Under the pieces are notes generated by a model that searched no databases, was not told the origin of the DNA, and saw only the letters and a list, made by a program, of their open reading frames with translations. A program made the translations under genes and the position numbers. This document shows positions 1 to 64,000 of a stretch of 64,000 bases of DNA, piece by piece. Within the stretch, counting starts at the first letter, position 1. Each line of letters begins with the position of its first letter. This DNA is from a virus: positions 64,001 to 128,000 of IMG/VR virus record IMGVR_UViG_3300031963_008656. One strand, 5' to 3'.

Positions 1-2009
1 CCTTTTGCAAGCAAACTCGTTTTGAGTTCATCCACAAACTTGACCACAACTTTCTTGATTGCCAAAGTATCCAGCTTGGAGAATTTAACAATTTGGTCGA
101 TTCTGTTGCGTAGTTCAGGCTTGAAAAACTCTTTGAGAGCTCGGTCGTCCTCACCAGTCTTTTCAAAGCTGCCAAAGCCAATGTTGTTTGCTTCACTGTC
201 CCGTGCTCCTAAGTTTGAAGTCATGATAATGATGGTATTCTTGCAGTTGGCTTTCTTGCCGTTCGAACTGGTAATAACACCTTCATCCAGCATCTGCAAC
301 AAGATGTTGGTAACATCAGGGTGCGCCTTTTCAATCTCATCAAACAATATTACTGCGAAGGGATTCTTGCTGATGTCAGAGATCAGTTTGCCGCCACCTA
401 CATTGCCATCTTCAAATCCCACATAACCCGGAGGCGCACCAATAAGGCTGCTGACTGAATGACGCTCTTGGAATTCACTCATGTCATATTTCAGCAGTTT
501 CATATCCAAATTGTCACTCAACAGTCGTGCTAGTTCTGTTTTACCTGTGCCTGTTGGGCCCAAGAACAAGAAACTCGCCATGGGCTTTTTGTCATTGGCA
601 ATGCCAGCAAAGTTGATGTACACACGTTCCAGCACTGAATCAACTGCTGAATCTTGTCCGTACAATTTCTGCTTGATGTTGCCTTCAAGATCCACAATCT
701 TAGCTGAACGTTCGTTTTGCAGTTTGTCTGTGGGCACACCAGTCACACGAGTCAACTGTTCTTCAATCATGGCCTTGGTAACTACTACTGTGCCCAGATC
801 TTTCACACGCTCTCTAGCACAGGCTGCATCAATCAAGTCAATTGATTTGTCAGGATTCTTACGATCGTGTATGTAACGATTGGCCAGTTCCACAGCCGCA
901 GTCATTGCTTCAGTTTCAATCAGCACATTATGAAACGTTTCGAGCCGGGGAGATAGACCAATAAGAATCTGCTCCGTGGTTGCAGTATCTGGTTCATCAA
1001 TTGACAAGCGGTAGAATCTGCGCATGAGTGCGCGATCTTTCTCAAATGATTCATAGTATTCTTCCCAGGTGGTCGACGCCACAACTTTCAAGTTGCCTTT
1101 GGTAATAGCAGGTTTCAGCATGTTAGCAAAGTCAAGTGAACTGTTAGAGCCTGAACCTGCGCCACGCATGGTGTGTGCTTCGTCAATGAACAAGATACAT
1201 TTCTTCTTGGTTTCAAGAGCAGCTATTACTGCTTTGAATTTTTCTTCAAACTCACCGCGATACTTTGATCCTGCCAACAATGACCCAATTTCCAGGCTCC
1301 ACACTTCGTGATCCTTAAGAAACTCTGGCACACGACCAGCCACAATTTCCTGTGCTAGTCCTTCCACAATGTGTGTTTTGCCCACACCAGGATCACCTAC
1401 CATCAGCACGTTGGCTTTGAAACGGCGTGCCAGTGTGGTGACCATTTCTTGAACTTCTGTGGCTCGCCCAATCATGGGCTCCAGACGATTGCCGCGAGCC
1501 GCACCTGTGAGATCTGTACAGTACTCAGTGAGTATTTCTGTGGCCTGTGCTTGACTCAGCTTGGCGTCTGAGTGAGTGTAGGTCTTTTGCCAATGATCCA
1601 CAAACTCCTGTTTCTTCACACCATACTTCAACAAGAAGTAGTGTGCATGACTGTTGGTTTCTGCCATGATTGAAAGATACACATCAATCACAGTGAGTGT
1701 TCTGCGTCCAGTAAACATGACCTGTACATTGGCACGATTGAAAATGCGTTCCAGTGCAGTGGTCTTTCGAGGTTGTATATCTGCGCTTTTACTCACAATA
1801 GAAATCAAGCTGTTGAGGTAGCTGTCTACTTCTTGATCCAGCATGCCAGAGTCGGTGCCAAATTTGTCCAGAGTTTTTCTAAATGGCTGGTGCCGTATCA
1901 GGGCCAACAGCAAATGTTCTGTGGTCACGTATTCGTGACTTTTGGAACGAGCCAATTCAATGGCGTCTTCTACGATACTTTCGAGTTCAGAATGTTGTGA
2001 CATGGGCAT
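1..2009 (-). CDS. clpA-like: ClpA/ClpB-like AAA+ unfoldase, C-terminus cut by window edge
   Basis: Class I Clp ATPase that would unfold proteins and feed them to a ClpP-type peptidase. About 669 residues are visible and the frame runs off base 1. In order: an N domain, a first AAA+ module with Walker A GDPGVGKT and Walker B CILFIDEAH, then a second module with GPTGTGKT and VILFDEIEKAH. The middle region between modules is short, which favours ClpA over ClpB. Family members are about 750-860 residues, so roughly the last 90 or more are outside. Two in-frame ATGs (2009, 2003) can start it; no strong SD is seen. Two ClpP-like genes lie at 60.9 and 63.1 kb, so a complete phage Clp machine is possible (inference). 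Confidence 0.93.
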   Translation of the reverse strand, partial: MPMSQHSELESIVEDAIELARSKSHEYVTTEHLLLALIRHQPFRKTLDKFGTDSGMLDQEVDSYLNSLISIVSKSADIQPRKTTALERIFNRANVQVMFTGRRTLTVIDVYLSIMAETNSHAHYFLLKYGVKKQEFVDHWQKTYTHSDAKLSQAQATEILTEYCTDLTGAARGNRLEPMIGRATEVQEMVTTLARRFKANVLMVGDPGVGKTHIVEGLAQEIVAGRVPEFLKDHEVWSLEIGSLLAGSKYRGEFEEKFKAVIAALETKKKCILFIDEAHTMRGAGSGSNSSLDFANMLKPAITKGNLKVVASTTWEEYYESFEKDRALMRRFYRLSIDEPDTATTEQILIGLSPRLETFHNVLIETEAMTAAVELANRYIHDRKNPDKSIDLIDAACARERVKDLGTVVVTKAMIEEQLTRVTGVPTDKLQNERSAKIVDLEGNIKQKLYGQDSAVDSVLERVYINFAGIANDKKPMASFLFLGPTGTGKTELARLLSDNLDMKLLKYDMSEFQERHSVSSLIGAPPGYVGFEDGNVGGGKLISDISKNPFAVILFDEIEKAHPDVTNILLQMLDEGVITSSNGKKANCKNTIIIMTSNLGARDSEANNIGFGSFEKTGEDDRALKEFFKPELRNRIDQIVKFSKLDTLAIKKVVVKFVDELKTSLLAK

Positions 2010-2031
2010 GAGTTAAGTTGTTACCTTGTGT

Positions 2032-2060
2032 ATTGTAGCACATTGTTGTGAGTAATGCAA
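2032..2060 (-). promoter_or_regulatory. sigma70-like promoter for the Clp gene
   Basis: On the minus strand TTGCAT (2060-2055) and TACAAT (2037-2032) are separated by exactly 17 bp, about 22 nt before the Clp ATG. This is seen by eye; activity is inferred. Confidence 0.55.
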
Positions 2061-2072
2061 TACTCAAAATAT

Positions 2073-2849
2073 TTATTTGTGATGCTTTTGGATAGCTTCA
2101 CGAATTTCTGGGGCAATGTGTATGGGCAATTCGGTTGATATGCGAACAAACGCATCGCCCTGCTGACCTTGACGATTGGGCAGACCACGACCTTTGAGTC
2201 TTAGCAGTGTGCCCGGTTGAGTGCCCGACGGCACAGTCATAGACAATTCATTGCCTAGCAAATCTCTAACTCGAATGTCCGCACCCAATATCAAATCAAA
2301 CACATTGATTTTGCGATTGGTAATCAAGTTTAGTCCTTGCCGTTCCCAGTTTGGATCTGGTTGCACTCGATACTGCACCACTAGATCTGCGCCACCTGGG
2401 CCCAGGCCTTGGTATTGCACATTGTCTCCGTCGTCAATGCCACGCGGTACTTCAATTTCAACTGCTTGGGCACCTTGCTGTGTACCAATGGTCACTGTGC
2501 GCTGTCCACCAGTTGCAACGTCAGCAAGACTGATCCAGAGACTCATTCTCACATGACCTCTACGAGCTTGCTGTTGCGCAAAGTTCTGTCCAAACATGCT
2601 TGAAAAAATATCATTCATGTTGAAGTGTGTGCCGTTGGGGAATCCCCCAAACTGTGGGCGTGGATTGTTGTACTCAGCTCGTTTGGCTTCGTCGCCTAGA
2701 GTGTCGTAGGCTGCTTGTATCTCTTGGAACTTGGCTGTATCGCCGCCCTTGTCCGGATGATGCTGGCTGGCCAGCCGACGGAAAGCTCGTTTGATTTCGT
2801 CTTGTGTGGCAGTTCGAGCAACACCTAGTGTTGCATAGTGATCGGTCAT
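2073..2849 (-). CDS. dnaJ-like: DnaJ-like J-domain co-chaperone (CbpA type)
   Basis: Hsp40-type co-chaperone, 258 aa, expected to stimulate an Hsp70 ATPase (DnaK, presumably from the host) and deliver substrates. The J domain is N-terminal with the essential HPD at residues 31-33, followed by a short G/F-poor linker (FGGFPNG) and a C-terminal substrate-binding domain of the DnaJ_C kind (residues about 95-245). The cysteine-rich zinc finger of class I DnaJ is absent, which makes it type II/CbpA-like. It follows a strong hairpin terminator and precedes the Clp unfoldase gene, so folding and degradation genes are adjacent. No DnaK is seen in the window. Confidence 0.93.
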   Translation of the reverse strand: MTDHYATLGVARTATQDEIKRAFRRLASQHHPDKGGDTAKFQEIQAAYDTLGDEAKRAEYNNPRPQFGGFPNGTHFNMNDIFSSMFGQNFAQQQARRGHVRMSLWISLADVATGGQRTVTIGTQQGAQAVEIEVPRGIDDGDNVQYQGLGPGGADLVVQYRVQPDPNWERQGLNLITNRKINVFDLILGADIRVRDLLGNELSMTVPSGTQPGTLLRLKGRGLPNRQGQQGDAFVRISTELPIHIAPEIREAIQKHHK

Positions 2850-2852
2850 GAA

Positions 2853-2884
2853 AAAGGCCCTGTATGTTTAATTATACAGGGCCC
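2853..2884 (-). terminator. intrinsic terminator upstream of dnaJ-like gene
   Basis: A 10-bp perfect stem (GGCCCTGTAT / ATACAGGGCC) with an 8-nt AT-rich loop is followed on the minus strand by TTTTT, directly before the DnaJ ATG. It would end transcription of the lysis/structural operon to the right. The U-run lies within the DnaJ 5' leader, so DnaJ may be partly read-through expressed. Confidence 0.75.
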
Positions 2885-2900
2885 GGTACTGGTTGTCAAA

Positions 2901-2978
2901 TTAACGAAACTTATTGTAGTAGTCCCAGCACCACCAGCCAATGCCAGCAGCCACCACAACAAACAATAACCATTCCAT
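2901..2978 (-). CDS. 25-aa single-pass membrane peptide
   Basis: Tiny ORF starting MEWLLFVVVAAGIGWW, with one hydrophobic segment (about residues 3-18) and a charged end (DYYNKFR). Its ATG overlaps the stop of the upstream gene as TAATG, the coupling used throughout the window, and a GGAGAAAAAG stretch lies 5' of it. Position in the lysis region suggests a lysis accessory peptide, but the sequence gives no proof. Confidence 0.55.
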   Translation of the reverse strand: MEWLLFVVVAAGIGWWCWDYYNKFR

Positions 2979-3184
2979 TACTTTTTCTCCGGCACTTTGG
3001 TGCCATCTAGTTTTTTGTGCTGTTTGACTTCTTTACAGCTTTGCTTGGTCTTGCCTGTTTTGGGATCTTTTACTTCCTTGCCGTCTTTCTTTACGTCAAC
3101 GCAGACTCGTTTGGTTTCTTTGGCTTCGTCAGCAATTGCTGGCAAACTAAGAATTAATCCTGCTACAAATATAATATTTTTCAT
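2978..3184 (-). CDS. small secreted Lys-rich protein
   Basis: 68 aa. An N-terminal signal peptide is plain (MKN, hydrophobic core IIFVAGLILSLP, AIA cleavage site before DEA). The mature part of about 50 residues is very basic and has two cysteines (RVCVDV, KQSCKEV) that could form a disulphide in the periplasm. No family recognised. It lies between the holin-like gene and a 25-aa membrane peptide. Confidence 0.7.
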   Translation of the reverse strand: MKNIIFVAGLILSLPAIADEAKETKRVCVDVKKDGKEVKDPKTGKTKQSCKEVKQHKKLDGTKVPEKK

Positions 3185-3205
3185 TTTGATTTTCCTTTTT
3201 AGTTA

Positions 3206-3742
3206 TTATCGTTCTGGATAGTCAGTTATGGCTGGCGGAGCTTTTTTACCACCAAACCCAATGGTTACTTCAGTAAATCCAGCCGCTGGTGCTCCAAAGC
3301 CTGTTGCAGGTGCGCCTCCAAATGCGCTTCCGCCTCCCAGGGGTTGTGAGCCCCAGGTGTTTGTGGTTGGTGCACCAAAACCACCGGGTGCGGCTGGCTG
3401 TTGTACTGATCCCGGAGGCGTATATGTTGTACCGACATTTGATGGTAAGTTGATTCCGCCATTGTTGGCTCCTCCTAGTTTTTCTTGTGTGCGACCATAA
3501 GCCGCAATACCCAGCACAGCACCCATGGCAATGTGATACAGGCCTGCACCTTGCAAGGTGATAGGTTGCCACTGCACGTTGACTTGACCTTTTGAAAGGC
3601 TTTGTAGTATAGACCACAACACTGGAAATATCACAAAATCTGCAATGCAGGTCAGCATGTATGACCAACCCATCATGGGCCGCCATTTTGAGTTCATCCA
3701 GTCTTCTTTTTTCTTTTCTGATTCTGACATTTTTGTTGTCAT
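3206..3742 (-). CDS. putative holin (3TM/GTA-holin-like), Gly/Ala/Pro-rich tail
   Basis: 178 aa. After a charged N-terminus (SESEKKKEDW) come the WRPMMGW motif and hydrophobic segments at about residues 27-48 and 67-82; this pattern resembles the GTA_holin_3TM group that permeabilises the inner membrane for endolysin release. The C-terminal half is low-complexity Gly/Ala/Pro/Thr, unusual for a holin. SD AAGGAAAC precedes ATG 3742. Endolysin and both spanin genes lie 3.5-6 kb upstream in the same direction. Family assignment is from memory of the motif; function is inferred. Confidence 0.6.
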   Translation of the reverse strand: MTTKMSESEKKKEDWMNSKWRPMMGWSYMLTCIADFVIFPVLWSILQSLSKGQVNVQWQPITLQGAGLYHIAMGAVLGIAAYGRTQEKLGGANNGGINLPSNVGTTYTPPGSVQQPAAPGGFGAPTTNTWGSQPLGGGSAFGGAPATGFGAPAAGFTEVTIGFGGKKAPPAITDYPER

Positions 3743-3754
3743 GTTGTTTCCTTA

Positions 3755-4069
3755 TTAAGTTGATAGTGTGATTGGGAATATTGTGCCAACCTTAGGCGTA
3801 TCCCAAAAAATGTCAATGTAAGTAGGACCATAGTCATCCCACTGCGTAATAGTTGCTGTGGTGCTGTCCTGAAAAGTGATTGTACTACCCACTGGATATG
3901 TGGCAATCACTGTGGCACTGTATGGTATTCCTGCGGCTTGAGGATTCCACCCTGTTACCCCACCTGTATCGCTGGTGGGAATGACCAATGGAGGCGGAGG
4001 TGGTGCGGCTCCGCTGGTTAGTTGAAGACCTGTGCCTAAAGTAATACCTGAACCTATTATCATTGCCAT
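3755..4069 (-). CDS. small structural protein with IGxG N-terminus
   Basis: 104 aa. It starts MAMIIGSGITLGTGLQL, the same I-G-x-G-I-x-I/L-G-x-G pattern found at the starts of the proteins at 4073-4801 and 7108-7269. A proline run follows (about residues 23-27), then a beta-rich region (SATVIATYPVGSTITFQ). Probably a small fibre or baseplate decoration protein; no family recognised. It begins 3 nt after the stop of the 242-aa gene. Confidence 0.7.
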   Translation of the reverse strand: MAMIIGSGITLGTGLQLTSGAAPPPPPLVIPTSDTGGVTGWNPQAAGIPYSATVIATYPVGSTITFQDSTTATITQWDDYGPTYIDIFWDTPKVGTIFPITLST

Positions 4070-4072
4070 ATA

Positions 4073-4801
4073 TTAATATCCAAATCTTGTTTTGTATTGA
4101 GCGTACAAACCTTGTACGTCTCCCAGCGTTAATATTCCGTTGTAGGCCTTGACAAATCCTATGTCGCCAGTTTGCACTTCGGTGCCTGCTGAACGACTGA
4201 ATAATCTTATTTGATTGGGGCCGCCGCCGCTGCCTAGATTAGTGGCTGTAAAAGAAGTGGTAGTTGGTTGAGCACTTGTTGCTGTGTACACTTGGCCTAG
4301 GCCGGTGCTGGCGTTCCAAGTACCCCATATAAAGTTCCACACAGCATTTGTTCCTGAGCTGGGCAAGTTAACTGCATAGTTGGGATAGAATGCATTTACA
4401 AAACCATTGTAGGCACCCATCATCCAGTCTCTAGTGGCTTCACTTTGTGTGTTTAACAATCTACCAGAACTTGTGACCGACAACTTGTAGGTTGCAAACA
4501 CTGAATAACTCTGACCAGTACTCCAGTTGGGACCGCCGCGGATACTGTCAGTTCCAGTGGCGTTAGATTTTCTGAACAACCCACCATTGTCAGCTTGCCA
4601 GCTAATACTGCCGCCTGCATTGGCCACTGTTAGTGTGCGTTCTCCTGTGGTACCTGTTCCTTCTGTGACTGATCCGTTGGTGGGCACAGCTGAGTAATTG
4701 GCTGCATCTAAATCATAAATCAAACTCACTGTTGGCGCAAACCCACCACCAGCAGTGACTCCTGGTCCTATTTCAATTCCGGGTCCTATTACTATTGGCA
4801 T
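4073..4801 (-). CDS. lectin-like (LamG/ConA-fold) fibre or decoration protein
   Basis: 242 aa. N-terminus MPIVIGPGIEIGPGV carries the IGxG motif shared with two neighbours; the rest looks like a laminin-G/concanavalin-type jelly roll (LIYDLDAANYSAVP near 27-40, SYSVFATYKL, GDIGFVKAYNGILT near the end). Such domains bind glycans on host surfaces. The gene follows the subtilase with 1 nt between stop and ATG, so both probably belong to one virion structure. Domain call by pattern, not search. Confidence 0.7.
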   Translation of the reverse strand: MPIVIGPGIEIGPGVTAGGGFAPTVSLIYDLDAANYSAVPTNGSVTEGTGTTGERTLTVANAGGSISWQADNGGLFRKSNATGTDSIRGGPNWSTGQSYSVFATYKLSVTSSGRLLNTQSEATRDWMMGAYNGFVNAFYPNYAVNLPSSGTNAVWNFIWGTWNASTGLGQVYTATSAQPTTTSFTATNLGSGGGPNQIRLFSRSAGTEVQTGDIGFVKAYNGILTLGDVQGLYAQYKTRFGY

Positions 4802-4802
4802 A

Positions 4803-6350
4803 TCATGTCCTCATGCTTGTGTTACTTACTGACACTGGGCCGCTTATGTTGCCGCCGCTGGTTGTGTTAAATGCCTGATAGGCAAATCTATTGGGTCCAC
4901 CGTGCAGAATTTCTTCATTGCTGTAGTCAGTTTGCGATCCTGTGTCATACAGCATGTTGGGAGTGCTCATAGCAATGACCTTGGCTCGTATCTGTGCTGG
5001 GGTAGCTGTGGGGTAAACTTGTAGCAGTTGAGCAGCCAGGCCAGCGACATTGGGACTGGCCATTGACGTGCCTGAAATACTCATTATCAAGTAGCTGGCA
5101 TTGAATGGATATGGTGTGGTAGCACCAAATGCATTGCTGGTACTGGTGGTACTCACAATGTTTGTGCCAGGTGCATAAATATCCACCCTGGGCCCAGATT
5201 CACTAGAGCCACTTTTGTGTTCAGGATTGTCATATCCAGTGCTGACGTTGCCCACACAGATCACTCCATCAGCACTGGCCGGTGATCCGCCGCGCATGTA
5301 ATACCTAGGAGTGCTTGTTTGATAAAAAAAGTTATCGTAATCAGGGCCGCCTGGCACATCTAAAGTTTGATAGTAATTGCCGGCTGCGCCCACTAACACC
5401 ACACCTGCTGCCAGCAATTCGGCCACATCCACATCCACACTGTCTACTCTTACACCAAAGCGATTGGATGCACTGCCAATCATACCAAATGTAGCTTGTT
5501 TGGCAGACCCACTCCAGGGCGTTCCACGATAAATGCCACCATTGATACTGGTGAACGTGTTGATGTAACTCCAGCTCATGTTTACAACTGTGGGTCGTTT
5601 GTATCCTGTGGCGGGGTCCACAGTTTTGTTGTTGTGCCACCCTTTGATGCAGTCAAACACATCTGTGGTTGATATACCATTGGTGGGTGCCACGTTGAGT
5701 CCACTCACAGTCATACAGTAAATTCTAGCATTTTTAGCACGACCGTATGTTTTGCCCGCGGCAATGCCACAACAGTGTGTGCCATGTCCGTCATAGTCGG
5801 TGTAGAAATTAGCAGGCATGGTACCTGCAATACCTGACGCTGTGTACCAGTCAATTTGTTGTACTCTAGTCACGCCAGCTGCATCCGTAAACTCAGGATG
5901 GTCAACTTGCAGTCCTGAGTCTTGTACCACAAAGTCTACTCCAGTGCCGTCCAAGGGATAGTTGTAGGTCAATGTACCTGATGAACCAGGAGTGTTCATT
6001 GTGGTTGAATTCAGTCTAAACAACCCCCAATTGATTCCAAGATTGTTGGCAGGATTGGTGCCGGGACTTTTGTAATACAAGCCAGTTTGTGAGGCATTGT
6101 TGTGGATTTCAATATCTGTTCGTTGCTCAGGCGGTATCTCCACACAATACACTCTGGGGTCTTGACGCAGTTTGTCTGCTTCGTCATCAGTTAACTCATA
6201 CCAACACTGGCGTAGACTGGTGGGACGTTCATTCACAATTGCCACCCCGCGTTGGGGCACGTAGACGCTGCCTGATCCGTCAGTTTCTATTTCCTGCCAG
6301 AAAGCATCATAATCAACACCTTCATTTAATGCTACGTTATATGTGGTCAT
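4803..6350 (-). CDS. subtilisin-like serine protease (S8), probable virion protein
   Basis: 515 aa. Complete catalytic set: Asp144 in VVQDSGLQVD, His189 in DGHGTH, oxyanion Asn325 in GAAGN and Ser429 in SGTSMASPN. Residues 1-80 look like an I9-type inhibitory prodomain. No signal peptide is visible. It sits between fibre-type genes on both sides and shares their Ser/Thr/Gly-rich composition, so it is probably carried on the particle rather than secreted. Possible roles are maturation of fibres or digestion of host surface protein (inference). Subtilases are known in some marine T4-like phages. Confidence 0.93.
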   Translation of the reverse strand: MTTYNVALNEGVDYDAFWQEIETDGSGSVYVPQRGVAIVNERPTSLRQCWYELTDDEADKLRQDPRVYCVEIPPEQRTDIEIHNNASQTGLYYKSPGTNPANNLGINWGLFRLNSTTMNTPGSSGTLTYNYPLDGTGVDFVVQDSGLQVDHPEFTDAAGVTRVQQIDWYTASGIAGTMPANFYTDYDGHGTHCCGIAAGKTYGRAKNARIYCMTVSGLNVAPTNGISTTDVFDCIKGWHNNKTVDPATGYKRPTVVNMSWSYINTFTSINGGIYRGTPWSGSAKQATFGMIGSASNRFGVRVDSVDVDVAELLAAGVVLVGAAGNYYQTLDVPGGPDYDNFFYQTSTPRYYMRGGSPASADGVICVGNVSTGYDNPEHKSGSSESGPRVDIYAPGTNIVSTTSTSNAFGATTPYPFNASYLIMSISGTSMASPNVAGLAAQLLQVYPTATPAQIRAKVIAMSTPNMLYDTGSQTDYSNEEILHGGPNRFAYQAFNTTSGGNISGPVSVSNTSMRT

Positions 6351-6351
6351 A

Positions 6352-7098
6352 TTAAATTAAATTGGCCCAGGCACCATTTTCGTAACCCTGAAACTTGTTA
6401 GTAGATGAGTTGTAAATCATGTCACCATTGGCTGCAATTGTGTTGGCAATTTGTGCTGTGGTTAAACTAGGCAGTCGGAACGTGCCACCGCCAACTACTC
6501 TAACTGCTGACACAGCTGACAGATCCAAGTTTGTGGCTGAACTCAGTGTGGGTGTGCCTGCGCCGCCACCTATAAAGTTTGCGGCTGTTACGTTGCCAGT
6601 AACGCTGACAAAACTAAATGCATCTGCTCCAAATCCATTACCTACTAGGTTGCCGGACAAGTTGCCGCTGAGTGATGCCACTCCACCTGAAATTCCAGTC
6701 AACTGTGATCCATTGCCCACAAAGAAACTACCAATGATATTAGCGCCAGATGTGATGGTTCCTGTAGCAGAAATCAATCCTGTGGTGTTGAGGTTGCCAG
6801 CTTGTACATTACCTGTGGCACTCACTGTGGCGCCTTGTACCAGGGCCACAGACGTTACGTTGCCACCACGCACATTGCCAGTGGCCAACACGCCTGATGC
6901 TGTGTTCACGTTGCCTGTGGCTGTAACCAAGCCGCCTGTGTTCAAGTTGCCGCCTGTGATGTTGCCGGTCACAGAAGAAAAATATGTTTTCAAGTTGCTG
7001 CCTGAAATTTGATAGGTAACTCCACTGCTGACCACTGGCACAATGGCTGCATCAGTCATTGCGGCTAGTGAAGTTAGTTGTGATATTTTAATGGGCAT
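6352..7098 (-). CDS. repetitive tail-fibre-like protein
   Basis: 248 aa. N-terminus MPIKISQLTSLAAMTDAA is typical of phage fibre attachment domains. Residues about 40-140 repeat TGNV-type units (TATGNVNTASGVLATGNV and variants) that predict a beta-helical shaft; the same repeat fills the 1013-aa protein at 27278 and part of the one at 21139. A GNGSQLTGISGG unit occurs here and there too. C-terminus YENGAWANLI is a usual fibre end. SD AAGGAAAG before the ATG. Confidence 0.85.
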   Translation of the reverse strand: MPIKISQLTSLAAMTDAAIVPVVSSGVTYQISGSNLKTYFSSVTGNITGGNLNTGGLVTATGNVNTASGVLATGNVRGGNVTSVALVQGATVSATGNVQAGNLNTTGLISATGTITSGANIIGSFFVGNGSQLTGISGGVASLSGNLSGNLVGNGFGADAFSFVSVTGNVTAANFIGGGAGTPTLSSATNLDLSAVSAVRVVGGGTFRLPSLTTAQIANTIAANGDMIYNSSTNKFQGYENGAWANLI

Positions 7099-7107
7099 GT
7101 GCTTTCC

Positions 7108-7269
7108 TTATTCTGTAATAATCTCGTCGCTGGGCGGCGAGTTTGCCAATTCTGTTGTGATGGGATCATCCGACTCTGTGGTAATGGATGTGGCCGAAGG
7201 TGTGGGCGGTGCAACTGCAACACTTATGCCCCCACCAATGGATATGCCCCCACCAATTGCTAATGGCAT
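7108..7269 (-). CDS. 53-aa protein with IGxG repeat
   Basis: Starts MPLAIGGGISIGGGISVAVA, the clearest case of the IGxG motif seen in two downstream proteins, then a Ser/Thr/Pro/Asp tail ending DEIITE. The ATG lies 1 nt after the endolysin stop, so it fits the operon. Probably structural; the tandem hexapeptide could form a short beta-solenoid or needle. No family recognised. Confidence 0.6.
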   Translation of the reverse strand: MPLAIGGGISIGGGISVAVAPPTPSATSITTESDDPITTELANSPPSDEIITE

Positions 7270-7884
7270 TTAGGCTCCCAACACATGCAGTGCATGTTCA
7301 GTGTGTTTGATGCGATCCTCAAGACCAATGTAGCCACCGTTGATGGCCCGTGTTAGACCTTTTGCGTCATTGGCATCTGCAAATCTATTTAGATTGTTCT
7401 GTTCCCAGTACCAACAAGCTGACTGTGCGGCACCTTCAAAAGTGGCTAGATATTCTGCGGCTTCGGCTTCAGAAATACTCAGGCTGCCTGCAAAGAATGT
7501 GTAGTTGTCCTTGCCTGTCAACTGTATTAGCCCACGACCACAATAGCGCCAGCCATCGCCTGATGCTTCGTCGCCGTTGCCCATTCTATTGGCATAGACT
7601 CTGTTGGCAATACGTTCAGGCCGGTTGGCATACTGTGCAGCCAATTCAGCTGTGGGGAAATACTTGGGGAAAACTTTTTGTAGGCTTGCGGCTTTGTAGT
7701 TGAGATTTTCTTTGATGAAAATAAAATTTCCTGACTCATGAGCGCATTGTGCAACAAAATGTGCCACACGTAGGGGTGTGTCAATGCCGTAGTCATCTAA
7801 CAGTTGATCTAGGGCTTCGTGCCAGTGATCAATGTGGGGATTCTTTACCATTTGTTTTAGTTGTTGTACGGATAGTATGCTCAT
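7270..7884 (-). CDS. endolysin, GH19 chitinase/lysozyme type
   Basis: 204 aa glycoside hydrolase family 19-like lysin that cleaves the glycan of peptidoglycan. The catalytic Glu50 lies in AQCAHESGNF, and the family signature around YCGRGLIQLTGKDNY (about 108-122) and the late AINGGYIG segment are present. It has no signal peptide, so release needs a holin (candidate at 3206). Its start overlaps the o-spanin stop as ATGA, giving a lysin-spanin unit. Confidence 0.92.
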   Translation of the reverse strand: MSILSVQQLKQMVKNPHIDHWHEALDQLLDDYGIDTPLRVAHFVAQCAHESGNFIFIKENLNYKAASLQKVFPKYFPTAELAAQYANRPERIANRVYANRMGNGDEASGDGWRYCGRGLIQLTGKDNYTFFAGSLSISEAEAAEYLATFEGAAQSACWYWEQNNLNRFADANDAKGLTRAINGGYIGLEDRIKHTEHALHVLGA

Positions 7885-8189
7885 TTTGCACCTTCAAATA
7901 TTTTTTTCTGTACTGAGTACCACTCAATCCAAGCATCTGCTTTCACAGCACAAGCATAGTAAGTGGTGTAGTTTTGTACCACAGTTCGACCAACGTCACT
8001 GAGTCGAGCTTCACCTGGAATCTGTTCCAGTTGTGGGCACGGCACCATGGCTGATCGTCCGGGTGCATCTGGAAACTTGGCCACAACAGGCACCACAGTG
8101 CTGCACCCAGTGATGGCCAACATCAGCATCACAACAATTGCAAATATAATCAAACTGGAAACAAGTTGTTGATCCTGTTGATTTTTCAT
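7881..8189 (-). CDS. o-spanin-like lipoprotein (Rz1 role)
   Basis: 102 aa. A hydrophobic N-terminus ends in lipobox-like ITGC (Cys about 29), so the mature protein would be lipid-anchored in the outer membrane. The mature part has spaced cysteines and the aromatic end DAWIEWYSVQKKIFE seen in T4-like spanin partners. With the i-spanin-like protein at 9569 it would fuse inner and outer membranes after endolysin action. Overlaps the endolysin start by ATGA. Confidence 0.75.
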   Translation of the reverse strand: MKNQQDQQLVSSLIIFAIVVMLMLAITGCSTVVPVVAKFPDAPGRSAMVPCPQLEQIPGEARLSDVGRTVVQNYTTYYACAVKADAWIEWYSVQKKIFEGAK

Positions 8190-8190
8190 G

Positions 8191-9582
8191 TCAGCAGTTC
8201 CATTTTCTCAATGCTAGAGCCTTGCGTGTGGGTTTGCCGTTGGGTTTTTTCATTGGGCCTTTAACGCCTGACATTCTGGCGCAGAATGATTTGCGTCTTT
8301 TTGCTGCCTTAGAGCCTTTCTTTAGTTTTGAAGGCTTGGTGGTCACGGCCATTTGCAATTTTGATCCAGGATTTTCTCTACGATATGATGCCACACCTTT
8401 GGCGTTTAATCCGCCTTTTTTGCTCTTGCCTTCTTTACGTCGCCAGGCGGCTGTTTCATACAGCACATTGTCCGGCATGGCTTCAAACTGTTCCCACACT
8501 AGATCTTCGCTCACACGATTTTTCACAGCCATTTCTGCTACCAACTCTTGCATGGCTTCAAACATTTCATCCACTTCGGGATCCACTTCGTCTGACGCTT
8601 CCTCTGAATACATATAGTCCCACACAGCAACCAGCATTGACTTGGCCACAGCAATCTTTTCTTGACACCATTCAGGCAAGTTATCACCTGATTGAATTAG
8701 ATCGTCAATACCTTCTACAGCACGTTGTAGCGTTTCTAAGTTGTTGTCGGCCATGCCTGCTTCGTCGTCATACTCGCCATTGTAGTCTTCCGCTACACCT
8801 TGCTCACTAAATCGCTGACGATAACTGTTGGGATTCATTGACGATCTAGAACCAACTACAGCATTACCTTCGCCACTCAGCAACAAATCATACATGAGTT
8901 TGATTACTTTTAAAGGGCTGTTCATTCTTTCCAGGGCATTTTTAAACCATTCAACTTTTTCTGGTTTCATTGGCTTGGCACTGGGCTTGCTGATCAATGC
9001 CAGTGCCTGTGCTTTCAACGTGGACAAGTCTCTGATTTGTTCAAGACGTTTTAGATCCTCAATATCAAAGTTGTAATCAGCTTTGCCTTCCGCCACACCT
9101 TGCTGATCTTTGGGCTCGTCAAACAAGGAGTCTATGGCTTTTTTGCCGCCATACAACACAGCCAACACAATGCCAGCAGGGATGGCATATTTAAAAGCCA
9201 AAGCAGACAGGTCAAGCAATGTTTTCTCGTCAATGGCCGTGCCCACCTTGGCAGCAATATCTTTGGCAATGTCTGCCACAGAAGATCCAATTTCGTAAGC
9301 ACCAGCACCCATGCCAATTTTTCCAGCATTCTTGGCTGCAATTTCTGTGCCAGCTCGAGCAGCCTGACCTGCACCGCGAGCTCCTGCTTGTCCTGCTTGG
9401 CCAAGAACCTGTGCTATTTTTGGGGCAGCAGCCATGAACAGTCTTGCACCTGCTGCCAACAACGGCGCAAATTCATCAAGCTGTTGTTCTTTGACCATGC
9501 CGGCCTTTTTCTTTTTAGCAATAGCAATGGCTGCCTGTTGAGCAGGCGACGCTGCTTCTAGTATTACGTCATTTAGTTTCAT
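8191..9582 (-). CDS. probable internal head protein, DUF6321-like C-terminus
   Basis: 463 aa from ATG 9582 (SD GGAGG, 9 nt spacing); a longer start at 9603 has no SD. The start MKLNDVILEA resembles the capsid-targeting peptide of T4 internal proteins (cleaved after x-x-E). Two QGVAE sequences (about residues 165 and 270) look like further T4 prohead-protease sites. Residues 40-155 are Ala/Gly-rich and partly hydrophobic. The basic C-terminal about 85 residues (KKGGLNAKG, GSKAAKRRKSFCAR, NGKPTRKAL) match the pattern I know as DUF6321 of T4-like phages. It separates the two spanin genes. Packaging and cleavage are inferred. Confidence 0.75.
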   Translation of the reverse strand: MKLNDVILEAASPAQQAAIAIAKKKKAGMVKEQQLDEFAPLLAAGARLFMAAAPKIAQVLGQAGQAGARGAGQAARAGTEIAAKNAGKIGMGAGAYEIGSSVADIAKDIAAKVGTAIDEKTLLDLSALAFKYAIPAGIVLAVLYGGKKAIDSLFDEPKDQQGVAEGKADYNFDIEDLKRLEQIRDLSTLKAQALALISKPSAKPMKPEKVEWFKNALERMNSPLKVIKLMYDLLLSGEGNAVVGSRSSMNPNSYRQRFSEQGVAEDYNGEYDDEAGMADNNLETLQRAVEGIDDLIQSGDNLPEWCQEKIAVAKSMLVAVWDYMYSEEASDEVDPEVDEMFEAMQELVAEMAVKNRVSEDLVWEQFEAMPDNVLYETAAWRRKEGKSKKGGLNAKGVASYRRENPGSKLQMAVTTKPSKLKKGSKAAKRRKSFCARMSGVKGPMKKPNGKPTRKALALRKWNC

Positions 9583-10039
9583 TTTTTGGTGCCTCCGCTG
9601 CACGATTTATAGTGGTAATGAATTCTCGAGGAATTTCACACTGTCCACCAGGTGCAAATTTTACATCGTACTTGACTATTTCTCTGTCAATATACTGTAT
9701 GATGTCTTGACCTCTACGAGTGATGTATTCAGTTTTCTTCACAACTCGTTCCACAATCTTTACATTTTCCCGTGCGCTTTCAGCTTCAGCAATCTTTAGT
9801 TTTTGTTCCACTTCAGCCACACGCTCGCGCCATTCTGCTTCCACTGCGTATCCGCCGCGAAAGTAAACTCCTAGCACCAAAAGTGCAATGCCCAGGACTT
9901 TAAAGGGCAACTGATATTGCCACACTAGAGGAATACGATGCGCAAAAAATCCTGCTACAGTAAGCACAAGGCCCGCTAATAACAGGATGTTACAAAACCA
10001 TAAGATCAAGGCATCAGGAAGAAAATGTAAAATCCACAT
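9569..10039 (-). CDS. i-spanin-like inner-membrane protein (Rz role)
   Basis: 156 aa. Two hydrophobic segments (about residues 10-32 and 46-62) are followed by a charged coiled coil (EAEWRERVAEVEQKLKIAEAE onward) and a C-terminal domain with CEIPREFITTINRAAEA. This is the expected layout of an inner-membrane spanin reaching through the periplasm. It overlaps the head-protein gene by 14 nt; the o-spanin follows 1.4 kb further on, an unusual split of the pair. Confidence 0.72.
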   Translation of the reverse strand: MWILHFLPDALILWFCNILLLAGLVLTVAGFFAHRIPLVWQYQLPFKVLGIALLVLGVYFRGGYAVEAEWRERVAEVEQKLKIAEAESARENVKIVERVVKKTEYITRRGQDIIQYIDREIVKYDVKFAPGGQCEIPREFITTINRAAEAPKNETK

Positions 10040-10047
10040 GCCATTAT

Positions 10048-10251
10048 TTAGTTGCGCCCCCAGGATACCCGAGCCCAGGCCCGTTCATGCAACCAATACA
10101 GCACAGTATTCACACCCATTTGCACAAATGCAATGACCGAGCTAATTCCAAAACTACCAGTAATTAAATACGCAATGGTAAATGTGCTGGCGCTGCCAGT
10201 AATGCGCCAGGTCAGAGTTTTTACTAGACTACGACCATTGCTGTCGGTCAC
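10048..10251 (-). CDS. DUF2061 membrane protein
   Basis: 67 aa; start is GTG overlapping the upstream stop as GTGA. Shows the DUF2061 pattern: R-S-L-VKTLTWRITGSASTF at the start, two membrane segments, and the VLYWLHERAW ending. Function unknown; in other phages and bacteria it is often found beside sulfate-activation kinases, as here with the APS-kinase-like gene. Confidence 0.85.
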   Translation of the reverse strand: MTDSNGRSLVKTLTWRITGSASTFTIAYLITGSFGISSVIAFVQMGVNTVLYWLHERAWARVSWGRN

Positions 10252-11042
10252 TTTAATCCTAATTCTTTGCGAATTTTTGTGGCTGAAATATCTGTGATTG
10301 CTTCGTCAAATGACTCTTCGCCGGCTGAATAGCCCACGCCGCGACCCCAGCCAATATGCACAATGTTGGGCACAACTTGTATTTCATACTGGCCTTGATA
10401 CAGAGGATCTAAGTCACGTCGAATAAATGATTTCACTCGTTCCACTTCAAACGGATTAGAACCCTGCCAGCCCTGTACATCACGCACTTGAATAACAACC
10501 TGCCCTGTGCGTTCTAGCAGGCGTTCAAATAACGCACGATGGCCGTCATGCCAGGGCTGCCAGCGACCCAGCATTTGCACAGTTTCTCGTTTGAAATCAA
10601 ACACAGGACGTCGACGATTGTCGATAATGTGCTCTTTAATGAAGTCCGCCCATTTCTCACAGTTCTGTTCATTTATGCGAAAGTCGTACACTTCGGGTTC
10701 CACAAACATGGCATTGGTATCAGCATATCGACCTTCACGGATGGTGTCTACCCATACAGTCCAATCTGCTTTGAACACATTGCGCATTTCCACCAAGGGT
10801 GCCACAAAGTCTGCTATCATGTAGTCATATGCTGTGAGCTTGTCTGCTAGTTCACGCATTCTTCGTGCTTGACGAATACGCCCGGCTTCTGAAAAGTCCC
10901 AGTCATTGTACTGTTCGCGGATTTCGTCTGCGTTCAGCCAACCCACTTGCTTGCCAGCTGCTTCTAGCTGTGCTTGCAATTCCCGTGCCAGTGTGGTTTT
11001 ACCCGAGCCTGGCAGGCCCATGATTAAGATACGTTGTGGCAT
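10248..11042 (-). CDS. APS-kinase-like / nucleotidyltransferase fusion
   Basis: 264 aa in two parts. Residues 1-150 are a P-loop kinase with GLPGSGKTT (9-17), most like adenylylsulfate kinase CysC. Residues 155-264 form an HIGH-superfamily nucleotidyltransferase with WHDGHRAL and the late ISATKIR motif, as in NadM-type and cytidylyl transferases. The fusion suggests it activates a small sugar- or sulfate-type group in two steps, but the substrate cannot be read from sequence. It sits with DUF2061 and a 2OG oxygenase. Confidence 0.8.
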   Translation of the reverse strand: MPQRILIMGLPGSGKTTLARELQAQLEAAGKQVGWLNADEIREQYNDWDFSEAGRIRQARRMRELADKLTAYDYMIADFVAPLVEMRNVFKADWTVWVDTIREGRYADTNAMFVEPEVYDFRINEQNCEKWADFIKEHIIDNRRRPVFDFKRETVQMLGRWQPWHDGHRALFERLLERTGQVVIQVRDVQGWQGSNPFEVERVKSFIRRDLDPLYQGQYEIQVVPNIVHIGWGRGVGYSAGEESFDEAITDISATKIRKELGLK

Positions 11043-11938
11043 AGTGTGTCCTTTGAATTATTTAATGATGAAACTTTGACCTTTAAAATATCTGCAACCC
11101 AACCATTTTGCACCATTTCAATGGGGTGGCATTCACCGTAGTATTCATTGCTGACCCAGGCCTCGTGTTCTGCGTCATAATCAAACCAAGGGCTAAATCC
11201 CAGCACTAGATTGGTTCTGTCTGCGCTATCCACACCATGCACTCGATGGGACTGATTGGTGTCCCAGGTGTAGGCCCGGCCCAATTGTAAATTGATATCC
11301 TCACCGCGGTACTGCAAATAATGATCAGGCGATTGAGTTAAAGGTATGTTTATTCTGACATTTTCATACACAGGCTCGTCTTTGTGCAGTAGATATTCAG
11401 GATTTGTACTGTCTTGTGCATGAGCACGAATCACACTCAGTCGCGATCTTATTAGAGTTCTTGGAAAATGACTCAACAAATCACCAAATTGTTCACGTGC
11501 CACTGTGTTGGGCTGATTGAATGCATAGCTGTCATAGTATGAATTTTTTAAACGACCACGCAAGGCCAACCAAGTGCGCACGTTGCCATAAAAAAATGAT
11601 TGATTGTTAATAAAACTTGAACCCAGGGTGGAATTGAATTCTGTCACAGCAGGATCACGTATGTGGGGATTGTGTGTCAAACTCAGTGACTGATATGAAC
11701 TGCGTGATCGTCCTTGCCTGCTCAACCAGCCGTAGCTGCCATACAGTGCAAGAGCCTGTTCAGCTGCCTGTTGCAGTGCGCCAACAGGATAATTCAACTC
11801 ACACTCATGCACTTGATTTGCTGGTTGGGGCAGGCGTCGAAACAGTCGTTCAATGTTGGTGCGTAATTTTATGTATGAAAACACTGACAGAAAAGGCGGC
11901 ACATCAGCTGTACGAATCACAATCTTTTTTGTGGACAT
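11024..11938 (-). CDS. 2-oxoglutarate/Fe(II) oxygenase, Asp/Asn hydroxylase-like
   Basis: 304 aa from ATG 11938 (an upstream ATG at 11956 is also possible; neither has a clear SD). The core resembles aspartyl/asparaginyl beta-hydroxylases: LLHKDEPVYENVRINIPL carries an HxD, and SHRVHGVDSADRTNLVLGF gives the distal His and the Arg for 2OG. It would hydroxylate a peptide or small molecule using O2 and 2OG. It overlaps the kinase/nucleotidyltransferase gene by 19 nt. T4-like phages often carry 2OG oxygenases whose targets are unknown. Confidence 0.75.
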   Translation of the reverse strand: MSTKKIVIRTADVPPFLSVFSYIKLRTNIERLFRRLPQPANQVHECELNYPVGALQQAAEQALALYGSYGWLSRQGRSRSSYQSLSLTHNPHIRDPAVTEFNSTLGSSFINNQSFFYGNVRTWLALRGRLKNSYYDSYAFNQPNTVAREQFGDLLSHFPRTLIRSRLSVIRAHAQDSTNPEYLLHKDEPVYENVRINIPLTQSPDHYLQYRGEDINLQLGRAYTWDTNQSHRVHGVDSADRTNLVLGFSPWFDYDAEHEAWVSNEYYGECHPIEMVQNGWVADILKVKVSSLNNSKDTLCHNVS

Positions 11939-12029
11939 TTGAAATAGTAAATGCATTTGCTGAACGCTACAATTTGCGATTGGAAACGTTCAAAAAAGAG
12001 CCCGCTGAATTGGGGCGTCTTTATTTTGT

Positions 12030-12587
12030 TTACAGCAAACCAGCAGCGGCTTGAAGTTCGCGCAGATCACGCTTGACTGCGTGAATTTGTTTTTCAGGCA
12101 GGCCAGCGGCTGCTCGCCATTCATTTAGATCCTGATCTGTGCTTTTTCTATAAGCGTCTGGCGTGAGTGGCACAGTGTCAGCAAACACCTGTTCGTCCCA
12201 GGAAAATTTGCCATTGTTGTAGTGTACCATCCAGTCGTCGGGTTCATACTCTGTGAGCGTGGAAAGATCATCCAGCAGTGTTTGCACATGCTGTGGGGCT
12301 GAACTGCGTCTGCGTATTTCCAGATAAACCAAGTATCTGTTGGGTTTGATTTCGCCGGGTGAACGGTCAGCGTCCAGCACAAAATCATAGCCTTTTTCAA
12401 ACCACGCCACAAGATCCTTGGCAGCGGCTTTGTCACGCACAAAAAAGCTCAGCACAATGATGTCTTCGTCGTCGCCCATTTTTGAGCTGAATTCATCCAC
12501 GTGAATAGTGGGCTTCATTATGCCGTCGAGGTCACGATACTGTAGACCTTCAAGCAGAGGGTTGTGAGAGTTGTTGTTGTGCATCAT
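12030..12587 (-). CDS. conserved T4-like phage protein, function unknown
   Basis: About 185 aa from ATG 12587; the longer frame opens with GTG at 12602 and an internal ATG at 12518 (MKPTIHVDEF) is also plausible. The segment HVDEFSSKMGDDEDIIVLSFFV is acidic/hydrophobic and the C-terminus (DLNEWRAAAGLPEKQ...DLRELQAAAGLL) holds two repeats of an E/W-x-A-A-G-L unit. It reads like a conserved T4-like virion or morphogenesis protein; I do not know its function. Overlaps the next gene by 38 nt. Confidence 0.7.
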   Translation of the reverse strand: MMHNNNSHNPLLEGLQYRDLDGIMKPTIHVDEFSSKMGDDEDIIVLSFFVRDKAAAKDLVAWFEKGYDFVLDADRSPGEIKPNRYLVYLEIRRRSSAPQHVQTLLDDLSTLTEYEPDDWMVHYNNGKFSWDEQVFADTVPLTPDAYRKSTDQDLNEWRAAAGLPEKQIHAVKRDLRELQAAAGLL

Positions 12588-13146
12588 TTGCTTGTGAATC
12601 ACTTTGATTGGCTTCTTGATCTAGATCCTGCTCGTAGGCATCATCTAAATCTCCGAGGTCAATGTCCTCGTCTTCCATTTCAATGGAACCTGTACGTATT
12701 TCACTCATTAAGGCCTTGGGCATGACTATTTCTACCAGCCATACATCACGTTCCATGATCTTGGCTTTTTTGGTACCCGGGCGGTAGTCTGATGGGTCTG
12801 TAATTTTGATGGGAATCTTGATCTTTTGCTTTTTGTACTTTATTTCGCAGTCAAATGGCAACAAGCGTCGACCACCACGTGGGTCGGGCATGAGCTTTTC
12901 AGGCCACATGAAAATACAGCCCACTGTGTACTTGCCAATATCCGGGCCTTGTACCAGTTCGCCAATGGCCCAGTTGCGAAATGCATAGATATCTAATTCG
13001 TCCAGCACACGCTCAAAGTCCAACAGCGTGGTAAGACTGCCGTCGCTCATGTAGATGTTGCGAATATTGTCGGCTACCTGCCAATAATCTTCGTGATTTT
13101 TGAACAGTTCTTTGTCGTTGATGCCGTGTGCGTTCTTGGTTTGCAT
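12550..13146 (-). CDS. conserved T4-like phage protein with acidic tail
   Basis: 198 aa. Residues 1-125 are compact and aromatic/basic (MWPEKLMPDPRGGRRLLPFDC); from about 150 the chain is strongly acidic then Gln/Ser-rich (EMEDEDIDLGDLDD). Function not recognised. A CATAAATA box lies 5 nt before the ATG, so transcription could begin at the start codon. Confidence 0.7.
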   Translation of the reverse strand: MQTKNAHGINDKELFKNHEDYWQVADNIRNIYMSDGSLTTLLDFERVLDELDIYAFRNWAIGELVQGPDIGKYTVGCIFMWPEKLMPDPRGGRRLLPFDCEIKYKKQKIKIPIKITDPSDYRPGTKKAKIMERDVWLVEIVMPKALMSEIRTGSIEMEDEDIDLGDLDDAYEQDLDQEANQSDSQANDAQQQLSQPSA

Positions 13147-13151
13147 GTGAT

Positions 13152-13159
13152 TATTTATG
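13152..13159 (-). promoter_or_regulatory. possible T4-late-type box
   Basis: CATAAATA on the minus strand, 5 nt before ATG 13146. It matches 7 of 8 bases of the T4 late box but the spacing is shorter than the 17-19 nt seen elsewhere here. Confidence 0.35.
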
Positions 13160-13188
13160 GCAAAAACACTGTGTTGTGGTTTTTGGTT

Positions 13189-14103
13189 TTATGATGCATT
13201 GCGGCCTTTGACCGTGGGGTAAATTGTGATGTTTTGTTTGGTAATAGTAGGGCAAAATTTGCACTGTGCAATAGGGTCATCTAATCGTGCCAGCCAGTCC
13301 ACAGCAGGACCTGGCCAGTCATTCACTGTCAGCGGTTGATAGCTGTTTAATAACAGTCGATCTTGGTCGCTGATTGCTAGATTGTGCTGTTGGTCAAATT
13401 CAGGCATCAGGGCCACTGGCCCGCATTTGTACAGTTGGCCACGAATGAAATGATAGCATTTGTACTGAGCAAACCCGCAGGCTTGATGTGCAAAAAAAGG
13501 GTCTGAATCATGCAGTGCAAATTGTCCTTGATTGTTTCTGTACACTGCTGCATCGTGAAAACTGTTGGCCAAATGCATTCTGACCAGCACATTGTTCACA
13601 TCTCGTGCTGAATAGAAAGCATGATTGTCTGAGTTGTATTTGTCAACCACATCAATTGCTGTGCCATATTCTTCATTGATTGGCTGTAAAAAACTTTTTA
13701 TATTGCTTCGTATTTGATCAAAATGGTCCAAGTTGTGCAGGCTTATTTCAATATTGCCGCAGGCCAGGCCGTTGTCGGCTTTTATATTGGCAAGAGCATT
13801 GTACAAATCAGGATTGGATTTTAACTGCAATCCATTTGAAAGAATCTGTATGTTGCATTTAAAAATATCATTTAATCCCACAACCCATTCTGACAGTGTG
13901 GGGTTTAGGGTGGGTTCGCCACCCAGGATCACAATGTTTTTTAATTCAATATATTCGCCCCAGCGTCGATAGGTGTCAGCATAGTCACTCCAGCGTTGCC
14001 AACCAGTGAATCGATGATTGTTAAAACGATTGCAATTTTCACATGTCAAATTGCATACGTTGGTGATGTAGAATTCTACTTTGTTTTCAAATGTGTATTT
14101 CAA
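13189..14103 (-). CDS. radical SAM protein with C-terminal Cys cluster
   Basis: 304 aa. The CxxxCxxC of a 4Fe-4S SAM cluster is at Cys17, 21 and 24 (NVCNLTCENC), followed by the GGEP motif near residue 62. C-terminal cysteines (QACGFAQYKCYHF, YKCG, CKFCPT) suggest a SPASM/twitch-type auxiliary cluster. Such enzymes modify peptides or build cofactors; the substrate is unknown. It diverges from phoH and is paired in this region with a second radical SAM gene at 16192. Confidence 0.88.
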   Translation of the reverse strand: MKYTFENKVEFYITNVCNLTCENCNRFNNHRFTGWQRWSDYADTYRRWGEYIELKNIVILGGEPTLNPTLSEWVVGLNDIFKCNIQILSNGLQLKSNPDLYNALANIKADNGLACGNIEISLHNLDHFDQIRSNIKSFLQPINEEYGTAIDVVDKYNSDNHAFYSARDVNNVLVRMHLANSFHDAAVYRNNQGQFALHDSDPFFAHQACGFAQYKCYHFIRGQLYKCGPVALMPEFDQQHNLAISDQDRLLLNSYQPLTVNDWPGPAVDWLARLDDPIAQCKFCPTITKQNITIYPTVKGRNAS

Positions 14104-14122
14104 TGCAATTCCGCCTGGTCAG

Positions 14123-14130
14123 TATTTAGT
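14123..14130 (-). promoter_or_regulatory. T4-late-type box before radical SAM gene
   Basis: ACTAAATA on the minus strand, 19 nt before ATG 14103. Part of a set with near-constant spacing. Confidence 0.5.
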
Positions 14131-14178
14131 GATTGAATCCATCCAGATCAGTCCACATATCTTGAAGTTGTGCTGGCC

Positions 14179-14185
14179 GTAAATA
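14179..14185 (+). promoter_or_regulatory. possible late-type box before phoH
   Basis: GTAAATA lies 3 nt before the first phoH ATG (14189). If it is a promoter, translation would start further in, for example at TTG 14222, which has AAAAGGAG upstream. Confidence 0.3.
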
Positions 14186-14188
14186 TCC

Positions 14189-14959
14189 ATGTCCATCAAG
14201 GACAAAAGGAGTATAGAAACTTTGAGCAGAAATCGAGCAGCAAAAGCACAAGCAAAACGTATGAATCAGGCGGTAGAAAACACCATCAGCTTTTCACAAG
14301 CACCCAAAGCGGCCCAACGCAGAGTAGAATTGATCCCTCGAACACGAAATCAAGAAGCTCTTGTGTTGGCTCTCATGGATCCTGATCAACATATTGTTGT
14401 CACTGCTGGACCAGCTGGTACAGGTAAAACTTACCTAGCCATGTTGGCCGCAGTAAAAGCACTTAAAGAAGGAGTATGCGATCGCATAGTACTAACACGA
14501 CCTGCCGTTGAGGTAGAAGGTGAAAAAATAGGATTCTTACCTGGCACTCTTGAAAAGAAAATGGAGCCATGGACAAGACCTTTGTTTGACGTCATGCGGG
14601 AATTTTACCGCCCAGCAGACATTACGGCCATGATAGAAGAAGGTACTATCGAAATCTCGCCACTGGCATTCATGCGAGGTCGAACCTTTAAAAACAGTTA
14701 TATAATCGCGGACGAAATGCAAAATGCAACTCCCGCACAGGCCAAAATGCTGATGACTAGAATAGGGCAAAACAGCAAGATTGTGATCACAGGTGATGTG
14801 GAGCAAGCTGATCGTAGCACTGTCAATAATGGACTATTGGATCTGTGCAATCGCTTGCAGAATCGTGATGTGAATGGTATTGCTGTGTGTAAGATGGAAA
14901 CACGGGACGTTCAACGTCACCGGATAATTGGGTCAGTGTTGAAGTTGTACGCAGATTAG
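14189..14959 (+). CDS. phoH: PhoH-family ATPase
   Basis: 256 aa. P-loop ATPase of the PhoH family with Walker A GPAGTGKT (74-81), LTRPAVEVEGEKIGFLPG and Walker B IIADEMQNAT, ending in GDVEQADR. Very common in marine and T4-like phages; RNA-linked roles have been proposed, none proved in phage. Start uncertain: ATG 14189 has no SD, while AAAAGGAG at 14201-14208 sits before TTG 14222. It is a lone plus-strand gene; its end overlaps the HAD gene by 4 nt head to head. Confidence 0.95.
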   Translation: MSIKDKRSIETLSRNRAAKAQAKRMNQAVENTISFSQAPKAAQRRVELIPRTRNQEALVLALMDPDQHIVVTAGPAGTGKTYLAMLAAVKALKEGVCDRIVLTRPAVEVEGEKIGFLPGTLEKKMEPWTRPLFDVMREFYRPADITAMIEEGTIEISPLAFMRGRTFKNSYIIADEMQNATPAQAKMLMTRIGQNSKIVITGDVEQADRSTVNNGLLDLCNRLQNRDVNGIAVCKMETRDVQRHRIIGSVLKLYAD

Positions 14960-15552
14960 GAGGTGATTATCGCGTAAATTTCCCGCCAATTTTTGACGAC
15001 CGGAATTTGTTCGTTGACATGATTCATATTATGCCCGTGCTCCACCAGGATGCTACGTAACCCTAATTTGTGTCCAACTTCAGCATTTTCCGGTTTGTCT
15101 TCTATCCACCAACAGCCGGAATCTCTGTAGGGCTCCAGTGCTTCATTCTTATCTGCACCAGTTTCCAAACAAACAATCTGTTCAAACGCTGTTTTTCCAA
15201 ACAGTTTGGCAAGATTCATTTCTCTCAGTCGCTGTGCATTTACATCTGAGCTTAGACTTGTGATGCAGTGAAATCGATAGCCATGTTCTTCATGCAGGCG
15301 TTTCACATAGTACATGGCATCTCTCAAGGGTGGCAAGAACCCAATGGCAGCTGACTCGTTAAACAGTTTGATCAGCTTGCGGCCTTGGTCTTTTGAGATG
15401 CCATAGCGGTCACCAATATCGTACACAAATTCGCCGCCGGCCTGTTGTTCGTGCCCGTGCTGTTCCATCCAGATGGCAAATGCATACTCCCAGTTAAGGA
15501 GCACGCCATCTGCGTCAACTAGGATCAATTGTTTAGGGTTGTATTTTTTCAT
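14956..15552 (-). CDS. HAD-family phosphatase
   Basis: 198 aa. Motif I is DADGV (Asp13, Asp15), motif II the Thr/Ser of CITSLSSD, and motif IV WIEDKPENAE. A helical cap is inserted between about 25 and 80. This fits a small-molecule or nucleotide phosphatase of the 5'-nucleotidase/acid phosphatase kind. It overlaps the SDR-like gene by 20 nt and faces phoH. Confidence 0.85.
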   Translation of the reverse strand: MKKYNPKQLILVDADGVLLNWEYAFAIWMEQHGHEQQAGGEFVYDIGDRYGISKDQGRKLIKLFNESAAIGFLPPLRDAMYYVKRLHEEHGYRFHCITSLSSDVNAQRLREMNLAKLFGKTAFEQIVCLETGADKNEALEPYRDSGCWWIEDKPENAEVGHKLGLRSILVEHGHNMNHVNEQIPVVKNWREIYAIITS

Positions 15553-16195
15553 AGAGTCTGAGTATTTCGCCTTGTGTGGAAAAAATATTTCCGTTTAGTT
15601 CTGTGGTTGATTTTGTGTTAATCAAGTGTACTATATCTCGGGCTTTGTTGTCAAGTTGATTTGATAACCCACCGTCAGGATGCACACCAAAAAAACAAGC
15701 AGGAAAGTTCATTGCAAACGACTTCATGATACAAGCATTGGTAAACTTGTTGCCAATGTAATCTGCGTAACCAACATGATTGAGTTTTGGTTGCACAATT
15801 AACTCACTCAACATCCAACCAATTTTGGTACTATGATCAATCCGATTGCCCAACGCATGCACAAGATAAAATGGAAATTGACAAGATACAAAATAACTCT
15901 GTTGCCAATCTCTAGGATTTTGCACAGTAGATTTTTTAAATTTTGATTCGCTCAACGCTGATGCATTGTGATTGAAAAATACCAAGTCAATATGCTGTAA
16001 ATTTGGAATGCATTGTCGAATGTTTGCCAATTGCATTTTTTTCCATTCAACTGGTATCACAGTCACGTTGGGGGTGTGGACCCAAGCGTTAGCATTGCTG
16101 GTCACAAGATACACATGATAGTCGTGTGCCACAAGTTGTTCAGTCAATTTGGCGCCAAATTTTGATCCGCCGCCCATGATCAAACAAGTTTTCAT
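15533..16195 (-). CDS. short-chain dehydrogenase/reductase-like protein
   Basis: 220 aa from ATG 16195, which forms ATGA with the radical SAM stop; the longer frame to 16225 would overlap needlessly. A Rossmann start is visible (CLIMGGGSKFGAKLTEQL) and the Tyr-xxx-Lys of SDRs is present as YADYIGNK near residue 152. Late DGGLSNQL could line the substrate pocket. It is translationally coupled to a radical SAM enzyme, so both may act on one substrate (inference). Confidence 0.75.
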   Translation of the reverse strand: MKTCLIMGGGSKFGAKLTEQLVAHDYHVYLVTSNANAWVHTPNVTVIPVEWKKMQLANIRQCIPNLQHIDLVFFNHNASALSESKFKKSTVQNPRDWQQSYFVSCQFPFYLVHALGNRIDHSTKIGWMLSELIVQPKLNHVGYADYIGNKFTNACIMKSFAMNFPACFFGVHPDGGLSNQLDNKARDIVHLINTKSTTELNGNIFSTQGEILRLYEKIQP

Positions 16196-17349
16196 ACTAC
16201 CAGCTCCGGAAACACCCGGCGCCAATTGGTGCCCCGCAGCTGGTCCAAATGATCAAAATATTTGACATATCCCGAAGGATCAGACTCTACTGTTTCTAAT
16301 TCTTGTGTACATCTTGCAATATTGAACCAGGAGTTTGATTTGTTTTCAATCAGTCCAGATGTCAACAATTGATTTATCTGTGTGCAAGCAAGTTGCTTGA
16401 TTGCAGTGGGTGCATGCCTGGCACGTAGATATTGATGTTTGTACAGTTGATTGATTGTGATGTCTGTAATTCCGTGCTCTTGCACAAAATATTTGATAGT
16501 ATCAGTCAAGTCAGATACACTGCCCACAAACCATACTAGATTTAATCGTATGTCATGACCAAGTGTTTTGATAGTTTTGAGATTGTTAAGAAACTGATTC
16601 CAGTTGCCGCCTTGTCTTACATAATTGAATTTATCTTCTATACAGTCTGCACTCACAGTCCAAAGAACATTTTTAAATCGTTTGAGTTCGACAAACACTG
16701 AATTAGAGTCAGTGGCTTGACTGATGTTTGAATTGATTCTTATTGGAAGTTCTGTATTGACAAGTTTTTTGAGTAATTTAACATTGTGTTTGATCAACAA
16801 CGGTTCGCCACCAGAAAGATATATCTCTTTCATGACATACTGATTTTGTTCAATCCTAGCAATAATGTCATCAATATTCTTGTTGTCACTTCGATTGGTT
16901 GTTATGCCTTGTTCTTGTGCAATCAAACTGCTTTGAGCCGGATTGCAATACACACATTTAAAATTGCAGGTATTGTCCCAATGTAAATCAACGCCATTAA
17001 GTTCAAATGCAGTGATATCTTCATAGTTGATATCAAAGTTTTTAAACATGGGATTATAATGATTGCGTAAATCAAAGTGCTCAGTACCAGTGGTCAGGCG
17101 ATGACAAGCTGTGCAGTTTTGATTGAAAGTATCTTGTAATAAATCTTGTTTGATTGCCTGTATATCTGCTGACTGTAAGATTTGATCCAGCGGTTGATCA
17201 TTTATATTGCCAAACGGAATTCCTTTGCTGCAAGTGCGAACAGCACCATCAGAAAAAATTTGAAAATGGTTCCATGGTACTGCACAAAAATGTTTTGACT
17301 CTTTGAATAAGAAAAACTTTTTCTTATGGCTCAACAATTTCATATCCAT
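16192..17349 (-). CDS. radical SAM protein with N-terminal twitch/SPASM-like cysteines
   Basis: 385 aa. N-terminal CAVPWNHFQIFSDG and CSKG (Cys22, Cys40) plus Cys79/Cys82 look like an auxiliary Fe-S region placed before the radical SAM core, whose CxxxCxxC is Cys128, 132, 135 (TCNFKCVYC); SGGEPLL follows. This order is seen in 'twitch domain' radical SAM proteins of phages and bacteria, with unknown products. Overlaps the previous gene by 26 nt. An internal ATG at 17343 is an alternative start. Confidence 0.88.
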   Translation of the reverse strand: MDMKLLSHKKKFFLFKESKHFCAVPWNHFQIFSDGAVRTCSKGIPFGNINDQPLDQILQSADIQAIKQDLLQDTFNQNCTACHRLTTGTEHFDLRNHYNPMFKNFDINYEDITAFELNGVDLHWDNTCNFKCVYCNPAQSSLIAQEQGITTNRSDNKNIDDIIARIEQNQYVMKEIYLSGGEPLLIKHNVKLLKKLVNTELPIRINSNISQATDSNSVFVELKRFKNVLWTVSADCIEDKFNYVRQGGNWNQFLNNLKTIKTLGHDIRLNLVWFVGSVSDLTDTIKYFVQEHGITDITINQLYKHQYLRARHAPTAIKQLACTQINQLLTSGLIENKSNSWFNIARCTQELETVESDPSGYVKYFDHLDQLRGTNWRRVFPELVV

Positions 17350-17590
17350 TCTCGTTGAACAACCGTGTTATGGTTGATTCATAGTGTTTCATGTAGTATT
17401 CTACAATTTTGTTAAAGTCTCTAGGAACTTGCACTCCGCCCATACTGCACTTCACTACCTCTAGCTTTTTAAAATCAAGAATAACATTGGCAGTGGCATG
17501 ATCTCTTGTTTTGAGATTTTTGGCCACAGCCATAACTTCATCAATTTGGCCAGTAGGCTTCTTATAGTAGGTCAGGATTAGGTATCTCAT
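17324..17590 (-). CDS. conserved T4-like small protein
   Basis: 88 aa, MRYLILTYYKKP start, LDFKKLEVVKCSMGG in the middle, ending in RLFNENGYEIVEP. It sits directly after the clamp loader with ATGA coupling, the place where T4-like genomes have small replication-linked proteins, but no function is recognised. Confidence 0.75.
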   Translation of the reverse strand: MRYLILTYYKKPTGQIDEVMAVAKNLKTRDHATANVILDFKKLEVVKCSMGGVQVPRDFNKIVEYYMKHYESTITRLFNENGYEIVEP

Positions 17591-18510
17591 TCAATATTAC
17601 TCAGTTCAATTAAAGTGGCACTCAAGTTGATTTCCTGATCTGCACTCAATGGAATATTCACCATGCCGTTGCGTATGATCACAATGGCTTGATCCTGACG
17701 TTCAGGTGTGTCGCCCCACAGATCCAAGTTGTTGTACATCCAAGTAAACACTTCGTCTGCATCGTCCGGGCTGGTGCTTTGTGCAATCAGTGTGCGAGCC
17801 TGGCGCACCTGTCCTGCTTTAAACAGTTCAACTGATTTCAGTCTCCAGTCTTGTGTGCCAACATCTGCTCGACCTGGTGGCAACAACGTGCCACTTTGAC
17901 TGTTGGGCTGTACCAAATTCAAACACTTGCGCAGATCAGGGTATGTTGCTTTGATATACGTGTCCAAGGTGTCCAAATCAAACTCCACACCTTCGGTGAC
18001 CAACACCGTGGCCACTCGAGCAGTGAACTCTGTGTGATCAGTTTTGATGATATGAAAACTCTGGCATCGACTGTGGATGGGTTTCATGATCTTGCTGGGA
18101 CTGTTGCAAGTTAATATAAATCTCACAGTTTGTGAGTAGTCTTCCATGAGGTTACGTAGTGCAGGCTGAACTGAGTTCACGTTCATGTAGTCAGCTTCGT
18201 CAATCAGCACAACTTTGAAAGTTCCAAATGGCATGGTCTGACAAAAAGAGATCAGCTTGTCTACCCACTCAACCTTGCGAGCTTCCTTGGATCCGTTTGC
18301 GTACATCACATCAAATTGATCCACGCCCAGTTCATTGATCAGCAGTTTGGCCAGTGTGGTTTTACCTGTGCCCGGCGACCCCGACAGCATCAAATGTGGA
18401 ATGCTTTTGTCTCGTATCCATTGTTGTACTTGCTCACGTTGTGCATCATCCACAAACACATAGCCATCGACTGTGCTAGGACGATATTTTTCTACCCATA
18501 GTTCTTTCAT
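17587..18510 (-). CDS. 44: sliding-clamp loader ATPase (T4 gp44-like)
   Basis: 307 aa AAA+ ATPase that opens and loads the gp45 sliding clamp on primed DNA. Walker A GSPGTGKT (44-51), Walker B VLIDEAD (101-107) and the SRC motif with the arginine finger (HSRCQSF) are all present, and the length is close to T4 gp44 (319 aa). T4 gp62 and gp45 are not visible in the window. It overlaps the Zn-ribbon gene by 1 nt. Confidence 0.93.
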   Translation of the reverse strand: MKELWVEKYRPSTVDGYVFVDDAQREQVQQWIRDKSIPHLMLSGSPGTGKTTLAKLLINELGVDQFDVMYANGSKEARKVEWVDKLISFCQTMPFGTFKVVLIDEADYMNVNSVQPALRNLMEDYSQTVRFILTCNSPSKIMKPIHSRCQSFHIIKTDHTEFTARVATVLVTEGVEFDLDTLDTYIKATYPDLRKCLNLVQPNSQSGTLLPPGRADVGTQDWRLKSVELFKAGQVRQARTLIAQSTSPDDADEVFTWMYNNLDLWGDTPERQDQAIVIIRNGMVNIPLSADQEINLSATLIELSNIE

Positions 18511-18716
18511 TAGTATCTGCTTCCTGGTTGTCCGGGTTCATTTGATCCGGTGCATTGTAAGTGGTGATCTGTGGAGTGCGGGCACCGTTTGTTGCCACAC
18601 GTGGGACAAACAATCATTCTGGTTAGCACCCAGGACCAACCTGATTCTGTTTCTCTGTCCTTGTTGCAATTATAGCAGAAACACTGATAGTTTGCATCCG
18701 GATCGGTAAACATCAT
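18510..18716 (-). CDS. small zinc-ribbon protein
   Basis: 68 aa. Cysteine pairs CFCYNC (residues 12-17) and CPTCGNKRC with His nearby give a zinc-ribbon look. Starts by ATGA overlap with its upstream neighbour. A similar small protein sits by gp44 in other T4-like phages; role unknown, nucleic-acid binding possible. Confidence 0.7.
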   Translation of the reverse strand: MMFTDPDANYQCFCYNCNKDRETESGWSWVLTRMIVCPTCGNKRCPHSTDHHLQCTGSNEPGQPGSRY

Positions 18717-18904
18717 GTGCGTCCTGGCGGTAGTTTGTTGGTACCCAATTGCCGCTCAAATGAACTTTGTGTTTGTAGTTCATCAGGTAAAGGTGGCGGA
18801 ACCCAACGCGGCTTGGGTTCTTTTTTGCCAAAAATCTCAGTATGTCTGGCCGCTAGTTCTTCTTGACTGACAGTTGATTGTCGTGGTCTTGATCCTTTGC
18901 TCAT
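18713..18904 (-). CDS. small basic protein
   Basis: 63 aa from ATG 18904 (MSKGSRPRQS), which makes ATGA with the upstream stop; the longer frame to 18952 would only run inside that gene. Basic start, then EELAARHTEIFGKKEPKPRW and a Pro-rich stretch. No family recognised. Confidence 0.65.
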   Translation of the reverse strand: MSKGSRPRQSTVSQEELAARHTEIFGKKEPKPRWVPPPLPDELQTQSSFERQLGTNKLPPGRT

Positions 18905-19131
18905 TTCTTCAGAGCCTTCCACATTTTTTCTTTTTCCAATTGTTCCAGCCACTCTTGTTCACCAGTAAAGGTAGCAGTGTCTTTGAGCATTTCTTCCACA
19001 GCAAATTTCACACGATACAAGTCTTGTTTACAAGGCCAATTGTTCCAACCAGTTTCATAATTGTCGTTTGCACCATAGTACATTTTTTGACAGTCAGCAA
19101 TGACCTTGTCCACGTCCCAGTTGATTATCAT
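18901..19131 (-). CDS. small conserved protein
   Basis: 76 aa from ATG 19131, 1 nt after the GroES-like stop (TGACATG). A longer start at 19212 would overlap that gene by 80 nt. Charged and aromatic (MYYGANDNYETGWNNWPC), ending in a Glu/Lys helix. No function seen. Confidence 0.65.
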   Translation of the reverse strand: MIINWDVDKVIADCQKMYYGANDNYETGWNNWPCKQDLYRVKFAVEEMLKDTATFTGEQEWLEQLEKEKMWKALKK

Positions 19132-19132
19132 G

Positions 19133-19531
19133 TCAGTTGTGTTGCATATGACTAGGTTTGGCTTCCACGTGAATGGCACCCGAAAATGTTTCATCTTGCG
19201 GCTGTTCGTCACTCACCAGCATGATGTCTTTTGGATCTACTCTGCGTAGGGTTTGCTTGCCAGTTTCATCTTCTACTTCAATGCCCCTGGTCCAACGACC
19301 ATGTGCCACACACACCCATTGTCCCACAGTGACTTCATGTTGTTCTGGACCCACAGCATACACTTGTCCCCAGCGTGGACGGATACCGGTGCTTTTGCCG
19401 TTGTCGTTCAGCAACACAATACCACCTGTGGTAAAACGTTCGTCAAAGGTCATGTCAGTCACAATCACTGAATCATTCAGTGGATGGATTTGATTCTTGT
19501 TTAATTGATGTGCGGAATATGCTAGTTTCAT
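19133..19531 (-). CDS. GroES/gp31-like co-chaperonin
   Basis: 132 aa. The Cpn10 core is recognisable: IHPLNDSVIVTD at 16-27, the mobile loop region TTGGIVLLNDNGKS, GQVYAVGPEQ and VTVGQWVCV. It is longer than GroES (97 aa), with extra residues at both ends, as in T4 gp31 and cyanophage versions. It would replace GroES on host GroEL to fold large capsid protein. ATGA coupling to the preceding gene. Confidence 0.87.
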   Translation of the reverse strand: MKLAYSAHQLNKNQIHPLNDSVIVTDMTFDERFTTGGIVLLNDNGKSTGIRPRWGQVYAVGPEQHEVTVGQWVCVAHGRWTRGIEVEDETGKQTLRRVDPKDIMLVSDEQPQDETFSGAIHVEAKPSHMQHN

Positions 19532-19731
19532 GGTGATTTCTTGTGTGTCCGGTTGTACTGTCGATTGACTTGTGCTGTCTTGCTGTTAACCACACCGCCG
19601 CGATCGTCAACTACATCGCCTCTTGCGTTGACTTTCATATTGCCCACTGCACGAACTTTTTCGTTTTGCAGACGCAATGCGCCCATGTCAATTGATTTTC
19701 CTTGAGCTGTTTTATATAAACTTTTTGTCAT
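19528..19731 (-). CDS. conserved T4-like small protein
   Basis: 67 aa, MTKSLYKTAQGKSIDMGAL, then the NMKVNARGD motif. I recognise this as a small protein widely conserved in T4-like marine phages; function unknown. SD TAGGAG before the ATG and a TAAATA box 18 nt upstream. Confidence 0.75.
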   Translation of the reverse strand: MTKSLYKTAQGKSIDMGALRLQNEKVRAVGNMKVNARGDVVDDRGGVVNSKTAQVNRQYNRTHKKSP

Positions 19732-19749
19732 GATTATCTCCTAAAACAA

Positions 19750-19757
19750 TATTTAAC
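19750..19757 (-). promoter_or_regulatory. T4-late-type box
   Basis: GTTAAATA on the minus strand, 18 nt before ATG 19731. Confidence 0.45.
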
Positions 19758-20271
19758 GCAAAAACTCCGCAGGATCTAATTCATAGTATAAACTGTTGAT
19801 TTGATGCACACCCAATTTGTACAGCACAAAACTGGCTGTACTAGATCCCCGGCCCACGCCCCAAATCAAATTGTTTTGTGTCATTACATCCACAAGGTAT
19901 TTGAGATAACGCAAGAGATTAAACAAGTCGCGTTCTTGAAACAACAACAGTTCTTCACCACATCGTTGTAGTTCAGCATCTGTAGTGCATAGACTCAGCA
20001 CATGTTCTGCTATGTCCATTTGCTGATATTGATCACTCATGTACCACCGGCTTTGGCACTCTCGGTCATATTCCTCTGTGGGCATGATGTCCATCAAGTC
20101 ATTGTAGGCAATTAACTTGGGCACATTGTCCAACATGAGTGCGGCTGTTTCCAGGTCCACTGACGAGTCCACTATCATGCCGTCAAAGCCCGACGGGTCA
20201 AACCCACGCATGACTAGGTCAACTAGGTCTGCTTCGTTGAATATCAGTTCACCGTGATTATTTTGCTTCAT
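19753..20271 (-). CDS. stand-alone DnaE/PolC-like fragment
   Basis: 172 aa. The C-terminal third, NNLIWGVGRGSSTASF followed by VLYKLGVHQIN, matches the start of the bacterial replicative polymerase (DnaE) palm region, where G-x-GRGS-x-x-x-S is conserved. The catalytic aspartates of a polymerase are absent and family proteins are over 1000 aa, so this cannot polymerise DNA. Such fragments are known in T4-like cyanophages. It might bind nucleotides or interact with host DnaE, but this is speculation. Confidence 0.75.
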   Translation of the reverse strand: MKQNNHGELIFNEADLVDLVMRGFDPSGFDGMIVDSSVDLETAALMLDNVPKLIAYNDLMDIMPTEEYDRECQSRWYMSDQYQQMDIAEHVLSLCTTDAELQRCGEELLLFQERDLFNLLRYLKYLVDVMTQNNLIWGVGRGSSTASFVLYKLGVHQINSLYYELDPAEFLR

Positions 20272-20875
20272 GCTTGCGAAAGTTGGGATAGATTACAGTA
20301 TTACCAGTGGGTTCAATGCGATCTTCTGGCCACATGAGGCCATATTCGTGCCAAACATTTGGTGTGACTTTGACCACATTGTCGGGCGTTGATTCTGTTT
20401 CCAAGGTATGGTGTTGAACAGAAGGATTGTGCCACCAAGCATCTTCTGCCACTGGCCAGTGTGCAAACACACCAAGATTGTCTTCGTCGTCATGCGAGTA
20501 CCAAACAGAATCACCCAGCACACTAGAGATATCCAAACTGGTCACAGTCATTCGGCCTTCCATGATAGCATTGAGTTTGCAGTATAACATCATGCCAACA
20601 ATCTGGTCAACTGGTGCTTCAGGCAGGGTGGTGACATTGGTACCTAGCATTTGAAACATTTCTGCTTTGTCATGATCTGACGGACCAAAGAACACAGTAT
20701 TGGCCAAGTCGTGATACACAAAGCATTTGAGTCTTTCTAATGCAATGTTACTGCTGGCAGCATCTTCAGTTTGAGTTAGCAAACTCACACTAACTGAATA
20801 ACTGTTAAGTTGCAACTGGTCTTCGTAGTAGATGCCTGCCAAGAACTCTAGATCATATTGTAGTCGTACATTCAT
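20258..20875 (-). CDS. conserved T4-like phage protein, unknown
   Basis: 205 aa, acidic; begins MNVRLQYDLEFLAGIYYED. No catalytic motif is evident. It overlaps the DnaE-like gene by 14 nt and starts by ATGA overlap with its upstream neighbour. Its steady pairing suggests a joint role with the DnaE-like fragment. Confidence 0.75.
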   Translation of the reverse strand: MNVRLQYDLEFLAGIYYEDQLQLNSYSVSVSLLTQTEDAASSNIALERLKCFVYHDLANTVFFGPSDHDKAEMFQMLGTNVTTLPEAPVDQIVGMMLYCKLNAIMEGRMTVTSLDISSVLGDSVWYSHDDEDNLGVFAHWPVAEDAWWHNPSVQHHTLETESTPDNVVKVTPNVWHEYGLMWPEDRIEPTGNTVIYPNFRKHEAK

Positions 20876-21108
20876 CCGATATTAATTTTGTCTGAAAAGT
20901 CGTTATCGCCGGCTGCTTTTTTATAGCTTTCTGCCAGGCGGGCCTGATATGCATTGTAGTATGTTTCAAGGGCCATGCGTATCTGATCGGCAACATGCCC
21001 GTTACCAGTTCTTTGTGCCATGCCCAATTTTTTTTGTAAATCGCTCACGGTTTGACTCAGTTGTTCTTGAGTCAAATGTGATATGTCACCGATTAGTGGA
21101 TGTTCCAT
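20872..21108 (-). CDS. small coiled-coil phage protein, predicted leaderless
   Basis: 78 aa, mostly helical (LTQEQLSQTVSDLQKKLG, then ALETYYNAYQARLAESYKKA). Only 5 nt separate the -10 hexamer from its ATG, so the mRNA would begin at or inside the start codon. Function unknown. Confidence 0.75.
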   Translation of the reverse strand: MEHPLIGDISHLTQEQLSQTVSDLQKKLGMAQRTGNGHVADQIRMALETYYNAYQARLAESYKKAAGDNDFSDKINIG

Positions 21109-21113
21109 AATGC

Positions 21114-21142
21114 ATTATAACATGCATTACCATCAAGGTCAA
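21114..21142 (-). promoter_or_regulatory. early-type promoter with upstream stop codon in -35
   Basis: TTGACC (21142-21137), 17 bp, TGT-TATAAT (21119-21114). The TGA stop of the fibre gene that ends at 21139 is bases 2-4 of the -35. Matches the repeated promoter set of the 41-60 kb region. Confidence 0.7.
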
Positions 21143-22635
21143 GCCCAGTTGCCCACAGATATCATCGAACTATTGCCTAATGGAATCAATTTGATGTAAC
21201 TGTTTGGCAACACAGTTGGTGCGCCGCCGGGTGCCGCCGAATATAGGAACTGTGGTGTGATTGCTGTGGCAGCATTGGTTTTCATAATGCCTTTGAGAGT
21301 GATCACAAGGTTCTCAGTGGCCGACGTTGATGCTCCAGTTACCACCAATGCTGTGGTTGATGTGCCGTAGATTCTGCTGACAGCAGTCAATGCAACACCT
21401 GTGGATGTGGTAACATCTGCAGTGTATGTAATACTGGTCAACGCACTGGATGCATTGAACAACACGGATGTGGTATGACTGGTAGTACCAGCTGCTCGAG
21501 TGATATAATACACCGCTTCAAATTCGTATGTGGTTGACGCAGCAAGACTCACTGCACTTGGAGATGAAAATACTGCTTGTGCTGATGTGGTGTCAGTCAA
21601 CGTGTTGTTGGACACTTGCACTCGTAAAAATTGACTTTGCAACTGCCCGCGCTGGCTGGCTACTGGTGTTGCGTAAAACACTGTGCCGTCATATTCAAAT
21701 GCACCGGCTATTGGAGTGGTCAGCAATGATCCAGCTGTAAAATCCAATGCTGCCGCTGATGTTGTGCCGGCGCTGGGATACATGTAACCGTTGATGTTTA
21801 GGCCACTGATATTGCCTGTGGCAGTGATCAATCCACCAGTGGTCAAGTTGCCACCAACTACGTTGCCAGTAGAAACTACTCGGCCGCCTGTGATCAAGTT
21901 GCCACCTGCTGTGTTGCCAGTAGCAGTGATATTACCAGTAGAAGTTACTGTGGTAAAAGCAGCAACTTTGCCTGCGCCAGTTGCGGTAATATTACCTGTA
22001 GCAGTAATGTCATCAGTGTTGATGTCAGCACTGGTAAAGTTGGTCAGCGCACGGTTCAAGTCAAACAGTGTGATGGTACTGCCGCCATCAGATGTGCTAA
22101 ATGCAAACTCATAATAACCTGTGGCACCAAATGTAATGGTATTGCTCACTCCAGATGTGCCAGGGCTGATGCCTTGAATACCACTCAGCCCCAAACTCAC
22201 CGCAGCCGGCAGTGTGAGAGTGTGTGCAATGTTGGTGATATTAAACTGTATACGCATGTATCCATACTCGCCCGATATTGGAAAATTTTGGAATGATAAA
22301 CTGATGCTGCCAGTGGTAGATATAGTTTGATAATGTCCTGTTGCGTAATTAACAGTGAGAGCACCCGAAGTACCAGTTATAGCTACTTTAGTGGCTGCAA
22401 AGTCTTTTATCAGGGCAGCATACAACAGATTGCCACCCATATTGTTGTCCAGGGTTTGTCCAGTTAAGGCTGCTTTAAGAATTGCTTTGGCTTGGAGATC
22501 GTTAAGTTCGTCTTCAGCATACTGGAAATTCTGCTTGGTGTTGGTAAAGTTATCGCGGAATCCTTGACTGTTGTTGTCTTGTCCAGCTACAGGATATGAT
22601 CCGTCAATGTTGTTTGGGTTAATATTACTTGCCAT
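21139..22635 (-). CDS. tail-fibre-like structural protein
   Basis: 498 aa. The N-terminus (NINPNNIDGSYPVAGQDNN, GFRDNFTNTKQNFQYAEDEL) is the attachment-type domain of T4-like fibre/neck proteins. Residues about 210-285 carry TATGNITATG-type repeats like those of the 1013-aa protein. The last 200 residues are a beta-rich Thr/Ser domain (TTSHTTSVLFNASSALTS), perhaps the exposed tip. SD AAGGACA. Confidence 0.85.
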   Translation of the reverse strand: MASNINPNNIDGSYPVAGQDNNSQGFRDNFTNTKQNFQYAEDELNDLQAKAILKAALTGQTLDNNMGGNLLYAALIKDFAATKVAITGTSGALTVNYATGHYQTISTTGSISLSFQNFPISGEYGYMRIQFNITNIAHTLTLPAAVSLGLSGIQGISPGTSGVSNTITFGATGYYEFAFSTSDGGSTITLFDLNRALTNFTSADINTDDITATGNITATGAGKVAAFTTVTSTGNITATGNTAGGNLITGGRVVSTGNVVGGNLTTGGLITATGNISGLNINGYMYPSAGTTSAAALDFTAGSLLTTPIAGAFEYDGTVFYATPVASQRGQLQSQFLRVQVSNNTLTDTTSAQAVFSSPSAVSLAASTTYEFEAVYYITRAAGTTSHTTSVLFNASSALTSITYTADVTTSTGVALTAVSRIYGTSTTALVVTGASTSATENLVITLKGIMKTNAATAITPQFLYSAAPGGAPTVLPNSYIKLIPLGNSSMISVGNWA

Positions 22636-22647
22636 TTTTTGTCCTTG

Positions 22648-25600
22648 TTAAGCCAAAATATTGGCTTTGGGAAATACGAGATATTTATCTGAGCGGTCTG
22701 ACGGATCGTACATATCCACTGGTTCGATAAATTGCAAACTACCTTGATCAAATATTGTTTCTGTGCTAACCACAGTGGTAGCAGTGATCAAAGGCAGCCA
22801 TTTTACATAGATTAGATCCTGCGGTGCATTGCCAGGTCTATAGAGGTATGTGCCACCAGTGTATTTTTGCCCTTGCGTGGTGGTCACATAATCATTGGTC
22901 ACAGTTTGCGTGTATTCTGTTAGGTTTACAATGTAGTTTATGGCTTCGGCATTCATGACTCCGGTAGCAGTAACCAAATTTACTGTGGGCCCACCTTGAA
23001 CATTGCTAATTGCAAATCGATTGTTGCTTGCGTCTATTGACACAATGTAATACAGTTGATCACTGCTGATGCCGCCAATCAACGTTCCGGTAAAATAAAT
23101 TTGATAATTTATACCAAGCAACCCAATGCTACCAGTGGTAATCCAATTTCCAATGCTGGTGGTTGCTGTACAAATTATATCTCCGCCGGTATTTTCAAGA
23201 TTCACAGTGTACATGCTCATACGGTCATTGCCATAATTTGCAGTCATGGTGCCTGCCGCTGTGCTCAACGTCACAGCAGTACTGGATCCTGCTGTGGCTG
23301 TAACTGTAAACGCTCCATAATAAACAGTCATAGATCCCGAAGCTGAACTCAATCCCAATGCTGATCCGCCTAGAGTTTCACTGACTACAATTGTGGTTGC
23401 TGTAGGAACGTCAACCACATAATAGGGTTTGGGCAGTCCAGTGGCGGCGTATCGAGAAATATTTCCAAAAACTGTGCCGCTGAACCAAACTTCATCACCT
23501 ATTGCAAACGGAGTACTGCTAGACACAGTGATTCGATTTGACCCTGTTAAAGTAGCACTAGCGGTAACGTTGCTCACAGTTCTTACATAGTATACCTCTG
23601 TTTGTGCATTGCTATTTTCATTGTCAATGCCACCAAACGTGGTGCCAGTGAACCACACTTTGTCTCCAACTGTCATGCCTAGTGTACTGTCGCAAGTAAT
23701 TACGTTTGTGGAGGCAGTTGTGGCTGTGCAGGTTTGTGCATATCCTTCATTTACCAATGGACCATAGTCATAAGTTCCTGGAATGGCCACAGCTGAGCTT
23801 GCGGCGCTGTCAAACCCTTCTTCGTCAAAACTGTCAATGTTGTTGGACCAAGCCTGGTTGAGATCACTGTAGTTGCTGCCAGGTGATCCACTGTAGCCTT
23901 CTTGTTTGACAAATATTATTATGCTGCCATCTTCCAAATACACCTCAGCATCAGGCGCAGGGAAGCTGCCAATTATGACTTCGGTAGTACCATCTATACC
24001 ACCTAGGGCGTTGATTTCGGCCAAGGTGCGACCGTTAACATCTGCAAATGCCAGTTCAGTTGCGCCGTTCACTAGACCAAGATCAGTAAATCCAGTGGTG
24101 TTCACACGATCAAACGTGGTAAGATTTGGTTGCGGAGTCCAGTCTTGTGTGGTAGTGTCCCAGTTACGGCTTAGTGTTGCATCAAGCTCATATCGATCAA
24201 CTTTGAAATCAATTTTGTTCAGTTGATTGCCAAAGTATTCTTCAAGGTAATATGCAATTTGTTTGCTGCGATTTGGTTTGGCATAACAGATCACCCAGGC
24301 AGGTGTAAATCCCAACACACGACCATTGGATTGTTTGGAAGTCATCCACAGTGGTAGTTTGGTAGAAATTTGCCCCACAACATCAATCACTTGATCTCTC
24401 ATGTTGATCAAACTGTTGGGATACACTGATGTCAATTGTGTGCTGCCATCTAAGGGATCTATAATAGCATACGGCAGTGTTACTATCTTGTTAACACTTT
24501 GTCCACTGGCATTCACTAGATTGTCAATAATTTTGCTGTAAACCACTTCGTATACAACTTCACCAGTGACTGGATCAACTGCTTGTGCAGTAGAAATTTC
24601 ACCAAGCACTAGATTTTTCCAATAGTGATTTAAATACAGACTTTCCACATAAGTTGAAAAACTGTCAGGAGCAAGTCCAAATGCATGTTCGTATTTCACA
24701 CGAGTGCTAAGTCCAAAGTTAGGATCGTCTGGGCGAAATATATAGTCAGGAACAAAAATATCTGTATTGGTCAGCAGTTGTCTGAGTAACGCACGATCAT
24801 TCTGTGGAGGCATAGCCAACACAAAGAGATTTTGGTAGGGTTTGTTGTACTCTCTTATCACTCGAACTGTGAATGTTTTAAACACAGAAATCACGTCTCT
24901 TGTGCCAGTGGGTGCCATGACTACTGAGAGGTTTGCTCCTGATCCTGCACCTGTTATTGTGAATGTTGCTGGGCTAGTATATCCAGCACCTTGTTCAGTA
25001 ATTGTCACAGCAGTAATTGCTCCTGCGCTTGCAGTCAGTGTACCTTCTGCTTGAACCGCAGTGGCACCAATTGGAGTACTAAATTCTATAGTTGGCGAAC
25101 TGTAACCAATGCCGCCGCTGTTGACAATAACTTCACTGACTTTGTATATAATTTGTTCAGTGTCTTCAGCATAGGCATTTACTGTGAATGTAAACGAGCT
25201 GTCCCAAGTGGTTTCTTGAGTGCCTGATATGGTGCTTTGGCTGCGATCAAATGTGGTTTCTCCTAAGTCAATAGCAAACGTATTAAATGTAACACGGCCT
25301 GCTATTTCTCCTGACGGCAGCAATACTAGACCTTGTGGCAACTCATTGAATGCGCCACTCTTGAGTCTGTACAGTAGTTCTACGCCACCACGATTCACAG
25401 CTTCAACTTTGAGCAAGCTGGTTGATCCATTTTCTATTGATCCAAGATCGCTTGGAGTGAGCCAGGTAACTTCGGCATCAACTGCTCCTGAGATAGTGAG
25501 TGTAAATGGATATAACTGACTTTGTGGAATGTCAACTGGCACGCCTTTAAGTTCGCCAGTGGCAGTTGACAGCGTAATGGGCGATCCAACAATGCTGGTA

Positions 25601-27267
25601 GCAATTTGGAAAGTGGTAGTGGTTGGAATGGCCACAACATAATATGTGGTGCCAGCAGTGATTCCGCCAAAACTGGTTCCTTCAAAAACCACTTCGGCAC
25701 CAATATAAAAATCTGCTCTTGCAGTACTGTTGCAAGTTATTATGTTTGTGCCAGCTGTGGTTGCTGTGCAAATTACACTTTTTGCCCGTACCTGAATATT
25801 AAAACTGTAGGTTACTTCTGTAACACCTTGATCAGGAATAAAGCCATAATACCATCCTGAGTTTGGATCCAATGTCAATCCTGGTGGTAGTCCAAACCCT
25901 TGATTGACCGAAATGACGTAGTCAAGTTCGTCTTTGTCGTAGTCTTGTCCAATGAATCTGTATGCATAGTAATTGTCTCCTCGAGCAATGCCAAGATCGC
26001 TAGGATCATAATTCAACAAGAACGGAGCACGTTCGGGAGTTTCATCAGCAGTAACAAACACCGAGTCAGCAGTAATGTATGTGTCATCAGCCACAAGGTC
26101 TTCACGATTGTAAACAAATATAGTGAATGTTCTTATGTTGCTGGTTTTACCATCAGTGATTTCCAATGTAAATTGATAGTTACGACTCACTGCTGCACTG
26201 ATAAAGTCAAAAGGTACTGTGGCTATAGGTGTGAGGTCGTATCCTGGAGTTTCGTCTTCGTTGGGTGCAGGTGCAATATATCCTGAAATCAATCCACTGG
26301 TGCTCAGTCGCAATCCTGGCGGCAACTCACCAGCAATTTTTCTAATTATCACAGCCTCATTGTTATCAGTAGTGGTGTATTCAATTTGCAATTCAACTCT
26401 ATCGCCATCATAGTATTCACCAACCACACCGTTGATTGGAGTGCTGGTCATTGACTGGCTGATACTAACTGCGTAGGTACCAGTTCCGCCCACACCGTTG
26501 ATTAGCCCAATGATAGTGGTACCTACTTCGATGCCAGGCCCTTTGAGACTCATGCCCAGTTGCACAGTTCCAGACACCAATGAAGTAACGTTTAGTGTGG
26601 TTCCTGAAATGCTGCCAATAAAGCTCGCAGTATTATTGTCTGCAAACGCACCAGCAGGAGTCACAAACTCTGGAATATCATTGCCACTCACAGTAATTTC
26701 AAACGTTCGATCTGCAATACGGTCAGGAACTTCGATGCCGTTTACCATTTTTTCTGTATATGCTCTTAGCGTAAATTTACTGGTAACATCCTCGTTGACT
26801 TCTGTAGGAACACCTTGTAAGCTGGCAACAGCCTGCGGAACTCCAGCAATCAATCCAGTGGCACTGCATTGAACACCTGCTGGCAGTGTGCCAGCAATCA
26901 TTCTGTAGTACAATGGTTTGTACAGTCTGGCTACCAGCAAGCCAGTAGCAGTGGTCAATGCTACAGCAGTGGTGGCAGTGGCAGTGGTTGCAACAGAAAA
27001 TTGTGTTGCGCTGTTGATTGTAAAAACATAGTATTGTGCCAGTTGCGTCAACCCACCAAAACTAGTACCATTAAAAACAATAACCTGACCAACTATCATA
27101 CCAGTGGTGCTGTCGCAAGTTATGAGATTGGTAGTAGCTGTGGTAGTAGTACAAGTTATTGGGTCGCCCACTGGTGGTGTGGTTGCCCGCATGGACTGCT
27201 GGTAAAATACACCTTCGGGTATGACCCCTAGGTCGCCTGCTGGAGTGATCCAAGTTGGTTGTGCCAT
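22648..27267 (-). CDS. very large structural protein with Ig-like and repeat modules
   Basis: 1539 aa. Contains several putative-Ig (He_PIG type) repeats marked by LPxGL-x-x-x-x-x-G-x-I-x-G (TLPAGVQCSATGLIAG; ELPPGLRLSTSGLISG; LPQGLVLLPSGEIAG). Interleaved are at least four copies of an about 70-residue module with CTATTASTNVITCDST, VxFxGTxFGG, YYV and TAxG. The central and C-terminal regions (around 800-1000) are unique. Gene order between two fibre genes makes a long fibre, tail or baseplate hub-attached protein likely. No enzyme motif is seen. Confidence 0.85.
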   Translation of the reverse strand: MAQPTWITPAGDLGVIPEGVFYQQSMRATTPPVGDPITCTTTTATTNLITCDSTTGMIVGQVIVFNGTSFGGLTQLAQYYVFTINSATQFSVATTATATTAVALTTATGLLVARLYKPLYYRMIAGTLPAGVQCSATGLIAGVPQAVASLQGVPTEVNEDVTSKFTLRAYTEKMVNGIEVPDRIADRTFEITVSGNDIPEFVTPAGAFADNNTASFIGSISGTTLNVTSLVSGTVQLGMSLKGPGIEVGTTIIGLINGVGGTGTYAVSISQSMTSTPINGVVGEYYDGDRVELQIEYTTTDNNEAVIIRKIAGELPPGLRLSTSGLISGYIAPAPNEDETPGYDLTPIATVPFDFISAAVSRNYQFTLEITDGKTSNIRTFTIFVYNREDLVADDTYITADSVFVTADETPERAPFLLNYDPSDLGIARGDNYYAYRFIGQDYDKDELDYVISVNQGFGLPPGLTLDPNSGWYYGFIPDQGVTEVTYSFNIQVRAKSVICTATTAGTNIITCNSTARADFYIGAEVVFEGTSFGGITAGTTYYVVAIPTTTTFQIATSIVGSPITLSTATGELKGVPVDIPQSQLYPFTLTISGAVDAEVTWLTPSDLGSIENGSTSLLKVEAVNRGGVELLYRLKSGAFNELPQGLVLLPSGEIAGRVTFNTFAIDLGETTFDRSQSTISGTQETTWDSSFTFTVNAYAEDTEQIIYKVSEVIVNSGGIGYSSPTIEFSTPIGATAVQAEGTLTASAGAITAVTITEQGAGYTSPATFTITGAGSGANLSVVMAPTGTRDVISVFKTFTVRVIREYNKPYQNLFVLAMPPQNDRALLRQLLTNTDIFVPDYIFRPDDPNFGLSTRVKYEHAFGLAPDSFSTYVESLYLNHYWKNLVLGEISTAQAVDPVTGEVVYEVVYSKIIDNLVNASGQSVNKIVTLPYAIIDPLDGSTQLTSVYPNSLINMRDQVIDVVGQISTKLPLWMTSKQSNGRVLGFTPAWVICYAKPNRSKQIAYYLEEYFGNQLNKIDFKVDRYELDATLSRNWDTTTQDWTPQPNLTTFDRVNTTGFTDLGLVNGATELAFADVNGRTLAEINALGGIDGTTEVIIGSFPAPDAEVYLEDGSIIIFVKQEGYSGSPGSNYSDLNQAWSNNIDSFDEEGFDSAASSAVAIPGTYDYGPLVNEGYAQTCTATTASTNVITCDSTLGMTVGDKVWFTGTTFGGIDNENSNAQTEVYYVRTVSNVTASATLTGSNRITVSSSTPFAIGDEVWFSGTVFGNISRYAATGLPKPYYVVDVPTATTIVVSETLGGSALGLSSASGSMTVYYGAFTVTATAGSSTAVTLSTAAGTMTANYGNDRMSMYTVNLENTGGDIICTATTSIGNWITTGSIGLLGINYQIYFTGTLIGGISSDQLYYIVSIDASNNRFAISNVQGGPTVNLVTATGVMNAEAINYIVNLTEYTQTVTNDYVTTTQGQKYTGGTYLYRPGNAPQDLIYVKWLPLITATTVVSTETIFDQGSLQFIEPVDMYDPSDRSDKYLVFPKANILA

Positions 27268-27277
27268 ATGTTATTTC

Positions 27278-30200
27278 TTAAGCTATTTGGTCCCAAGCAG
27301 ACCCGGTCCATAATCTCAAAGCGCCAAAGCTGGTACTGTAATAAAGTTGGCCTGTAACAGGGCTTGCTGGATCGCTAGACGCAACGGGTATAATCATTCT
27401 GGATGTGGCCTGTACATTTCCACCGGTGACATTCCCAGCACTTGTCTCACCTGTGACACTTAGGCTAGTCAGTGTTCCTACAGAAGTAATATTGGGTTGT
27501 GCCGCAGTGGTCACTGTACCAGCAGTGGTAGCAGAAGTAGCAGAAGTAGCAGTGGTAGCAGATGACGCACTGGCTGCAAAAATAGCATTGGCTACTGATC
27601 CAGTAACATTAGCACCAGGAATGAAAGACAAGCCAGCGCCTGAGCCAATGAATAGAGCTGCCACTACGTTAGCAGAGGCTGAAATAGTAGTACCACTGAT
27701 TACATTGGCGCCGGTGATATTACCAGTAGCGCCTGTGGTAACAAATCCGCCACCAGTGACATTACCAGTAACGGATAAATTGGCCAATGTGCCTAATTGT
27801 GTGATGTTGGTCTGTATTGATGTAGTTAGTAATCCGCTGACCTGGGTTGCTGAAACATTATTGGCAATCACATTTCCTAACGCTGACAAGTTGCCAGATG
27901 CTGAAACACTACCGCCGGTGACAATATTGGCACCATTGATGTTGCCAGTCACTAGCAAATTATTGGTTATTTTATTAAATTGCAATCCAGATGTGGCATT
28001 GGCTGTGTTGTTGTCATTGAACAGCACAAACGTATTACCGCCAGGTGCTGTCAAATTACCTGTGACGGTAGTAGCTATAATATTACCCACAAACAACGGT
28101 GCAATAACATTGGCAGCAGCAGAAATCTGACCAGTAGCGGTGTAATTGCCACCACTGATGTTTGCAGCTGAAGTAATGTTTCCAGTAGCAGTGACCAATC
28201 CCACAGTGGTTACATTACCACCAATCACGTTGCCTGTAGAGCTAAACACGCCAGATGAATACATGCTACCACCTGTAACAATGTTGCCACCAATCACGTT
28301 GCCTGTACTTGATACTACCCCGCCGGTGTTTATGTTGCCGCCGGTGACGTTACCTGTGGATGTGATTAGTCCACCTGTGGTTAAGTTTCCACCAATCACA
28401 TTGGCTGTCACGCTGACAGTTGTGCCAGTGTGATTTGTAGCAGAAATATTTCCGCCAATGATGTTACCGGTAGCCGTGATCAACCCAGCAGTTCGTATGT
28501 TTCCTCCAGTTACGTTGCCTGTGCCAGAAATAGCGCCAGCAGCTTGCACATCACCTGTGGCGCTGACTGTGCCCTGTGCGTCAATGTTGCCCACAACTAA
28601 ATTTCCATAGTTGTTGACAGTAACAACTTCACTGGCAATAGTAACTTGAACTGCGGCAATCAATTTGTCTGCAGAATTGTCGTAACCAATAAATGCTGAT
28701 CTTTCAGCTGTGGTAAAATACCAAAGTTGTTCACCACGGTCCTTACCATCATTGGTTACCAATGGTTGATTGTTTGCAGCTCTACCAATACCAATGATTG
28801 GATCCTCAACTGCTAGAGTGGTAACATTGGTATATTCTGTGTCGCCTGACACAGTTAGGTTACCAGCAATTACTGCGTCACCGCCCACAATAAGACCCGC
28901 CGAAGTCACAACATTGGCACCATTTACATTGCCTGCGGTAGAAATATTGCCGCCAATTATGTTACCACTTATGGTAAACACATTGGAAGTCTTGTCAAAA
29001 GTCATTCCAGCACTGGCGTTGGCCAAACCATTATCATTAAAAAGAACTTGTGTGTTTGATCCAGCAACTGAAAGATTTCCAGATATGTTACCAACCACAT
29101 TGCCAATGAAATTTGGAGCAGTTATGTTACCGCTTGCTGTTACAGTTCCACCAGTAAGCAAGTTGCCACCAGTGATATTGCTCACTGCACTCAACGTGGA
29201 TCCTACCACCACACTGTTCACAATGTTTGCAGATCCCAACCCAATTATGTTGTTACCAGTGACGTCGCCTGTGGCACTAACTTGACCAGCTGTTCTTAAA
29301 TTACCGCCTGTGACGTTGCCACTTGCGGATATAATAGTGCTGGTGATGTTGTTGGTTGAGCTGATGTTGTTGCCAGTTACGTTGGCATTGGCAACTATAT
29401 TGGCGCCAGTTATGTCTCCGCTGGCAGTGATTGTGCCACCAACAGATATCAATCCAACAGTAACAAAGTTGGCGCCAATGATGTTACCTGTTGCTGATAC
29501 AGTTGCACTGGTTGACAAGTTGTTACTGGTAATATTTCCTGATCCACCAAGCGCATTGCTTACCACCAATGAATTTAAATCACCAAGCGTGGTCAAACTT
29601 GAGTTGATCACGTTAGCACTGAGTGTGGTTCCTGTAAGCAACGCAGCATTTGAACTAACGCTGATGCCTGTTAATTGACTGCCGTTACCAATGACGTATG
29701 CACCTGTAACGTTGCCTGCGGCACTGATTGTGCCAGTGGCCAACACACTACCTGACAAAATTGCACTGTCACCTATTAAATTGCCAGATGCATTCACAAT
29801 ACCAGTGTTTATGTTTTGTGAAATAATATTGCCAGATGAAGAAACTACTCCAGCTGTGGTTAGGTTCCCGCCAACCACATTTCCAGTAGCAGTGAGATTG
29901 GCCAGTGTGCCAACTGTGGTAAAACTGGCCGAAGTTACGTTGGCACTGAGTACATTTCCAGTCAATAATGCTGCATTGGCCTGGCTAACCACACCAGTAA
30001 GTTGACTGCCGTTACCAATATAAAATCCGCCGGCGCTGATGTTGCCAGTGGCACTGATTGCTGAGTTTGCTAATAATGTGCCTTTTACTGTGGCACCTGT
30101 GCCCGAAACAACCAGCACGTTTGCAACGTTGGCTGCACTCACACTAACTGTTGAATTTTCAACAATTTGAATGTTTGAAGTACCGTTAGCAATGCCCGAA

Positions 30201-30319
30201 ATACCACCAATATTGTAGAGTTCTGTAAAATTGTCATTGACAATTGTGAACGCTGTTCTCAGTGGTGATCCGGTGCCGTCGTTGGCAGTATTGCCAGTAT
30301 CAATAAATTGTTGTGCCAT
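27278..30319 (-). CDS. giant repetitive fibre protein
   Basis: 1013 aa. The start MAQQFIDTGNTANDGTG... IVNDNFTELYN is the conserved attachment domain. Residues about 80-950 are dozens of imperfect units of the form TGNVTGGNLRTAGQVSA, which predict a long beta-helical shaft; GNGSQLTGV units recur. Near 445 and 775 are two copies of a VLFNDN spacer, and residues 490-560 form a globular break. The last segment (GQLYYSTSFGALRLWTGSAW) is a typical fibre tip-capping motif. SD AGGA; TAAATA box 18 nt before the ATG. Confidence 0.9.
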   Translation of the reverse strand: MAQQFIDTGNTANDGTGSPLRTAFTIVNDNFTELYNIGGISGIANGTSNIQIVENSTVSVSAANVANVLVVSGTGATVKGTLLANSAISATGNISAGGFYIGNGSQLTGVVSQANAALLTGNVLSANVTSASFTTVGTLANLTATGNVVGGNLTTAGVVSSSGNIISQNINTGIVNASGNLIGDSAILSGSVLATGTISAAGNVTGAYVIGNGSQLTGISVSSNAALLTGTTLSANVINSSLTTLGDLNSLVVSNALGGSGNITSNNLSTSATVSATGNIIGANFVTVGLISVGGTITASGDITGANIVANANVTGNNISSTNNITSTIISASGNVTGGNLRTAGQVSATGDVTGNNIIGLGSANIVNSVVVGSTLSAVSNITGGNLLTGGTVTASGNITAPNFIGNVVGNISGNLSVAGSNTQVLFNDNGLANASAGMTFDKTSNVFTISGNIIGGNISTAGNVNGANVVTSAGLIVGGDAVIAGNLTVSGDTEYTNVTTLAVEDPIIGIGRAANNQPLVTNDGKDRGEQLWYFTTAERSAFIGYDNSADKLIAAVQVTIASEVVTVNNYGNLVVGNIDAQGTVSATGDVQAAGAISGTGNVTGGNIRTAGLITATGNIIGGNISATNHTGTTVSVTANVIGGNLTTGGLITSTGNVTGGNINTGGVVSSTGNVIGGNIVTGGSMYSSGVFSSTGNVIGGNVTTVGLVTATGNITSAANISGGNYTATGQISAAANVIAPLFVGNIIATTVTGNLTAPGGNTFVLFNDNNTANATSGLQFNKITNNLLVTGNINGANIVTGGSVSASGNLSALGNVIANNVSATQVSGLLTTSIQTNITQLGTLANLSVTGNVTGGGFVTTGATGNITGANVISGTTISASANVVAALFIGSGAGLSFIPGANVTGSVANAIFAASASSATTATSATSATTAGTVTTAAQPNITSVGTLTSLSVTGETSAGNVTGGNVQATSRMIIPVASSDPASPVTGQLYYSTSFGALRLWTGSAWDQIA
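27600..30150. repeat. coding tandem repeats of fibre shaft
   Basis: Imperfect DNA repeats of roughly 39-45 bp matching the TGNxxGGN units. Related repeat DNA occurs at 6580-6960 and 21810-22010. They follow the reading frame and vary in length and sequence, so they are protein repeats, not a CRISPR array. Confidence 0.8.
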
Positions 30320-30337
30320 AATCCAGTCCTAGTAAGC

Positions 30338-30345
30338 TATTTACC
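30338..30345 (-). promoter_or_regulatory. T4-late-type box for giant fibre gene
   Basis: GGTAAATA on the minus strand, 18 nt before ATG 30319; faces the box at 30361 across a divergent region of 68 bp. Confidence 0.55.
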
Positions 30346-30360
30346 AAAACTCTGTGCACC

Positions 30361-30368
30361 GCTAAATA
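30361..30368 (+). promoter_or_regulatory. T4-late-type box for plus-strand fibre operon
   Basis: GCTAAATA, 19 nt before ATG 30388, followed by SD CGGAG. Confidence 0.55.
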
Positions 30369-30387
30369 CACCAGCTCGGAGTAAACA

Positions 30388-32655
30388 ATGTCATATATCA
30401 TCAATAACAGCAGAGGACAAACAATTGCTGTGGTCCCAGACGGCACTATTAACACCACTAGCACTAGTTTGAATCTAGTAGGTCGTGCTGTGTCTAGTTA
30501 TGGCACGGCAGAAAACGAAAACTATGTGTTTTTGTTGGAAAACTTTGCCAATGATACTGGACCATTGCAACCAATTTTAGGACAACTTTGGTACAATTCC
30601 AGTACTGATGTTATTTCTGTATACAGTTCTGGCAATACTTTCACTGCATTGGCCAGCCAAGATTATGTGCAAGCTCAAAAAATCAGTCCTGCTTTTACTG
30701 GAGTTCCCACAGCACCCACAGCCGCTGCCGGCACAGCCAACACACAATTAGCAACCACTGCATTTGTTTCCAACAGTCCACAATTAAGTGGCGTGCCCAC
30801 TGCTCCTACTGCTGCGGCTGGCACAGCAACCACACAGATTGCAACCACAGCATTTGTTTCCAACAGTCCACAATTGAGTGGTGTGCCCACAGCACCCACT
30901 GCCTCATCGGGTACAGCAACCACACAGATTGCAACCACAGCATTTGTAACTGCTGGACCAGCCTTTGCAGGCATACCCACTGCACCAACACCAGCAAATG
31001 TGTCTAACAACACTCAATTGGCTACCACTGAGTTTGTGCAAAATCAAAAAGACAGTCCAGCGTTGGTTGGGATTCCCACTGCGCCTACCGCAGCCGCTGG
31101 AACCAACACTTCGCAGTTGGCCACTACTGCTTTTGTTCAAGGCGAAAAAGTAAGTCCAGCATTTTTGGGAGTGCCCACAGCACCAACCGCAGTGGTAGGC
31201 ACAGCCAACACTCAATTGGCCACCACTGGGTTTGTTTACAGTGTAACTGGTAACTTGGGAACAGCCAGTCAGCAAAATGCCAACGCTATTGCAATCACTG
31301 GTGGAACAATAACAGGTATCACTCCACTGGCTATTATTGATGGCGGCACCGGCGGAAACACTGCTGCCACAGCTAGATCCAGTTTAGGACTTGGATCAGT
31401 ATCACAACAAGATGCCAACGCAGTTGCAATTTCAGGTGGCGAGATAACTGGCATTATTGACTTGGCAGTGGCCGATGGCGGCACTGGGGCAAGTACCGCA
31501 GCTGGCGCCAGAACCAATTTGGGACTAGGAACAATATCCACACAAAATTCCACTGCTGTAAACATCACAGGTGGTACAATTACAGGCATCACTCCATTGG
31601 CCATAAGTGCAGGTGGTACTGGGGGATTCGACGTTGTTTCTGCTAGAGACAATCTTGGACTTGGTACTATTGCTATTCAGCAGTCCAATGCAGTTGCAAT
31701 CACTGGTGGTGCAATTGAAGGTGTAACCATACAAAGTTTAGCAACACCATTGCCTATTGCCAGCGGCGGAACTGGTGCAACCAGTAATGTTAATGCTCGA
31801 ATTAATCTGGGTCTTAACAGCATGGCCACACAGGCTTCTGACAATGTCACTATTACTGGTGGTCAAATAAGCGGTATCAGTGCTATTGCAATTGTATCTG
31901 GCGGAACTGGCGCAACCACTGAGGTGCAAGCCAGAACCAATTTGGGCCTTGGTACCATGGCCACTCAAAATTCGTCAAACATCACCATCACTGGCGGTAC
32001 CATCACAGGCATCACTCCGTTGTCAATTGCACAAGGTGGCACCGGTGCATCAGACTCGGCCGGCGCTAGAAGTAATTTGGGATTGGAAACTGGTGCTACC
32101 ACAAACGTAGGCACCATGGCCACTCAAAATGCCAATGCAGTAACTATTGAAGGCGGTTCTATTACTGGTATCACTCCATTGACAATTCCCAATGGCGGTA
32201 CCGGAGCGTCCACAGCAGGCAATGCTAGAGCAGCTCTTGGCATTCCTGATTTCCCACTGTCTCTTCTAAATGGTGGTACAGGTGCCACCACTGCGGCCGG
32301 TGCAAGAACTGCATTGCAGTTAGAGTCTGGCGCTACTACTACAGTAGGGACAATGGCCACTCAAAATGCCAATAGTGTGGCCATCACTGGCGGCTACATA
32401 ACTACATTGACTGCACCAATACCTATCGAATCTGGTGGAACAAATGGAGCCACAGCAGCAGCCGCAAGAACAAGTCTAGGGGTTCCTCCATTAACTAGAG
32501 CTATCAATACAGGCAATGGGCTGGCTGGAGGCGGCAACTTGGCATCTGATCTCACACTCAGTATTGCAACAAACAGCAATGGCTATGGTGTAAGATACAT
32601 TTCGTTTGATCTTCCAACTGGTGGTAATGACGGCGACGTTTGGTATCAAATTTAA
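30388..32655 (+). CDS. tail-fibre protein with two repeat families
   Basis: 755 aa. Residues 1-90 are an attachment domain (NNSRGQTIAVVPDGTIN, GPLQPILGQLWYNSST). Residues 95-290 hold six copies of a 23-24-residue unit GVPTAPTAAAGTxxTQLATTAFV, a known phage fibre repeat. Residues 300-700 hold ITGGTITGITPLAI-x-x-GGTGATTA and LGLGTMATQN units. The end (YISFDLPTGGNDGDVWYQI) is a usual fibre terminus. First of three plus-strand genes diverging from the giant fibre. Confidence 0.92.
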   Translation: MSYIINNSRGQTIAVVPDGTINTTSTSLNLVGRAVSSYGTAENENYVFLLENFANDTGPLQPILGQLWYNSSTDVISVYSSGNTFTALASQDYVQAQKISPAFTGVPTAPTAAAGTANTQLATTAFVSNSPQLSGVPTAPTAAAGTATTQIATTAFVSNSPQLSGVPTAPTASSGTATTQIATTAFVTAGPAFAGIPTAPTPANVSNNTQLATTEFVQNQKDSPALVGIPTAPTAAAGTNTSQLATTAFVQGEKVSPAFLGVPTAPTAVVGTANTQLATTGFVYSVTGNLGTASQQNANAIAITGGTITGITPLAIIDGGTGGNTAATARSSLGLGSVSQQDANAVAISGGEITGIIDLAVADGGTGASTAAGARTNLGLGTISTQNSTAVNITGGTITGITPLAISAGGTGGFDVVSARDNLGLGTIAIQQSNAVAITGGAIEGVTIQSLATPLPIASGGTGATSNVNARINLGLNSMATQASDNVTITGGQISGISAIAIVSGGTGATTEVQARTNLGLGTMATQNSSNITITGGTITGITPLSIAQGGTGASDSAGARSNLGLETGATTNVGTMATQNANAVTIEGGSITGITPLTIPNGGTGASTAGNARAALGIPDFPLSLLNGGTGATTAAGARTALQLESGATTTVGTMATQNANSVAITGGYITTLTAPIPIESGGTNGATAAAARTSLGVPPLTRAINTGNGLAGGGNLASDLTLSIATNSNGYGVRYISFDLPTGGNDGDVWYQI

Positions 32656-32658
32656 TAT

Positions 32659-34866
32659 ATGGCAGAAGTAATAAGAGAAGCAGGGTACACTGGGTTTGTC
32701 CAGAGATTGACCTGGGTGCATGGCAACGCTGTGCCTGTGACTGCATACTTGTGGGGCGGTGGTGGTGCAGGCGGCGCTAGGGCGCCAACTGGGTCATTTA
32801 CAACCAGTTATCAAGGCGATATTCAGCAGGATCCTTGGTTTGGTCCACTGATACCAAATAAATCTGGTTATTATGAACTTGGTTATAACGTTTTTAACGA
32901 AGGACCAGAAACCTATTACCCAATAGCATGGGTTGTGGTAATAAATGGAATTATAGTTTATGGTTCTCCAGTTCCGCCACCGCCACCTGCACCAAATCCA
33001 GCCAGACTTAATAATCCACCACCCACAATCCTGGCTAACCCAACAACGTTTCAAGGCGTAACAATATACACACAAAATGGAGTACAGTCTCCGTATTTTG
33101 TGAAAGTTTACGATTTTGATTATACCACGTACACAAGTGGCGCAGCAGTAGGCGGCACCGGCGGCGGCGGTGCGTATGCACAGGTTAATTTTACCATCAA
33201 CGAAGGTGACATACTTGATGTTGCAGTAGGACAAGGTGGTGGTGCCGGCGGCGTCACTGCATTGGCCTCTGGAATAACACCAGGCGGCGAAGCTGGTGCT
33301 GGTTTACTTACATCGAGTCTTTTTAACACTGTTACTAACACTGCCTCCCCACCTGTTTATCGTGAATTCAGTCCGACCTACTGCACATTTTTAAACAATT
33401 ACGGAGTTTGGGTAGACCCGCCTTCGGCATCAGTGTTTGACAGAACATATACCGTGGCATTTCCGTCGACTGGCAACTATCAATTTACCATATGCTCTAA
33501 TGGACGAGCAGATTTTTATGTAGATGGTGAATTTGCGGCATTCAGTTATGATCCACAAATTCCCTGGACTGTGGGAGTTATTGTTACAGCTGGCAATAGA
33601 ACTATTAGAATAGTGTCAACTGCTGCTACCGGCAAACGAGGCGCCGTTGCATTAGTTATTGGATCTGGTGTTAATTATGCCGGTGCCCGGGGCGGTGATG
33701 GAATAGCAGGTGGTGGCGGAGCCGGGGGTGGCGGCGGCGCTACAATAATTTTAAAGAATGATGTGATAATTGGTGCAGCCGGTGGCGGAGGCGGAGGCGG
33801 AGCTGGTGGTATCACCAGTGCAGGTGCTAGTGCTCCGGGCGCACGCGGTCAGAATGCCGCAGGATTTTTTGCTGGTCAAAATGGCACCAGCAGAGTGTAT
33901 TATAATGGCGGTGGCTGCGGCGGAGGCGGTGGCGGCATCACAGGTGGCCGTGGTGGTGCATCCCCAGGTGCAGGCGGCGACGGCGGCACATCAGGATCAT
34001 TTGGTGGCAGCACTGGAATTGAAGTGCAAAATCCTTCGGGTAGAACTCCTGGTGGCACAACCAACATTTATTATCGAGCAGGTGTTGCATTAGGTGGACA
34101 GTCTCAAGCCGTTGTTGGCAATCTTGAAGGAAATGGCAGAAACGGCTATGCGGTATTTGTGTTTGAAGTGCCGGACATACATGTAAAAACTGCTGGCACA
34201 TGGAATCCAGTGACCAAAACTTTTGTAAAATATACTGGACTATGGCGCTTGGCTAAGAAAAAATTTATAAAAATAAACGGCGAATGGGTACCAACAATTG
34301 CATCAACCAGTCCGGTGTTTGCAAATTATCTTGGCCTTGGAACAAATCCATTGCCAGCAGATTTTGAAGAATTACCACCACCTCCTCCACCAAGTGGCGG
34401 CGGAGATGGGTATGGCGGTTGGGACGGTGGTGGAGGAGGTGGTGGTGGCAAAGTGATCTGTACAGCACTGTACGAACTTGGCTACATGGAAAAAGAAATA
34501 TTTGAATACGACCAAGCCTATGGTTTATGGTTGTATCAAAATGATTTTGTGTCTTATCGTGGCTACAGAGCCTGGGCTGATGTACTTGTACAATATGTCA
34601 AAGGGCAAGGTCGACCCATGTTGCCTAAATTGTTATTCTGGAAAACCGCTGATGAACAACAACGATTGAGTCAGCAGTTGGCCATATCACTAGCACGAGT
34701 CATCGGTGGCGCATTCTCTAAAGAAATTGCTCGACGTGCTGGGCACAACATTCCATTCAGCATTGGAGGATGGGCATGTGTGACTGTGGGTCTTGCAGTT
34801 AACAAAGCCATTGGTTATATTGTAAAGAAAATTAAAAAGACCAGTACTATTGATTACAAGGAATAA
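32659..34866 (+). CDS. glycine-rich adhesin-like protein with PA14-like domain
   Basis: 735 aa. An N-terminal WVHGNAVPVTAYLWGGGGAGG segment is followed by a domain of the glycine-rich fibre kind. Around 255-330 a PA14-like jelly roll is suggested (YTVAFPSTGNYQFTICSNGR, FYVDGEFAAF). Residues about 350-480 are poly-Gly stretches (GGGGAGGGGG, GGGGGGGAGG), as in polyglycine-sandwich adhesins such as gp38 of T4-like phages. The last 150 residues are compact and helical, with a LGYMEKEIFEYD segment. Starts 3 nt after the fibre gene; probably the receptor-binding partner. Confidence 0.8.
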   Translation: MAEVIREAGYTGFVQRLTWVHGNAVPVTAYLWGGGGAGGARAPTGSFTTSYQGDIQQDPWFGPLIPNKSGYYELGYNVFNEGPETYYPIAWVVVINGIIVYGSPVPPPPPAPNPARLNNPPPTILANPTTFQGVTIYTQNGVQSPYFVKVYDFDYTTYTSGAAVGGTGGGGAYAQVNFTINEGDILDVAVGQGGGAGGVTALASGITPGGEAGAGLLTSSLFNTVTNTASPPVYREFSPTYCTFLNNYGVWVDPPSASVFDRTYTVAFPSTGNYQFTICSNGRADFYVDGEFAAFSYDPQIPWTVGVIVTAGNRTIRIVSTAATGKRGAVALVIGSGVNYAGARGGDGIAGGGGAGGGGGATIILKNDVIIGAAGGGGGGGAGGITSAGASAPGARGQNAAGFFAGQNGTSRVYYNGGGCGGGGGGITGGRGGASPGAGGDGGTSGSFGGSTGIEVQNPSGRTPGGTTNIYYRAGVALGGQSQAVVGNLEGNGRNGYAVFVFEVPDIHVKTAGTWNPVTKTFVKYTGLWRLAKKKFIKINGEWVPTIASTSPVFANYLGLGTNPLPADFEELPPPPPPSGGGDGYGGWDGGGGGGGGKVICTALYELGYMEKEIFEYDQAYGLWLYQNDFVSYRGYRAWADVLVQYVKGQGRPMLPKLLFWKTADEQQRLSQQLAISLARVIGGAFSKEIARRAGHNIPFSIGGWACVTVGLAVNKAIGYIVKKIKKTSTIDYKE

Positions 34867-34867
34867 T

Positions 34868-35113
34868 ATGTTTACCATACAAGAACTTACACAGAAATTT
34901 CATGCGCTTGATGACAGCACAAAAGACAAGGTGTTTGAACAGGTGACCAAGAACGCAGCTCAGTATAATGAAATTATACCCAACGTCCCATTATTTCTTT
35001 ACATACTGCAAGGTGATGGTGGTGTTCCTGTGTGGGCCAAAAACAGTTCAATTCTGTTGCAGTATAAGGCTTGGGCATCAAACCCAAAAAATCGATCTAA
35101 ACTGCAAAGCTAG
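34868..35113 (+). CDS. small protein downstream of adhesin
   Basis: 81 aa from ATG 34868 ([16 protein letters not shown]), 1 nt after the adhesin stop; a start at 34850 would run inside the adhesin. Helical and charged, with [20 protein letters not shown] in the centre. May be a fibre assembly factor, by position only. Its end overlaps the convergent IscA-like gene by 17 nt. Confidence 0.65.
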
Positions 35114-35417
35114 ATCCACAACCACAGGTTGAAGAAGCCTGTGGATTGTTGATTACAAAACTGGCACTCATCAAATCTTCTTTGTAGTCAATTGATGCGC
35201 CGTTGAGATATTGCATGCTCATAGCATCCACAACTACCTTGACTTCATCATATGCAAAGTCAAAATCATCTTCGTTTTTGGTTTCTTCAAATGTGAATCC
35301 ATAACTGAATCCTGAACAGCCGCCGCCCTGCACAAACACTCTGAGCATGAGATTAGGGTTATTTTCTTCAGCAATCAGTTCGCGTAATTTTGACACAGCA
35401 CCAGTTTCTAAATTCAT
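35097..35417 (-). CDS. A-type Fe-S carrier (IscA/ErpA-like)
   Basis: 106 aa from ATG 35417, coupled to the SOD stop as TAATG; the longer frame to 35519 lies inside SOD. The three family cysteines are present: [11 protein letters not shown] and the C-terminal CGCGSSF. Length fits IscA (107 aa). It would carry or deliver Fe-S clusters, for example to the two radical SAM enzymes at 13-17 kb (inference). Host-like, possibly acquired. Confidence 0.92.
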
Positions 35418-35965
35418 TATAGTCTTTCGTTGCAAACGTCCCAGTTGATTATCTTCCACACGTTGTTGAGATAACCTTCTTTGTCCGCTTGATAATCTAA
35501 CGCCCATGCATGTTCCCACCAGTCTACCAAACAGCAGATGTCTGTGCGTACAGCATGATTGGCGATGGTCTTGATGTCACCACCAGTACTCAAATACACC
35601 CAACCTGATCCTTGGATCTTCATGGCAGTTTCTTTGAACTGCTCCTTGAAGTCTTCCCAAGTTTTAAATTTTTCTTCTATCAACGCGAGTACTGCGCCGC
35701 GGGGACGGTTGGTAGCTTTAGGAGCCCTAAGCTGAGGGAAGAACTTATTGTGTAAAAAACTGCCAGCACGATTAAAATCCGCATTGCCTTCTCCTGCGTT
35801 GTAACGCTTTGCATAGCCTTTGGCCAAGTGGTCAAAGTGATAGTCTATTGTGGCTCGGCTCATCACAGGCTCAAGATCCTTGATGCCGTAGGGCAAAGGA
35901 GTGGTTTCCAGTTTTGCCGGACGTGTGCTTGCTTCTACAAGATTGATGTGATTGCGAATTTCCAT
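35417..35965 (-). CDS. sodB-like: Fe/Mn superoxide dismutase
   Basis: 182 aa, cytosolic (no signal peptide). Metal-ligand positions are recognisable: [11 protein letters not shown] (first His), FLHNKFF (second), and the [15 protein letters not shown] signature with Asp and His. Slightly shorter than E. coli SodB (193 aa). It turns superoxide into H2O2 and O2, a plausible aid during infection. TAATG overlap with the IscA-like gene puts both in one operon. Confidence 0.93.
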
Positions 35966-35973
35966 AAACTTAT

Positions 35974-36975
35974 TTATTTTGCAATGTCGGCAATTTCTGC
36001 AATCTCAGTTATTTCGCCAGTGTAAAAAAACACCAGTTTTTCGTTAGGGGTTTTATAACAACTTTTTTGTGGGTCCACCCAAGGTACTAGTTTTTCTAAA
36101 TCCAGTGGTTCTTCAATGTTGTAGACCCATGCTTGTACAGGTTCGTTTTTCAATCTAACTGAATCTCTGTTCCACTGCCCCAACAACATGCCATAACTAA
36201 AACTCCACTCTTGTGGTTTTCGATGCACAAAATTTACTTTCCAAACTTCTGGATTGTATCTAATCAATGGCACAGTTTCTTCAGTGCAATGCACTTCGAT
36301 GGTGATGGGTGTGGGTTTTTGTTCAGTCCAGTCTTTACAAAAACGACGCCACCAGGTTTGTATTTGCATGCCCGTGGCCAACTGTGTTTGTAAAAACTGA
36401 GGAATGTATTCTGGATCGTATTTGGTATGACGAACAATTGTACGGTCCAGGCGCATTTGTTGAGCCACATCATCAAAATGCATTTCTATTCCATGGTCAA
36501 CATTGTCTAGTCCCAACATCTGTTCAAAATGTTCAGTTGACTCGATCAACGTACCAGGTCCCCATTGCGTAAAATTTGATTTAGGAGTACCGTACACAAT
36601 TACTGGAATATTTTCAGCTGGCAATCCATTCAAGATCAACGCTGCCAGTCGATTGTTGCCCACAGTAACATCGCCGGTGTCACACATCACAAATGGAGGA
36701 AAGAAAAACTTTTCTCGGCGGTACTTGTATGTCATGTCGTTTATTTTGCTAATTTTTCTTGACGCATCAGCATCATCAGACTCTATTGCAGTTTTGACCA
36801 CACTGTTGAAACAAGTTTCTACATATGAATCATAAAACGCCTGGGGAATCCCAGTCAAATAATACATTTTGAGATCAGGCATGGTTTCAAGCCAGCCGGT
36901 TCCATATTTGCGAACTATGTAGCTTGGACCGTTTTTTTGATCGGTAAGATATTGTATGCTTTCTTTTACTGACAT
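35974..36975 (-). CDS. ParB-like domain protein, unknown
   Basis: 333 aa from ATG 36975 (TAATG with upstream stop). Residues about 100-135 (DTGDVTVGNNRLAALILNG, then IPVIVYG) resemble the ParB/sulfiredoxin N-terminal fold, G-x-NRL-x-A-L-x-x-G. The remainder has no known motif and ends in a repetitive ITEIAEIADIAK. Could be a CTP-dependent ParB-like switch or nuclease; only the short motif supports this. Confidence 0.65.
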   Translation of the reverse strand: MSVKESIQYLTDQKNGPSYIVRKYGTGWLETMPDLKMYYLTGIPQAFYDSYVETCFNSVVKTAIESDDADASRKISKINDMTYKYRREKFFFPPFVMCDTGDVTVGNNRLAALILNGLPAENIPVIVYGTPKSNFTQWGPGTLIESTEHFEQMLGLDNVDHGIEMHFDDVAQQMRLDRTIVRHTKYDPEYIPQFLQTQLATGMQIQTWWRRFCKDWTEQKPTPITIEVHCTEETVPLIRYNPEVWKVNFVHRKPQEWSFSYGMLLGQWNRDSVRLKNEPVQAWVYNIEEPLDLEKLVPWVDPQKSCYKTPNEKLVFFYTGEITEIAEIADIAK

Positions 36976-37643
36976 TATTGTTCCCTCTTTGTTGGCATTA
37001 ATCGATAACCTAGACCTTTGACAAATTCCCATGACATTGAGTCTGCTTCAAAGTCTTCTCGCATGGCTGTGCCACCATGCAGTTTGCAAAAACTATATTC
37101 TGTTGCGTAAAAATTCATTCCAGTAAAATAACTTATGTTTGCTAATCTTTCAAGCCCCAGGCCATGATTGTGAGTACACATCTGCCAACTGTGCCCGGCC
37201 ACTATCCAATGTCTACAAGGCTCCGGTAACAAGGAAGTGTGATGTAAAAAATCAACATCATTGTTAAAAAAAATACTTTGTTCGTTGTCTAACAAATATC
37301 GTTGCACAAGATGTGATGTTTGCTCATGTTGTCCTGAACTTTTTAAGATATTTAATGCAACCCAAAGATCTGCGTCTGTTGGTGTTTCTGTTGGATTGTT
37401 TCGTAGATCATTATTGTAAGTCCAACAGTACCGCTGAAAAGTGTTACGCAGACTCCGATCGTTCCAGTCAAATCGATTGTGTGTTAGGCTGTTGACTATA
37501 CATTTGAAATTGTATTCTCGCAACTGATGTATGAGATTTGCATAAAAATAGTCTTTAAAAAATTGCCCGCCTGCAGGCTCCCAACAATCCAACAAGATCA
37601 ATCCATCTACAGTTGGTATTGTGTTGGTTTTTGAAACTATCAT
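36975..37643 (-). CDS. hypothetical protein
   Basis: 222 aa, starts MIVSKTNTIPTVDGLILLDCWEP. Rich in His, Trp and Tyr (HSWQMCTHNHGLGLERL), no recognised motif. Coupled by ATGA to IF-1 upstream and by TAATG to the ParB-like gene downstream. Confidence 0.7.
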   Translation of the reverse strand: MIVSKTNTIPTVDGLILLDCWEPAGGQFFKDYFYANLIHQLREYNFKCIVNSLTHNRFDWNDRSLRNTFQRYCWTYNNDLRNNPTETPTDADLWVALNILKSSGQHEQTSHLVQRYLLDNEQSIFFNNDVDFLHHTSLLPEPCRHWIVAGHSWQMCTHNHGLGLERLANISYFTGMNFYATEYSFCKLHGGTAMREDFEADSMSWEFVKGLGYRLMPTKREQ

Positions 37644-37861
37644 TTGCGTCTTGTGATACGACCTCGTGATAGATCGTATGGGCTGAATACAATTTCTACT
37701 CGATCGCCAAGAAGAACTTTGATGTTGTTGGTCCGCATACGCCCTGACAGGTATCCAATCACCACATTATCTATGCTATCTAATCTGATGCGAAACATAG
37801 CGGCAGGCAAAATCTCCTCTACTGTTCCTTCCATACTGATTGTTTCTTCTTGTTTGGCCAT
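37640..37861 (-). CDS. infA-like: translation initiation factor IF-1 homologue
   Basis: 73 aa, against 72 in E. coli. The S1/OB-fold pattern is clear: MEGTVEEILPAAMFRIRL at 10-27, GYLSGRMRTNNIKVLLGD and the ending SPYDLSRGRITRRK. IF-1 binds the 30S A site and helps start selection, including on leaderless mRNAs with IF-2/IF-3. It lies in an operon after the fatty-acid genes and a WYL_2-like gene. A phage copy may compete with or replace the host factor. Confidence 0.93.
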   Translation of the reverse strand: MAKQEETISMEGTVEEILPAAMFRIRLDSIDNVVIGYLSGRMRTNNIKVLLGDRVEIVFSPYDLSRGRITRRK

Positions 37862-37873
37862 ATAAGTGTTTAC

Positions 37874-38260
37874 TTATTCGAATTTCAATTCCGCAGTGAT
37901 CTTCTTCAGTCGATCAAAACGGAAACTGCGCCATTCTTGTTTTTCTAGGTCAAACACACGAAGGCTATGTGGATCAGGTTCCTTGCGCGGTTTTTTGCTT
38001 TCTTTAACAATACCATCCACTGGTAATACTGGAGTTATTGCAGCTGAGGGAATGAAATCCCAGTTGAGTGTGCAAAGCATTTCGCGATCGGTGCCATCTG
38101 CTTTGACAAAGGTCACTTTGATGGTACTTTTTTGTAGCAGGCTCTTGATCCAATCACGGATGATGGCCTTGTTGACATCATCTGCCTCTTGATATTGTGT
38201 GCCTGGCGCTCCCTTGAGCAGTCGCACCACTTCTTGTTTTTCCCATGTAGCCATATCCAT
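37874..38260 (-). CDS. WYL_2/DUF2693-like SH3-fold protein
   Basis: 128 aa from ATG 38260, with SD AGAGGAG 8 nt before; ATG 38302, which forms ATGA with the ketosynthase stop, would add 14 residues. The C-terminal half has TIKVTFVKADGTDREM, LNWDFIP and VFDLEKQEWRSFRFDRL, the pattern of the WYL_2 family common in T4-like phages. Function unknown; possibly ligand or nucleic-acid binding. Confidence 0.75.
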   Translation of the reverse strand: MDMATWEKQEVVRLLKGAPGTQYQEADDVNKAIIRDWIKSLLQKSTIKVTFVKADGTDREMLCTLNWDFIPSAAITPVLPVDGIVKESKKPRKEPDPHSLRVFDLEKQEWRSFRFDRLKKITAELKFE

Positions 38261-38298
38261 TTGGAGTTCTCCTCTATAAGTTAATTGACGTTTTTTCT

Positions 38299-39459
38299 TC
38301 ATGCTAAAAATTTTGTCAATGCCAGCACCACATTGGTACCACCAAATGCAAAGCTGTTGTTCAAACACACATCTTGTTCATGCTCAACAACCTCAGTTGG
38401 TAGGTACACACCTTCAGGAATTGCAGGATCAGGATCAGTTAGATTCCAATTGGGAATAATTTGATTTGTTTTTAGCACAGCCAAACAAGCCAGCAGTTCC
38501 ATGGCTCCAGAGTTGCCCAACAAGTGCCCGTGCAGTGCCTTGGTTGAACTGATGGGAACGCCACTGCCAAATACTTTTTGTATACTACTTAATTCAACCA
38601 AGTCTCCAACAGGTGTGCCTGTGCCATGTGCGTTGATATAGGTCACACGACTTGGATCAATACCATTCAGTGCAGATTGCATGGCAGAGATCTGACCTTG
38701 TTCACTGGGCTTGGTTAGAGTTTCGCTGCCACAACTGATACCATATCCCACAATTTCTGCATGTATCACAGCATTTCGAACCAGCGCATGATCCAAACTT
38801 TCTAGAACATAAACAACACTGCCTTCGCCCAAGATGATGCCATCTCGTGTGGCACTGAATGGTGCAGACTTTGTGCCCATGGCCCGCATGGCCCGCCATT
38901 GGTCCACTAAAATGGGACTGAGGCAAAATTCGGCGCCGCCGGCTGCCATAACGCTGACCTCGCCATGTTTGATGGCTTTGTATGCTTCTCCAATAGACAC
39001 ACTGCTGGAAGCACATGCCGCTGTGTGTGTGAACACAGGACCTGTGATGTTGTCTTTTGACGCAATAAAACTGGCTGCGCCACTGCTCATTGATGATACC
39101 AAACTGTTTGGACGCACTCGACCTTTATCCTGGAATTCAAGAATGGTGTTGTTCACTTCGTAGGCAGCACCTGCGCCTGTACCAATGTAAACACCATCCA
39201 CACTGGTTTTTGCATCTGCTTTTGCTTGTTGGTATGCCAGCATGGTGGCGCGAGCAAACAAACTTGTGGCCGCAGTATCATAACGATCAAATTGATCATT
39301 GATGTTGCTGTGTCCTAATCCAACCTTGGCAGTGTTGGCCTGGAGAGTTTCACTAAAAATGATGCCTGATGTTCCTGCATACATGGCAGCAACAACTTGA
39401 TCATAACTATTGCCCAATGGAGTAATGCAACCCACTCCTGTAATAACTACTCTATTCAT
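38299..39459 (-). CDS. fabF-like: beta-ketoacyl-ACP synthase (KAS II, FabF-like)
   Basis: 386 aa. Catalytic triad is intact: Cys149 in TAACASSS, His278 in NAHGTGTPVGD and His312 in LHGHLLGNSG, with Lys307 in SSTK. Near-terminal NNSFAFGGTN is also FabF-like. It condenses acyl-ACP with malonyl-ACP to lengthen fatty acids. Slightly shorter than FabF (about 412). ATGA overlap with the desaturase, which itself overlaps ACP, gives one three-gene operon. No ketoreductase, dehydratase or enoyl reductase is in the window, so host enzymes must finish the cycle. Confidence 0.94.
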   Translation of the reverse strand: MNRVVITGVGCITPLGNSYDQVVAAMYAGTSGIIFSETLQANTAKVGLGHSNINDQFDRYDTAATSLFARATMLAYQQAKADAKTSVDGVYIGTGAGAAYEVNNTILEFQDKGRVRPNSLVSSMSSGAASFIASKDNITGPVFTHTAACASSSVSIGEAYKAIKHGEVSVMAAGGAEFCLSPILVDQWRAMRAMGTKSAPFSATRDGIILGEGSVVYVLESLDHALVRNAVIHAEIVGYGISCGSETLTKPSEQGQISAMQSALNGIDPSRVTYINAHGTGTPVGDLVELSSIQKVFGSGVPISSTKALHGHLLGNSGAMELLACLAVLKTNQIIPNWNLTDPDPAIPEGVYLPTEVVEHEQDVCLNNSFAFGGTNVVLALTKFLA

Positions 39460-40205
39460 GTTTTGATCAGTCGAATAAATTGTGCCGCATAGTCAACTTC
39501 CCACCACTGCTCACGTTGATTCCACCGTTGTGGATTGGCATGATGATTGTTGTGCCATTCTCCAATGACTAGGGCTAGATAGCTATTTGAACTGGTATCC
39601 TTTGTGGCATGATTCTGATAGGTGGTCAAACCGTGAGTGTGACACACGGTGTTCACAAAACCCATGGCCAACAATGCTCCTGCATTAGCAATACTATAGC
39701 ACAAAAACAATACGGGGTCAATGGCCAATAGCACCAATGCAAACGTCAAAACAATCAATGCGTAATAATTGTGAGTGAACTTCATCCAAGGATCTCTTAG
39801 ATCTCTAATGCCATCCCACATGCTGAGATTGGACAAGTTCCAATTGAACAGTATCACATTGAGAATTCCAATGTCTGGAGCATGTGGATCTTGTGCAGTG
39901 TCTGTGTGTACATGATGGGCTCGGTGGATGATGGAATAACCAACTGGTGACCCAAAACAGGCCAAACAAGAACTCACACACAAAAATGCATGCCAAAACG
40001 GAGTGACTGTGTAACTGCGGTGTGAGAAGTATCTATGCAATCCTGCATGGTGTGAGATGAACAACAAAAAACTGTAAAAGAACACAAGGTATATTGCGTA
40101 CCACCAATGCCATTGATATACCAATACTGGTATGCCCAGCATCGCAACAATCAATTGAACTGAGAGAACCTGTTTGGTTCTGTCAGGATCACCTTGCCAA
40201 ATCAT
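39456..40205 (-). CDS. membrane fatty-acid desaturase (delta-9 type)
   Basis: 249 aa. Three histidine boxes hold the di-iron site: H57RYFSH62, H94RAHH98 and H218NNHH222. Four or more hydrophobic stretches (about 15-50, 72-92, 147-185) place it in the inner membrane. The layout matches acyl-CoA/acyl-lipid delta-9 desaturases. It would put a double bond into acyl chains using O2 and an electron donor, making membranes more fluid. Between ACP and KAS genes, each overlap being ATGA. Confidence 0.93.
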   Translation of the reverse strand: MIWQGDPDRTKQVLSVQLIVAMLGIPVLVYQWHWWYAIYLVFFYSFLLFISHHAGLHRYFSHRSYTVTPFWHAFLCVSSCLACFGSPVGYSIIHRAHHVHTDTAQDPHAPDIGILNVILFNWNLSNLSMWDGIRDLRDPWMKFTHNYYALIVLTFALVLLAIDPVLFLCYSIANAGALLAMGFVNTVCHTHGLTTYQNHATKDTSSNSYLALVIGEWHNNHHANPQRWNQREQWWEVDYAAQFIRLIKT

Positions 40206-40480
40206 TTTTTAACACGATTGACCGGATCGTTCACAGCTTCGGTCAAACTGTCAATGATTTCTGCCAAGTTAGCTGGCTGACTCATGTCAGCAGAGTTTAC
40301 TTTGATGCCAAGTTCATCTTCAACATCAAATATCATTTCAATCACAGACAGTGAATCAATCTTGGGATTGATATTTTGCAAGTCTGCAAGAGGTGCATCC
40401 TCTGCAAAGTTGTCAATGTCTAGATCGTACTGTTTTTTGCAAATCCTCAAAATAACTGTTTTGACTTCGTCGCGTGTCAT
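40202..40480 (-). CDS. acpP-like: acyl carrier protein
   Basis: 92 aa, acidic. The phosphopantetheine serine is Ser43 in KIDSLSVIEMIFDVEDELGI, with the usual acidic helix II. N-terminal DEVKTVILRICKKQYDLD is helix I. Slightly longer than AcpP (78 aa). It needs a 4'-phosphopantetheinyl transferase, presumably from the host. First gene of the ACP-desaturase-KAS operon; SD AAAGG. Confidence 0.93.
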   Translation of the reverse strand: MTRDEVKTVILRICKKQYDLDIDNFAEDAPLADLQNINPKIDSLSVIEMIFDVEDELGIKVNSADMSQPANLAEIIDSLTEAVNDPVNRVKK

Positions 40481-40499
40481 GTTTTACCTTTCTATAATT

Positions 40500-40766
40500 T
40501 CATGCAAATTTTAACAAAAATACAAGATACTTTTTCTCATCCACAATCTCAACTTCTCGACTGTATCCATTCATGTGAGTGTCCGATGGCAACAACCGGA
40601 TGCCGTATGTGTCCCGGAACCATGCTATTGTATCCATATCAGTTTTACAATGCGTTCTGCCTTCTTCTGACTGTCGACACTTTTGCATTCGTACCCAAAA
40701 GCCAGCATCACCTAGAATGGTGTCTAGTCTTTTTTCCGGCGTTGAATACAAGTCGTTGTTAGCCAC
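40500..40766 (-). CDS. hypothetical small protein
   Basis: 88 aa with a GTG start that overlaps the previous gene by 8 nt. Has EKRLDTILGDAGFWVRMQKC and two more Cys/His residues; no known motif. Lies just before ACP. Confidence 0.6.
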   Translation of the reverse strand: MANNDLYSTPEKRLDTILGDAGFWVRMQKCRQSEEGRTHCKTDMDTIAWFRDTYGIRLLPSDTHMNGYSREVEIVDEKKYLVFLLKFA

Positions 40767-41157
40767 GGCGCATGGTTGCTATATCATGTGCTTCTTCATT
40801 TGAGAAGATGGGCACAGCATTGGACTTGTGCATGGTACCCACACCAATCATCTTGGTGCCAGTGTACTGCGGAATTGCCTTGCTGGACACAGGGCCCAAC
40901 ACAGAGTCAGCACGACTAGGAATGTTGTGTCCTGTGGGACGGCCTATAGGTGTGCTCAATTTGTAGTCCAGTGCAGGTGCTTTCATGGCACGAGTGCGGC
41001 GCTTTTGGTCAGCATCCACTTCCCACTTCTTTTGCAGTTCTTTCCACGAAGCATCAAGCTCGCGGGCTTTTTTTGCTTCCTCGGCGTTGCGAAACTTGAC
41101 TTTGCCTTTGCGCTTGCCGCCAAGACTGAGACTGGGGTGGTGGAGGTGCATGCTCAT
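40759..41157 (-). CDS. conserved T4-like basic protein
   Basis: 132 aa. Lys-rich N-terminus (GGKRKGKVKFRNAEEAKKAR) with a helical ELQKKWEVDAD region and the phrase RPTGHNIPSRADSVLGP. I recognise it as a conserved protein of T4-like phages; function unknown. ATGA overlap with the 50-aa gene upstream. Confidence 0.75.
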   Translation of the reverse strand: MSMHLHHPSLSLGGKRKGKVKFRNAEEAKKARELDASWKELQKKWEVDADQKRRTRAMKAPALDYKLSTPIGRPTGHNIPSRADSVLGPVSSKAIPQYTGTKMIGVGTMHKSNAVPIFSNEEAHDIATMRRG

Positions 41158-41306
41158 GGTAGGTCTTTCAAAGGTCGCTCAGGGCGGGTGGTACAAAATT
41201 CACAGGTGGGATCGTCACACTTGGAGTCAATCCATTCATTGATCACTGGATTGTAGTAAGCGTCATGCTCCGCAGAATATGCAGTGTCTTTTTCATCATT
41301 GATCAT
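41154..41306 (-). CDS. 50-aa protein with Cys cluster
   Basis: MINDEKDTAYSAEHD start; CDDPTCEFC supplies three cysteines that could bind zinc. Both ends overlap neighbours by ATGA, strong support that it is a gene. Function unknown. Confidence 0.65.
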   Translation of the reverse strand: MINDEKDTAYSAEHDAYYNPVINEWIDSKCDDPTCEFCTTRPERPLKDLP

Positions 41307-41485
41307 TTGCTTCTGGCCTTTCTACATGCTTCGCGCATGGCAGTTGAAAAATCAGGGCTGATTTCGCTCCAAGTGCAGTCAATCCTGCGTTCACTTGATT
41401 GCAAGGAATTACTCCACACAATAAAAACAAACATCAAAATGGCCAGAGCAACCACAGCCAGCATTATCAATGTGTCACGTATCAT
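41303..41485 (-). CDS. 60-aa single-pass membrane protein
   Basis: Hydrophobic residues 6-25 (LIMLAVVALAILMFVFIVW) form one membrane helix; the rest is a small cytoplasmic or periplasmic tail with two Cys. ATGA overlaps on both sides. Confidence 0.65.
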   Translation of the reverse strand: MIRDTLIMLAVVALAILMFVFIVWSNSLQSSERRIDCTWSEISPDFSTAMREACRKARSK

Positions 41486-41712
41486 TTGCGTAGGAGTTCC
41501 ATGGTGTACTCAACATCTCGCATGTGAGCAACAGGCTTGAGCCAGCCGTTGTTGATGCATTCTGCAATGACTTGTTTATATTGTGCAGGACAATGATTAC
41601 TAACTTCAAATCCAGCCCTAGGCACTACTCGAATGCCATCGGGCGAGAATGTGAAATCTGAATCATTTTGACGCAGTGTTTTGTGGGGGCGGCTTGCAGA
41701 AATCTTAATCAT
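41482..41712 (-). CDS. small phage protein, predicted leaderless
   Basis: 76 aa. Basic start (MIKISASRPHKTLRQ), and MRDVEYTMELLRK at the end. Six nt separate the promoter -10 from the ATG and no SD is present, so the transcript probably starts at the A of ATG. First gene of the operon reaching to the ACP region. Confidence 0.7.
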   Translation of the reverse strand: MIKISASRPHKTLRQNDSDFTFSPDGIRVVPRAGFEVSNHCPAQYKQVIAECINNGWLKPVAHMRDVEYTMELLRK

Positions 41713-41718
41713 GCATGC

Positions 41719-41747
41719 AGTATAGCATATCCTGATTTATTGGTCAA
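41719..41747 (-). promoter_or_regulatory. early-type promoter
   Basis: TTGACC (41747-41742), 17 bp, TGC-TATACT (41724-41719). The upstream gene's TAA stop abuts the -35. Six nt before ATG 41712. Confidence 0.72.
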
Positions 41748-42062
41748 TTACTTAAAAAGTATTAAGGCCATCAAAACCGCTTGCACAATGAATCCTGCAC
41801 CCACTGTGATGATGTTGAGCATGTCTTTGAGCACCACTGCCCGTAAGAACAGCAGGACCAGGCCGGCCCACATAAACAGCACAATGTCCAAACTGGGTGT
41901 GCGATCACTAAGTCCGGTCATCAGCGCCAAAAGTGTGGGAATGGTTGCGGCATGAATCACAATGGCCGCTAGCCAACCTAGTGTTTCTGCGGAGATTTTT
42001 GGCAAGTGATCTTTCAGCCAAAGTTGCAGGATTTCGGCTGTGTGTTGCAAGTCAAATTTCAT
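41748..42062 (-). CDS. membrane protein, 2-3 segments
   Basis: 104 aa. Hydrophobic stretches at about 28-48, 58-74 and 82-103 (LGWLAAIVIHAATIPTLLAL; IVLFMWAGLVLLFLRAVV). It overlaps the SleB-like gene by ATGA. The arrangement lysin plus small membrane protein would fit a lysis-linked role, but no holin family is recognised. Confidence 0.7.
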   Translation of the reverse strand: MKFDLQHTAEILQLWLKDHLPKISAETLGWLAAIVIHAATIPTLLALMTGLSDRTPSLDIVLFMWAGLVLLFLRAVVLKDMLNIITVGAGFIVQAVLMALILFK

Positions 42063-42634
42063 CGTTTATCTCCGTAAAAAATGTGTCGGCCAATCTTTTC
42101 AATACGCGGTTTGCCCCAGTTGGGATTCACATAGTCTGCATGATAATATAGGGCGTTTTTCAAGCCAGGCAATCGGAAGTTTTCCAACAGCACCTTCTTG
42201 GCCACTTCTTCGCTTTCGCGCCACAGTGGAGTATAAACTGCTCGTGTTTTGTGATTGGTTTCGCAGTACCAGGAGAACTGGCATACTACCTTTTCATAAA
42301 ACACATTTTTTTGATAAACCACGCCACACACGGAATCAGGAAAACGTCCAGATTCCACACGGTTCATTGTGACTTGAGCCACTGCCACTTTGCCTTCAAA
42401 AGGCTCTGAGGCTGCTTCCCAGTAGATGTTACGGGTAAGGCAGTCCAGTTGTCGAGTGCGCTCGGCAGCAGACACATAGCCTGCTGGTAGATTTCCTGTT
42501 TGTTCGCGCAAGGCATCCAGTCGGCTTTGACACACTGCAATCACAGTGGCAACGACCAACCAGAAGCCTAGGGCTTTCAGGATGCGTGAGCTCCATGTGG
42601 CCCACCTGTTGAGAGAGATAGTTTTTTCTTTCAT
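42059..42634 (-). CDS. SleB-like cell-wall hydrolase
   Basis: 191 aa from ATG 42634 (a GTG at 42667 extends it). One N-terminal membrane segment (about 15-32) then the Hydrolase_2/SleB domain: LTRNIYWEAASEPFEGK, VAVAQVTMNRVES, FSWYC and ALYYHADYVNPNWG. The family cleaves peptidoglycan (lytic transglycosylase or amidase activity); the Glu of YWEAASE is a candidate catalytic residue. Membrane-anchored, so it acts in the periplasm. A second murein enzyme beside the GH19 endolysin. Confidence 0.88.
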   Translation of the reverse strand: MKEKTISLNRWATWSSRILKALGFWLVVATVIAVCQSRLDALREQTGNLPAGYVSAAERTRQLDCLTRNIYWEAASEPFEGKVAVAQVTMNRVESGRFPDSVCGVVYQKNVFYEKVVCQFSWYCETNHKTRAVYTPLWRESEEVAKKVLLENFRLPGLKNALYYHADYVNPNWGKPRIEKIGRHIFYGDKR

Positions 42635-42685
42635 GGTAGTTTTACTTACTGGAATGGTTGCTATCACCGGAATTACCGGGCCAAA

Positions 42686-42712
42686 ATGGTGCCGTTTTTA
42701 AACAAACGGCGC
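42686..42712 (-). other. hairpin after NAD synthetase leader region
   Basis: GCCGTTT-loop-AAACGGC inverted repeat downstream of nadE, between nadE and the SleB-like gene, without a good T-run. It may be a weak terminator or an mRNA structure. Confidence 0.3.
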
Positions 42713-42721
42713 AGTTAACTA

Positions 42722-43534
42722 TCAAAACTTGCAGACCGGTATTGGCAGCATCTTGTGCATGTTTCTAGCACGAATGTCTTGGTACCGCTTGAGTTTTTTT
42801 CTATCATCTGCTGACAATTTGGCGCTGCCAGGCATGTCGGAGTCCACAGCCTTGCATCGTTGCAAAAAGTCCAAGGCCATCATGCGCTCAAGATCTGGGT
42901 AGCTCATGCCCAGTTGACCTTCGTCTGTGCGCCCATCATCCCACAAGCCGTCGGTGGGTGCGGCATCAATGATTTCTTGTGGCAGCCCAAACTCTCTACC
43001 CATATCCCATACTTCTGTTTTCATGCAGTCGCCGATGGGGCTGATATCCACACCACCATCACCATACTTGGTAAAGAAGCCCACACCAAAGTCTTCCACT
43101 CGGTTGCCGGTGCCTACTACAATACCACCATGGCATTGTGCAATTTGGTACAAGGTCATCATACGCAATCTAGCACGTGAGTTGGCAAAAGCCAGTTCAA
43201 CTTGTGATGCATTTTCTGCATCACAAAATGGCACAGTTTTCTTTTCAAACGCAGAGAACACAGACGTCAAATCCATGCTCATGTGTGTGACGTTTTTGTA
43301 GCGTTCCATCAACCAGGTAGCCTGCATTGAACTGCGATTGTCCAGCTTCTTGTTTTGGCGGATGGGCATTTGCACCACAATGGTTGTGAGTCCTGTTTCG
43401 GCGCATAATGCACTCACAACAGATGAGTCAATCCCACCTGAGATCCCTACAACTAGTGTAGAGATCTTGTTTTTTGTTGCGTATTGTCGGATCCATTTTA
43501 CAATGTGCTTGATACGTTGCTTTGGTGTTACCAT
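42722..43534 (-). CDS. nadE: ammonia-dependent NAD synthetase
   Basis: 270 aa from ATG 43534 (SD GGAGG; the frame to 43594 runs into the previous gene). N-type ATP pyrophosphatase P-loop SGGIDSS at 32-38; GTGNRVEDFGVGFFTKYGDG and DISPIGDCMKTEV are NadE signatures. It turns deamido-NAD into NAD with ATP and NH3; there is no glutaminase domain. Suggests phage support of host NAD pools. Confidence 0.93.
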   Translation of the reverse strand: MVTPKQRIKHIVKWIRQYATKNKISTLVVGISGGIDSSVVSALCAETGLTTIVVQMPIRQNKKLDNRSSMQATWLMERYKNVTHMSMDLTSVFSAFEKKTVPFCDAENASQVELAFANSRARLRMMTLYQIAQCHGGIVVGTGNRVEDFGVGFFTKYGDGGVDISPIGDCMKTEVWDMGREFGLPQEIIDAAPTDGLWDDGRTDEGQLGMSYPDLERMMALDFLQRCKAVDSDMPGSAKLSADDRKKLKRYQDIRARNMHKMLPIPVCKF

Positions 43535-44064
43535 TTGACCTCCGGCTTGGGCATTGCTTTTAGTTTGTTCCATACTTCTGCTTTTTCCTTGCATTTCTTT
43601 TCCAGCTTGCGATAGCGTTCTCCCAGTCGGCGCAGATCATCCCACTCTCGTTCCAGTTCAGGATTTGGTGTGAGAATGTTCAGGCGTTCTTCAACCTTTT
43701 CCATCCAGTCTTTAAGACTCTTGCCATTGATGTCAAGATCAGCTTTGTCCCCTCTAAGACTCATCTTGCCACCTTGTTCAATCGTAGATCCTACTGCACT
43801 GTAATTTGCACCAATTGTAAAACTGCCTGTGGTTGTGTTGTTTGTGGTCCAAACAGTGTTGGAGCCAGTGGCACCGTTGAGTCCACCAATGGTGTATCCG
43901 CCAGTGATGTTGGTGGTATCACTTATGATTACAGTTGGCATGGTATTTGCATCAAATGCACTTACCAATGGGGGAATAGCACCGTAAGAAGGGTCGGTTG
44001 TTAGGTCGTTATATTCGTATTCTTTGAGGTTGAGGTTTACCCAGTCGTTTTTATAAGTTGCCAT
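43528..44064 (-). CDS. conserved T4-like virion-type protein
   Basis: 178 aa. N-terminal half beta-rich (Thr/Asn/Gly repeats such as ITGGYTIGGLNGATGS). The C-terminal half has the widespread T4-like sequence LDINGKSLKDWMEKVEERLNI and NPELEREWDDLRRLGERYR, a coiled coil. Known from many T4-like phages as a hypothetical or structural protein. Overlaps nadE by 7 nt and the next gene by 28. Confidence 0.8.
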   Translation of the reverse strand: MATYKNDWVNLNLKEYEYNDLTTDPSYGAIPPLVSAFDANTMPTVIISDTTNITGGYTIGGLNGATGSNTVWTTNNTTTGSFTIGANYSAVGSTIEQGGKMSLRGDKADLDINGKSLKDWMEKVEERLNILTPNPELEREWDDLRRLGERYRKLEKKCKEKAEVWNKLKAMPKPEVKW

Positions 44065-44204
44065 GTTCCGTCTTTGTTGTCAATCCACTGAACGGTGTCG
44101 CCTACGGCCCAGCCTAGTTCGGCGCACAATTCAGTGCCAAGATCCAACAACAGTTCTTCAGGGTTGTTGGGATCCTCAATTACCTGTACAGTCCTAGTCA
44201 TCAT
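44037..44204 (-). CDS. 55-aa conserved phage protein
   Basis: Starts MMTRTVQVIEDPNN (second ATG at 44201) and holds ELGWAVGDTVQWIDNKDGTW, a pattern that looks like an AbrB/SpoVT-type small beta domain and is common in T4-like phages. Overlaps its neighbours by 11 and 28 nt. Confidence 0.65.
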   Translation of the reverse strand: MMTRTVQVIEDPNNPEELLLDLGTELCAELGWAVGDTVQWIDNKDGTWQLIKTTG

Positions 44205-44889
44205 TTTTGATGCCAAACAGTTGCAGTAGGTTCACAAAAATGTTGATGAAGTCCATGTACAATGTGAGCGCACCTAAGATTTCTGCAGGTGTATCTGCGT
44301 CATCTGTGGATACCATTTCACGGATTTGTTGTGTGTCGTAGGCTGTGAGGCCCAGGAATATAATGATCGCAATGGCAGAGATAACCATGGTCATCACTGA
44401 ACTGCCAATAAAGATGTTCACAATACTTGCAATGATTATGGCAACAAGTCCTATGATCAAAAATTGCCCAAAGCTCTCCAAACTGCGTTTGGTAAAGTAT
44501 CCGTAAAAACTCATGGTAGCAAACAGAATGGCACTTGAAGCAAACGCCATTACCAAACTACCTGTGGTATAAACATGCACAATGGCGCCCATGCTCAGGC
44601 CCATTACACCTGCGAATCCATGCAACAGTCCCACAGCCACTCGGTGTGGTGGGTTGTTGGCCAGTGCATAACTAACTCCAAATACTGCTACCAAGGGCAA
44701 GAACAGCGTGATCCATTTCATCACTCCAGTGAAAAAGAATGCCATTGCGGCTGGACTGGATGCTACTAATCCAGCTACTACGGCACTGGTCACAATGGCC
44801 ATGAGCATATGATTGTACACACGCAACATGGCCGAATTGACTTCACCTGCTGTTCTGTAAGATGTTTCCTGTATGGTTGCTTCGTACAT
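44194..44889 (-). CDS. Bax-inhibitor-1 / YbhL-type membrane protein
   Basis: 231 aa from ATG 44889 (SD GAGGAG, 6 nt). Seven hydrophobic stretches, as in the BI-1/TMBIM family of Ca2+-leak channels. Family signatures near the C-terminus: GLTAYDTQQI and GALTLYMDFINIFVNLLQLFG. Acidic end residues (IKNDD) fit the family pH-sensing region. In bacteria YccA/YbhL proteins interact with FtsH; a phage copy may delay membrane collapse or block FtsH degradation of phage proteins (inference). Confidence 0.92.
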   Translation of the reverse strand: MYEATIQETSYRTAGEVNSAMLRVYNHMLMAIVTSAVVAGLVASSPAAMAFFFTGVMKWITLFLPLVAVFGVSYALANNPPHRVAVGLLHGFAGVMGLSMGAIVHVYTTGSLVMAFASSAILFATMSFYGYFTKRSLESFGQFLIIGLVAIIIASIVNIFIGSSVMTMVISAIAIIIFLGLTAYDTQQIREMVSTDDADTPAEILGALTLYMDFINIFVNLLQLFGIKNDD

Positions 44890-45031
44890 GATGTTCTCCT
44901 CGAAGTTTACTATAATGGTGAGCCCGAGCAAATTTGTTTTGAATCAATTGCTCGCGTTGCTCTCGGGACATAAACATGGGCCAAGATTCCTCATGTGGTT
45001 TATGTAATTGCTGTTCCTTATCCTTGGTCAT
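44843..45031 (-). CDS. small His/Gln-rich protein
   Basis: 62 aa, MTKDKEQQLHKPHEESW start coupled by ATGA to the 61-aa gene. Its end overlaps the BI-1 start by 47 nt, more than is usual here. Charged and His-rich (RAHHYSKLRGEHH). Plausible gene, not certain. Confidence 0.5.
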   Translation of the reverse strand: MTKDKEQQLHKPHEESWPMFMSREQREQLIQNKFARAHHYSKLRGEHHVRSNHTGNILQNSR

Positions 45032-45213
45032 TTTGCGGCTAGTGCTTCTTTCTCAGCGGTAATTTCTTTACGGCGCTCTTTGATGGCTTTGCTCATCTCT
45101 TGCAAGGCCTTGCGGGCACGAGCGGCAGCGGCTTTCACACCCTTGCCAGTAAATTTTTCGTTCTCTGAAATATAAGTTTCGAAAGCGGTTTTGAGTTGTT
45201 CATGATTGGTCAT
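45028..45213 (-). CDS. small histone-like phage protein
   Basis: 61 aa, all helical and Lys/Ala-rich (GKGVKAAAARARKALQEM, KAIKERRKEI). I recall similar proteins in T4-like phages; DNA binding is plausible. Driven by a consensus promoter with a palindrome in its spacer. SD AAGGAAAC. Confidence 0.75.
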   Translation of the reverse strand: MTNHEQLKTAFETYISENEKFTGKGVKAAAARARKALQEMSKAIKERRKEITAEKEALAAK

Positions 45214-45237
45214 AGATGTTTCCTTTGTAAAATACTA

Positions 45238-45266
45238 ATTATACATTGTGCGTCTCACAATGTCAA
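45238..45266 (-). promoter_or_regulatory. consensus sigma70 promoter with palindromic spacer
   Basis: TTGACA (45266-45261), 17 bp, TATAAT (45243-45238): perfect hexamers. ACATTGTG-N5-CACAATGT (45243-45263) is a perfect 8-5-8 dyad covering the spacer, as an operator would. Confidence 0.8.
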
Positions 45267-45293
45267 GAAAAACTTGGAGTTTTGGCACTCCAC

Positions 45294-45539
45294 CTAGATG
45301 TAGATGTGGCGCCGGTTCCAAGTGTCCCATACTGTCACTGCGTCCCAATTGTGTGTCCACGAAATTAAAAATCTATCAAACGCTTGTTGATGATGTAGCA
45401 TCATTCGATTGCCTGACACGGTGGCGTGATCAACTCTATGTTCTTTGATCCAAGCCTTGAGCTGGCTTTCTGCTTGATTGTTGTTTCGTACAATCACAAT
45501 GTACAGCGGTTCGGCTGTACGAAACTGAGTTATAGACAT
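45294..45539 (-). CDS. small phage protein
   Basis: 81 aa, starts MSITQFRTAEPLYIVIV, ends WDAVTVWDTWNRRHIYI. ATG directly follows the upstream TAA. No motif known. Confidence 0.65.
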   Translation of the reverse strand: MSITQFRTAEPLYIVIVRNNNQAESQLKAWIKEHRVDHATVSGNRMMLHHQQAFDRFLISWTHNWDAVTVWDTWNRRHIYI

Positions 45540-45797
45540 TTAGTGGATTATGGCACCTTTGGGAATTTGCGGTGCTAGGCGTTCAACAATATTTAATTGC
45601 GCGGCAATCTCACCAAAATTTTCTTCTATTTCGATGCGCTCTGAATCATGTTTGCTGGCAGTTTCATCGTCTACACCCATGAGTCTCATAGCGGCACCCA
45701 CATGCATGGTTCGTCGGCCATTAACATACAGCACTGCCATGATCTCCAACAGCATGTTCTTTGCATAATGGTAGACTTTGTCGTCTTCGTCTTGCAT
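45540..45797 (-). CDS. small acidic phage protein
   Basis: 85 aa from ATG 45797 (MQDEDDKVYHYAKNM); the frame to 45833 enters the terminator hairpin. Contains YVNGRRTMHVGAAMRLMGVD. Function unknown. Confidence 0.65.
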   Translation of the reverse strand: MQDEDDKVYHYAKNMLLEIMAVLYVNGRRTMHVGAAMRLMGVDDETASKHDSERIEIEENFGEIAAQLNIVERLAPQIPKGAIIH

Positions 45798-45815
45798 AGT
45801 ATTAATTAGCACAAA

Positions 45816-45844
45816 TAAAAAAAAGCGGCCCAATTCGAGCCGCT
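45816..45844 (-). terminator. intrinsic terminator
   Basis: Stem AGCGGC/GCCGCT with a 9-nt loop, followed on the minus strand by eight T. Ends the gene at 45864-46220. Confidence 0.85.
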
Positions 45845-45863
45845 GTTTTTGTGCTGTGTACTA

Positions 45864-46220
45864 TCAGGCTTTGGCAGCCTCAACCAATTGCTCGGCAGTA
45901 ACAGACTTGGTGGCTTTGGCTTTGACACCTTTAGCAGCCACTTTGACTTCGCCTTTCTTGGCGACTTTGGCACGTTCGGCCAGCTTGTTGGCTACCACGT
46001 AGCCGGCATCACCTTCGGTGATACCCAGGGTCTGCAAGTGTTGCAGAGCTTCTATCTTGGTCATTGCACGGGGCAACTCAACCAAGTTGATCTCAGTGCA
46101 TCCAGCCTTGTTTAGGATCTTGATGCGGGCTACCAGGTCGTTTGCAAAACGAGCCTTAACGGTGCCATCGGCGTTGATTGCGGTACCAGCCACGGTAAAA
46201 GTTTTTTCAGTTGCGGACAT
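45864..46220 (-). CDS. conserved phage protein with basic tail
   Basis: 118 aa from ATG 46220 (MSATEKTF; AAAGG SD). N-terminal ubiquitin-like or small beta/alpha domain (GTVKARFANDLVARIKIL), C-terminus Lys/Ala-rich (KKGEVKVAAKGVKAKATK), so nucleic-acid contact is possible. Transcribed alone from a strong promoter to a strong terminator; probably an abundant early product. Confidence 0.75.
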   Translation of the reverse strand: MSATEKTFTVAGTAINADGTVKARFANDLVARIKILNKAGCTEINLVELPRAMTKIEALQHLQTLGITEGDAGYVVANKLAERAKVAKKGEVKVAAKGVKAKATKSVTAEQLVEAAKA

Positions 46221-46288
46221 AATGTTGCCTTTCAAAGTTTACTTACAGAGTTTAAAAAATGTTTTGCATCGCTGCTCAACATATCAAT

Positions 46289-46317
46289 ATTATAGCAAAA
46301 GAGCAGATTCTGGTCAA
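46289..46317 (-). promoter_or_regulatory. early-type promoter
   Basis: TTGACC, 17 bp, TGC-TATAAT; 68 nt leader before ATG 46220. Confidence 0.78.
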
Positions 46318-46353
46318 CCACTTTTGCAATAATTTTGATTTGATTTGCCCAAA

Positions 46354-46482
46354 TCACTGGGCCAGTTCCTTGCTTTGGGTTTGGATGGTTTGCACACCTT
46401 TGTCAAACATTCGAGCAATGCCCGAAAAGCCGACAGCACTGACCACCAAGCCTAAAATGAATCCAATTATGAGTTTGCTCAT
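46354..46482 (-). CDS. 42-aa membrane protein
   Basis: One membrane helix (IIGFILGLVVSAVGFSGIA) then MFDKGVQTIQTQSKELAQ. SD AAGGA 8 nt before the ATG. Matches the pattern of a small membrane protein common in T4-like phages; unknown role. Confidence 0.65.
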   Translation of the reverse strand: MSKLIIGFILGLVVSAVGFSGIARMFDKGVQTIQTQSKELAQ

Positions 46483-46491
46483 GATGTTTCC

Positions 46492-47283
46492 TTATACAAT
46501 TTTAACACGGTTCAGTTGAGTTTTACCATCGCGGTAGCCCTTGACAGTACCAGTAATGGTATGACGATCACCGGCCTTGAGTGCGACCTTGTAACTAAAG
46601 AACACCGGCTGATCAGCGTCATTCACAGCATTGACCCAGTAGATGTTGAAGTTCTGGCTGTAACTGGCACTCACCACTTCTACATCCATGCCTACCTTGT
46701 CACCCACGGAGCCAACTGTGCCACCAGTTGCTTTCTTCAAGCGGGCTTGCTGTTCTTGACGAGCCATACTGCGCAGATGGCTTTGGGGCAAGCAGGCAAT
46801 CACTGCCAGTTCATATCGATGTTGTTGCGGAAAGAAGCGATCTGTTACTGCCAGCACCTTCTGAGTGGATTGATCAAAGTCATTCAGCTGACCCTTGAGC
46901 GCACGGAAGGTAAGATCATTGCGCAGGAAATTCTGGCACTCCGCACCTTGTGCAATATCTTCTGGCAACAGGCATTCAGGGTGATGCAGGAATTGCAACA
47001 TGACATCACGGTTACGTGGCGTGGTACTCAGCACTTCGCCTTGCTCACCCATGATGTTGCGACCCTCTTTCAGGTACTCACCATTGATGCGTTGAGCGGC
47101 ACAGGCAGCGGCCCACACATTTTCTACAGCATAGCCAGGATGCCCGCCACCGGGTGTGACTTGCACAGAACGGCGTGCGCCACGACGTGGGCGAAGCTCA
47201 TCAGGGGTGTCATCATCAGCATGACCTAGACGTTGCACTTCTCGAGTGCTCCAGCCAGTGACGTCAATAAAACCTGCCATCAT
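46492..47283 (-). CDS. hypothetical protein with OB-fold-like C-terminus
   Basis: 263 aa from ATG 47283 (SD AAGGAG; second ATG at 47280). Central TTPRNRDVMLQFLHHPECLL and a C-terminal beta domain (GMDVEVVSASYSQNFNIYWV, GDRHTITGTVKGYRDGKTQ) that reads like an OB fold. Possibly nucleic-acid binding. The upstream frame to 47385 lies in the previous gene. Confidence 0.68.
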   Translation of the reverse strand: MMAGFIDVTGWSTREVQRLGHADDDTPDELRPRRGARRSVQVTPGGGHPGYAVENVWAAACAAQRINGEYLKEGRNIMGEQGEVLSTTPRNRDVMLQFLHHPECLLPEDIAQGAECQNFLRNDLTFRALKGQLNDFDQSTQKVLAVTDRFFPQQHRYELAVIACLPQSHLRSMARQEQQARLKKATGGTVGSVGDKVGMDVEVVSASYSQNFNIYWVNAVNDADQPVFFSYKVALKAGDRHTITGTVKGYRDGKTQLNRVKIV

Positions 47284-47293
47284 GTTCTGCTCC

Positions 47294-47539
47294 TTAGCAA
47301 TAAAAAGGTGTGCGGAAACCCAGGGCGGAGTACACACATTCGCGCACAGCAGTGTCGGTGGCTTCGCCAAATTCTGCCTGCTCACTCAATGCACACAAGG
47401 CACGATAAGTCTGGGGCCAGGTGAGTTTGTTTTCACGAGCCGACACAACCACGGCATGAACTGCGGCGTTGCCAAGTTCGGTGAACATAGCATAGTCTTT
47501 GATGCCGCCTGTCAAGTTGTATTCAATTTCAATTTCCAT
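47294..47539 (-). CDS. small phage protein
   Basis: 81 aa from ATG 47539 (MEIEIEYNLTGGIKDYAMF; SD AAGGAG). Ends YSALGFRTPFYC. No function known. Confidence 0.68.
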   Translation of the reverse strand: MEIEIEYNLTGGIKDYAMFTELGNAAVHAVVVSARENKLTWPQTYRALCALSEQAEFGEATDTAVRECVYSALGFRTPFYC

Positions 47540-47569
47540 TTTGAACTCCTTTTTGCTTAACATGTCCAT

Positions 47570-47598
47570 ATTATAGCATTTTGGCAATTATTGGTCAA
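47570..47598 (-). promoter_or_regulatory. early-type promoter
   Basis: TTGACC, 17 bp, TGC-TATAAT before ATG 47539. The TAA stop of the preceding gene falls in its spacer. Confidence 0.78.
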
Positions 47599-48085
47599 CC
47601 GTTTCTGCCTGCAGAGCCTCGCTCAACAGAGTTAGGCGCTTGCTAAGGGGGTGGGTGTTTTCGTATGTAGTACCAACATACCACACGCCATCTTTCATGA
47701 TGTAGTAGAACTCAGCACCACACCCATCAGCCTGCTCAAGGAACTCTTCAAAGGTGTCGGCTACTTTCCACTCACAGCCAGTCTCGCCGCGATCGCGACC
47801 GTAAAAGGTGCACCAGCCTTCGCTCTTGACCAGTTCCATCAAGGCCAATTTGGCTTCACGCTCAGGGTCATCTTCTTTGATCTCAAACTGGGAGAACGGA
47901 TGTGCTTGACCTATCACTGGGCCCAGGCTTGACATGTCACCCAGAGACACCAAGTGGTTGGCGCGAGCACTATCATAGTGATTTTGTAGGATCTGACCAT
48001 TGTGCTCTAGATAGCCGTCCCAGTGACAGTAAATTGATTTGACTTTGTCACCGTGCATAACACCAATTCTTGAACGTGTACCCAT
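47588..48085 (-). CDS. conserved phage protein
   Basis: 165 aa. Starts MGTRSRIGVMHGDKVKSIY, followed by CHWDGYLEHNGQILQNHY, a sequence pattern found in many phage genomes with no assigned function. SD AAAGGAG. Its last codons (GTT GAC CAA TAA) read through the next promoter's -35. Confidence 0.82.
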   Translation of the reverse strand: MGTRSRIGVMHGDKVKSIYCHWDGYLEHNGQILQNHYDSARANHLVSLGDMSSLGPVIGQAHPFSQFEIKEDDPEREAKLALMELVKSEGWCTFYGRDRGETGCEWKVADTFEEFLEQADGCGAEFYYIMKDGVWYVGTTYENTHPLSKRLTLLSEALQAETVDQ

Positions 48086-48114
48086 TTTGGACTCCTTTGT
48101 GTTAACTAGTCTCT

Positions 48115-48143
48115 ATTATAGCAAATTGGGATTTTTTGGTCAA
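48115..48143 (-). promoter_or_regulatory. early-type promoter with stop codon in -35
   Basis: TTGACC, 17 bp, TGC-TATAAT. TGA of the preceding gene (48142-48140) is within the -35. Confidence 0.8.
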
Positions 48144-48415
48144 CCAAATTCATACATGTGCTGGGCCATGCTGGGATCCAATTGAACCAGGGCAGTTGCG
48201 GCCGCATTAAGCTCGCGATAGCGTCGATTGACTTCTGCACGAGGCAGTTCACCGTCACAGCTGAGATTCTCAGGGCTAAGAGCGCAGTCAATCATTTTGG
48301 CCACTCGCAGGCGGCCTGCCTCAGTTTGAATTTCGTACAAGGGTTCTGTACGCTGACCTCGGAACAAGGCCTGGTATTTGTTCTGACGATCAATGTAGGC
48401 TTGCAGTGCTTTCAT
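48140..48415 (-). CDS. small phage protein
   Basis: 91 aa, MKALQAYIDRQNKYQALF start; helical, ends HMYEFG with GGT TGA supplied by the next promoter. SD AAAGGAG. No motif known. Confidence 0.7.
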   Translation of the reverse strand: MKALQAYIDRQNKYQALFRGQRTEPLYEIQTEAGRLRVAKMIDCALSPENLSCDGELPRAEVNRRYRELNAAATALVQLDPSMAQHMYEFG

Positions 48416-48443
48416 CTTGGCTCCTTTGTGTTAACTAGTCTCT

Positions 48444-48472
48444 ATTATAGCAAATTGGGATTTATTGGTCAA
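48444..48472 (-). promoter_or_regulatory. early-type promoter with stop codon in -35
   Basis: TTGACC, 17 bp, TGC-TATAAT. About 30 nt downstream of the -10 are the same as at 48085-48120, so this is a duplicated promoter-leader. The upstream gene's TGA is inside the -35. Confidence 0.8.
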
Positions 48473-48654
48473 CCAAAATAGTTGTCAACGGCACCTTCAA
48501 TGCCTTCCTCAAAGGTGTCCGAATAGTAGCCTGGGATGTCTTGCTCAAAGAAGGCTTTTAGTTCTTTCTTGGAGGGAGTCTTGCCTGTGAGTTCTTTGGC
48601 ATACTCTTTGACAGCTTCGATAGCAGACTTAGGTACAGTGATAGTGATTTCCAT
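48469..48654 (-). CDS. 61-aa protein
   Basis: From ATG 48654 (MEITITVPKSAIEAVKEY; SD AAGGAG). C-terminus YSDTFEEGIEGAVDNYFG. The start resembles small ribbon-helix-helix proteins, without clear proof. Confidence 0.68.
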   Translation of the reverse strand: MEITITVPKSAIEAVKEYAKELTGKTPSKKELKAFFEQDIPGYYSDTFEEGIEGAVDNYFG

Positions 48655-48684
48655 TTGCGGCTCCTTTTGCGTTAATATGTCCAT

Positions 48685-48713
48685 AGTATAGCAGATCGGG
48701 AATTATTGGTCAA
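48685..48713 (-). promoter_or_regulatory. early-type promoter
   Basis: TTGACC, 17 bp, TGC-TATACT before ATG 48654; follows a terminator. Confidence 0.76.
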
Positions 48714-48716
48714 CCC

Positions 48717-48747
48717 AAAAAAAAGCCCTACAATCTGTAGGGCTTTT
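48717..48747 (-). terminator. intrinsic terminator
   Basis: GCCCTACA/TGTAGGGC stem, 3-nt loop, eight T on the minus strand; ends the gene at 48762. Confidence 0.88.
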
Positions 48748-48761
48748 GTAGTACTTGAGTA

Positions 48762-48971
48762 TTACTTTTTGAACTCGCGTTGCACATAGTACTTGACCAA
48801 GGCTCGCTGGCACATGGTGATCAAGTCCCCATGGTCCTCGGGCACAATAAAACGATATGGGCATCGTCCCCAAGACTTGTGCGTGACAAATTGATTGTAC
48901 CAACGTCGATGTTCTCGGTTGGCAGGATCAAACACAGTGTACGGTCGAGAGTTAAATTGTAAAATGCTCAT
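48762..48971 (-). CDS. small phage protein
   Basis: 69 aa, MSILQFNSRPYTVFDPANREH, aromatic and basic, ends VKYYVQREFKK. Seven nt after the GIY-YIG-like gene. Function unknown. Confidence 0.68.
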   Translation of the reverse strand: MSILQFNSRPYTVFDPANREHRRWYNQFVTHKSWGRCPYRFIVPEDHGDLITMCQRALVKYYVQREFKK

Positions 48972-48978
48972 GTTGGTA

Positions 48979-49287
48979 CTATCTAATTTGCGTTACTTTG
49001 AGATGTCGTTCTTGCACAATGTCTTTAACAAAATCTAGCAGTTGCTCGGCACTCCATCCGTTGTCTAACCATTCGGTTTGCCACTCATCAAGTCTCCAAA
49101 GCATATCTCTATGAATAGTTTTAATGACGTTTTCTAAACGCTTAACATGTGCAGTAGGTCCTTCAAACAGATATTTGAATTCTGCTTCACCACCCCACGC
49201 ACCTGTGTAGTCTTTGGCACGGCGCTCATGATTGGATGTAATGCCAAAGCCCAATCTATAAGGTCCTGGTAAAATATAAAAGTACAT
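48979..49287 (-). CDS. GIY-YIG-like nuclease-fold protein
   Basis: 102 aa. MYFYILPGPYRLGFGITSN resembles the GIY-YIG opening (FYIL ... KIGITSN), followed by RRAKDYTG and the helix HVKRLENVIK. This is like the short T5orf172/GIY-YIG group. Catalytic residues cannot be fixed without alignment. Might act on DNA, or be a homing or recombination remnant. Confidence 0.6.
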   Translation of the reverse strand: MYFYILPGPYRLGFGITSNHERRAKDYTGAWGGEAEFKYLFEGPTAHVKRLENVIKTIHRDMLWRLDEWQTEWLDNGWSAEQLLDFVKDIVQERHLKVTQIR

Positions 49288-49290
49288 AAT

Positions 49291-50415
49291 TTACTCGTAC
49301 AATGCTTTGATGTCGTCGTCGATAAAATCCATGATCTTTTCAAACCTGTCCAACATGTGTTGTGGCAATTGTTGTGTGCCCCCCATGCGTTGATACATGT
49401 GCAACAACACTACCGCAATGGCGTCATCTTGCCAAGGAAACTTTTCAATATTGTATACTGCCTTGCCCCAACGCTTGTGAGCGGCATGAACTGCTTCGTG
49501 GAATTCTGCCAAACCAGCAAAACACCCTTGCAGTAGACCTGCTAACTCACCTAAGAAATTGTCGGTAATTTTAATATTAGCCGCATCAAACCCAGTTTTA
49601 ATGTCGTCAAACATAAACCACAAAGAACCATTGATAGGATCGTAGTGGAAATATTCATTGTGAAACTTACAAGCCAATTCTAGTGTAGCATCGGGCAAAC
49701 TAAATGCCTTCATGTGGGTGAAAGCGCCAGGAGTAGTACCGGCATGTGGGCTATCCTCGTCCACTGCATAACAATTGTACTTTTCACAAATGGTTTGTTT
49801 ACGCTCTGCATCTACGTCATCTTCATCTTCACTGCCATCGATTCGCACACTCATAACTTTGGTGCGGTGCTCATACCAGGGACTAATTTTCTTTTTGCCT
49901 TTGCCGTTGATCAATGCAAAGGCTTTGCGAGCAAACGCCTTGTTGTCTGTTTCGATGTATAACACCGGAACTTCAACGTTGCGCCAATCTGTTTCACCTT
50001 CAAATACGCCGGCGGCTACCATAGCGGCTACAATTGTGGCAGTATGTTGACCATCTACTGCATGATATTCATCTAGTCCCGGCGCTTTAATACAATACAC
50101 AACTTGGAGAAGTCTAGGATCAAATATACCAATGGTAGAAATCTTGCGACAATGCTTGGGATCCAATGCACGTTGGATGTCTTCATCAATCAACAATAAA
50201 CCAAGTTTAACCATTTTAATCATAGGACGCAGACTTGGGCTAAGTTTAATTCCCGAAGTCTGATATGATTCCATCAGCTTGACCCACTCTTTGTACGACT
50301 GGAGTTCAGTAATTCTGGTCTCAAGGTCTACCACAGTGGCAATGGTATTTTTTAAAGGATTGAGATTTTTCAGTTTATTCGGCTTGCGCACAACTTCTTC
50401 GTAGGCTGGGATCAT
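49291..50415 (-). CDS. DGQHR/ParB-like domain protein
   Basis: 374 aa from ATG 50415 (SD AAGGAG). Central EYHAVDGQHTATIVAAMVAA matches the DGQHR motif of DndB-like and ParB-related proteins; KAFARKAFALINGKGKK follows, as in that group. C-terminal region includes EFHEAVHAAHKRWG. The DGQHR fold occurs in DNA-modification regulators; its role in phage is unknown. Confidence 0.7.
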   Translation of the reverse strand: MIPAYEEVVRKPNKLKNLNPLKNTIATVVDLETRITELQSYKEWVKLMESYQTSGIKLSPSLRPMIKMVKLGLLLIDEDIQRALDPKHCRKISTIGIFDPRLLQVVYCIKAPGLDEYHAVDGQHTATIVAAMVAAGVFEGETDWRNVEVPVLYIETDNKAFARKAFALINGKGKKKISPWYEHRTKVMSVRIDGSEDEDDVDAERKQTICEKYNCYAVDEDSPHAGTTPGAFTHMKAFSLPDATLELACKFHNEYFHYDPINGSLWFMFDDIKTGFDAANIKITDNFLGELAGLLQGCFAGLAEFHEAVHAAHKRWGKAVYNIEKFPWQDDAIAVVLLHMYQRMGGTQQLPQHMLDRFEKIMDFIDDDIKALYE

Positions 50416-50442
50416 CAAAGGCTCCTTGGTTAAGATGTATGT

Positions 50443-50471
50443 AGTATAGCAAATTGGGAAATATTGGTCAA
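50443..50471 (-). promoter_or_regulatory. early-type promoter
   Basis: TTGACC, 17 bp, TGC-TATACT before ATG 50415. Confidence 0.78.
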
Positions 50472-50472
50472 C

Positions 50473-50799
50473 CTAGACAATGGCCGCTTTTTGCGTTTGG
50501 CGATCACTGTGGAACACCGTGCCAATCTCTCGAATGGTGTCAGCGGCATGCTGTGGCGATGCCTCAAACATTTCGCGAATGTCCTCGGCTGTGATGCCTT
50601 TCACAGTTTCAAACACATAGATTTCATAGTGCCGCTGAGAGTTGTACCGAGCCCGCAGGCGCCAGTGCAAGATGTTGGGAAGTTTAGGCGGTTCTGTACC
50701 TTTGAGCAAGGCAAAGGTGGTTTCAGCAGGATCGGGCAGTTGTTCCACGGCCTCAAGGCCATTGCAGTCCCACATCACAGCAAAGCGATTGTGTTTCAC
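50473..50799 (-). CDS. conserved phage protein
   Basis: 108 aa, GTG start overlapping the upstream stop as GTGA. HYEIYVFETVKGITAEDIREMF region is conserved in T4-like phages by my recollection; function unknown. Confidence 0.7.
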   Translation of the reverse strand: MKHNRFAVMWDCNGLEAVEQLPDPAETTFALLKGTEPPKLPNILHWRLRARYNSQRHYEIYVFETVKGITAEDIREMFEASPQHAADTIREIGTVFHSDRQTQKAAIV

Positions 50800-51020
50800 A
50801 GTCGGAACCTTGCCAACACGGCTTGCGCTTCGGTTATGTCTTCCACTGCTTGGTCGTCTACCAGCGCCAGCTCTTGCATGGCCAATTCTGTACGAGCCGC
50901 TTGAAGCAGTTCCAATGCATATTTGTAATCATCTGCATCAGCGTAGAAATGCCATTCTTCTAGCGTTTCTTTGCTGGCGTTCATCAAGAAGTTAAGATTG
51001 TCGCGGTCCCAGTCGTTCAT
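50796..51020 (-). CDS. small helical phage protein
   Basis: 74 aa, acidic, MNDWDRDNLNFLMNAS; SD TAGGAG. No motif. Confidence 0.7.
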   Translation of the reverse strand: MNDWDRDNLNFLMNASKETLEEWHFYADADDYKYALELLQAARTELAMQELALVDDQAVEDITEAQAVLARFRL

Positions 51021-51045
51021 TCAAATCTCCTAAAAACATGCTTTA

Positions 51046-51074
51046 AGTATAGCATGAATGAGATTATTAGTCAA
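51046..51074 (-). promoter_or_regulatory. early-type promoter
   Basis: TTGACT, 17 bp, TGC-TATACT before ATG 51020. Confidence 0.72.
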
Positions 51075-51093
51075 GTACTACTGAAGTATTAGT

Positions 51094-51336
51094 TTATGCC
51101 CAGTGTAGCACAAACGCAAAGAAGTCGCGGTCAGAGTCAAAGTAAAAAATGTATCTGCCAGGGCGGTGATCCGAACTGCCATCAATCAGTTGCCAACGCC
51201 ACTCATCTATCAGTTCAGTTTTGCACCAAGCCAGCACACGATCCAGTTCGCCGTAGGGTTTGAGAATTTCACGAGCATAGCGGAAGCTGTCCCCTGGGCG
51301 TATTTCTTGTGAAGAATGATGTCTTAGCAGGTTCAT
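51094..51336 (-). CDS. small protein of an F-x-F...LRWA paralogue set
   Basis: 80 aa from ATG 51336, overlapping the carboxypeptidase stop (TGATG). The C-terminus YIFYFDSDRDFFAFVLHWA matches the ends of the proteins at 52162, 52500 and, more loosely, 52685. Role unknown. Confidence 0.7.
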   Translation of the reverse strand: MNLLRHHSSQEIRPGDSFRYAREILKPYGELDRVLAWCKTELIDEWRWQLIDGSSDHRPGRYIFYFDSDRDFFAFVLHWA

Positions 51337-52154
51337 CAATAGTATGTATTGGCAAATTCCTGTGGTTGCAAATTTTGATCCAGCACATGATTGTACATGA
51401 TGTTTTTAACTGTGTTCAATCGATCAATTTTTGTTCTACTGCCCAGTACCACAATCACATACTGTTGTCCACGTTGATTGGCAACCAAGCCCACACACCA
51501 CCCAGCAGCCGAAGTCAGTCCAGTTTTGCTTACCACAATGTTGTCGAATGTGAACAAGATGTTGCCCGAAGTGTGGTCTAACCGAATGGTTCGGATTTGT
51601 TTTTTGTGCCGTGTTTCCAAGGCCACTTGTTTTTTAGTACTGGTCTCACGGATAAACCAATAGTTGGAAGCCAAAGTTATCATTGCAGCCACATCATGCA
51701 CTGTGGAGGTGTTGGCAGCACCCAGTCCCGAAGCATCTTCAAACTGTGTGTGTTTGAGATCCCAAGCCTGAGCTTGACTGTTCATTCGTGCAATAAAAGC
51801 AGTTCTGCCGCCAGGATAATCTTCTGCTAGAGTTTCGGCAGCCGCGTTGTCAGATTTTACCAACATGGCTTCCAGCAGTTGTTCTCTAGTGTATTGTTGC
51901 CTGGGCAAATAACTGCCCACACGCTTGGTCAGTGTGAGTCGTCTGCTGAGATCCTTGTCATAGTCCAAGGCAACCATGGCAGTCATGATCTTGGTGATTG
52001 ACGCAATGGCTCGCACACGATCCGCATTGCGAGAGAGTTCAATATGATTGGTACTGGTGTTTAGTAGTAGTACTGATTCTGAATTTGGTGTGGGCCGGAC
52101 AGGCTTGGCCACAGCCACATTTGCCATCATCGCAAGTATCAAAATCCATCGCAT
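51336..52154 (-). CDS. dacA-like: D-alanyl-D-alanine carboxypeptidase-like (S11)
   Basis: 272 aa. Signal peptide at 1-16 (RWILILAMMANVAVA) sends it to the periplasm. Penicillin-binding motifs are complete: S52ITK55, S101DN103 and K210TG212. It would trim the terminal D-Ala of muropeptides and so reduce cross-linking. No C-terminal membrane anchor is evident, unlike PBP5. It lies among small paralogues with overlap on one side. Confidence 0.92.
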   Translation of the reverse strand: MRWILILAMMANVAVAKPVRPTPNSESVLLLNTSTNHIELSRNADRVRAIASITKIMTAMVALDYDKDLSRRLTLTKRVGSYLPRQQYTREQLLEAMLVKSDNAAAETLAEDYPGGRTAFIARMNSQAQAWDLKHTQFEDASGLGAANTSTVHDVAAMITLASNYWFIRETSTKKQVALETRHKKQIRTIRLDHTSGNILFTFDNIVVSKTGLTSAAGWCVGLVANQRGQQYVIVVLGSRTKIDRLNTVKNIMYNHVLDQNLQPQEFANTYY

Positions 52155-52161
52155 GATTTAC

Positions 52162-52503
52162 TTATGCCCAACGCAACATGAACCAAGCCAGGTCCTTTTC
52201 ATCTCTAAACCAAAATTTAGCATTGTTGGCATACCAACGCCCATTGGGTTCAGTCTGCCAAGGTGAAGATAATTCTCCAAATGCATGATTGCACCACAGC
52301 ATCATATCATCCCACAGTCGGCGACTGTCTTGCCATTCAAGATTGCGTGGTTCCACTGTGTGATATTGAGTGCCAAACACTGTGCCAGTATCACGCACCA
52401 ATTGCACATCTTTGTAGTAGCCCATACTTTTCAATACACTGCGGTCAATCTCGGCGGCAAGTTGTTTGGCGGCTGTTTCAATAATATCTTGTTCTATGTT
52501 CAT
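52162..52503 (-). CDS. F-x-F...LRWA paralogue
   Basis: 113 aa from ATG 52503 (ATGA with upstream stop; ATG 52509 possible). Ends NAKFWFRDEKDLAWFMLRWA. N-terminal helix IEQDIIETAAKQLAAEID. Unknown function. Confidence 0.7.
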   Translation of the reverse strand: MNIEQDIIETAAKQLAAEIDRSVLKSMGYYKDVQLVRDTGTVFGTQYHTVEPRNLEWQDSRRLWDDMMLWCNHAFGELSSPWQTEPNGRWYANNAKFWFRDEKDLAWFMLRWA

Positions 52504-52712
52504 GCCCATTTCAACTGATAAAATGTTGCCAAGGACGGACTGCGGAAAATAAAAGTCACATGCTTAGAGCGTTCTTGAGTGAAGCCATCCCACATGGGCG
52601 GATGCCATTCCCACTCAAAATCTTCATGCATGACCAAGCCATCACGCACCAGTTGGTCTTTCAACCATAAGGCTTCGATGGGTTCTATGTCTGTAATGAC
52701 AACTCTATGCAT
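52500..52712 (-). CDS. F-x-F...LKWA paralogue
   Basis: 70 aa. Ends HVTFIFRSPSLATFYQLKWA, clearly related to its neighbours. Overlaps the preceding gene by 28 nt; start not supported by a strong SD. Confidence 0.62.
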   Translation of the reverse strand: MHRVVITDIEPIEALWLKDQLVRDGLVMHEDFEWEWHPPMWDGFTQERSKHVTFIFRSPSLATFYQLKWA

Positions 52713-52927
52713 CGGGCCTGTCCATTTCTCAACACAAACAACATGCGGTCCTGTGGATCACGGAACCACCATACCATTTCATTCACATTGATTTCAGTGA
52801 TATAACGATCACCGGGCAGGCCAAACGTTTCAATACCCCATGTGGCCACTTCGTCCCACTTGGTTATGGTGTCGTAGGGTCTGCCCCAGGCCAGGTGTGC
52901 TCCGTGTGAAAAATCAGGGTCTTGCAA
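52685..52927 (-). CDS. diverged paralogue of the LRWA set, start uncertain
   Basis: About 80 aa if TTG 52927 is used; the open frame extends to ATG 53077 but most of that would lie inside the gene at 52914-53168. Contains NEMVWWFRDPQDRMLFVLRN, the family signature, followed by a 10-residue extra tail. Confidence 0.5.
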   Translation of the reverse strand: MQDPDFSHGAHLAWGRPYDTITKWDEVATWGIETFGLPGDRYITEINVNEMVWWFRDPQDRMLFVLRNGQARCIELSLQT

Positions 52928-53168
52928 GCCAGTCCGCTCGGATAATGCTATCGCACTTGACCCAATCTCGTTCGTAATACAGTCGATTGTCTTGTATGTT
53001 GAAGTGATTGCAGAAACTTTGTCCATATCTGATATTGACCAATGCGTCCCAAGTGTATTCACGCTGCCATTGTTCATAGAGTTCTATGCTGACACTATTG
53101 TCTTCAGTTGGTAAATGATATTCTGTAGTCATGTCATTGACCATATTTGCAAACACAGTTTCGCCCAT
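52914..53168 (-). CDS. small phage protein
   Basis: 84 aa from ATG 53168 (AAAGG SD; the frame goes to 53222). MGETVFANMVNDMTTEYHL start, RADWLARP end. Not recognised. Confidence 0.62.
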   Translation of the reverse strand: MGETVFANMVNDMTTEYHLPTEDNSVSIELYEQWQREYTWDALVNIRYGQSFCNHFNIQDNRLYYERDWVKCDSIIRADWLARP

Positions 53169-53190
53169 ACACACCTTTAGAGTTAAAAAA

Positions 53191-53919
53191 TCAATCCCAG
53201 AGATTCTGATAGTACCGACCAAACAAGCGGAAGCCGTTTTGAATACGCTCCTCTACTTTTTTCATACCATCGTAATCGCATTTGTAGGTATCATTAGGAC
53301 CATGTCTCATTTCAGTGTACTTGTGTTCACCTTTGGGCACTTCATTACCGTCTGCATCCACAGGCACCCACAGTATGTCATGCTCACCTTCACGGAACGC
53401 ATCTTGCCATGAGTCATCTACCTTGCATTCAAACGCAAAAATCATTTCATCCATGACCCAGTTCCAGCGAGCAAAGTGGTTGCTATCAGTGTCATACTCG
53501 TTTTCTTTGGGGGCCGCTTCGGTACTGCGTAGGCCAATTCCTTCGGGCACATCTGAATCATCCACAAATCCAGCGCCGTGTTGTTTTTCTTTCAGTTGTT
53601 TCAGCATGGGCAACACAATATCAGCAAGAGTGTGATCCATGCTCCAGGTGTCATAGCGATCAATCTTCACATACTTGATAGCCGGATGCACACGATCCCA
53701 TACCCATTGAATTGCACGACTGACGGGTGTAAGGCGGTCCGCCCACTTTTCCGCCCACTCTGGACGTTCAATGTATTTGTGTTTGCGTTCTTCTTCTAGT
53801 GAACGGATCACAGTTTTATCACGAGCACACTTTGACCAGTCAGTCCAGAAAAACGCATAGTCTAGCATGGTGTAAGGTGAGATCCAATGATCTCTATAAC
53901 CGCTAATGTAAACCTTCAT
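53191..53919 (-). CDS. conserved T4-like phage protein
   Basis: 242 aa. Starts MKVYISGYRDHWISPYT and contains HPAIKYVKIDRYDTWSMDHTL, then DDSDVPEGIG; this protein recurs across many phages without known function. SD AAGGAG. Confidence 0.85.
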   Translation of the reverse strand: MKVYISGYRDHWISPYTMLDYAFFWTDWSKCARDKTVIRSLEEERKHKYIERPEWAEKWADRLTPVSRAIQWVWDRVHPAIKYVKIDRYDTWSMDHTLADIVLPMLKQLKEKQHGAGFVDDSDVPEGIGLRSTEAAPKENEYDTDSNHFARWNWVMDEMIFAFECKVDDSWQDAFREGEHDILWVPVDADGNEVPKGEHKYTEMRHGPNDTYKCDYDGMKKVEERIQNGFRLFGRYYQNLWD

Positions 53920-53934
53920 TTGTTAACTCCTTAA

Positions 53935-54036
53935 TTATTTACACTTGTGATTTGAATGCCATGTTCCGTCTCGGAGCGTTTGAGAGAAGCGATCCCAACA
54001 CTTGGGGCAATACATTTTTGCAGTGTGATACTTCAT
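53935..54036 (-). CDS. 33-aa zinc-knuckle-like peptide
   Basis: MKYHTAKMYCPKCWDRF with CPKC, then HSNHKC at the end: a possible CCHC site. ATGA overlap with the next gene, so it fits the operon. Confidence 0.55.
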   Translation of the reverse strand: MKYHTAKMYCPKCWDRFSQTLRDGTWHSNHKCK

Positions 54037-54230
54037 TCTTTTACCTTTTGCGGATAATAATATTGACATTCATGACGATAAGGAAACCAATCTCCTGCCA
54101 TGCCACCCAAGTGTTGTAAAGCACAACGAGCTCGATCTTCTACGTGATTCATCTTGGCAATCCAAGGCGTTGCTGTTTGAGCCACAATATACTGCTTGAG
54201 ATAGCAAAAACTTTGTTCACGAGGCAACAT
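54033..54230 (-). CDS. small phage protein
   Basis: 65 aa, MLPREQSFCYLKQYIVAQT, Cys/Tyr-rich; TAATG coupling to the upstream gene. Unknown. Confidence 0.62.
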   Translation of the reverse strand: MLPREQSFCYLKQYIVAQTATPWIAKMNHVEDRARCALQHLGGMAGDWFPYRHECQYYYPQKVKE

Positions 54231-54436
54231 TACCAGCTTCCATCATCTACCCAAAAACGCACAGTCACAAACAACCAACTTGCACGCCAGGTGCGTTCGT
54301 TGGGACTGGGCCAGCCATCATTATATTCACGGCGAGCCCGCGGCATCAAGCTCCAATGCAGTGGGTTCAGTGAAACAATCACTGCGGCACCACTGTATCG
54401 AATCCACTTTAGATATCTACTGTGATCAGTTGCCAT
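54230..54436 (-). CDS. conserved small phage protein
   Basis: 68 aa. GAAVIVSLNPLHWSLMPR and WPSPNERTW, WLFVTVRFWVDDGSW are motifs I associate with T4-like phages; no function known. Overlaps the phosphoesterase by 28 nt. Confidence 0.7.
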   Translation of the reverse strand: MATDHSRYLKWIRYSGAAVIVSLNPLHWSLMPRARREYNDGWPSPNERTWRASWLFVTVRFWVDDGSW

Positions 54437-55296
54437 CTGTCTGCTGATTCCTCATAGTTAATATAGCCTCTGGGATTGCACACCACACGGGTTGACCCAA
54501 TCCGGTAGTCAAAGTCGTGATGTGTGTGCCCATGTGTCCACAGTTTGATCTGTGGATGATCGATGATGTAGTCATCTAGACTGCTGGAGTAGCCACCATT
54601 CATGACGGCATCATCTGCATACCGCGCATGAGTTGACATCCTGCTGGGTGCATGATGTCCTGCCACCACAAACTTTTGATCAAACTTGCCTTCGACAATT
54701 TGCTGAATATAACTGGTAAACTTTTTAAATTCATCCACAGCATCCTCAGGCGAAAACTTGCCCACACGCTCACGGAATACAGGTCGTTCTCTATTGTCCA
54801 CACCGTTGATCTGCTCGTAGGTTTTGTAGTTGACAACTCTGTTGCTGTTGGTTACACAGCGGAAGTCATTCATCATGCTCTTCATGTGATACAGTGTGGT
54901 GGGATCTTCTTTATTCATGTCTGTCCACAAGGTGCCACCAATGAAAGTGACATCATCAATCTGTTTGATTTCATTGTCCAACAGGTAAACATTACTCAGC
55001 ATGTTTGACTCCAACATGCTCTTGATCTTGTTGTAAGTGGTAGCAAAGTCTCCATGGTAGTGTTCGTGGTTGCCCAAGATATAAATCACATGCGGAAACT
55101 GAAACGAACAACGTTTGAAAAAATCCACAATTCTATTGCTTCTAGCACTTTCCAAAATGCCATGCGGGTCCGGGCGGCTAATATCAGCCGCAACACAAAT
55201 GTCGCCTGACAGGATCAACACATCAGCATGGTCCTTGTTGTCAAAATACAAGTCTCCAAATTCAAGATGCAGATCCGACGCTACTGCTATTTTCAT
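54409..55296 (-). CDS. calcineurin-like metallophosphoesterase
   Basis: 295 aa. The metal-binding motifs are all present: D8-x-H10 (ASDLHLEFGD), GD31-32, GNHE at 75-78, VAGHHAPS and WTHGHTHHDF. It hydrolyses phosphoesters; possible targets are nucleotides or NMN/ADP-ribose-type molecules. Overlaps neighbours by 28 and 35 nt. Confidence 0.9.
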   Translation of the reverse strand: MKIAVASDLHLEFGDLYFDNKDHADVLILSGDICVAADISRPDPHGILESARSNRIVDFFKRCSFQFPHVIYILGNHEHYHGDFATTYNKIKSMLESNMLSNVYLLDNEIKQIDDVTFIGGTLWTDMNKEDPTTLYHMKSMMNDFRCVTNSNRVVNYKTYEQINGVDNRERPVFRERVGKFSPEDAVDEFKKFTSYIQQIVEGKFDQKFVVAGHHAPSRMSTHARYADDAVMNGGYSSSLDDYIIDHPQIKLWTHGHTHHDFDYRIGSTRVVCNPRGYINYEESADRWQLITVDI

Positions 55297-55669
55297 TCAT
55301 TTCTTTCAATTGCTTTTTGAGCACTGTTAGGGCTGACTCATCACCATTGTAAATTGCGGCACTTTTGCTGGGGAACCGTTCACGGAACCGTTCGCGTATT
55401 TCTTCCAAGTCCCGACCCTGACACACAAACACCATGGTCTGTGCATTGTAGCACAAAAATTGATCTCCGTCAACCTCTACTGTGAGTGCAATTAGCTTTT
55501 CCTCTTCAAGGTCCTGGGCAATGTCACCCAGTTCTTCCGCCATTCGGGCTTCAATTCGAGCCTCAATTCGTCGGGCTATCCAAAACACCAACAAGTTGAA
55601 TGCCATAATGACCAGGGCCGTTACCATTGCCACTTCGCCCAACCACATTAAAAATTCAGCAATTTCCAT
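55262..55669 (-). CDS. membrane-anchored coiled-coil protein
   Basis: 135 aa. TM helix at about 9-32, then a Glu/Arg-rich coiled coil (ARRIEARIEARMAEELGDI), and a C-terminal domain (TVEVDGDQFLCYNAQT, ERFRERFP) seen in T4-like phages. Unknown role. Confidence 0.72.
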   Translation of the reverse strand: MEIAEFLMWLGEVAMVTALVIMAFNLLVFWIARRIEARIEARMAEELGDIAQDLEEEKLIALTVEVDGDQFLCYNAQTMVFVCQGRDLEEIRERFRERFPSKSAAIYNGDESALTVLKKQLKEMNENSSSVGSAS

Positions 55670-55682
55670 AGTATATTTACTT

Positions 55683-55997
55683 TCAGCCTCGCATGGATTC
55701 TAGGGTGATCATCTTGCCCAATTCACGCTCAAAGTCCAGTTCGTCGTGAATCACATACAGTCTGTGCGTGTGGCGATCAGTCTTGTGATCATAAGTGCGG
55801 AATGTAATGATCTTGCCGCCCATGGCGTTGCGCACTGTGATGTTGAGTCCTTGCTCACTGTCTATATCATCGGATCCTCTTAGCAGTCGAGATACTTTGC
55901 TTCCACGCACAGTGTCTACTGGCACGTTGCCATCGCGGAGATCACGGTTGAAATCCCAACCCCACTTCATGATAAAACTCCAAATGTACCTAATCAT
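55683..55997 (-). CDS. hypothetical protein
   Basis: 104 aa from ATG 55997 (ATGA with upstream gene). MIRYIWSFIMKWGWDFN start, beta-rich centre. No motif. Confidence 0.65.
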   Translation of the reverse strand: MIRYIWSFIMKWGWDFNRDLRDGNVPVDTVRGSKVSRLLRGSDDIDSEQGLNITVRNAMGGKIITFRTYDHKTDRHTHRLYVIHDELDFERELGKMITLESMRG

Positions 55998-56449
55998 ACG
56001 CCAGCCTTTCTGTTTGCCAAATATTGTTCCCACTGCACCCATTGATTACGAACCAAGAAGCCCCAGTCTCTTTGCTTGATACCGGGCATGAACAAGGTCC
56101 AACATTCTACCGCCGGATCCAATTCAACTCTGTGATAGGTATTGGCACCTGCACATCTAAAACTGCCCGCACCACACCAACGAGCCACTTCGTTGATCTT
56201 CATACCATTCTCATCAAACTGTGGGCGCCATTCCCAGTATCCACCTTTGAGGATCAAGGTGGCATAGGGCCATGGATGATCATGCACATCGTCTGGATCT
56301 GACTTTAGAAACTTGTGTACAAACACATTGAATGGGAATCGTTTTCGATCCTTGAGAAACACATAGTAGCGTTCCAAATACGGCTCACCATTCACACGGT
56401 CCATGATTATGCGATATCGACCCAAACGCTGGAAGAATTTTTTAAGCAT
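55994..56449 (-). CDS. cupin-like protein, predicted leaderless
   Basis: 151 aa. HDHPWPYATLILKGGYWE and YHRVEL give the His-rich beta-barrel core of a cupin, with WTLFMPGIKQRDWGFLV and VQWEQYL after it. Metal enzymes, isomerases or dioxygenases share this fold. Only 6 nt lie between its promoter -10 and the ATG, and no SD is present. Confidence 0.75.
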   Translation of the reverse strand: MLKKFFQRLGRYRIIMDRVNGEPYLERYYVFLKDRKRFPFNVFVHKFLKSDPDDVHDHPWPYATLILKGGYWEWRPQFDENGMKINEVARWCGAGSFRCAGANTYHRVELDPAVECWTLFMPGIKQRDWGFLVRNQWVQWEQYLANRKAGV

Positions 56450-56455
56450 ACAGCT

Positions 56456-56484
56456 ATTATACAGGAAAAGTCAATTTCAGTCAA
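56456..56484 (-). promoter_or_regulatory. early-type promoter
   Basis: TTGACT (56484-56479), 17 bp, TATAAT (56461-56456), directly before ATG 56449 and directly after a terminator. Confidence 0.72.
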
Positions 56485-56513
56485 GAAAAAGCCCTACCGT
56501 AAGTAGGGCTTTT
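56485..56513 (-). terminator. intrinsic terminator
   Basis: GCCCTAC/GTAGGGC with a 5-nt loop and TTTTT on the minus strand; ends the gene at 56552. Confidence 0.85.
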
Positions 56514-56551
56514 GTCAGTGTGTCCAGTGGGATTTGGACAGCGAGTTTGGT

Positions 56552-56818
56552 TTAGGCCAAACCAAGAGCCATTGCTTTGTAACCAGCGGCTACCAACTTG
56601 CGTGAAGGCTTGCCAATCACGTACTCGGTAACTTGCAGGCCATTGCCGGCTTTACGGCTGTTGGCATACACGGCAAAGCCGGCTTGACGAACACGGCTGA
56701 CTTCAGCACTCATGTTCTTGATGCCAAATCGCTTTTCAGCGGCAGCAGGGGTAATTGCTTCGCCATTTTGCAAGGCGGTGAACAATTTAAAGGTTTTGGT
56801 GGTTTCACTAATACGCAT
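56552..56818 (-). CDS. small HTH-like phage protein
   Basis: 88 aa. AITPAAAEKRFGIKNMSAEV... VRQAGFAVYANSR reads as a helix-turn-helix or wing, a pattern of small T4-like phage proteins. It lies next to a palindrome (56895-56915) that could be its operator. Monocistronic between promoter and terminator, so a regulator is plausible. Confidence 0.68.
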   Translation of the reverse strand: MRISETTKTFKLFTALQNGEAITPAAAEKRFGIKNMSAEVSRVRQAGFAVYANSRKAGNGLQVTEYVIGKPSRKLVAAGYKAMALGLA

Positions 56819-56860
56819 TTTTATCTCCTATAAGTGTAGCTGTTGCGTCAGCATTTCACT

Positions 56861-56889
56861 ATTATATAGGATCCTTGTTGTAAATGCAA
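56861..56889 (-). promoter_or_regulatory. promoter of the HTH-like gene
   Basis: TTGCAT, 17 bp, TATAAT; followed by a leader of about 40 nt with SD AGGAG. Confidence 0.65.
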
Positions 56890-56894
56890 CACAG

Positions 56895-56915
56895 TTTGGC
56901 AAGTCATTTGCCAAA
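56895..56915. promoter_or_regulatory. perfect dyad, possible operator
   Basis: TTTGGCAA-N5-TTGCCAAA, in the divergent region of the HTH-like gene and the secreted-protein gene, 6 bp upstream of the -35 above. Confidence 0.4.
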
Positions 56916-57029
56916 GTATTTTAGATTGGCAACATGCCCAAACTCAGTAAACCCTTTGCCAGGCTGCCGCGTTATATATGTGTAGCCAGGAAGGTCTTGG
57001 TCTACAAGTTTCTAACTCAAGGAGATACC

Positions 57030-57233
57030 ATGAAACAATTGATCGCTCTCATTGCCGCTGCCGTTGCAGTTACCGCTTTTGCCCAGGCACCTGCTGCCAA
57101 AAAAGAAGAAGCCAAAAAGCCTGCTGACAAGGTTGAAGCCAAGGCACCTGCTGCCGCTCCTGCTGCCGCTCCTGCTGCCGCTCCTGCACCAGCTGCCAAG
57201 AAAGATGAAAAGAAAGCCGACGCCAAGAAGTGA
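57030..57233 (+). CDS. secreted Ala/Pro/Lys-rich small protein
   Basis: 67 aa from ATG 57030 (SD AAGGAGAT). Signal peptide MKQLIALIAAAVAVTAFAQA is plain. The mature part is KKEEAKKPADKVEAK plus AAAPAAAP repeats and a Lys-rich tail. Similar low-complexity secreted proteins are common in Betaproteobacteria, so host capture is likely (inference). Frame runs on after the TGA for 73 codons. Confidence 0.75.
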   Translation: MKQLIALIAAAVAVTAFAQAPAAKKEEAKKPADKVEAKAPAAAPAAAPAAAPAPAAKKDEKKADAKK

Positions 57234-57452
57234 ATCCTGGTTCGTAGGCCCCACCTAGTTCTCATTGATCCCAATCTGCTAGATGATTCTGAAGTAATTG
57301 ATTATGGCGAATTTGGTCTGCACCGTGGGTATTCAAGACCCAGAATGGTACAAGACTCAGACAACGATGAAGAAGTTTCAGACCATGTGGCAGTTAGACT
57401 GTGGATTGCAAGGCTCAGGGCCATGGAAAAGTTTCGTGAAGTAACTTCATAA
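57234..57452 (+). other. open frame after the TGA of the secreted gene
   Basis: 72 codons with no ATG until 57342-57344 and no SD, in frame with the preceding gene. Translation reads HLVLIDPNLLDDSEVIDYGE and ends VAVRLWIARLRAMEKF, which looks like real phage protein. May be translated by rare start, by read-through, or be a remnant. Confidence 0.4.
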
Positions 57453-57461
57453 GATTTTGCC

Positions 57462-57493
57462 AAAAAGCCCGCTTCGGCGGGCTTTGTCATTTT
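57462..57493 (+). terminator. intrinsic terminator
   Basis: AGCCCGC-TTCG-GCGGGCT followed by TTTGTCATTTT; tetraloop UUCG. Confidence 0.85.
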
Positions 57494-57510
57494 AGTTTAA
57501 CATACAAAGA

Positions 57511-57518
57511 TATAAATA
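57511..57518 (+). promoter_or_regulatory. perfect T4-late-type box
   Basis: TATAAATA, 26 nt before ATG 57545, right after a terminator. Confidence 0.6.
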
Positions 57519-57544
57519 GGCTTATAACATAAGAGAGCGTGACT

Positions 57545-57976
57545 ATGTTGCATACCATAACAACACCCGATGACGGTTTGATCACATTGATCAAAGATGA
57601 CCCAGTGCGTCCTGAAATTCCAGCCAGTGATCGTGTGAATTCAAACTCTAGAATTTACGTTTGGAAACAGGATGACCAACCTGCGGCCGTGGTGTGTGTG
57701 AAGTTTTTGGAAAGCATTCCAGCCGCAGTAGACGACATGGTTGACTTGGTCGGGAGTGCCACAACTGCGGTATTTTACACTATTTGGTCATACACTGCTG
57801 GCGCGGGTCGTACATTGATCTTGGAAGCTACTAAAAGCATTGAATCAGAGTTTCCGGGCATTGAAACTTATGTGACTCTAAGTCCAAAGACCGAAATGGC
57901 TCGAAAATTTCACCTGAAGAATGGTGCTCGAGAACTGCGAGAAAATTCTACCACCGTTAATTACATCTATAAGTAA
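57545..57976 (+). CDS. GNAT-like conserved T4-like phage protein
   Basis: 143 aa from ATG 57545 (a GTG lies 6 nt earlier). Central AVVCVKFLESIPAAVDDMV, TAVFYTIWSYTAGAGRTLI and MARKFHLKNGARELRENS follow an acetyltransferase-like fold known in T4-like phages. Acetyl-CoA binding is likely, substrate unknown. Confidence 0.75.
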   Translation: MLHTITTPDDGLITLIKDDPVRPEIPASDRVNSNSRIYVWKQDDQPAAVVCVKFLESIPAAVDDMVDLVGSATTAVFYTIWSYTAGAGRTLILEATKSIESEFPGIETYVTLSPKTEMARKFHLKNGARELRENSTTVNYIYK

Positions 57977-58048
57977 TTTTGCTCGTGTAGCAATCTTGTC
58001 CTGCAAGGGGCGGGGCTTGATCACACACACATTACACAGGAGAAAAAC

Positions 58049-58276
58049 ATGAGCAAAACACCTTACGAGATCCGTCTCGAACTTCTTACCTTGGCCAAGG
58101 AAATCCTCCAGGCGCCAATTTACGAAAAACGCAGTGAACTTACCAATGAATATCATTCCAAGTTGACCGACGCAAACCGTGAACACTTACCGTTCCCAAC
58201 CATGCCAGACTTTCCGTCCACAACGGACATTATCAGCAAGGCAGAAGAACTCAAGAAGTTTATAGACCAAGCGTAA
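58049..58276 (+). CDS. small phage protein
   Basis: 75 aa, MSKTPYEIRLELLTLAKEIL, a helical protein common in T4-like phages. SD AGGAG. Ends at a strong hairpin. Confidence 0.75.
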   Translation: MSKTPYEIRLELLTLAKEILQAPIYEKRSELTNEYHSKLTDANREHLPFPTMPDFPSTTDIISKAEELKKFIDQA

Positions 58277-58280
58277 AAAA

Positions 58281-58305
58281 GAAAAGCCCCGCAAGGGGCT
58301 TTTTA
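58281..58305. terminator. bidirectional terminator
   Basis: AGCCCC-GCAA-GGGGCT with A-run left and T-run right; serves the plus gene ending at 58276 and the minus gene ending at 58323. Confidence 0.85.
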
Positions 58306-58322
58306 GTTTGCGCTATCGGAGT

Positions 58323-58553
58323 TTACTTCTTGTTGAAGGACCAATAGATCACTGCCAATGCCACCAAACCAACCAAACCTTGAGAGCCTAAAGCACCCAC
58401 GAATTTGATAAGACTTGCGGTCACATCGATTGCCAAGAACGGAACTGCGGCACCAAAAAGGATTTGCAGAACCACGCCAGCGGCAATCAGCTTGATGCCG
58501 ATATCGATGATACCGACCAATAGGCCATTGGCCTTAGATAACACATTGTCCAT
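58323..58553 (-). CDS. conserved small membrane protein
   Basis: 76 aa with two or three hydrophobic stretches (LLVGIIDIGIKLIAAGVVLQ, LVGLVALAVIYWSF). This protein is nearly invariant in T4-like marine phages as I recall; function unknown. SD AAGGAG. Confidence 0.82.
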   Translation of the reverse strand: MDNVLSKANGLLVGIIDIGIKLIAAGVVLQILFGAAVPFLAIDVTASLIKFVGALGSQGLVGLVALAVIYWSFNKK

Positions 58554-58565
58554 AAAATAGACTCC

Positions 58566-58591
58566 TTAAAAAAACAAGCCTCGAAGGCTTG
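58566..58591 (-). terminator. intrinsic terminator
   Basis: CAAGCCT/AGGCTTG stem with seven T on the minus strand; ends the SWIM gene's transcript. Confidence 0.82.
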
Positions 58592-58599
58592 CGGACAAA

Positions 58600-58607
58600 T
58601 ATTTAAG
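58600..58607 (-). promoter_or_regulatory. possible late-type box
   Basis: CTTAAATA on the minus strand, 46 nt before ATG 58553, with the terminator in between. Confidence 0.3.
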
Positions 58608-58611
58608 GAAG

Positions 58612-58641
58612 CAAAAGAGATCTGGCCCGTTTAGGCCAGAT
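58612..58641 (-). terminator. second hairpin after SWIM gene
   Basis: ATCTGGCC/GGCCAGAT perfect stem with a loop of 6 and a weak T-run. Confidence 0.5.
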
Positions 58642-58659
58642 TATGGTGGGGTTTGGTCA

Positions 58660-59010
58660 TTAACTGCGCAGTTCTTTCACATGTTTACATTCACCACGGA
58701 ATTTGAACCCTGAACATGTGCAAGACCAGTTGCCGTTGATTTCAGTCAATTTGTAAACATCTCCCCGGCTGCCCTGCACTTCAATCACGCGACCTTCGGG
58801 CTCGGGTTCAGCCACTTGGGTTGGAAACTGCACAGGATTCACCATGAACTTGCGCCCACGCATGTCCATGCGGATGGGATTCCGAAACACTTTGATGCTG
58901 TTGGTCACTGGACTGCGGAAAGCATACATCTTGCTCTTGGAGTCATCCAACAGGTAAACGCCGTTCTTGATGGCATCCCGGTAGTCAGTTGTTTCGGCAA
59001 ACCATTTCAT
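58660..59010 (-). CDS. SWIM zinc-finger-like protein
   Basis: 116 aa. C-terminal WSCTCSGFKFRGECKHVKEL is the CxCx(n)CxH SWIM motif that binds zinc and nucleic acid or protein. ATGA overlap with its neighbour. Confidence 0.82.
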   Translation of the reverse strand: MKWFAETTDYRDAIKNGVYLLDDSKSKMYAFRSPVTNSIKVFRNPIRMDMRGRKFMVNPVQFPTQVAEPEPEGRVIEVQGSRGDVYKLTEINGNWSCTCSGFKFRGECKHVKELRS

Positions 59011-59240
59011 ACCAATTCTCCTGTTGCATCGTTGACCTTGCCGTAGTAGACAGCCTCGAATCCGTTGCCGTTCTCAAGCCAACCATTTATGTTCCAGTTA
59101 TCACGGTGCTGGTTGTAGAATCCCGCCCACATGAGTGCATCTTCACGGGTGTTAAACTCTTCCTCACGCTTGACCTTGTACAGGTTGGGTTCACCAAGTT
59201 CCACGGGGTGGACATAAACGATGTGTACGTATTTTGTCAT
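59007..59240 (-). CDS. small phage protein
   Basis: 77 aa, MTKYVHIVYVHPVELGEPN; aromatic, coupled by ATGA on both sides. Unknown. Confidence 0.7.
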   Translation of the reverse strand: MTKYVHIVYVHPVELGEPNLYKVKREEEFNTREDALMWAGFYNQHRDNWNINGWLENGNGFEAVYYGKVNDATGELV

Positions 59241-59389
59241 TCTTCAACTCCATACTTGGAAAGTTCTTCAAAGGTATCAATGGTGCCGTCTTCAATCAAT
59301 TCAATCAAGCAATTAAACTCGTCACGCTCACTAGAGCCAAACACTTCATCTTCCTGCTTGTAAGCAAGGGCTAGTAATTGTTCTTTCAT
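59237..59389 (-). CDS. 50-aa acidic protein
   Basis: MKEQLLALAYKQEDEVF start, ends LSKYGVEE. Both ends are ATGA overlaps. Unknown. Confidence 0.62.
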   Translation of the reverse strand: MKEQLLALAYKQEDEVFGSSERDEFNCLIELIEDGTIDTFEELSKYGVEE

Positions 59390-59502
59390 TTTGCCATGAT
59401 CCTTGACAACACTTCCTGCGCCGCGCTCAAGTCTGTGATGGCGAACTCCAAGGGTTCCCAGGCAGTGTAGGGCTGTGTCCAGCGGATGGTGTAGAGTGTC
59501 AT
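59386..59502 (-). CDS. 38-aa protein
   Basis: MTLYTIRWTQPYTAWEPLEF... RIMAK; ATGA with the next gene. Small but well placed. Confidence 0.58.
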   Translation of the reverse strand: MTLYTIRWTQPYTAWEPLEFAITDLSAAQEVLSRIMAK

Positions 59503-59505
59503 TAT

Positions 59506-59649
59506 TTAGAGTCCGGTGTGGAAAGGGTTGCGTTTGCGAAGATGGGCCAGTGCGGCTTCTTTGGTTTCAAATCTACCACTAATGGGTGTTTGGTGTGCGC
59601 CGCGCACAATAAACCAACCTGCCAAAACGCTGTTATAGATAACTTTCAT
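59506..59649 (-). CDS. 47-aa protein
   Basis: From ATG 59649 (MKVIYNSVLAGWFIV), 1 nt after the stop of the 92-aa gene; the frame to 59709 is inside that gene. Contains a FETKEAALAHLRKRNPF helix. Unknown. Confidence 0.6.
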   Translation of the reverse strand: MKVIYNSVLAGWFIVRGAHQTPISGRFETKEAALAHLRKRNPFHTGL

Positions 59650-59650
59650 A

Positions 59651-59929
59651 TCACATGCTCCAGTAAGTTTCGCTGGCAGGGTTGCAACACCATGGAGTGT
59701 CTGCGTCAATTTCTACAGGCTTACCTGACATCAAATTGCGAACAGTGATCTTGGGTGCAACATAAGTGTCACGAGCAACAATGCTCAAATCATTCACTGA
59801 CCAACCTGCTTTATTGCAAAGACGAGTGCGAGTGGCATGGGCGGCACCAAAAGTTTTGTATGCACGGTTTTTAATAGGACCGTCTGTAACAATAAGACCT
59901 GTACCTTTTGCGACAATTACGTATGACAT
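59651..59929 (-). CDS. conserved phage protein
   Basis: 92 aa, MSYVIVAKGTGLIVTDG; KTFGAAHATRTRLCNKAGW is a pattern I recall from other phages. Preceded by an early promoter. Confidence 0.7.
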   Translation of the reverse strand: MSYVIVAKGTGLIVTDGPIKNRAYKTFGAAHATRTRLCNKAGWSVNDLSIVARDTYVAPKITVRNLMSGKPVEIDADTPWCCNPASETYWSM

Positions 59930-59959
59930 TTTGGGCTCCTTTTTGTTAAACTATGCTAT

Positions 59960-59988
59960 ATTATAGCAAATCGGGCATTATTGGTCAA
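59960..59988 (-). promoter_or_regulatory. early-type promoter with stop codon in -35
   Basis: TTGACC, 17 bp, TGC-TATAAT; TGA (59987-59985) of the membrane-protein gene is in the -35. Confidence 0.8.
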
Positions 59989-60218
59989 CCGAATGCTTTC
60001 ACAAGCCCCGTAAGTCCAATTGCTACACTTACAAGATTCACAAACATCTGTGGTTTATTTGCAACACGGATGCACCATATCAGAAACAGTATGGTTCCTA
60101 TAAAAAATGTAAGGATATTGTAGGGATAGGCCGCGGGCCCGATAGCGTTGAGGCTGTGCCCTGCTACAATAAACACGGCACCTGCCCACTGCAAAATTTC
60201 GTTAGTATCTAATTTCAT
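59985..60218 (-). CDS. small membrane protein
   Basis: 77 aa with three membrane stretches (WAGAVFIVAGHSL; ILTFFIGTILFLIWCIRV; LVSVAIGLTGLVKA). Ends FG plus the promoter-borne TGA. Confidence 0.7.
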   Translation of the reverse strand: MKLDTNEILQWAGAVFIVAGHSLNAIGPAAYPYNILTFFIGTILFLIWCIRVANKPQMFVNLVSVAIGLTGLVKAFG

Positions 60219-60224
60219 ACCTTA

Positions 60225-60253
60225 ATTATAGCAGTTTGGGCATTATTGGTCAA
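60225..60253 (-). promoter_or_regulatory. early-type promoter
   Basis: TTGACC, 17 bp, TGC-TATAAT; 6 nt before ATG 60218. Confidence 0.78.
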
Positions 60254-60255
60254 CC

Positions 60256-60286
60256 AAAAAGTAGTACTTTTGTAGTACTACTTTTT
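60256..60286. terminator. bidirectional terminator
   Basis: GTAGTACT/AGTACTAC with 5-nt loop, flanked by AAAAA and TTTTT. Confidence 0.8.
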
Positions 60287-60484
60287 GAGGATTTCGTAAA
60301 ATTGCTGGTTGAGCGCATCCATTTCCGCCTGACTCACGTAGAAGTCAGTACGGGGGTCATAGTAGGCACCCTCTTTGTTGTCATAATACAACACTCTGCC
60401 TGAGAAGTTGAACGGGCCTTCTAGCCCGGCACGAGCACTGTATTTTTCGCGCATGTTGTCAACTTCAAAGACTTTGTAACCCAT
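60278..60484 (-). CDS. small phage protein
   Basis: 68 aa from ATG 60484 (MGYKVFEVDNMREKYSAR; SD AAGGAG). Its stop TAG lies in the terminator stem. Unknown. Confidence 0.7.
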   Translation of the reverse strand: MGYKVFEVDNMREKYSARAGLEGPFNFSGRVLYYDNKEGAYYDPRTDFYVSQAEMDALNQQFYEILKK

Positions 60485-60514
60485 TGCCAGCTCCTTTTGT
60501 GTCTGTATGCCCAA

Positions 60515-60543
60515 ATTATAGCAAATTGGGAATTATTGGTCAA
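60515..60543 (-). promoter_or_regulatory. early-type promoter
   Basis: TTGACC, 17 bp, TGC-TATAAT before ATG 60484. Confidence 0.78.
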
Positions 60544-60582
60544 CCAGGCCGTTATATATTAGTAGAAACCATTAGTACTAGT

Positions 60583-60590
60583 GGTAAATA
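60583..60590 (+). promoter_or_regulatory. T4-late-type box
   Basis: GGTAAATA, 17 nt before ATG 60608. Confidence 0.52.
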
Positions 60591-60607
60591 CTGAGAAGGA
60601 GAAAACC

Positions 60608-60775
60608 ATGTCAGAACTAATGCAAAAATTAGTAGAACGCTTGGCCGAGATGTTTCCAGGCTCGGGCTACCAATCCCGATTGGAAGCATACATTGCCGGC
60701 AGACGTCCATGTGACGTATTTGATGTTGAACGATTCCAAAAAGAGTTCAGCCAAGAATTTAAAGGATTTTTATGA
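60608..60775 (+). CDS. 55-aa phage protein
   Basis: From ATG 60608 (SD AAGGAG). MSELMQKLVERLAEMFPG, ends QEFKGFL. Known type of small protein in T4-like phages, unknown role. Confidence 0.7.
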   Translation: MSELMQKLVERLAEMFPGSGYQSRLEAYIAGRRPCDVFDVERFQKEFSQEFKGFL

Positions 60776-60876
60776 TTGCTAAATTTTTTAATCGTGTGTT
60801 TGAACTGTTGGTAGCCTGGGGCGACACTGTGCATGAGTACAGAATGAGCCGCGCCAGTCGTACCTGGTACTATTAA
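60772..60876 (+). CDS. 34-aa protein
   Basis: [16 protein letters not shown]... [16 protein letters not shown] overlap with the preceding gene. A small conserved protein of T4-like phages, as I recall. Confidence 0.6.
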
Positions 60877-61460
60877 TCTCGTTTGATTAATATTTTATCA
60901 GCAAGGCCATATTCAACTGCTTCGCCAGCAGTCATGAAATTGTCACGTTCCATATCAGCTTTGAGTTGTTTGTGGGGTTTGCCAGTGTGTTTGACATAGA
61001 TATCAGTCAACACAGTTTTCCAACGCAATAGTTCTCGAGCTTGAATTTCCACGTCTGTGGCCTGACCCGATGCGCCGCCCAGGGGTTGATGGATCATGTG
61101 GCGTGCATTGGGCAGGATGTAGCGATTGCCCTTGTCGCCAGCAGCGGCCAACAACGAGCCCATGCTGGCAGCCTGCCCCATCACAATAGTGTGAATTTTG
61201 GGCTTGATAAAGTTCATGGTATCGTAAATGGCCATACCTGCTGTGACTGATCCGCCGGGTGAGTTGATGTACAAGCTGATGGCTTTGTCGGGGTTGTCAC
61301 TTTCCAAAAACAATAACTGCGCACAGATCAAGCTGGCTGTGTGTTGGGTGACTTCTCCGTCCAGCATGATCACACGATCTTTGAGCAAGCGGCTGTAAAG
61401 GTCGTAACTGCGTTCGCCTCGGGAAGTGTTTTCGATAACAATTGGCACTAGATTTGACAT
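60873..61460 (-). CDS. clpP-like: ClpP-like serine protease
   Basis: 195 aa from ATG 61460 (SD AGGAG). Triad: Ser99 (GQAASMGS), His124 (HMIHQP) and Asp173 (ERDNFMTA). Very close to bacterial ClpP (207 aa), including INSPGGS. It makes the tetradecameric chamber fed by a Clp unfoldase (candidate at 1-2009). Near-complete resemblance suggests recent capture from bacteria. Confidence 0.95.
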
Positions 61461-61483
61461 GGGGTCTCCTGGTTGATTGCATA

Positions 61484-61512
61484 AGTATAGCATTATTCTC
61501 GGAAGAAAACAA
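61484..61512 (-). promoter_or_regulatory. promoter of the clpP-like gene
   Basis: TTGTTT, 17 bp, TGC-TATACT; weak -35 but good -10. Confidence 0.45.
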
Positions 61513-63092
61513 TGCGTGATCTACTCAATTTACTCGACAACATACTGACTGAAGAAGTCAACGCTCAATTTGCCCCTGAACTTGAAGGCATGAAAGACGT
61601 GATTTCTAGAAGAATCAAGGATCTTCCAGACGACCCTGCTACTGCAAAAGCTCTTAAAGAAATTGAAGATCTGCTGTCGCATATTTCACATGGTGGAAGA
61701 ATGGGATCAATCAGTAAAGAAATTGAAGCTGTGCAAGATCAAGCTGTGCAAGATGCTAAAAAAGTTCTGGCAAGACTAGCAATGAACATCATGGAAGAAG
61801 TTGGTGCCACGCCGTTGCAACGTGCTGATTTTTTCAATACCTGGAAAAGCGATCGGTTGGTCAACACCCAGGCCCTGCTGAGCAATGAAAAAGTTGACTT
61901 TCCTGTGGTATTCACTGGTTATACTGAAAATCCAGTCACAAAAGAATTTGTTGACGAAGTTATGATGATCCAGGAATTAGGCATGGGACGAGGCGAATTT
62001 GGATTGAACGTACTGAGCAAAAGTATTACTGTGGCAGGCAAAAGTTCAAAACAAGACAATGACGAGGACAGCGGATCTAAAAAGGGTGACTTACAAATCA
62101 AGTCAGGTGGTAAAGTTTACCAAGTAGAATTAAAAACTGAAATGGGTGGTGCTGCCAGATTTGGAGATCAAGAAGTTAGGCCAGCAGAAGGATTTGAAGC
62201 ATCCGCAGTGACGTTGAATAATTTTGTGAAATCTCACAAGGCATACAAAAATCTCAAACGCAAATTGTCCGGCAGCGGCATGAATTTGAACCAGGCCATA
62301 GACTTTAACAAACTTCTTTCTCCAGCAGACAGTGATAAATTCCTGGCACTGACTCAACGGTGTATATCTCTCATATTTGGCAATATCAAAGGCAGTAGAA
62401 AAGAGTATGCCACAAGATTGAAAAAAAATATAAATGGCATTATGACAGCTATCGAAACTGGCGACAGCGGATCGGCTGCACAACAATGGAGTCAGGCCAG
62501 TTTCAATTATTACATGAGCAAAAAAGAAGACGACGGCGTGCTCTATCTTAACTTGAACAGCAAAGTATTCATATACTACAATGATGCAGAACAATTACTG
62601 GCACAAGGACTGAGATTCCACGCCAGTACTCCATACATTAGTGCCACAAAAGATCCTGTTAGATCAGTGTATCCACAGATTGGAGTTCAACAAACATCAT
62701 TTGGTGGTGACGCGGCTCGACAAGGATTGACACAGTTGTCCAAAGGAAAAAATCCTATGGCAGCTTCAACATTCAATTCTGCGTTGACTGATTGGGTCAT
62801 GACATTGGCAGGCAGACGTGGCATCAACAATCAAAAGTTAATAGCGCAAATTGCCAAGTCAACCTTGAACATGATAGCTAACAAAACACCAAAAGAGCAA
62901 ATTATTCCTGCACTAGAACGCCAATTTCCACAGTTGGTTCCAAGAGGGGCCGTGCAGCCAGTGGCACCTGCTGTGGCACCTGCTGTGGCGCCTGTTGGTA
63001 GACTCACAGGTCCGGGCGTGAAAACAGCTAGAAACCCAGCACAACCTCAGGTGACTGCTGAAGTGTTGGGCAGAGAACGCAGACGTAATTAA
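61512..63092 (+). CDS. probable head protein with PD-(D/E)XK-like motif
   Basis: 526 aa. [15 protein letters not shown] resembles the capsid-targeting start of T4 internal proteins (cleavage after x-x-E). Around 195-215 [21 protein letters not shown] matches the D...ExK core of PD-(D/E)XK nucleases. Pro/Ala-rich repeats ([11 protein letters not shown]) near the end are followed by a basic tail. It lies between two ClpP genes on the other strand. Packaging and nuclease activity are inference. Confidence 0.65.
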
Positions 63093-63664
63093 CGAGTCAC
63101 TTGGCTGATGTGATCACAGATACCCAGCCGCAGGGCATCATCCGCACCCAAATAAACGTCATGCGGTGGCAACAGATGTTGCTTGATTTGGTCTTCGCTT
63201 AGACCTGTACAATCTATATAATGCTGTACCATGCGTTTTTGTGTGAGCTCAAACTCTTTAATTGTGGCCAATAGTTCATGATGTTTGCCATCACTGCCCC
63301 AGGCATACTGGTGACTCATGATTGACGTATTAGGAGTGAGTGTTCTGCGTCCTGGTGTTCCTGCCAAAAAGATCAACAATCCGGCACTGGCAATTTGCCC
63401 CAGCCCCACAGCTTTGATTGGAATGACCGAACTGCGCATGACATCAATCAAGGCAAATGCTGAACTCATGTCTCCACCTTCTGAGCAAATCATTAGCAAG
63501 AGTTCTTTGCGTTTTTTCTTGGCCACAAAGTTCTCGTGCAGGATCCATTCAATTATGGGTTTGATGTTATCATCATCAACCTCGCCCATAAAAACATACA
63601 TTCCAGCGTCGGCCAAGGCTTGGGTGTGAGTCTGCTCAATTTGTAGGGAGTTATCTGTGGTCAT
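63089..63664 (-). CDS. second ClpP-like protease
   Basis: 191 aa. The crotonase/ClpP fold with Ser93 (QIASAG) and His118 (SIMSHQYAWG). It differs strongly from the first copy, lacks the INSPGG motif (SEGGDMSS instead), and matches the diverged ClpP type of T4-like cyanophages. May be a prohead-type or partner subunit. Overlaps the plus-strand gene by 4 nt. Confidence 0.88.
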   Translation of the reverse strand: MTTDNSLQIEQTHTQALADAGMYVFMGEVDDDNIKPIIEWILHENFVAKKKRKELLLMICSEGGDMSSAFALIDVMRSSVIPIKAVGLGQIASAGLLIFLAGTPGRRTLTPNTSIMSHQYAWGSDGKHHELLATIKEFELTQKRMVQHYIDCTGLSEDQIKQHLLPPHDVYLGADDALRLGICDHISQVTR

Positions 63665-63677
63665 AATTTGAATGTAG

Positions 63678-63700
63678 GAAAAGGCAGCCGAAGCTGCCTT
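63678..63700. terminator. hairpin between genes
   Basis: AAGGCAGC-CGAA-GCTGCCTT, T-rich on both sides; would end the 63715 gene. A late box abuts it. Confidence 0.7.
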
Positions 63701-63708
63701 TATTTATA
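63701..63708 (-). promoter_or_regulatory. perfect T4-late-type box
   Basis: TATAAATA on the minus strand, 36 nt before ATG 63664, with the hairpin between. Confidence 0.55.
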
Positions 63709-63714
63709 CGCCGT

Positions 63715-64000
63715 TTATTGCAGGGTAATTTGTCCAACCACTGCATTAGGCTTGGCCAATGCTTCTGCTCGTTTGCGCTTGTATTCCTCATTGTCCACGT
63801 CCAGTAATTTTAGTTCACCTTGTGTGGTGCTTACTACACTAGGAGCCGGTTTTGGTTCCGTTTCCACTTTTACAGGTTCAATTCGACTTTGCGGAACCAA
63901 GCTACGTTCAAGATTGGCATCAGTATCTTGCTGAGTTTTGCGCTCAACTGCTTCGTTACGATCCATGTTTTGTTCAGCGGCCCGACTGCGGATTTCAAGT
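63715..64000 (-). CDS. phage protein, start probably outside the window
   Basis: At least 94 codons: an internal ATG at 63966 gives 83 aa (MDRNEAVERKTQQDTD), but the frame stays open to the window end with LEIRSRAAEQN before it, which reads like coding sequence. Charged, with VKVETEPKPAPSVV and a C-terminal VDNEEYKRKRAEALAK helix. Unknown function. Confidence 0.65.
   Translation of the reverse strand, partial: LEIRSRAAEQNMDRNEAVERKTQQDTDANLERSLVPQSRIEPVKVETEPKPAPSVVSTTQGELKLLDVDNEEYKRKRAEALAKPNAVVGQITLQ

Follow-up and report, generated by a model that had tools for sequence, protein, structure and literature searches.

Phage desaturases are usually read as lone genes borrowed for membrane fluidity. 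The lipid desaturases of cyanophages, reportedly described by Roitman et al. 2018, are membrane fatty acid desaturase genes like the one analysed here, but so far as they are cited they occur singly, whereas here the desaturase stands with an acyl carrier protein (ACP) and a beta-ketoacyl-ACP synthase (KAS). The vFAD section of PMC7300359 deals with desaturase genes in viruses from Arctic brine and sea ice, which it models on 4ZYO, finds under purifying selection and sets in a membrane fluidity model, with two viruses carrying five copies each; these too are viral desaturases, and that section names neither KAS nor ACP. In a single sentence, PMC7029224 lists fabF and a stearoyl-CoA desaturase for the fonsimyophages (group PMP-D, freshwater pelagimyophages). 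This puts genes of both kinds within a single T4-like group, probably akin to the KAS2-DES2 pairs described below, but the sentence gives no adjacency, ACP or function. A desaturase is also given for a pelagiphage-like scaffold (PMC11480375), and fabF, fabZ and desC for marine viromes (PMC10653327).

ACPs have been ascribed to phages as well. Erythrobacter phage vB_EliS-R6L encodes one, as does the virus studied here, but that ACP stands alone and its function is called unclear (PMC5463345); further phage ACPs appear in PMC10452541. Predicted roseobacter prophages contain fabG-acpP-fabF (PMC8224337) and share with our locus a phage-ascribed ACP and FabF, but the order there is that of the host chromosome, fabG is present, a desaturase is absent, and the stretch may be host DNA. 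The JamABC terminal-alkyne cassette is, like ours, a compact three-gene set in which a membrane-bound desaturase has its own ACP (JamB/JamC, the ACP being dedicated to the desaturase; PMC4356899). However, it belongs to a bacterial natural-product pathway and its third gene is an acyl-ACP synthetase where ours is a KAS; no acyl-ACP synthetase occurs among the flanking genes scanned, which leaves the trio outside the JamABC type.

Desaturases in viruses, and ACPs and fabF in phages, have been published before; what makes the present case notable is the linkage of these genes, its recurrence and the number of desaturases. The first-pass annotation of this DNA had held that single phage genes of these kinds were known and the trio was not. 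This stands for the cassette, since the literature within our search, outside which most subscription papers lie, reports no ACP-desaturase-KAS phage cassette, but it has to be qualified by the earlier listing of fabF with a desaturase for fonsimyophages (PMC7029224).

A three-gene cassette in a T4-like jumbo phage

The window analysed here is a stretch of 64,000 nucleotides, bases 64001-128000 of a 214,935-base IMG/VR record (IMGVR_UViG_3300031963_008656; G000). It contains the ACP, desaturase and ketosynthase genes that the first-pass annotation had placed there, to which the strand is now added (Table 1). Transcription runs from ACP through the desaturase (DES1) to the ketosynthase (KAS1), and both junctions show the ATGA overlap that had been claimed. 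An AGAAAGG motif lies upstream of the ACP start. The preceding gene (40500-40766) stops 20 bases upstream of the trio, which therefore seems to belong to a longer transcription unit. Chance open reading frames were considered and are ruled out by the Pfam matches above cut-off and by dN/dS.

Table 1. Genes of the cassette in order of transcription; positions are those of the window.
Feature	Positions	Strand	Pfam family
ACP, 92 aa, first gene of cassette	40202-40480	minus	PP-binding
DES1, membrane fatty acid desaturase, predicted di-iron type, 249 aa	39456-40205	minus	FA_desaturase
KAS1, beta-ketoacyl-ACP synthase of FabF/FabB type, 386 aa	38299-39459	minus	ketoacyl-synt N + C

Three further IMG/VR contigs, of 138, 286 and 364 kb, match the 13,158 bases round the trio (32302-45459) without a single difference; over a longer comparison, the 138-kb contig shows one mismatch and one break. 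Two of the 11 records searched, the 286- and 364-kb siblings, have a Gp23 above the family cut-off (E about 1e-98), though neither the window's own 215-kb record nor the eight others gave a match. The closest GenBank Gp23 are those of jumbo phages, at no more than 65.8% identity (e.g., Vibrio phage 2.275.O, 65.6%, and PA5oct, 65.3%), and a T4-type clamp loader and a PhoH gene lie inside the window. With a gp23-type capsid, T4-type replication genes and more than 200 kb of DNA (364,404 bases in the largest sibling), the virus is a T4-like jumbo phage, in agreement with the first reading of it as T4-like. A permuted-type tmRNA and a Porin_4 gene in L191 give a hint, and no more than that, of a proteobacterial host.

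That the trio stems from an assembly chimera, or from bacterial DNA in a viral bin, is so improbable as to be negligible. Public data may contain artefacts of this kind, many of the KAS matches in GenBank phage records being unannotated contigs or prophage-type records, but here the same 13 kb recur in other contigs, two of which carry the capsid gene, and this rules out a bacterial-chromosome chimera, the objection that the first-pass annotation had raised against itself. The presence of the trio in three further lineages argues in the same direction, as does the best bacterial KAS, from Rhodobacteraceae, which is just 39% identical to KAS1 among the best 80 loci listed.

Sequence and structure of the three proteins

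The ACP matches Pfam PP-binding (PF00550) at 26.4 bits (cut-off 20.8, E 8.2e-6), PDB entry 2n50 by profile (4.5e-9) and, weakly, PHROGs (E 0.0015); its best score against the NCBIfam ACP equivalogs and subfamilies is 24.3 bits, below their cut-offs of 66-100 bits. Ser43 lies in a D-S-L motif, with D42-S43 invariant in 6/6 aligned phage ACPs, and a profile score above cut-off together with this Asp-Ser phosphopantetheine site places the protein in the ACP family. Directly before Ser43, all seven phage ACPs compared have a five-residue insert, which is absent in the alignment from E. coli AcpP and two bacterial ACP relatives. The idea that a trio phage brings its own AcpS finds no support, with no match in the six trio records searched.

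DES1 scores 36.7 bits against Pfam FA_desaturase (PF00487; cut-off 29.7, E 5e-9) and matches SCD1 4zyo at 1.7e-9 and a PHROGs family of unknown function at 7.2e-14; against the NCBIfam DesA family (NF049918) it reaches 59 bits, far below the cut-off of 400. The three DES1 compared all share H57-H62, H94-H98 and H218-H222 as well as N185/H189. In the alignment with SCD1 (4zyo, 4ymk), these His boxes and the N-x3-H fall on their counterparts, which in SCD1 are the iron ligands. By its profile, three His boxes and the extra Asn/His pair, DES1 is a membrane fatty acid desaturase; its AlphaFold2 model, built from 8 sequences, has a mean pLDDT of 46.4 and is too poor for fold use.

KAS1 reaches 113.6 and 102.8 bits for the N and C domains of Pfam ketoacyl-synt (cut-off 20.8 each) and has no PHROGs match at 0.01. 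Its best NCBIfam match is TIGR03150 fabF at 287.8 bits, yet the cut-off is 493.75 and the protein lies outside this equivalog. Cys149, His278, Lys307 and His312 are invariant in 11/11 phage KAS of the alignment, among them members of the distant KAS2 family, and the Cys-His-His residues line up with those of E. coli FabF and FabB; in place of their HGTSTP, KAS1 reads HGTGTP. With a mean pLDDT of 83.6, the AlphaFold2 model finds FabF 2rjt as its best PDB match (TM 0.89 to query, E 2.4e-42). Both domains, the Cys-His-His and Lys residues and the thiolase-type fold identify KAS1 as a beta-ketoacyl-ACP synthase.

All the catalytic residues that had been counted as intact at the outset (ACP Ser43, the three desaturase His boxes and KAS Cys149/His278/His312) are in place, and on such sequence features the three proteins are very probably active enzymes and a working carrier of these classes. 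All three fall short of the NCBIfam cut-offs of their nearest equivalogs, so that the substrate and the double-bond position stay putative.

Recurrence of the cassette in other phages

The trio, with the same order and overlaps, occurs in four distinct lineages: this virus (four contigs), L008, L009 and L023/L039, the ACP of L023 having been overlooked by the ORF picker and being visible in L039. KAS identity to KAS1 is 75% in L008, 71% in L009 and 73% in L023/L039, and ATGA is found at 8/8 trio junctions of the four lineages. L008 has the neighbourhood of the window, with 16 gene pairs in common; in L009 the trio genes are the sole common ones in the 13 kb compared; and L023 shares six gene pairs with the window, two of them trio genes and the others scattered elsewhere. 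The trio is thus not confined to this virus; it is linked and keeps its order, and the suspicion that the three genes might be unlinked falls before the constant order and ATGA junctions amid differing neighbours.

dN/dS is 0.08-0.15 in the 8/18 gene-by-gene pairs with unsaturated dS, the other ten being saturated. These values indicate that the trio genes are under purifying selection, with no sign of the decay or inactivity that might have been feared. Virus-encoded, conserved and selected in this way, the trio has the attributes of viral auxiliary metabolic genes.

ACP-KAS1 duos without a desaturase are found in four records of three lineages (L010; L011 and L012; L013), on T4-like contigs where gp32-type and baseplate genes flank them. 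The ACP/KAS junction is ATGA in all three duo lineages examined, and 4/4 duo records gave no desaturase match, which suggests that KAS and ACP are useful without one. An ACP homologue lies upstream of KAS in all four trio and all three duo lineages. L013 has an AcpS above the TIGR00516 cut-off ~4.8 kb from the duo, the sole match in the 10 records searched (G010 left out).

A second pairing of ketosynthase and desaturase, and further lipid genes

In 13/13 contigs from two scans, some of them near-copies, a second ketosynthase (KAS2, 28-30% identical to KAS1) adjoins and directly precedes a second desaturase (DES2, 24-26% identical to DES1). Many of these joints overlap, not always by ATGA, and the neighbours are T4-type clamp and clamp loader genes or DnaB-type helicase genes. 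No ACP lies in the flanks of the 13 contigs, and PF00550 matched in 0/12 KAS2-DES2 records searched, which suggests that an own ACP is not essential to the pairing. A GNAT-like gene (E 2.8e-4) overlaps DES2 in L128.

In quick trees, with SH-aLRT as their sole support, KAS1 forms one clade (7 rows, SH-aLRT 100) and KAS2 another, and DES1 and DES2 are likewise separate clades; the KAS tree used 24 of the 80 bacterial KAS (L085 excluded for an internal stop), and L050 takes the sister position in it on a long branch. We read the separate clades as evidence that a KAS came together with a desaturase on two or more occasions, and the second pairing, constant in its 13 contigs, as a sign that the two activities belong together.

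The 364-kb sibling (G002) encodes six desaturase-like genes, five above the Pfam cut-off and the sixth retaining the His boxes; by their sequences, they point to lipid unsaturation. G002 and G001 also have a 323-aa KAS-like gene within a tRNA cluster, with both KAS domains above cut-off and 25-26% identity to KAS1 and KAS2, and G004 has a second desaturase. The rest of the elongation cycle did not appear: FabA/FabZ (PF07977) and FabG/FabI-type reductase (PF13561, with PF00106 left out) matched in 0/11 records, and PlsC-type acyltransferase (PF01553) in 0/13, records that may be fragments. The open reading frame at 15533-16225, SDR-like by eye, was tried as a reductase and has no Pfam match at 1e-3. 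As neither reductase nor dehydratase was found, host enzymes would be needed, which accords with the dependence on the host proposed in the first-pass annotation.

Bacterial and GenBank relatives

The bacterial acpP-fabF order (E. coli), with the ACP gene directly before the KAS gene, is a likeness to the trio. Among the best 80 bacterial KAS loci listed, an ACP gene lies within 400 nt upstream of KAS in 60, but no desaturase occurs in any of the 80 neighbourhoods (flanks up to 4 kb) and no KAS exceeds the 39% identity given above. Bacterial desaturases reach 34% identity to DES1; in 30 of their loci (L139-L168), the flanking 1.5 kb or so contain neither KAS nor ACP, and a desaturase-alignment scan of genome contigs gave 47 pattern matches and no relative, these scans for the trio being samples of bacteria and not proof of absence. 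In two of the bacterial KAS relatives, L045 and L065, KAS follows a hexapeptide acyltransferase, with a weak LpxD match below cut-off in L045; the HGTGT and HGH motifs of KAS1 are common to L045 and L050, whereas E. coli FabF and FabB have HGTST.

Among 50,697 GenBank phage records, KAS1 has matches in 28, all below 60% identity, and ACP in none. DES1 matches three GenBank phage records. Among these is Pelagibacter phage Mosig, in whose annotation neither a KAS nor an ACP lies close to the desaturase. The search of phage genomes for the same gene order, suggested at the outset, thus succeeded in IMG/VR, but none of these 50,697 records combines a KAS1 match with a DES1 match.

Discussion

We propose, with about an even chance of being right, that the trio is a phage-borne plug-in for acyl-ACP desaturation and elongation, inserted into host type II synthesis and ending in membrane lipid. 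A 4'-phosphopantetheinyl transferase (for this phage, the AcpS of the host) would convert the phage ACP to its holo form. DES1 would add a cis double bond to a saturated chain, either while this is bound to the phage ACP or once it is part of membrane lipid, and KAS1 would condense the chain with malonyl-ACP, e.g., from 16:1 to 18:1, an elongation that E. coli FabF carries out, with host FabG/FabZ/FabI completing the round. Host acyltransferases would place the longer, more unsaturated chains in phospholipid, and the infected cell would end with a membrane altered accordingly in chain length and unsaturation, more cheaply than by a full fatty acid synthase. The complete, packed set and the host dependence agree with the original suggestion that these genes lengthen and unsaturate acyl-ACP through host synthesis, acyl-ACP itself being a putative substrate; the effects on lysis timing or lipid signalling that the first-pass annotation also allowed for are conjectural. 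By analogy, the phage's own ACP and the JamB/JamC precedent favour acyl-ACP as the substrate of DES1. On the other side, lipid or acyl-CoA is what the kinship with DesA and SCD1 speaks for, together with the review PMC9825965, where acyl-ACP desaturases are described as a soluble plant class; by that description, a membrane desaturase acting on acyl-ACP rests on exceptions of the JamB type.

The product might also be a special acyl chain and not bulk phospholipid, destined for lipid A/LPS, a lipoprotein or a small signal; the phage ACP would then separate the chain from the host pool. We find this doubtful, though several observations fit it: the insert before Ser43 sets the phage ACP apart from housekeeping ACPs, bacterial KAS kin mostly come directly after their own ACP gene (60/80 of the best loci listed), KAS1 shares its HGTGT/HGH motifs with L045/L050 and not with E. 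coli FabF/FabB (HGTST), a hexapeptide acyltransferase precedes KAS in L045 and L065 (the former with its sub-cut-off LpxD match), and DES2 is overlapped by a GNAT-like gene in L128. Yet the genes downstream of KAS1 vary among lineages and include no conserved acyltransferase partner, PF01553 is found in 0/13 records, and acpP-fabF adjacency is the ordinary bacterial order, as in E. coli. If such a chain were made, an altered outer membrane could block superinfection. A more self-contained lipid programme, in which six desaturase-like genes, an ACP and two KAS-like genes yield polyunsaturated or unusual chains foreign to the host, perhaps for a virus-specific membrane state or lipid signal, and in which the three genes of the cassette travel together from phage to phage, strikes us as improbable.

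We rate just as low the reading of the trio as auxiliary genes that merely share an operon, where FabF would relieve elongation, ACP would be an extra carrier and the desaturase would act on finished phospholipid, with no common intermediate. It gains from the best named relatives of DES1, the DesA family and SCD1, whose substrates are lipids or acyl-CoA. ACP-KAS and KAS-DES pairs exist too, and lone viral desaturases have been published (PMC7300359; PMC7678222). But ATGA at 8/8 junctions, the same order amid changing neighbours and a KAS-desaturase pairing that arose in two distant gene families are hard to square with chance company. Very improbable, finally, is a sink or sabotage, by which ACP and KAS would sequester malonyl groups, CoA or AcpS and so restrain lipid synthesis in the host or a defence tied to the membrane, with catalysis of secondary importance; ACP, KAS and desaturase do occur without the rest of the cycle, but the KAS and desaturase active sites are complete and under purifying selection, and a sink has no need for a desaturase.

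The proposed acyl-ACP plug-in concerns a desaturase that, in several phage lineages, is tied by fixed overlaps to its own carrier and a condensing enzyme. Host lipid remodelling by phages, hitherto a vague notion, becomes testable through three genes.

Other genes in the window and related contigs

The window and the L128 locus of KAS2, a distant phage ketosynthase directly before a second desaturase (DES2), have in common an APS-kinase-like P-loop gene, the two homologues being 43% identical. The 364-kb sibling contig G002 encodes five more desaturase-like genes, four of which pass the Pfam cut-off. A second, short KAS-like gene of 323 aa, surrounded by a tRNA cluster, is 25-26% identical to KAS2 and to KAS1, the ketosynthase of the window's trio. 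Between them, the terminal stretches of this contig, L191 and L195, contain 30 tRNA genes and one tmRNA, permuted according to ARAGORN, with the tag ANDEKFLMAA. In one duo lineage (L013), which has the ACP-KAS pair without a desaturase, ~4.8 kb separate this pair from a holo-ACP synthase gene.

One of the window's two radical SAM genes has a SPASM domain. The superoxide dismutase and Fe-S carrier ORFs are likewise carried by L008, another trio lineage.

Coordinates of these genes (L191-L193 and L195, stretches of G002; L128, KAS2-DES2 contig; L200, second locus with the short KAS-like gene)
Gene	Locus	Position	Remark
APS-kinase-like P-loop	window	10248-11042	
Homologue of the above	L128	3204-4004	directly upstream of KAS2
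Desaturase-like	L195 (G002:344405-364404)	4458-5189	
Desaturase-like	L195	5929-6711	
Desaturase-like	L191 (G002:1-20000)	4549-5313	
Desaturase-like	L192 (G002:128001-148000)	6815-7519	
Desaturase-like	L193 (G002:148001-168000)	14000-14755	
Short KAS-like	L195	18901-19872	323 aa
Short KAS-like	L200	5694-6665	
Holo-ACP synthase	L013	601-993	T4-like contig
Fe/Mn superoxide dismutase + A-type Fe-S carrier	window	35097-35965	overlapping ORFs
NAD synthase	window	42722-43594	
Bax1-I family membrane protein	window	44194-44931	
D-Ala-D-Ala carboxypeptidase-like	window	51336-52154	
Radical SAM	window	13189-14103	
Radical SAM	window	16192-17349	
Gram-negative porin	L191	1670-2560	Porin_4 2.8e-25
CsgG curli secretion	L192	3494-4321	4.5e-52

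The sibling also encodes CsgG, whose adjoining ORF appears curlin-like on visual inspection; curli genes are on record in pelagimyophages (PMC7029224). Its phage-encoded porin could change host uptake or superinfection.
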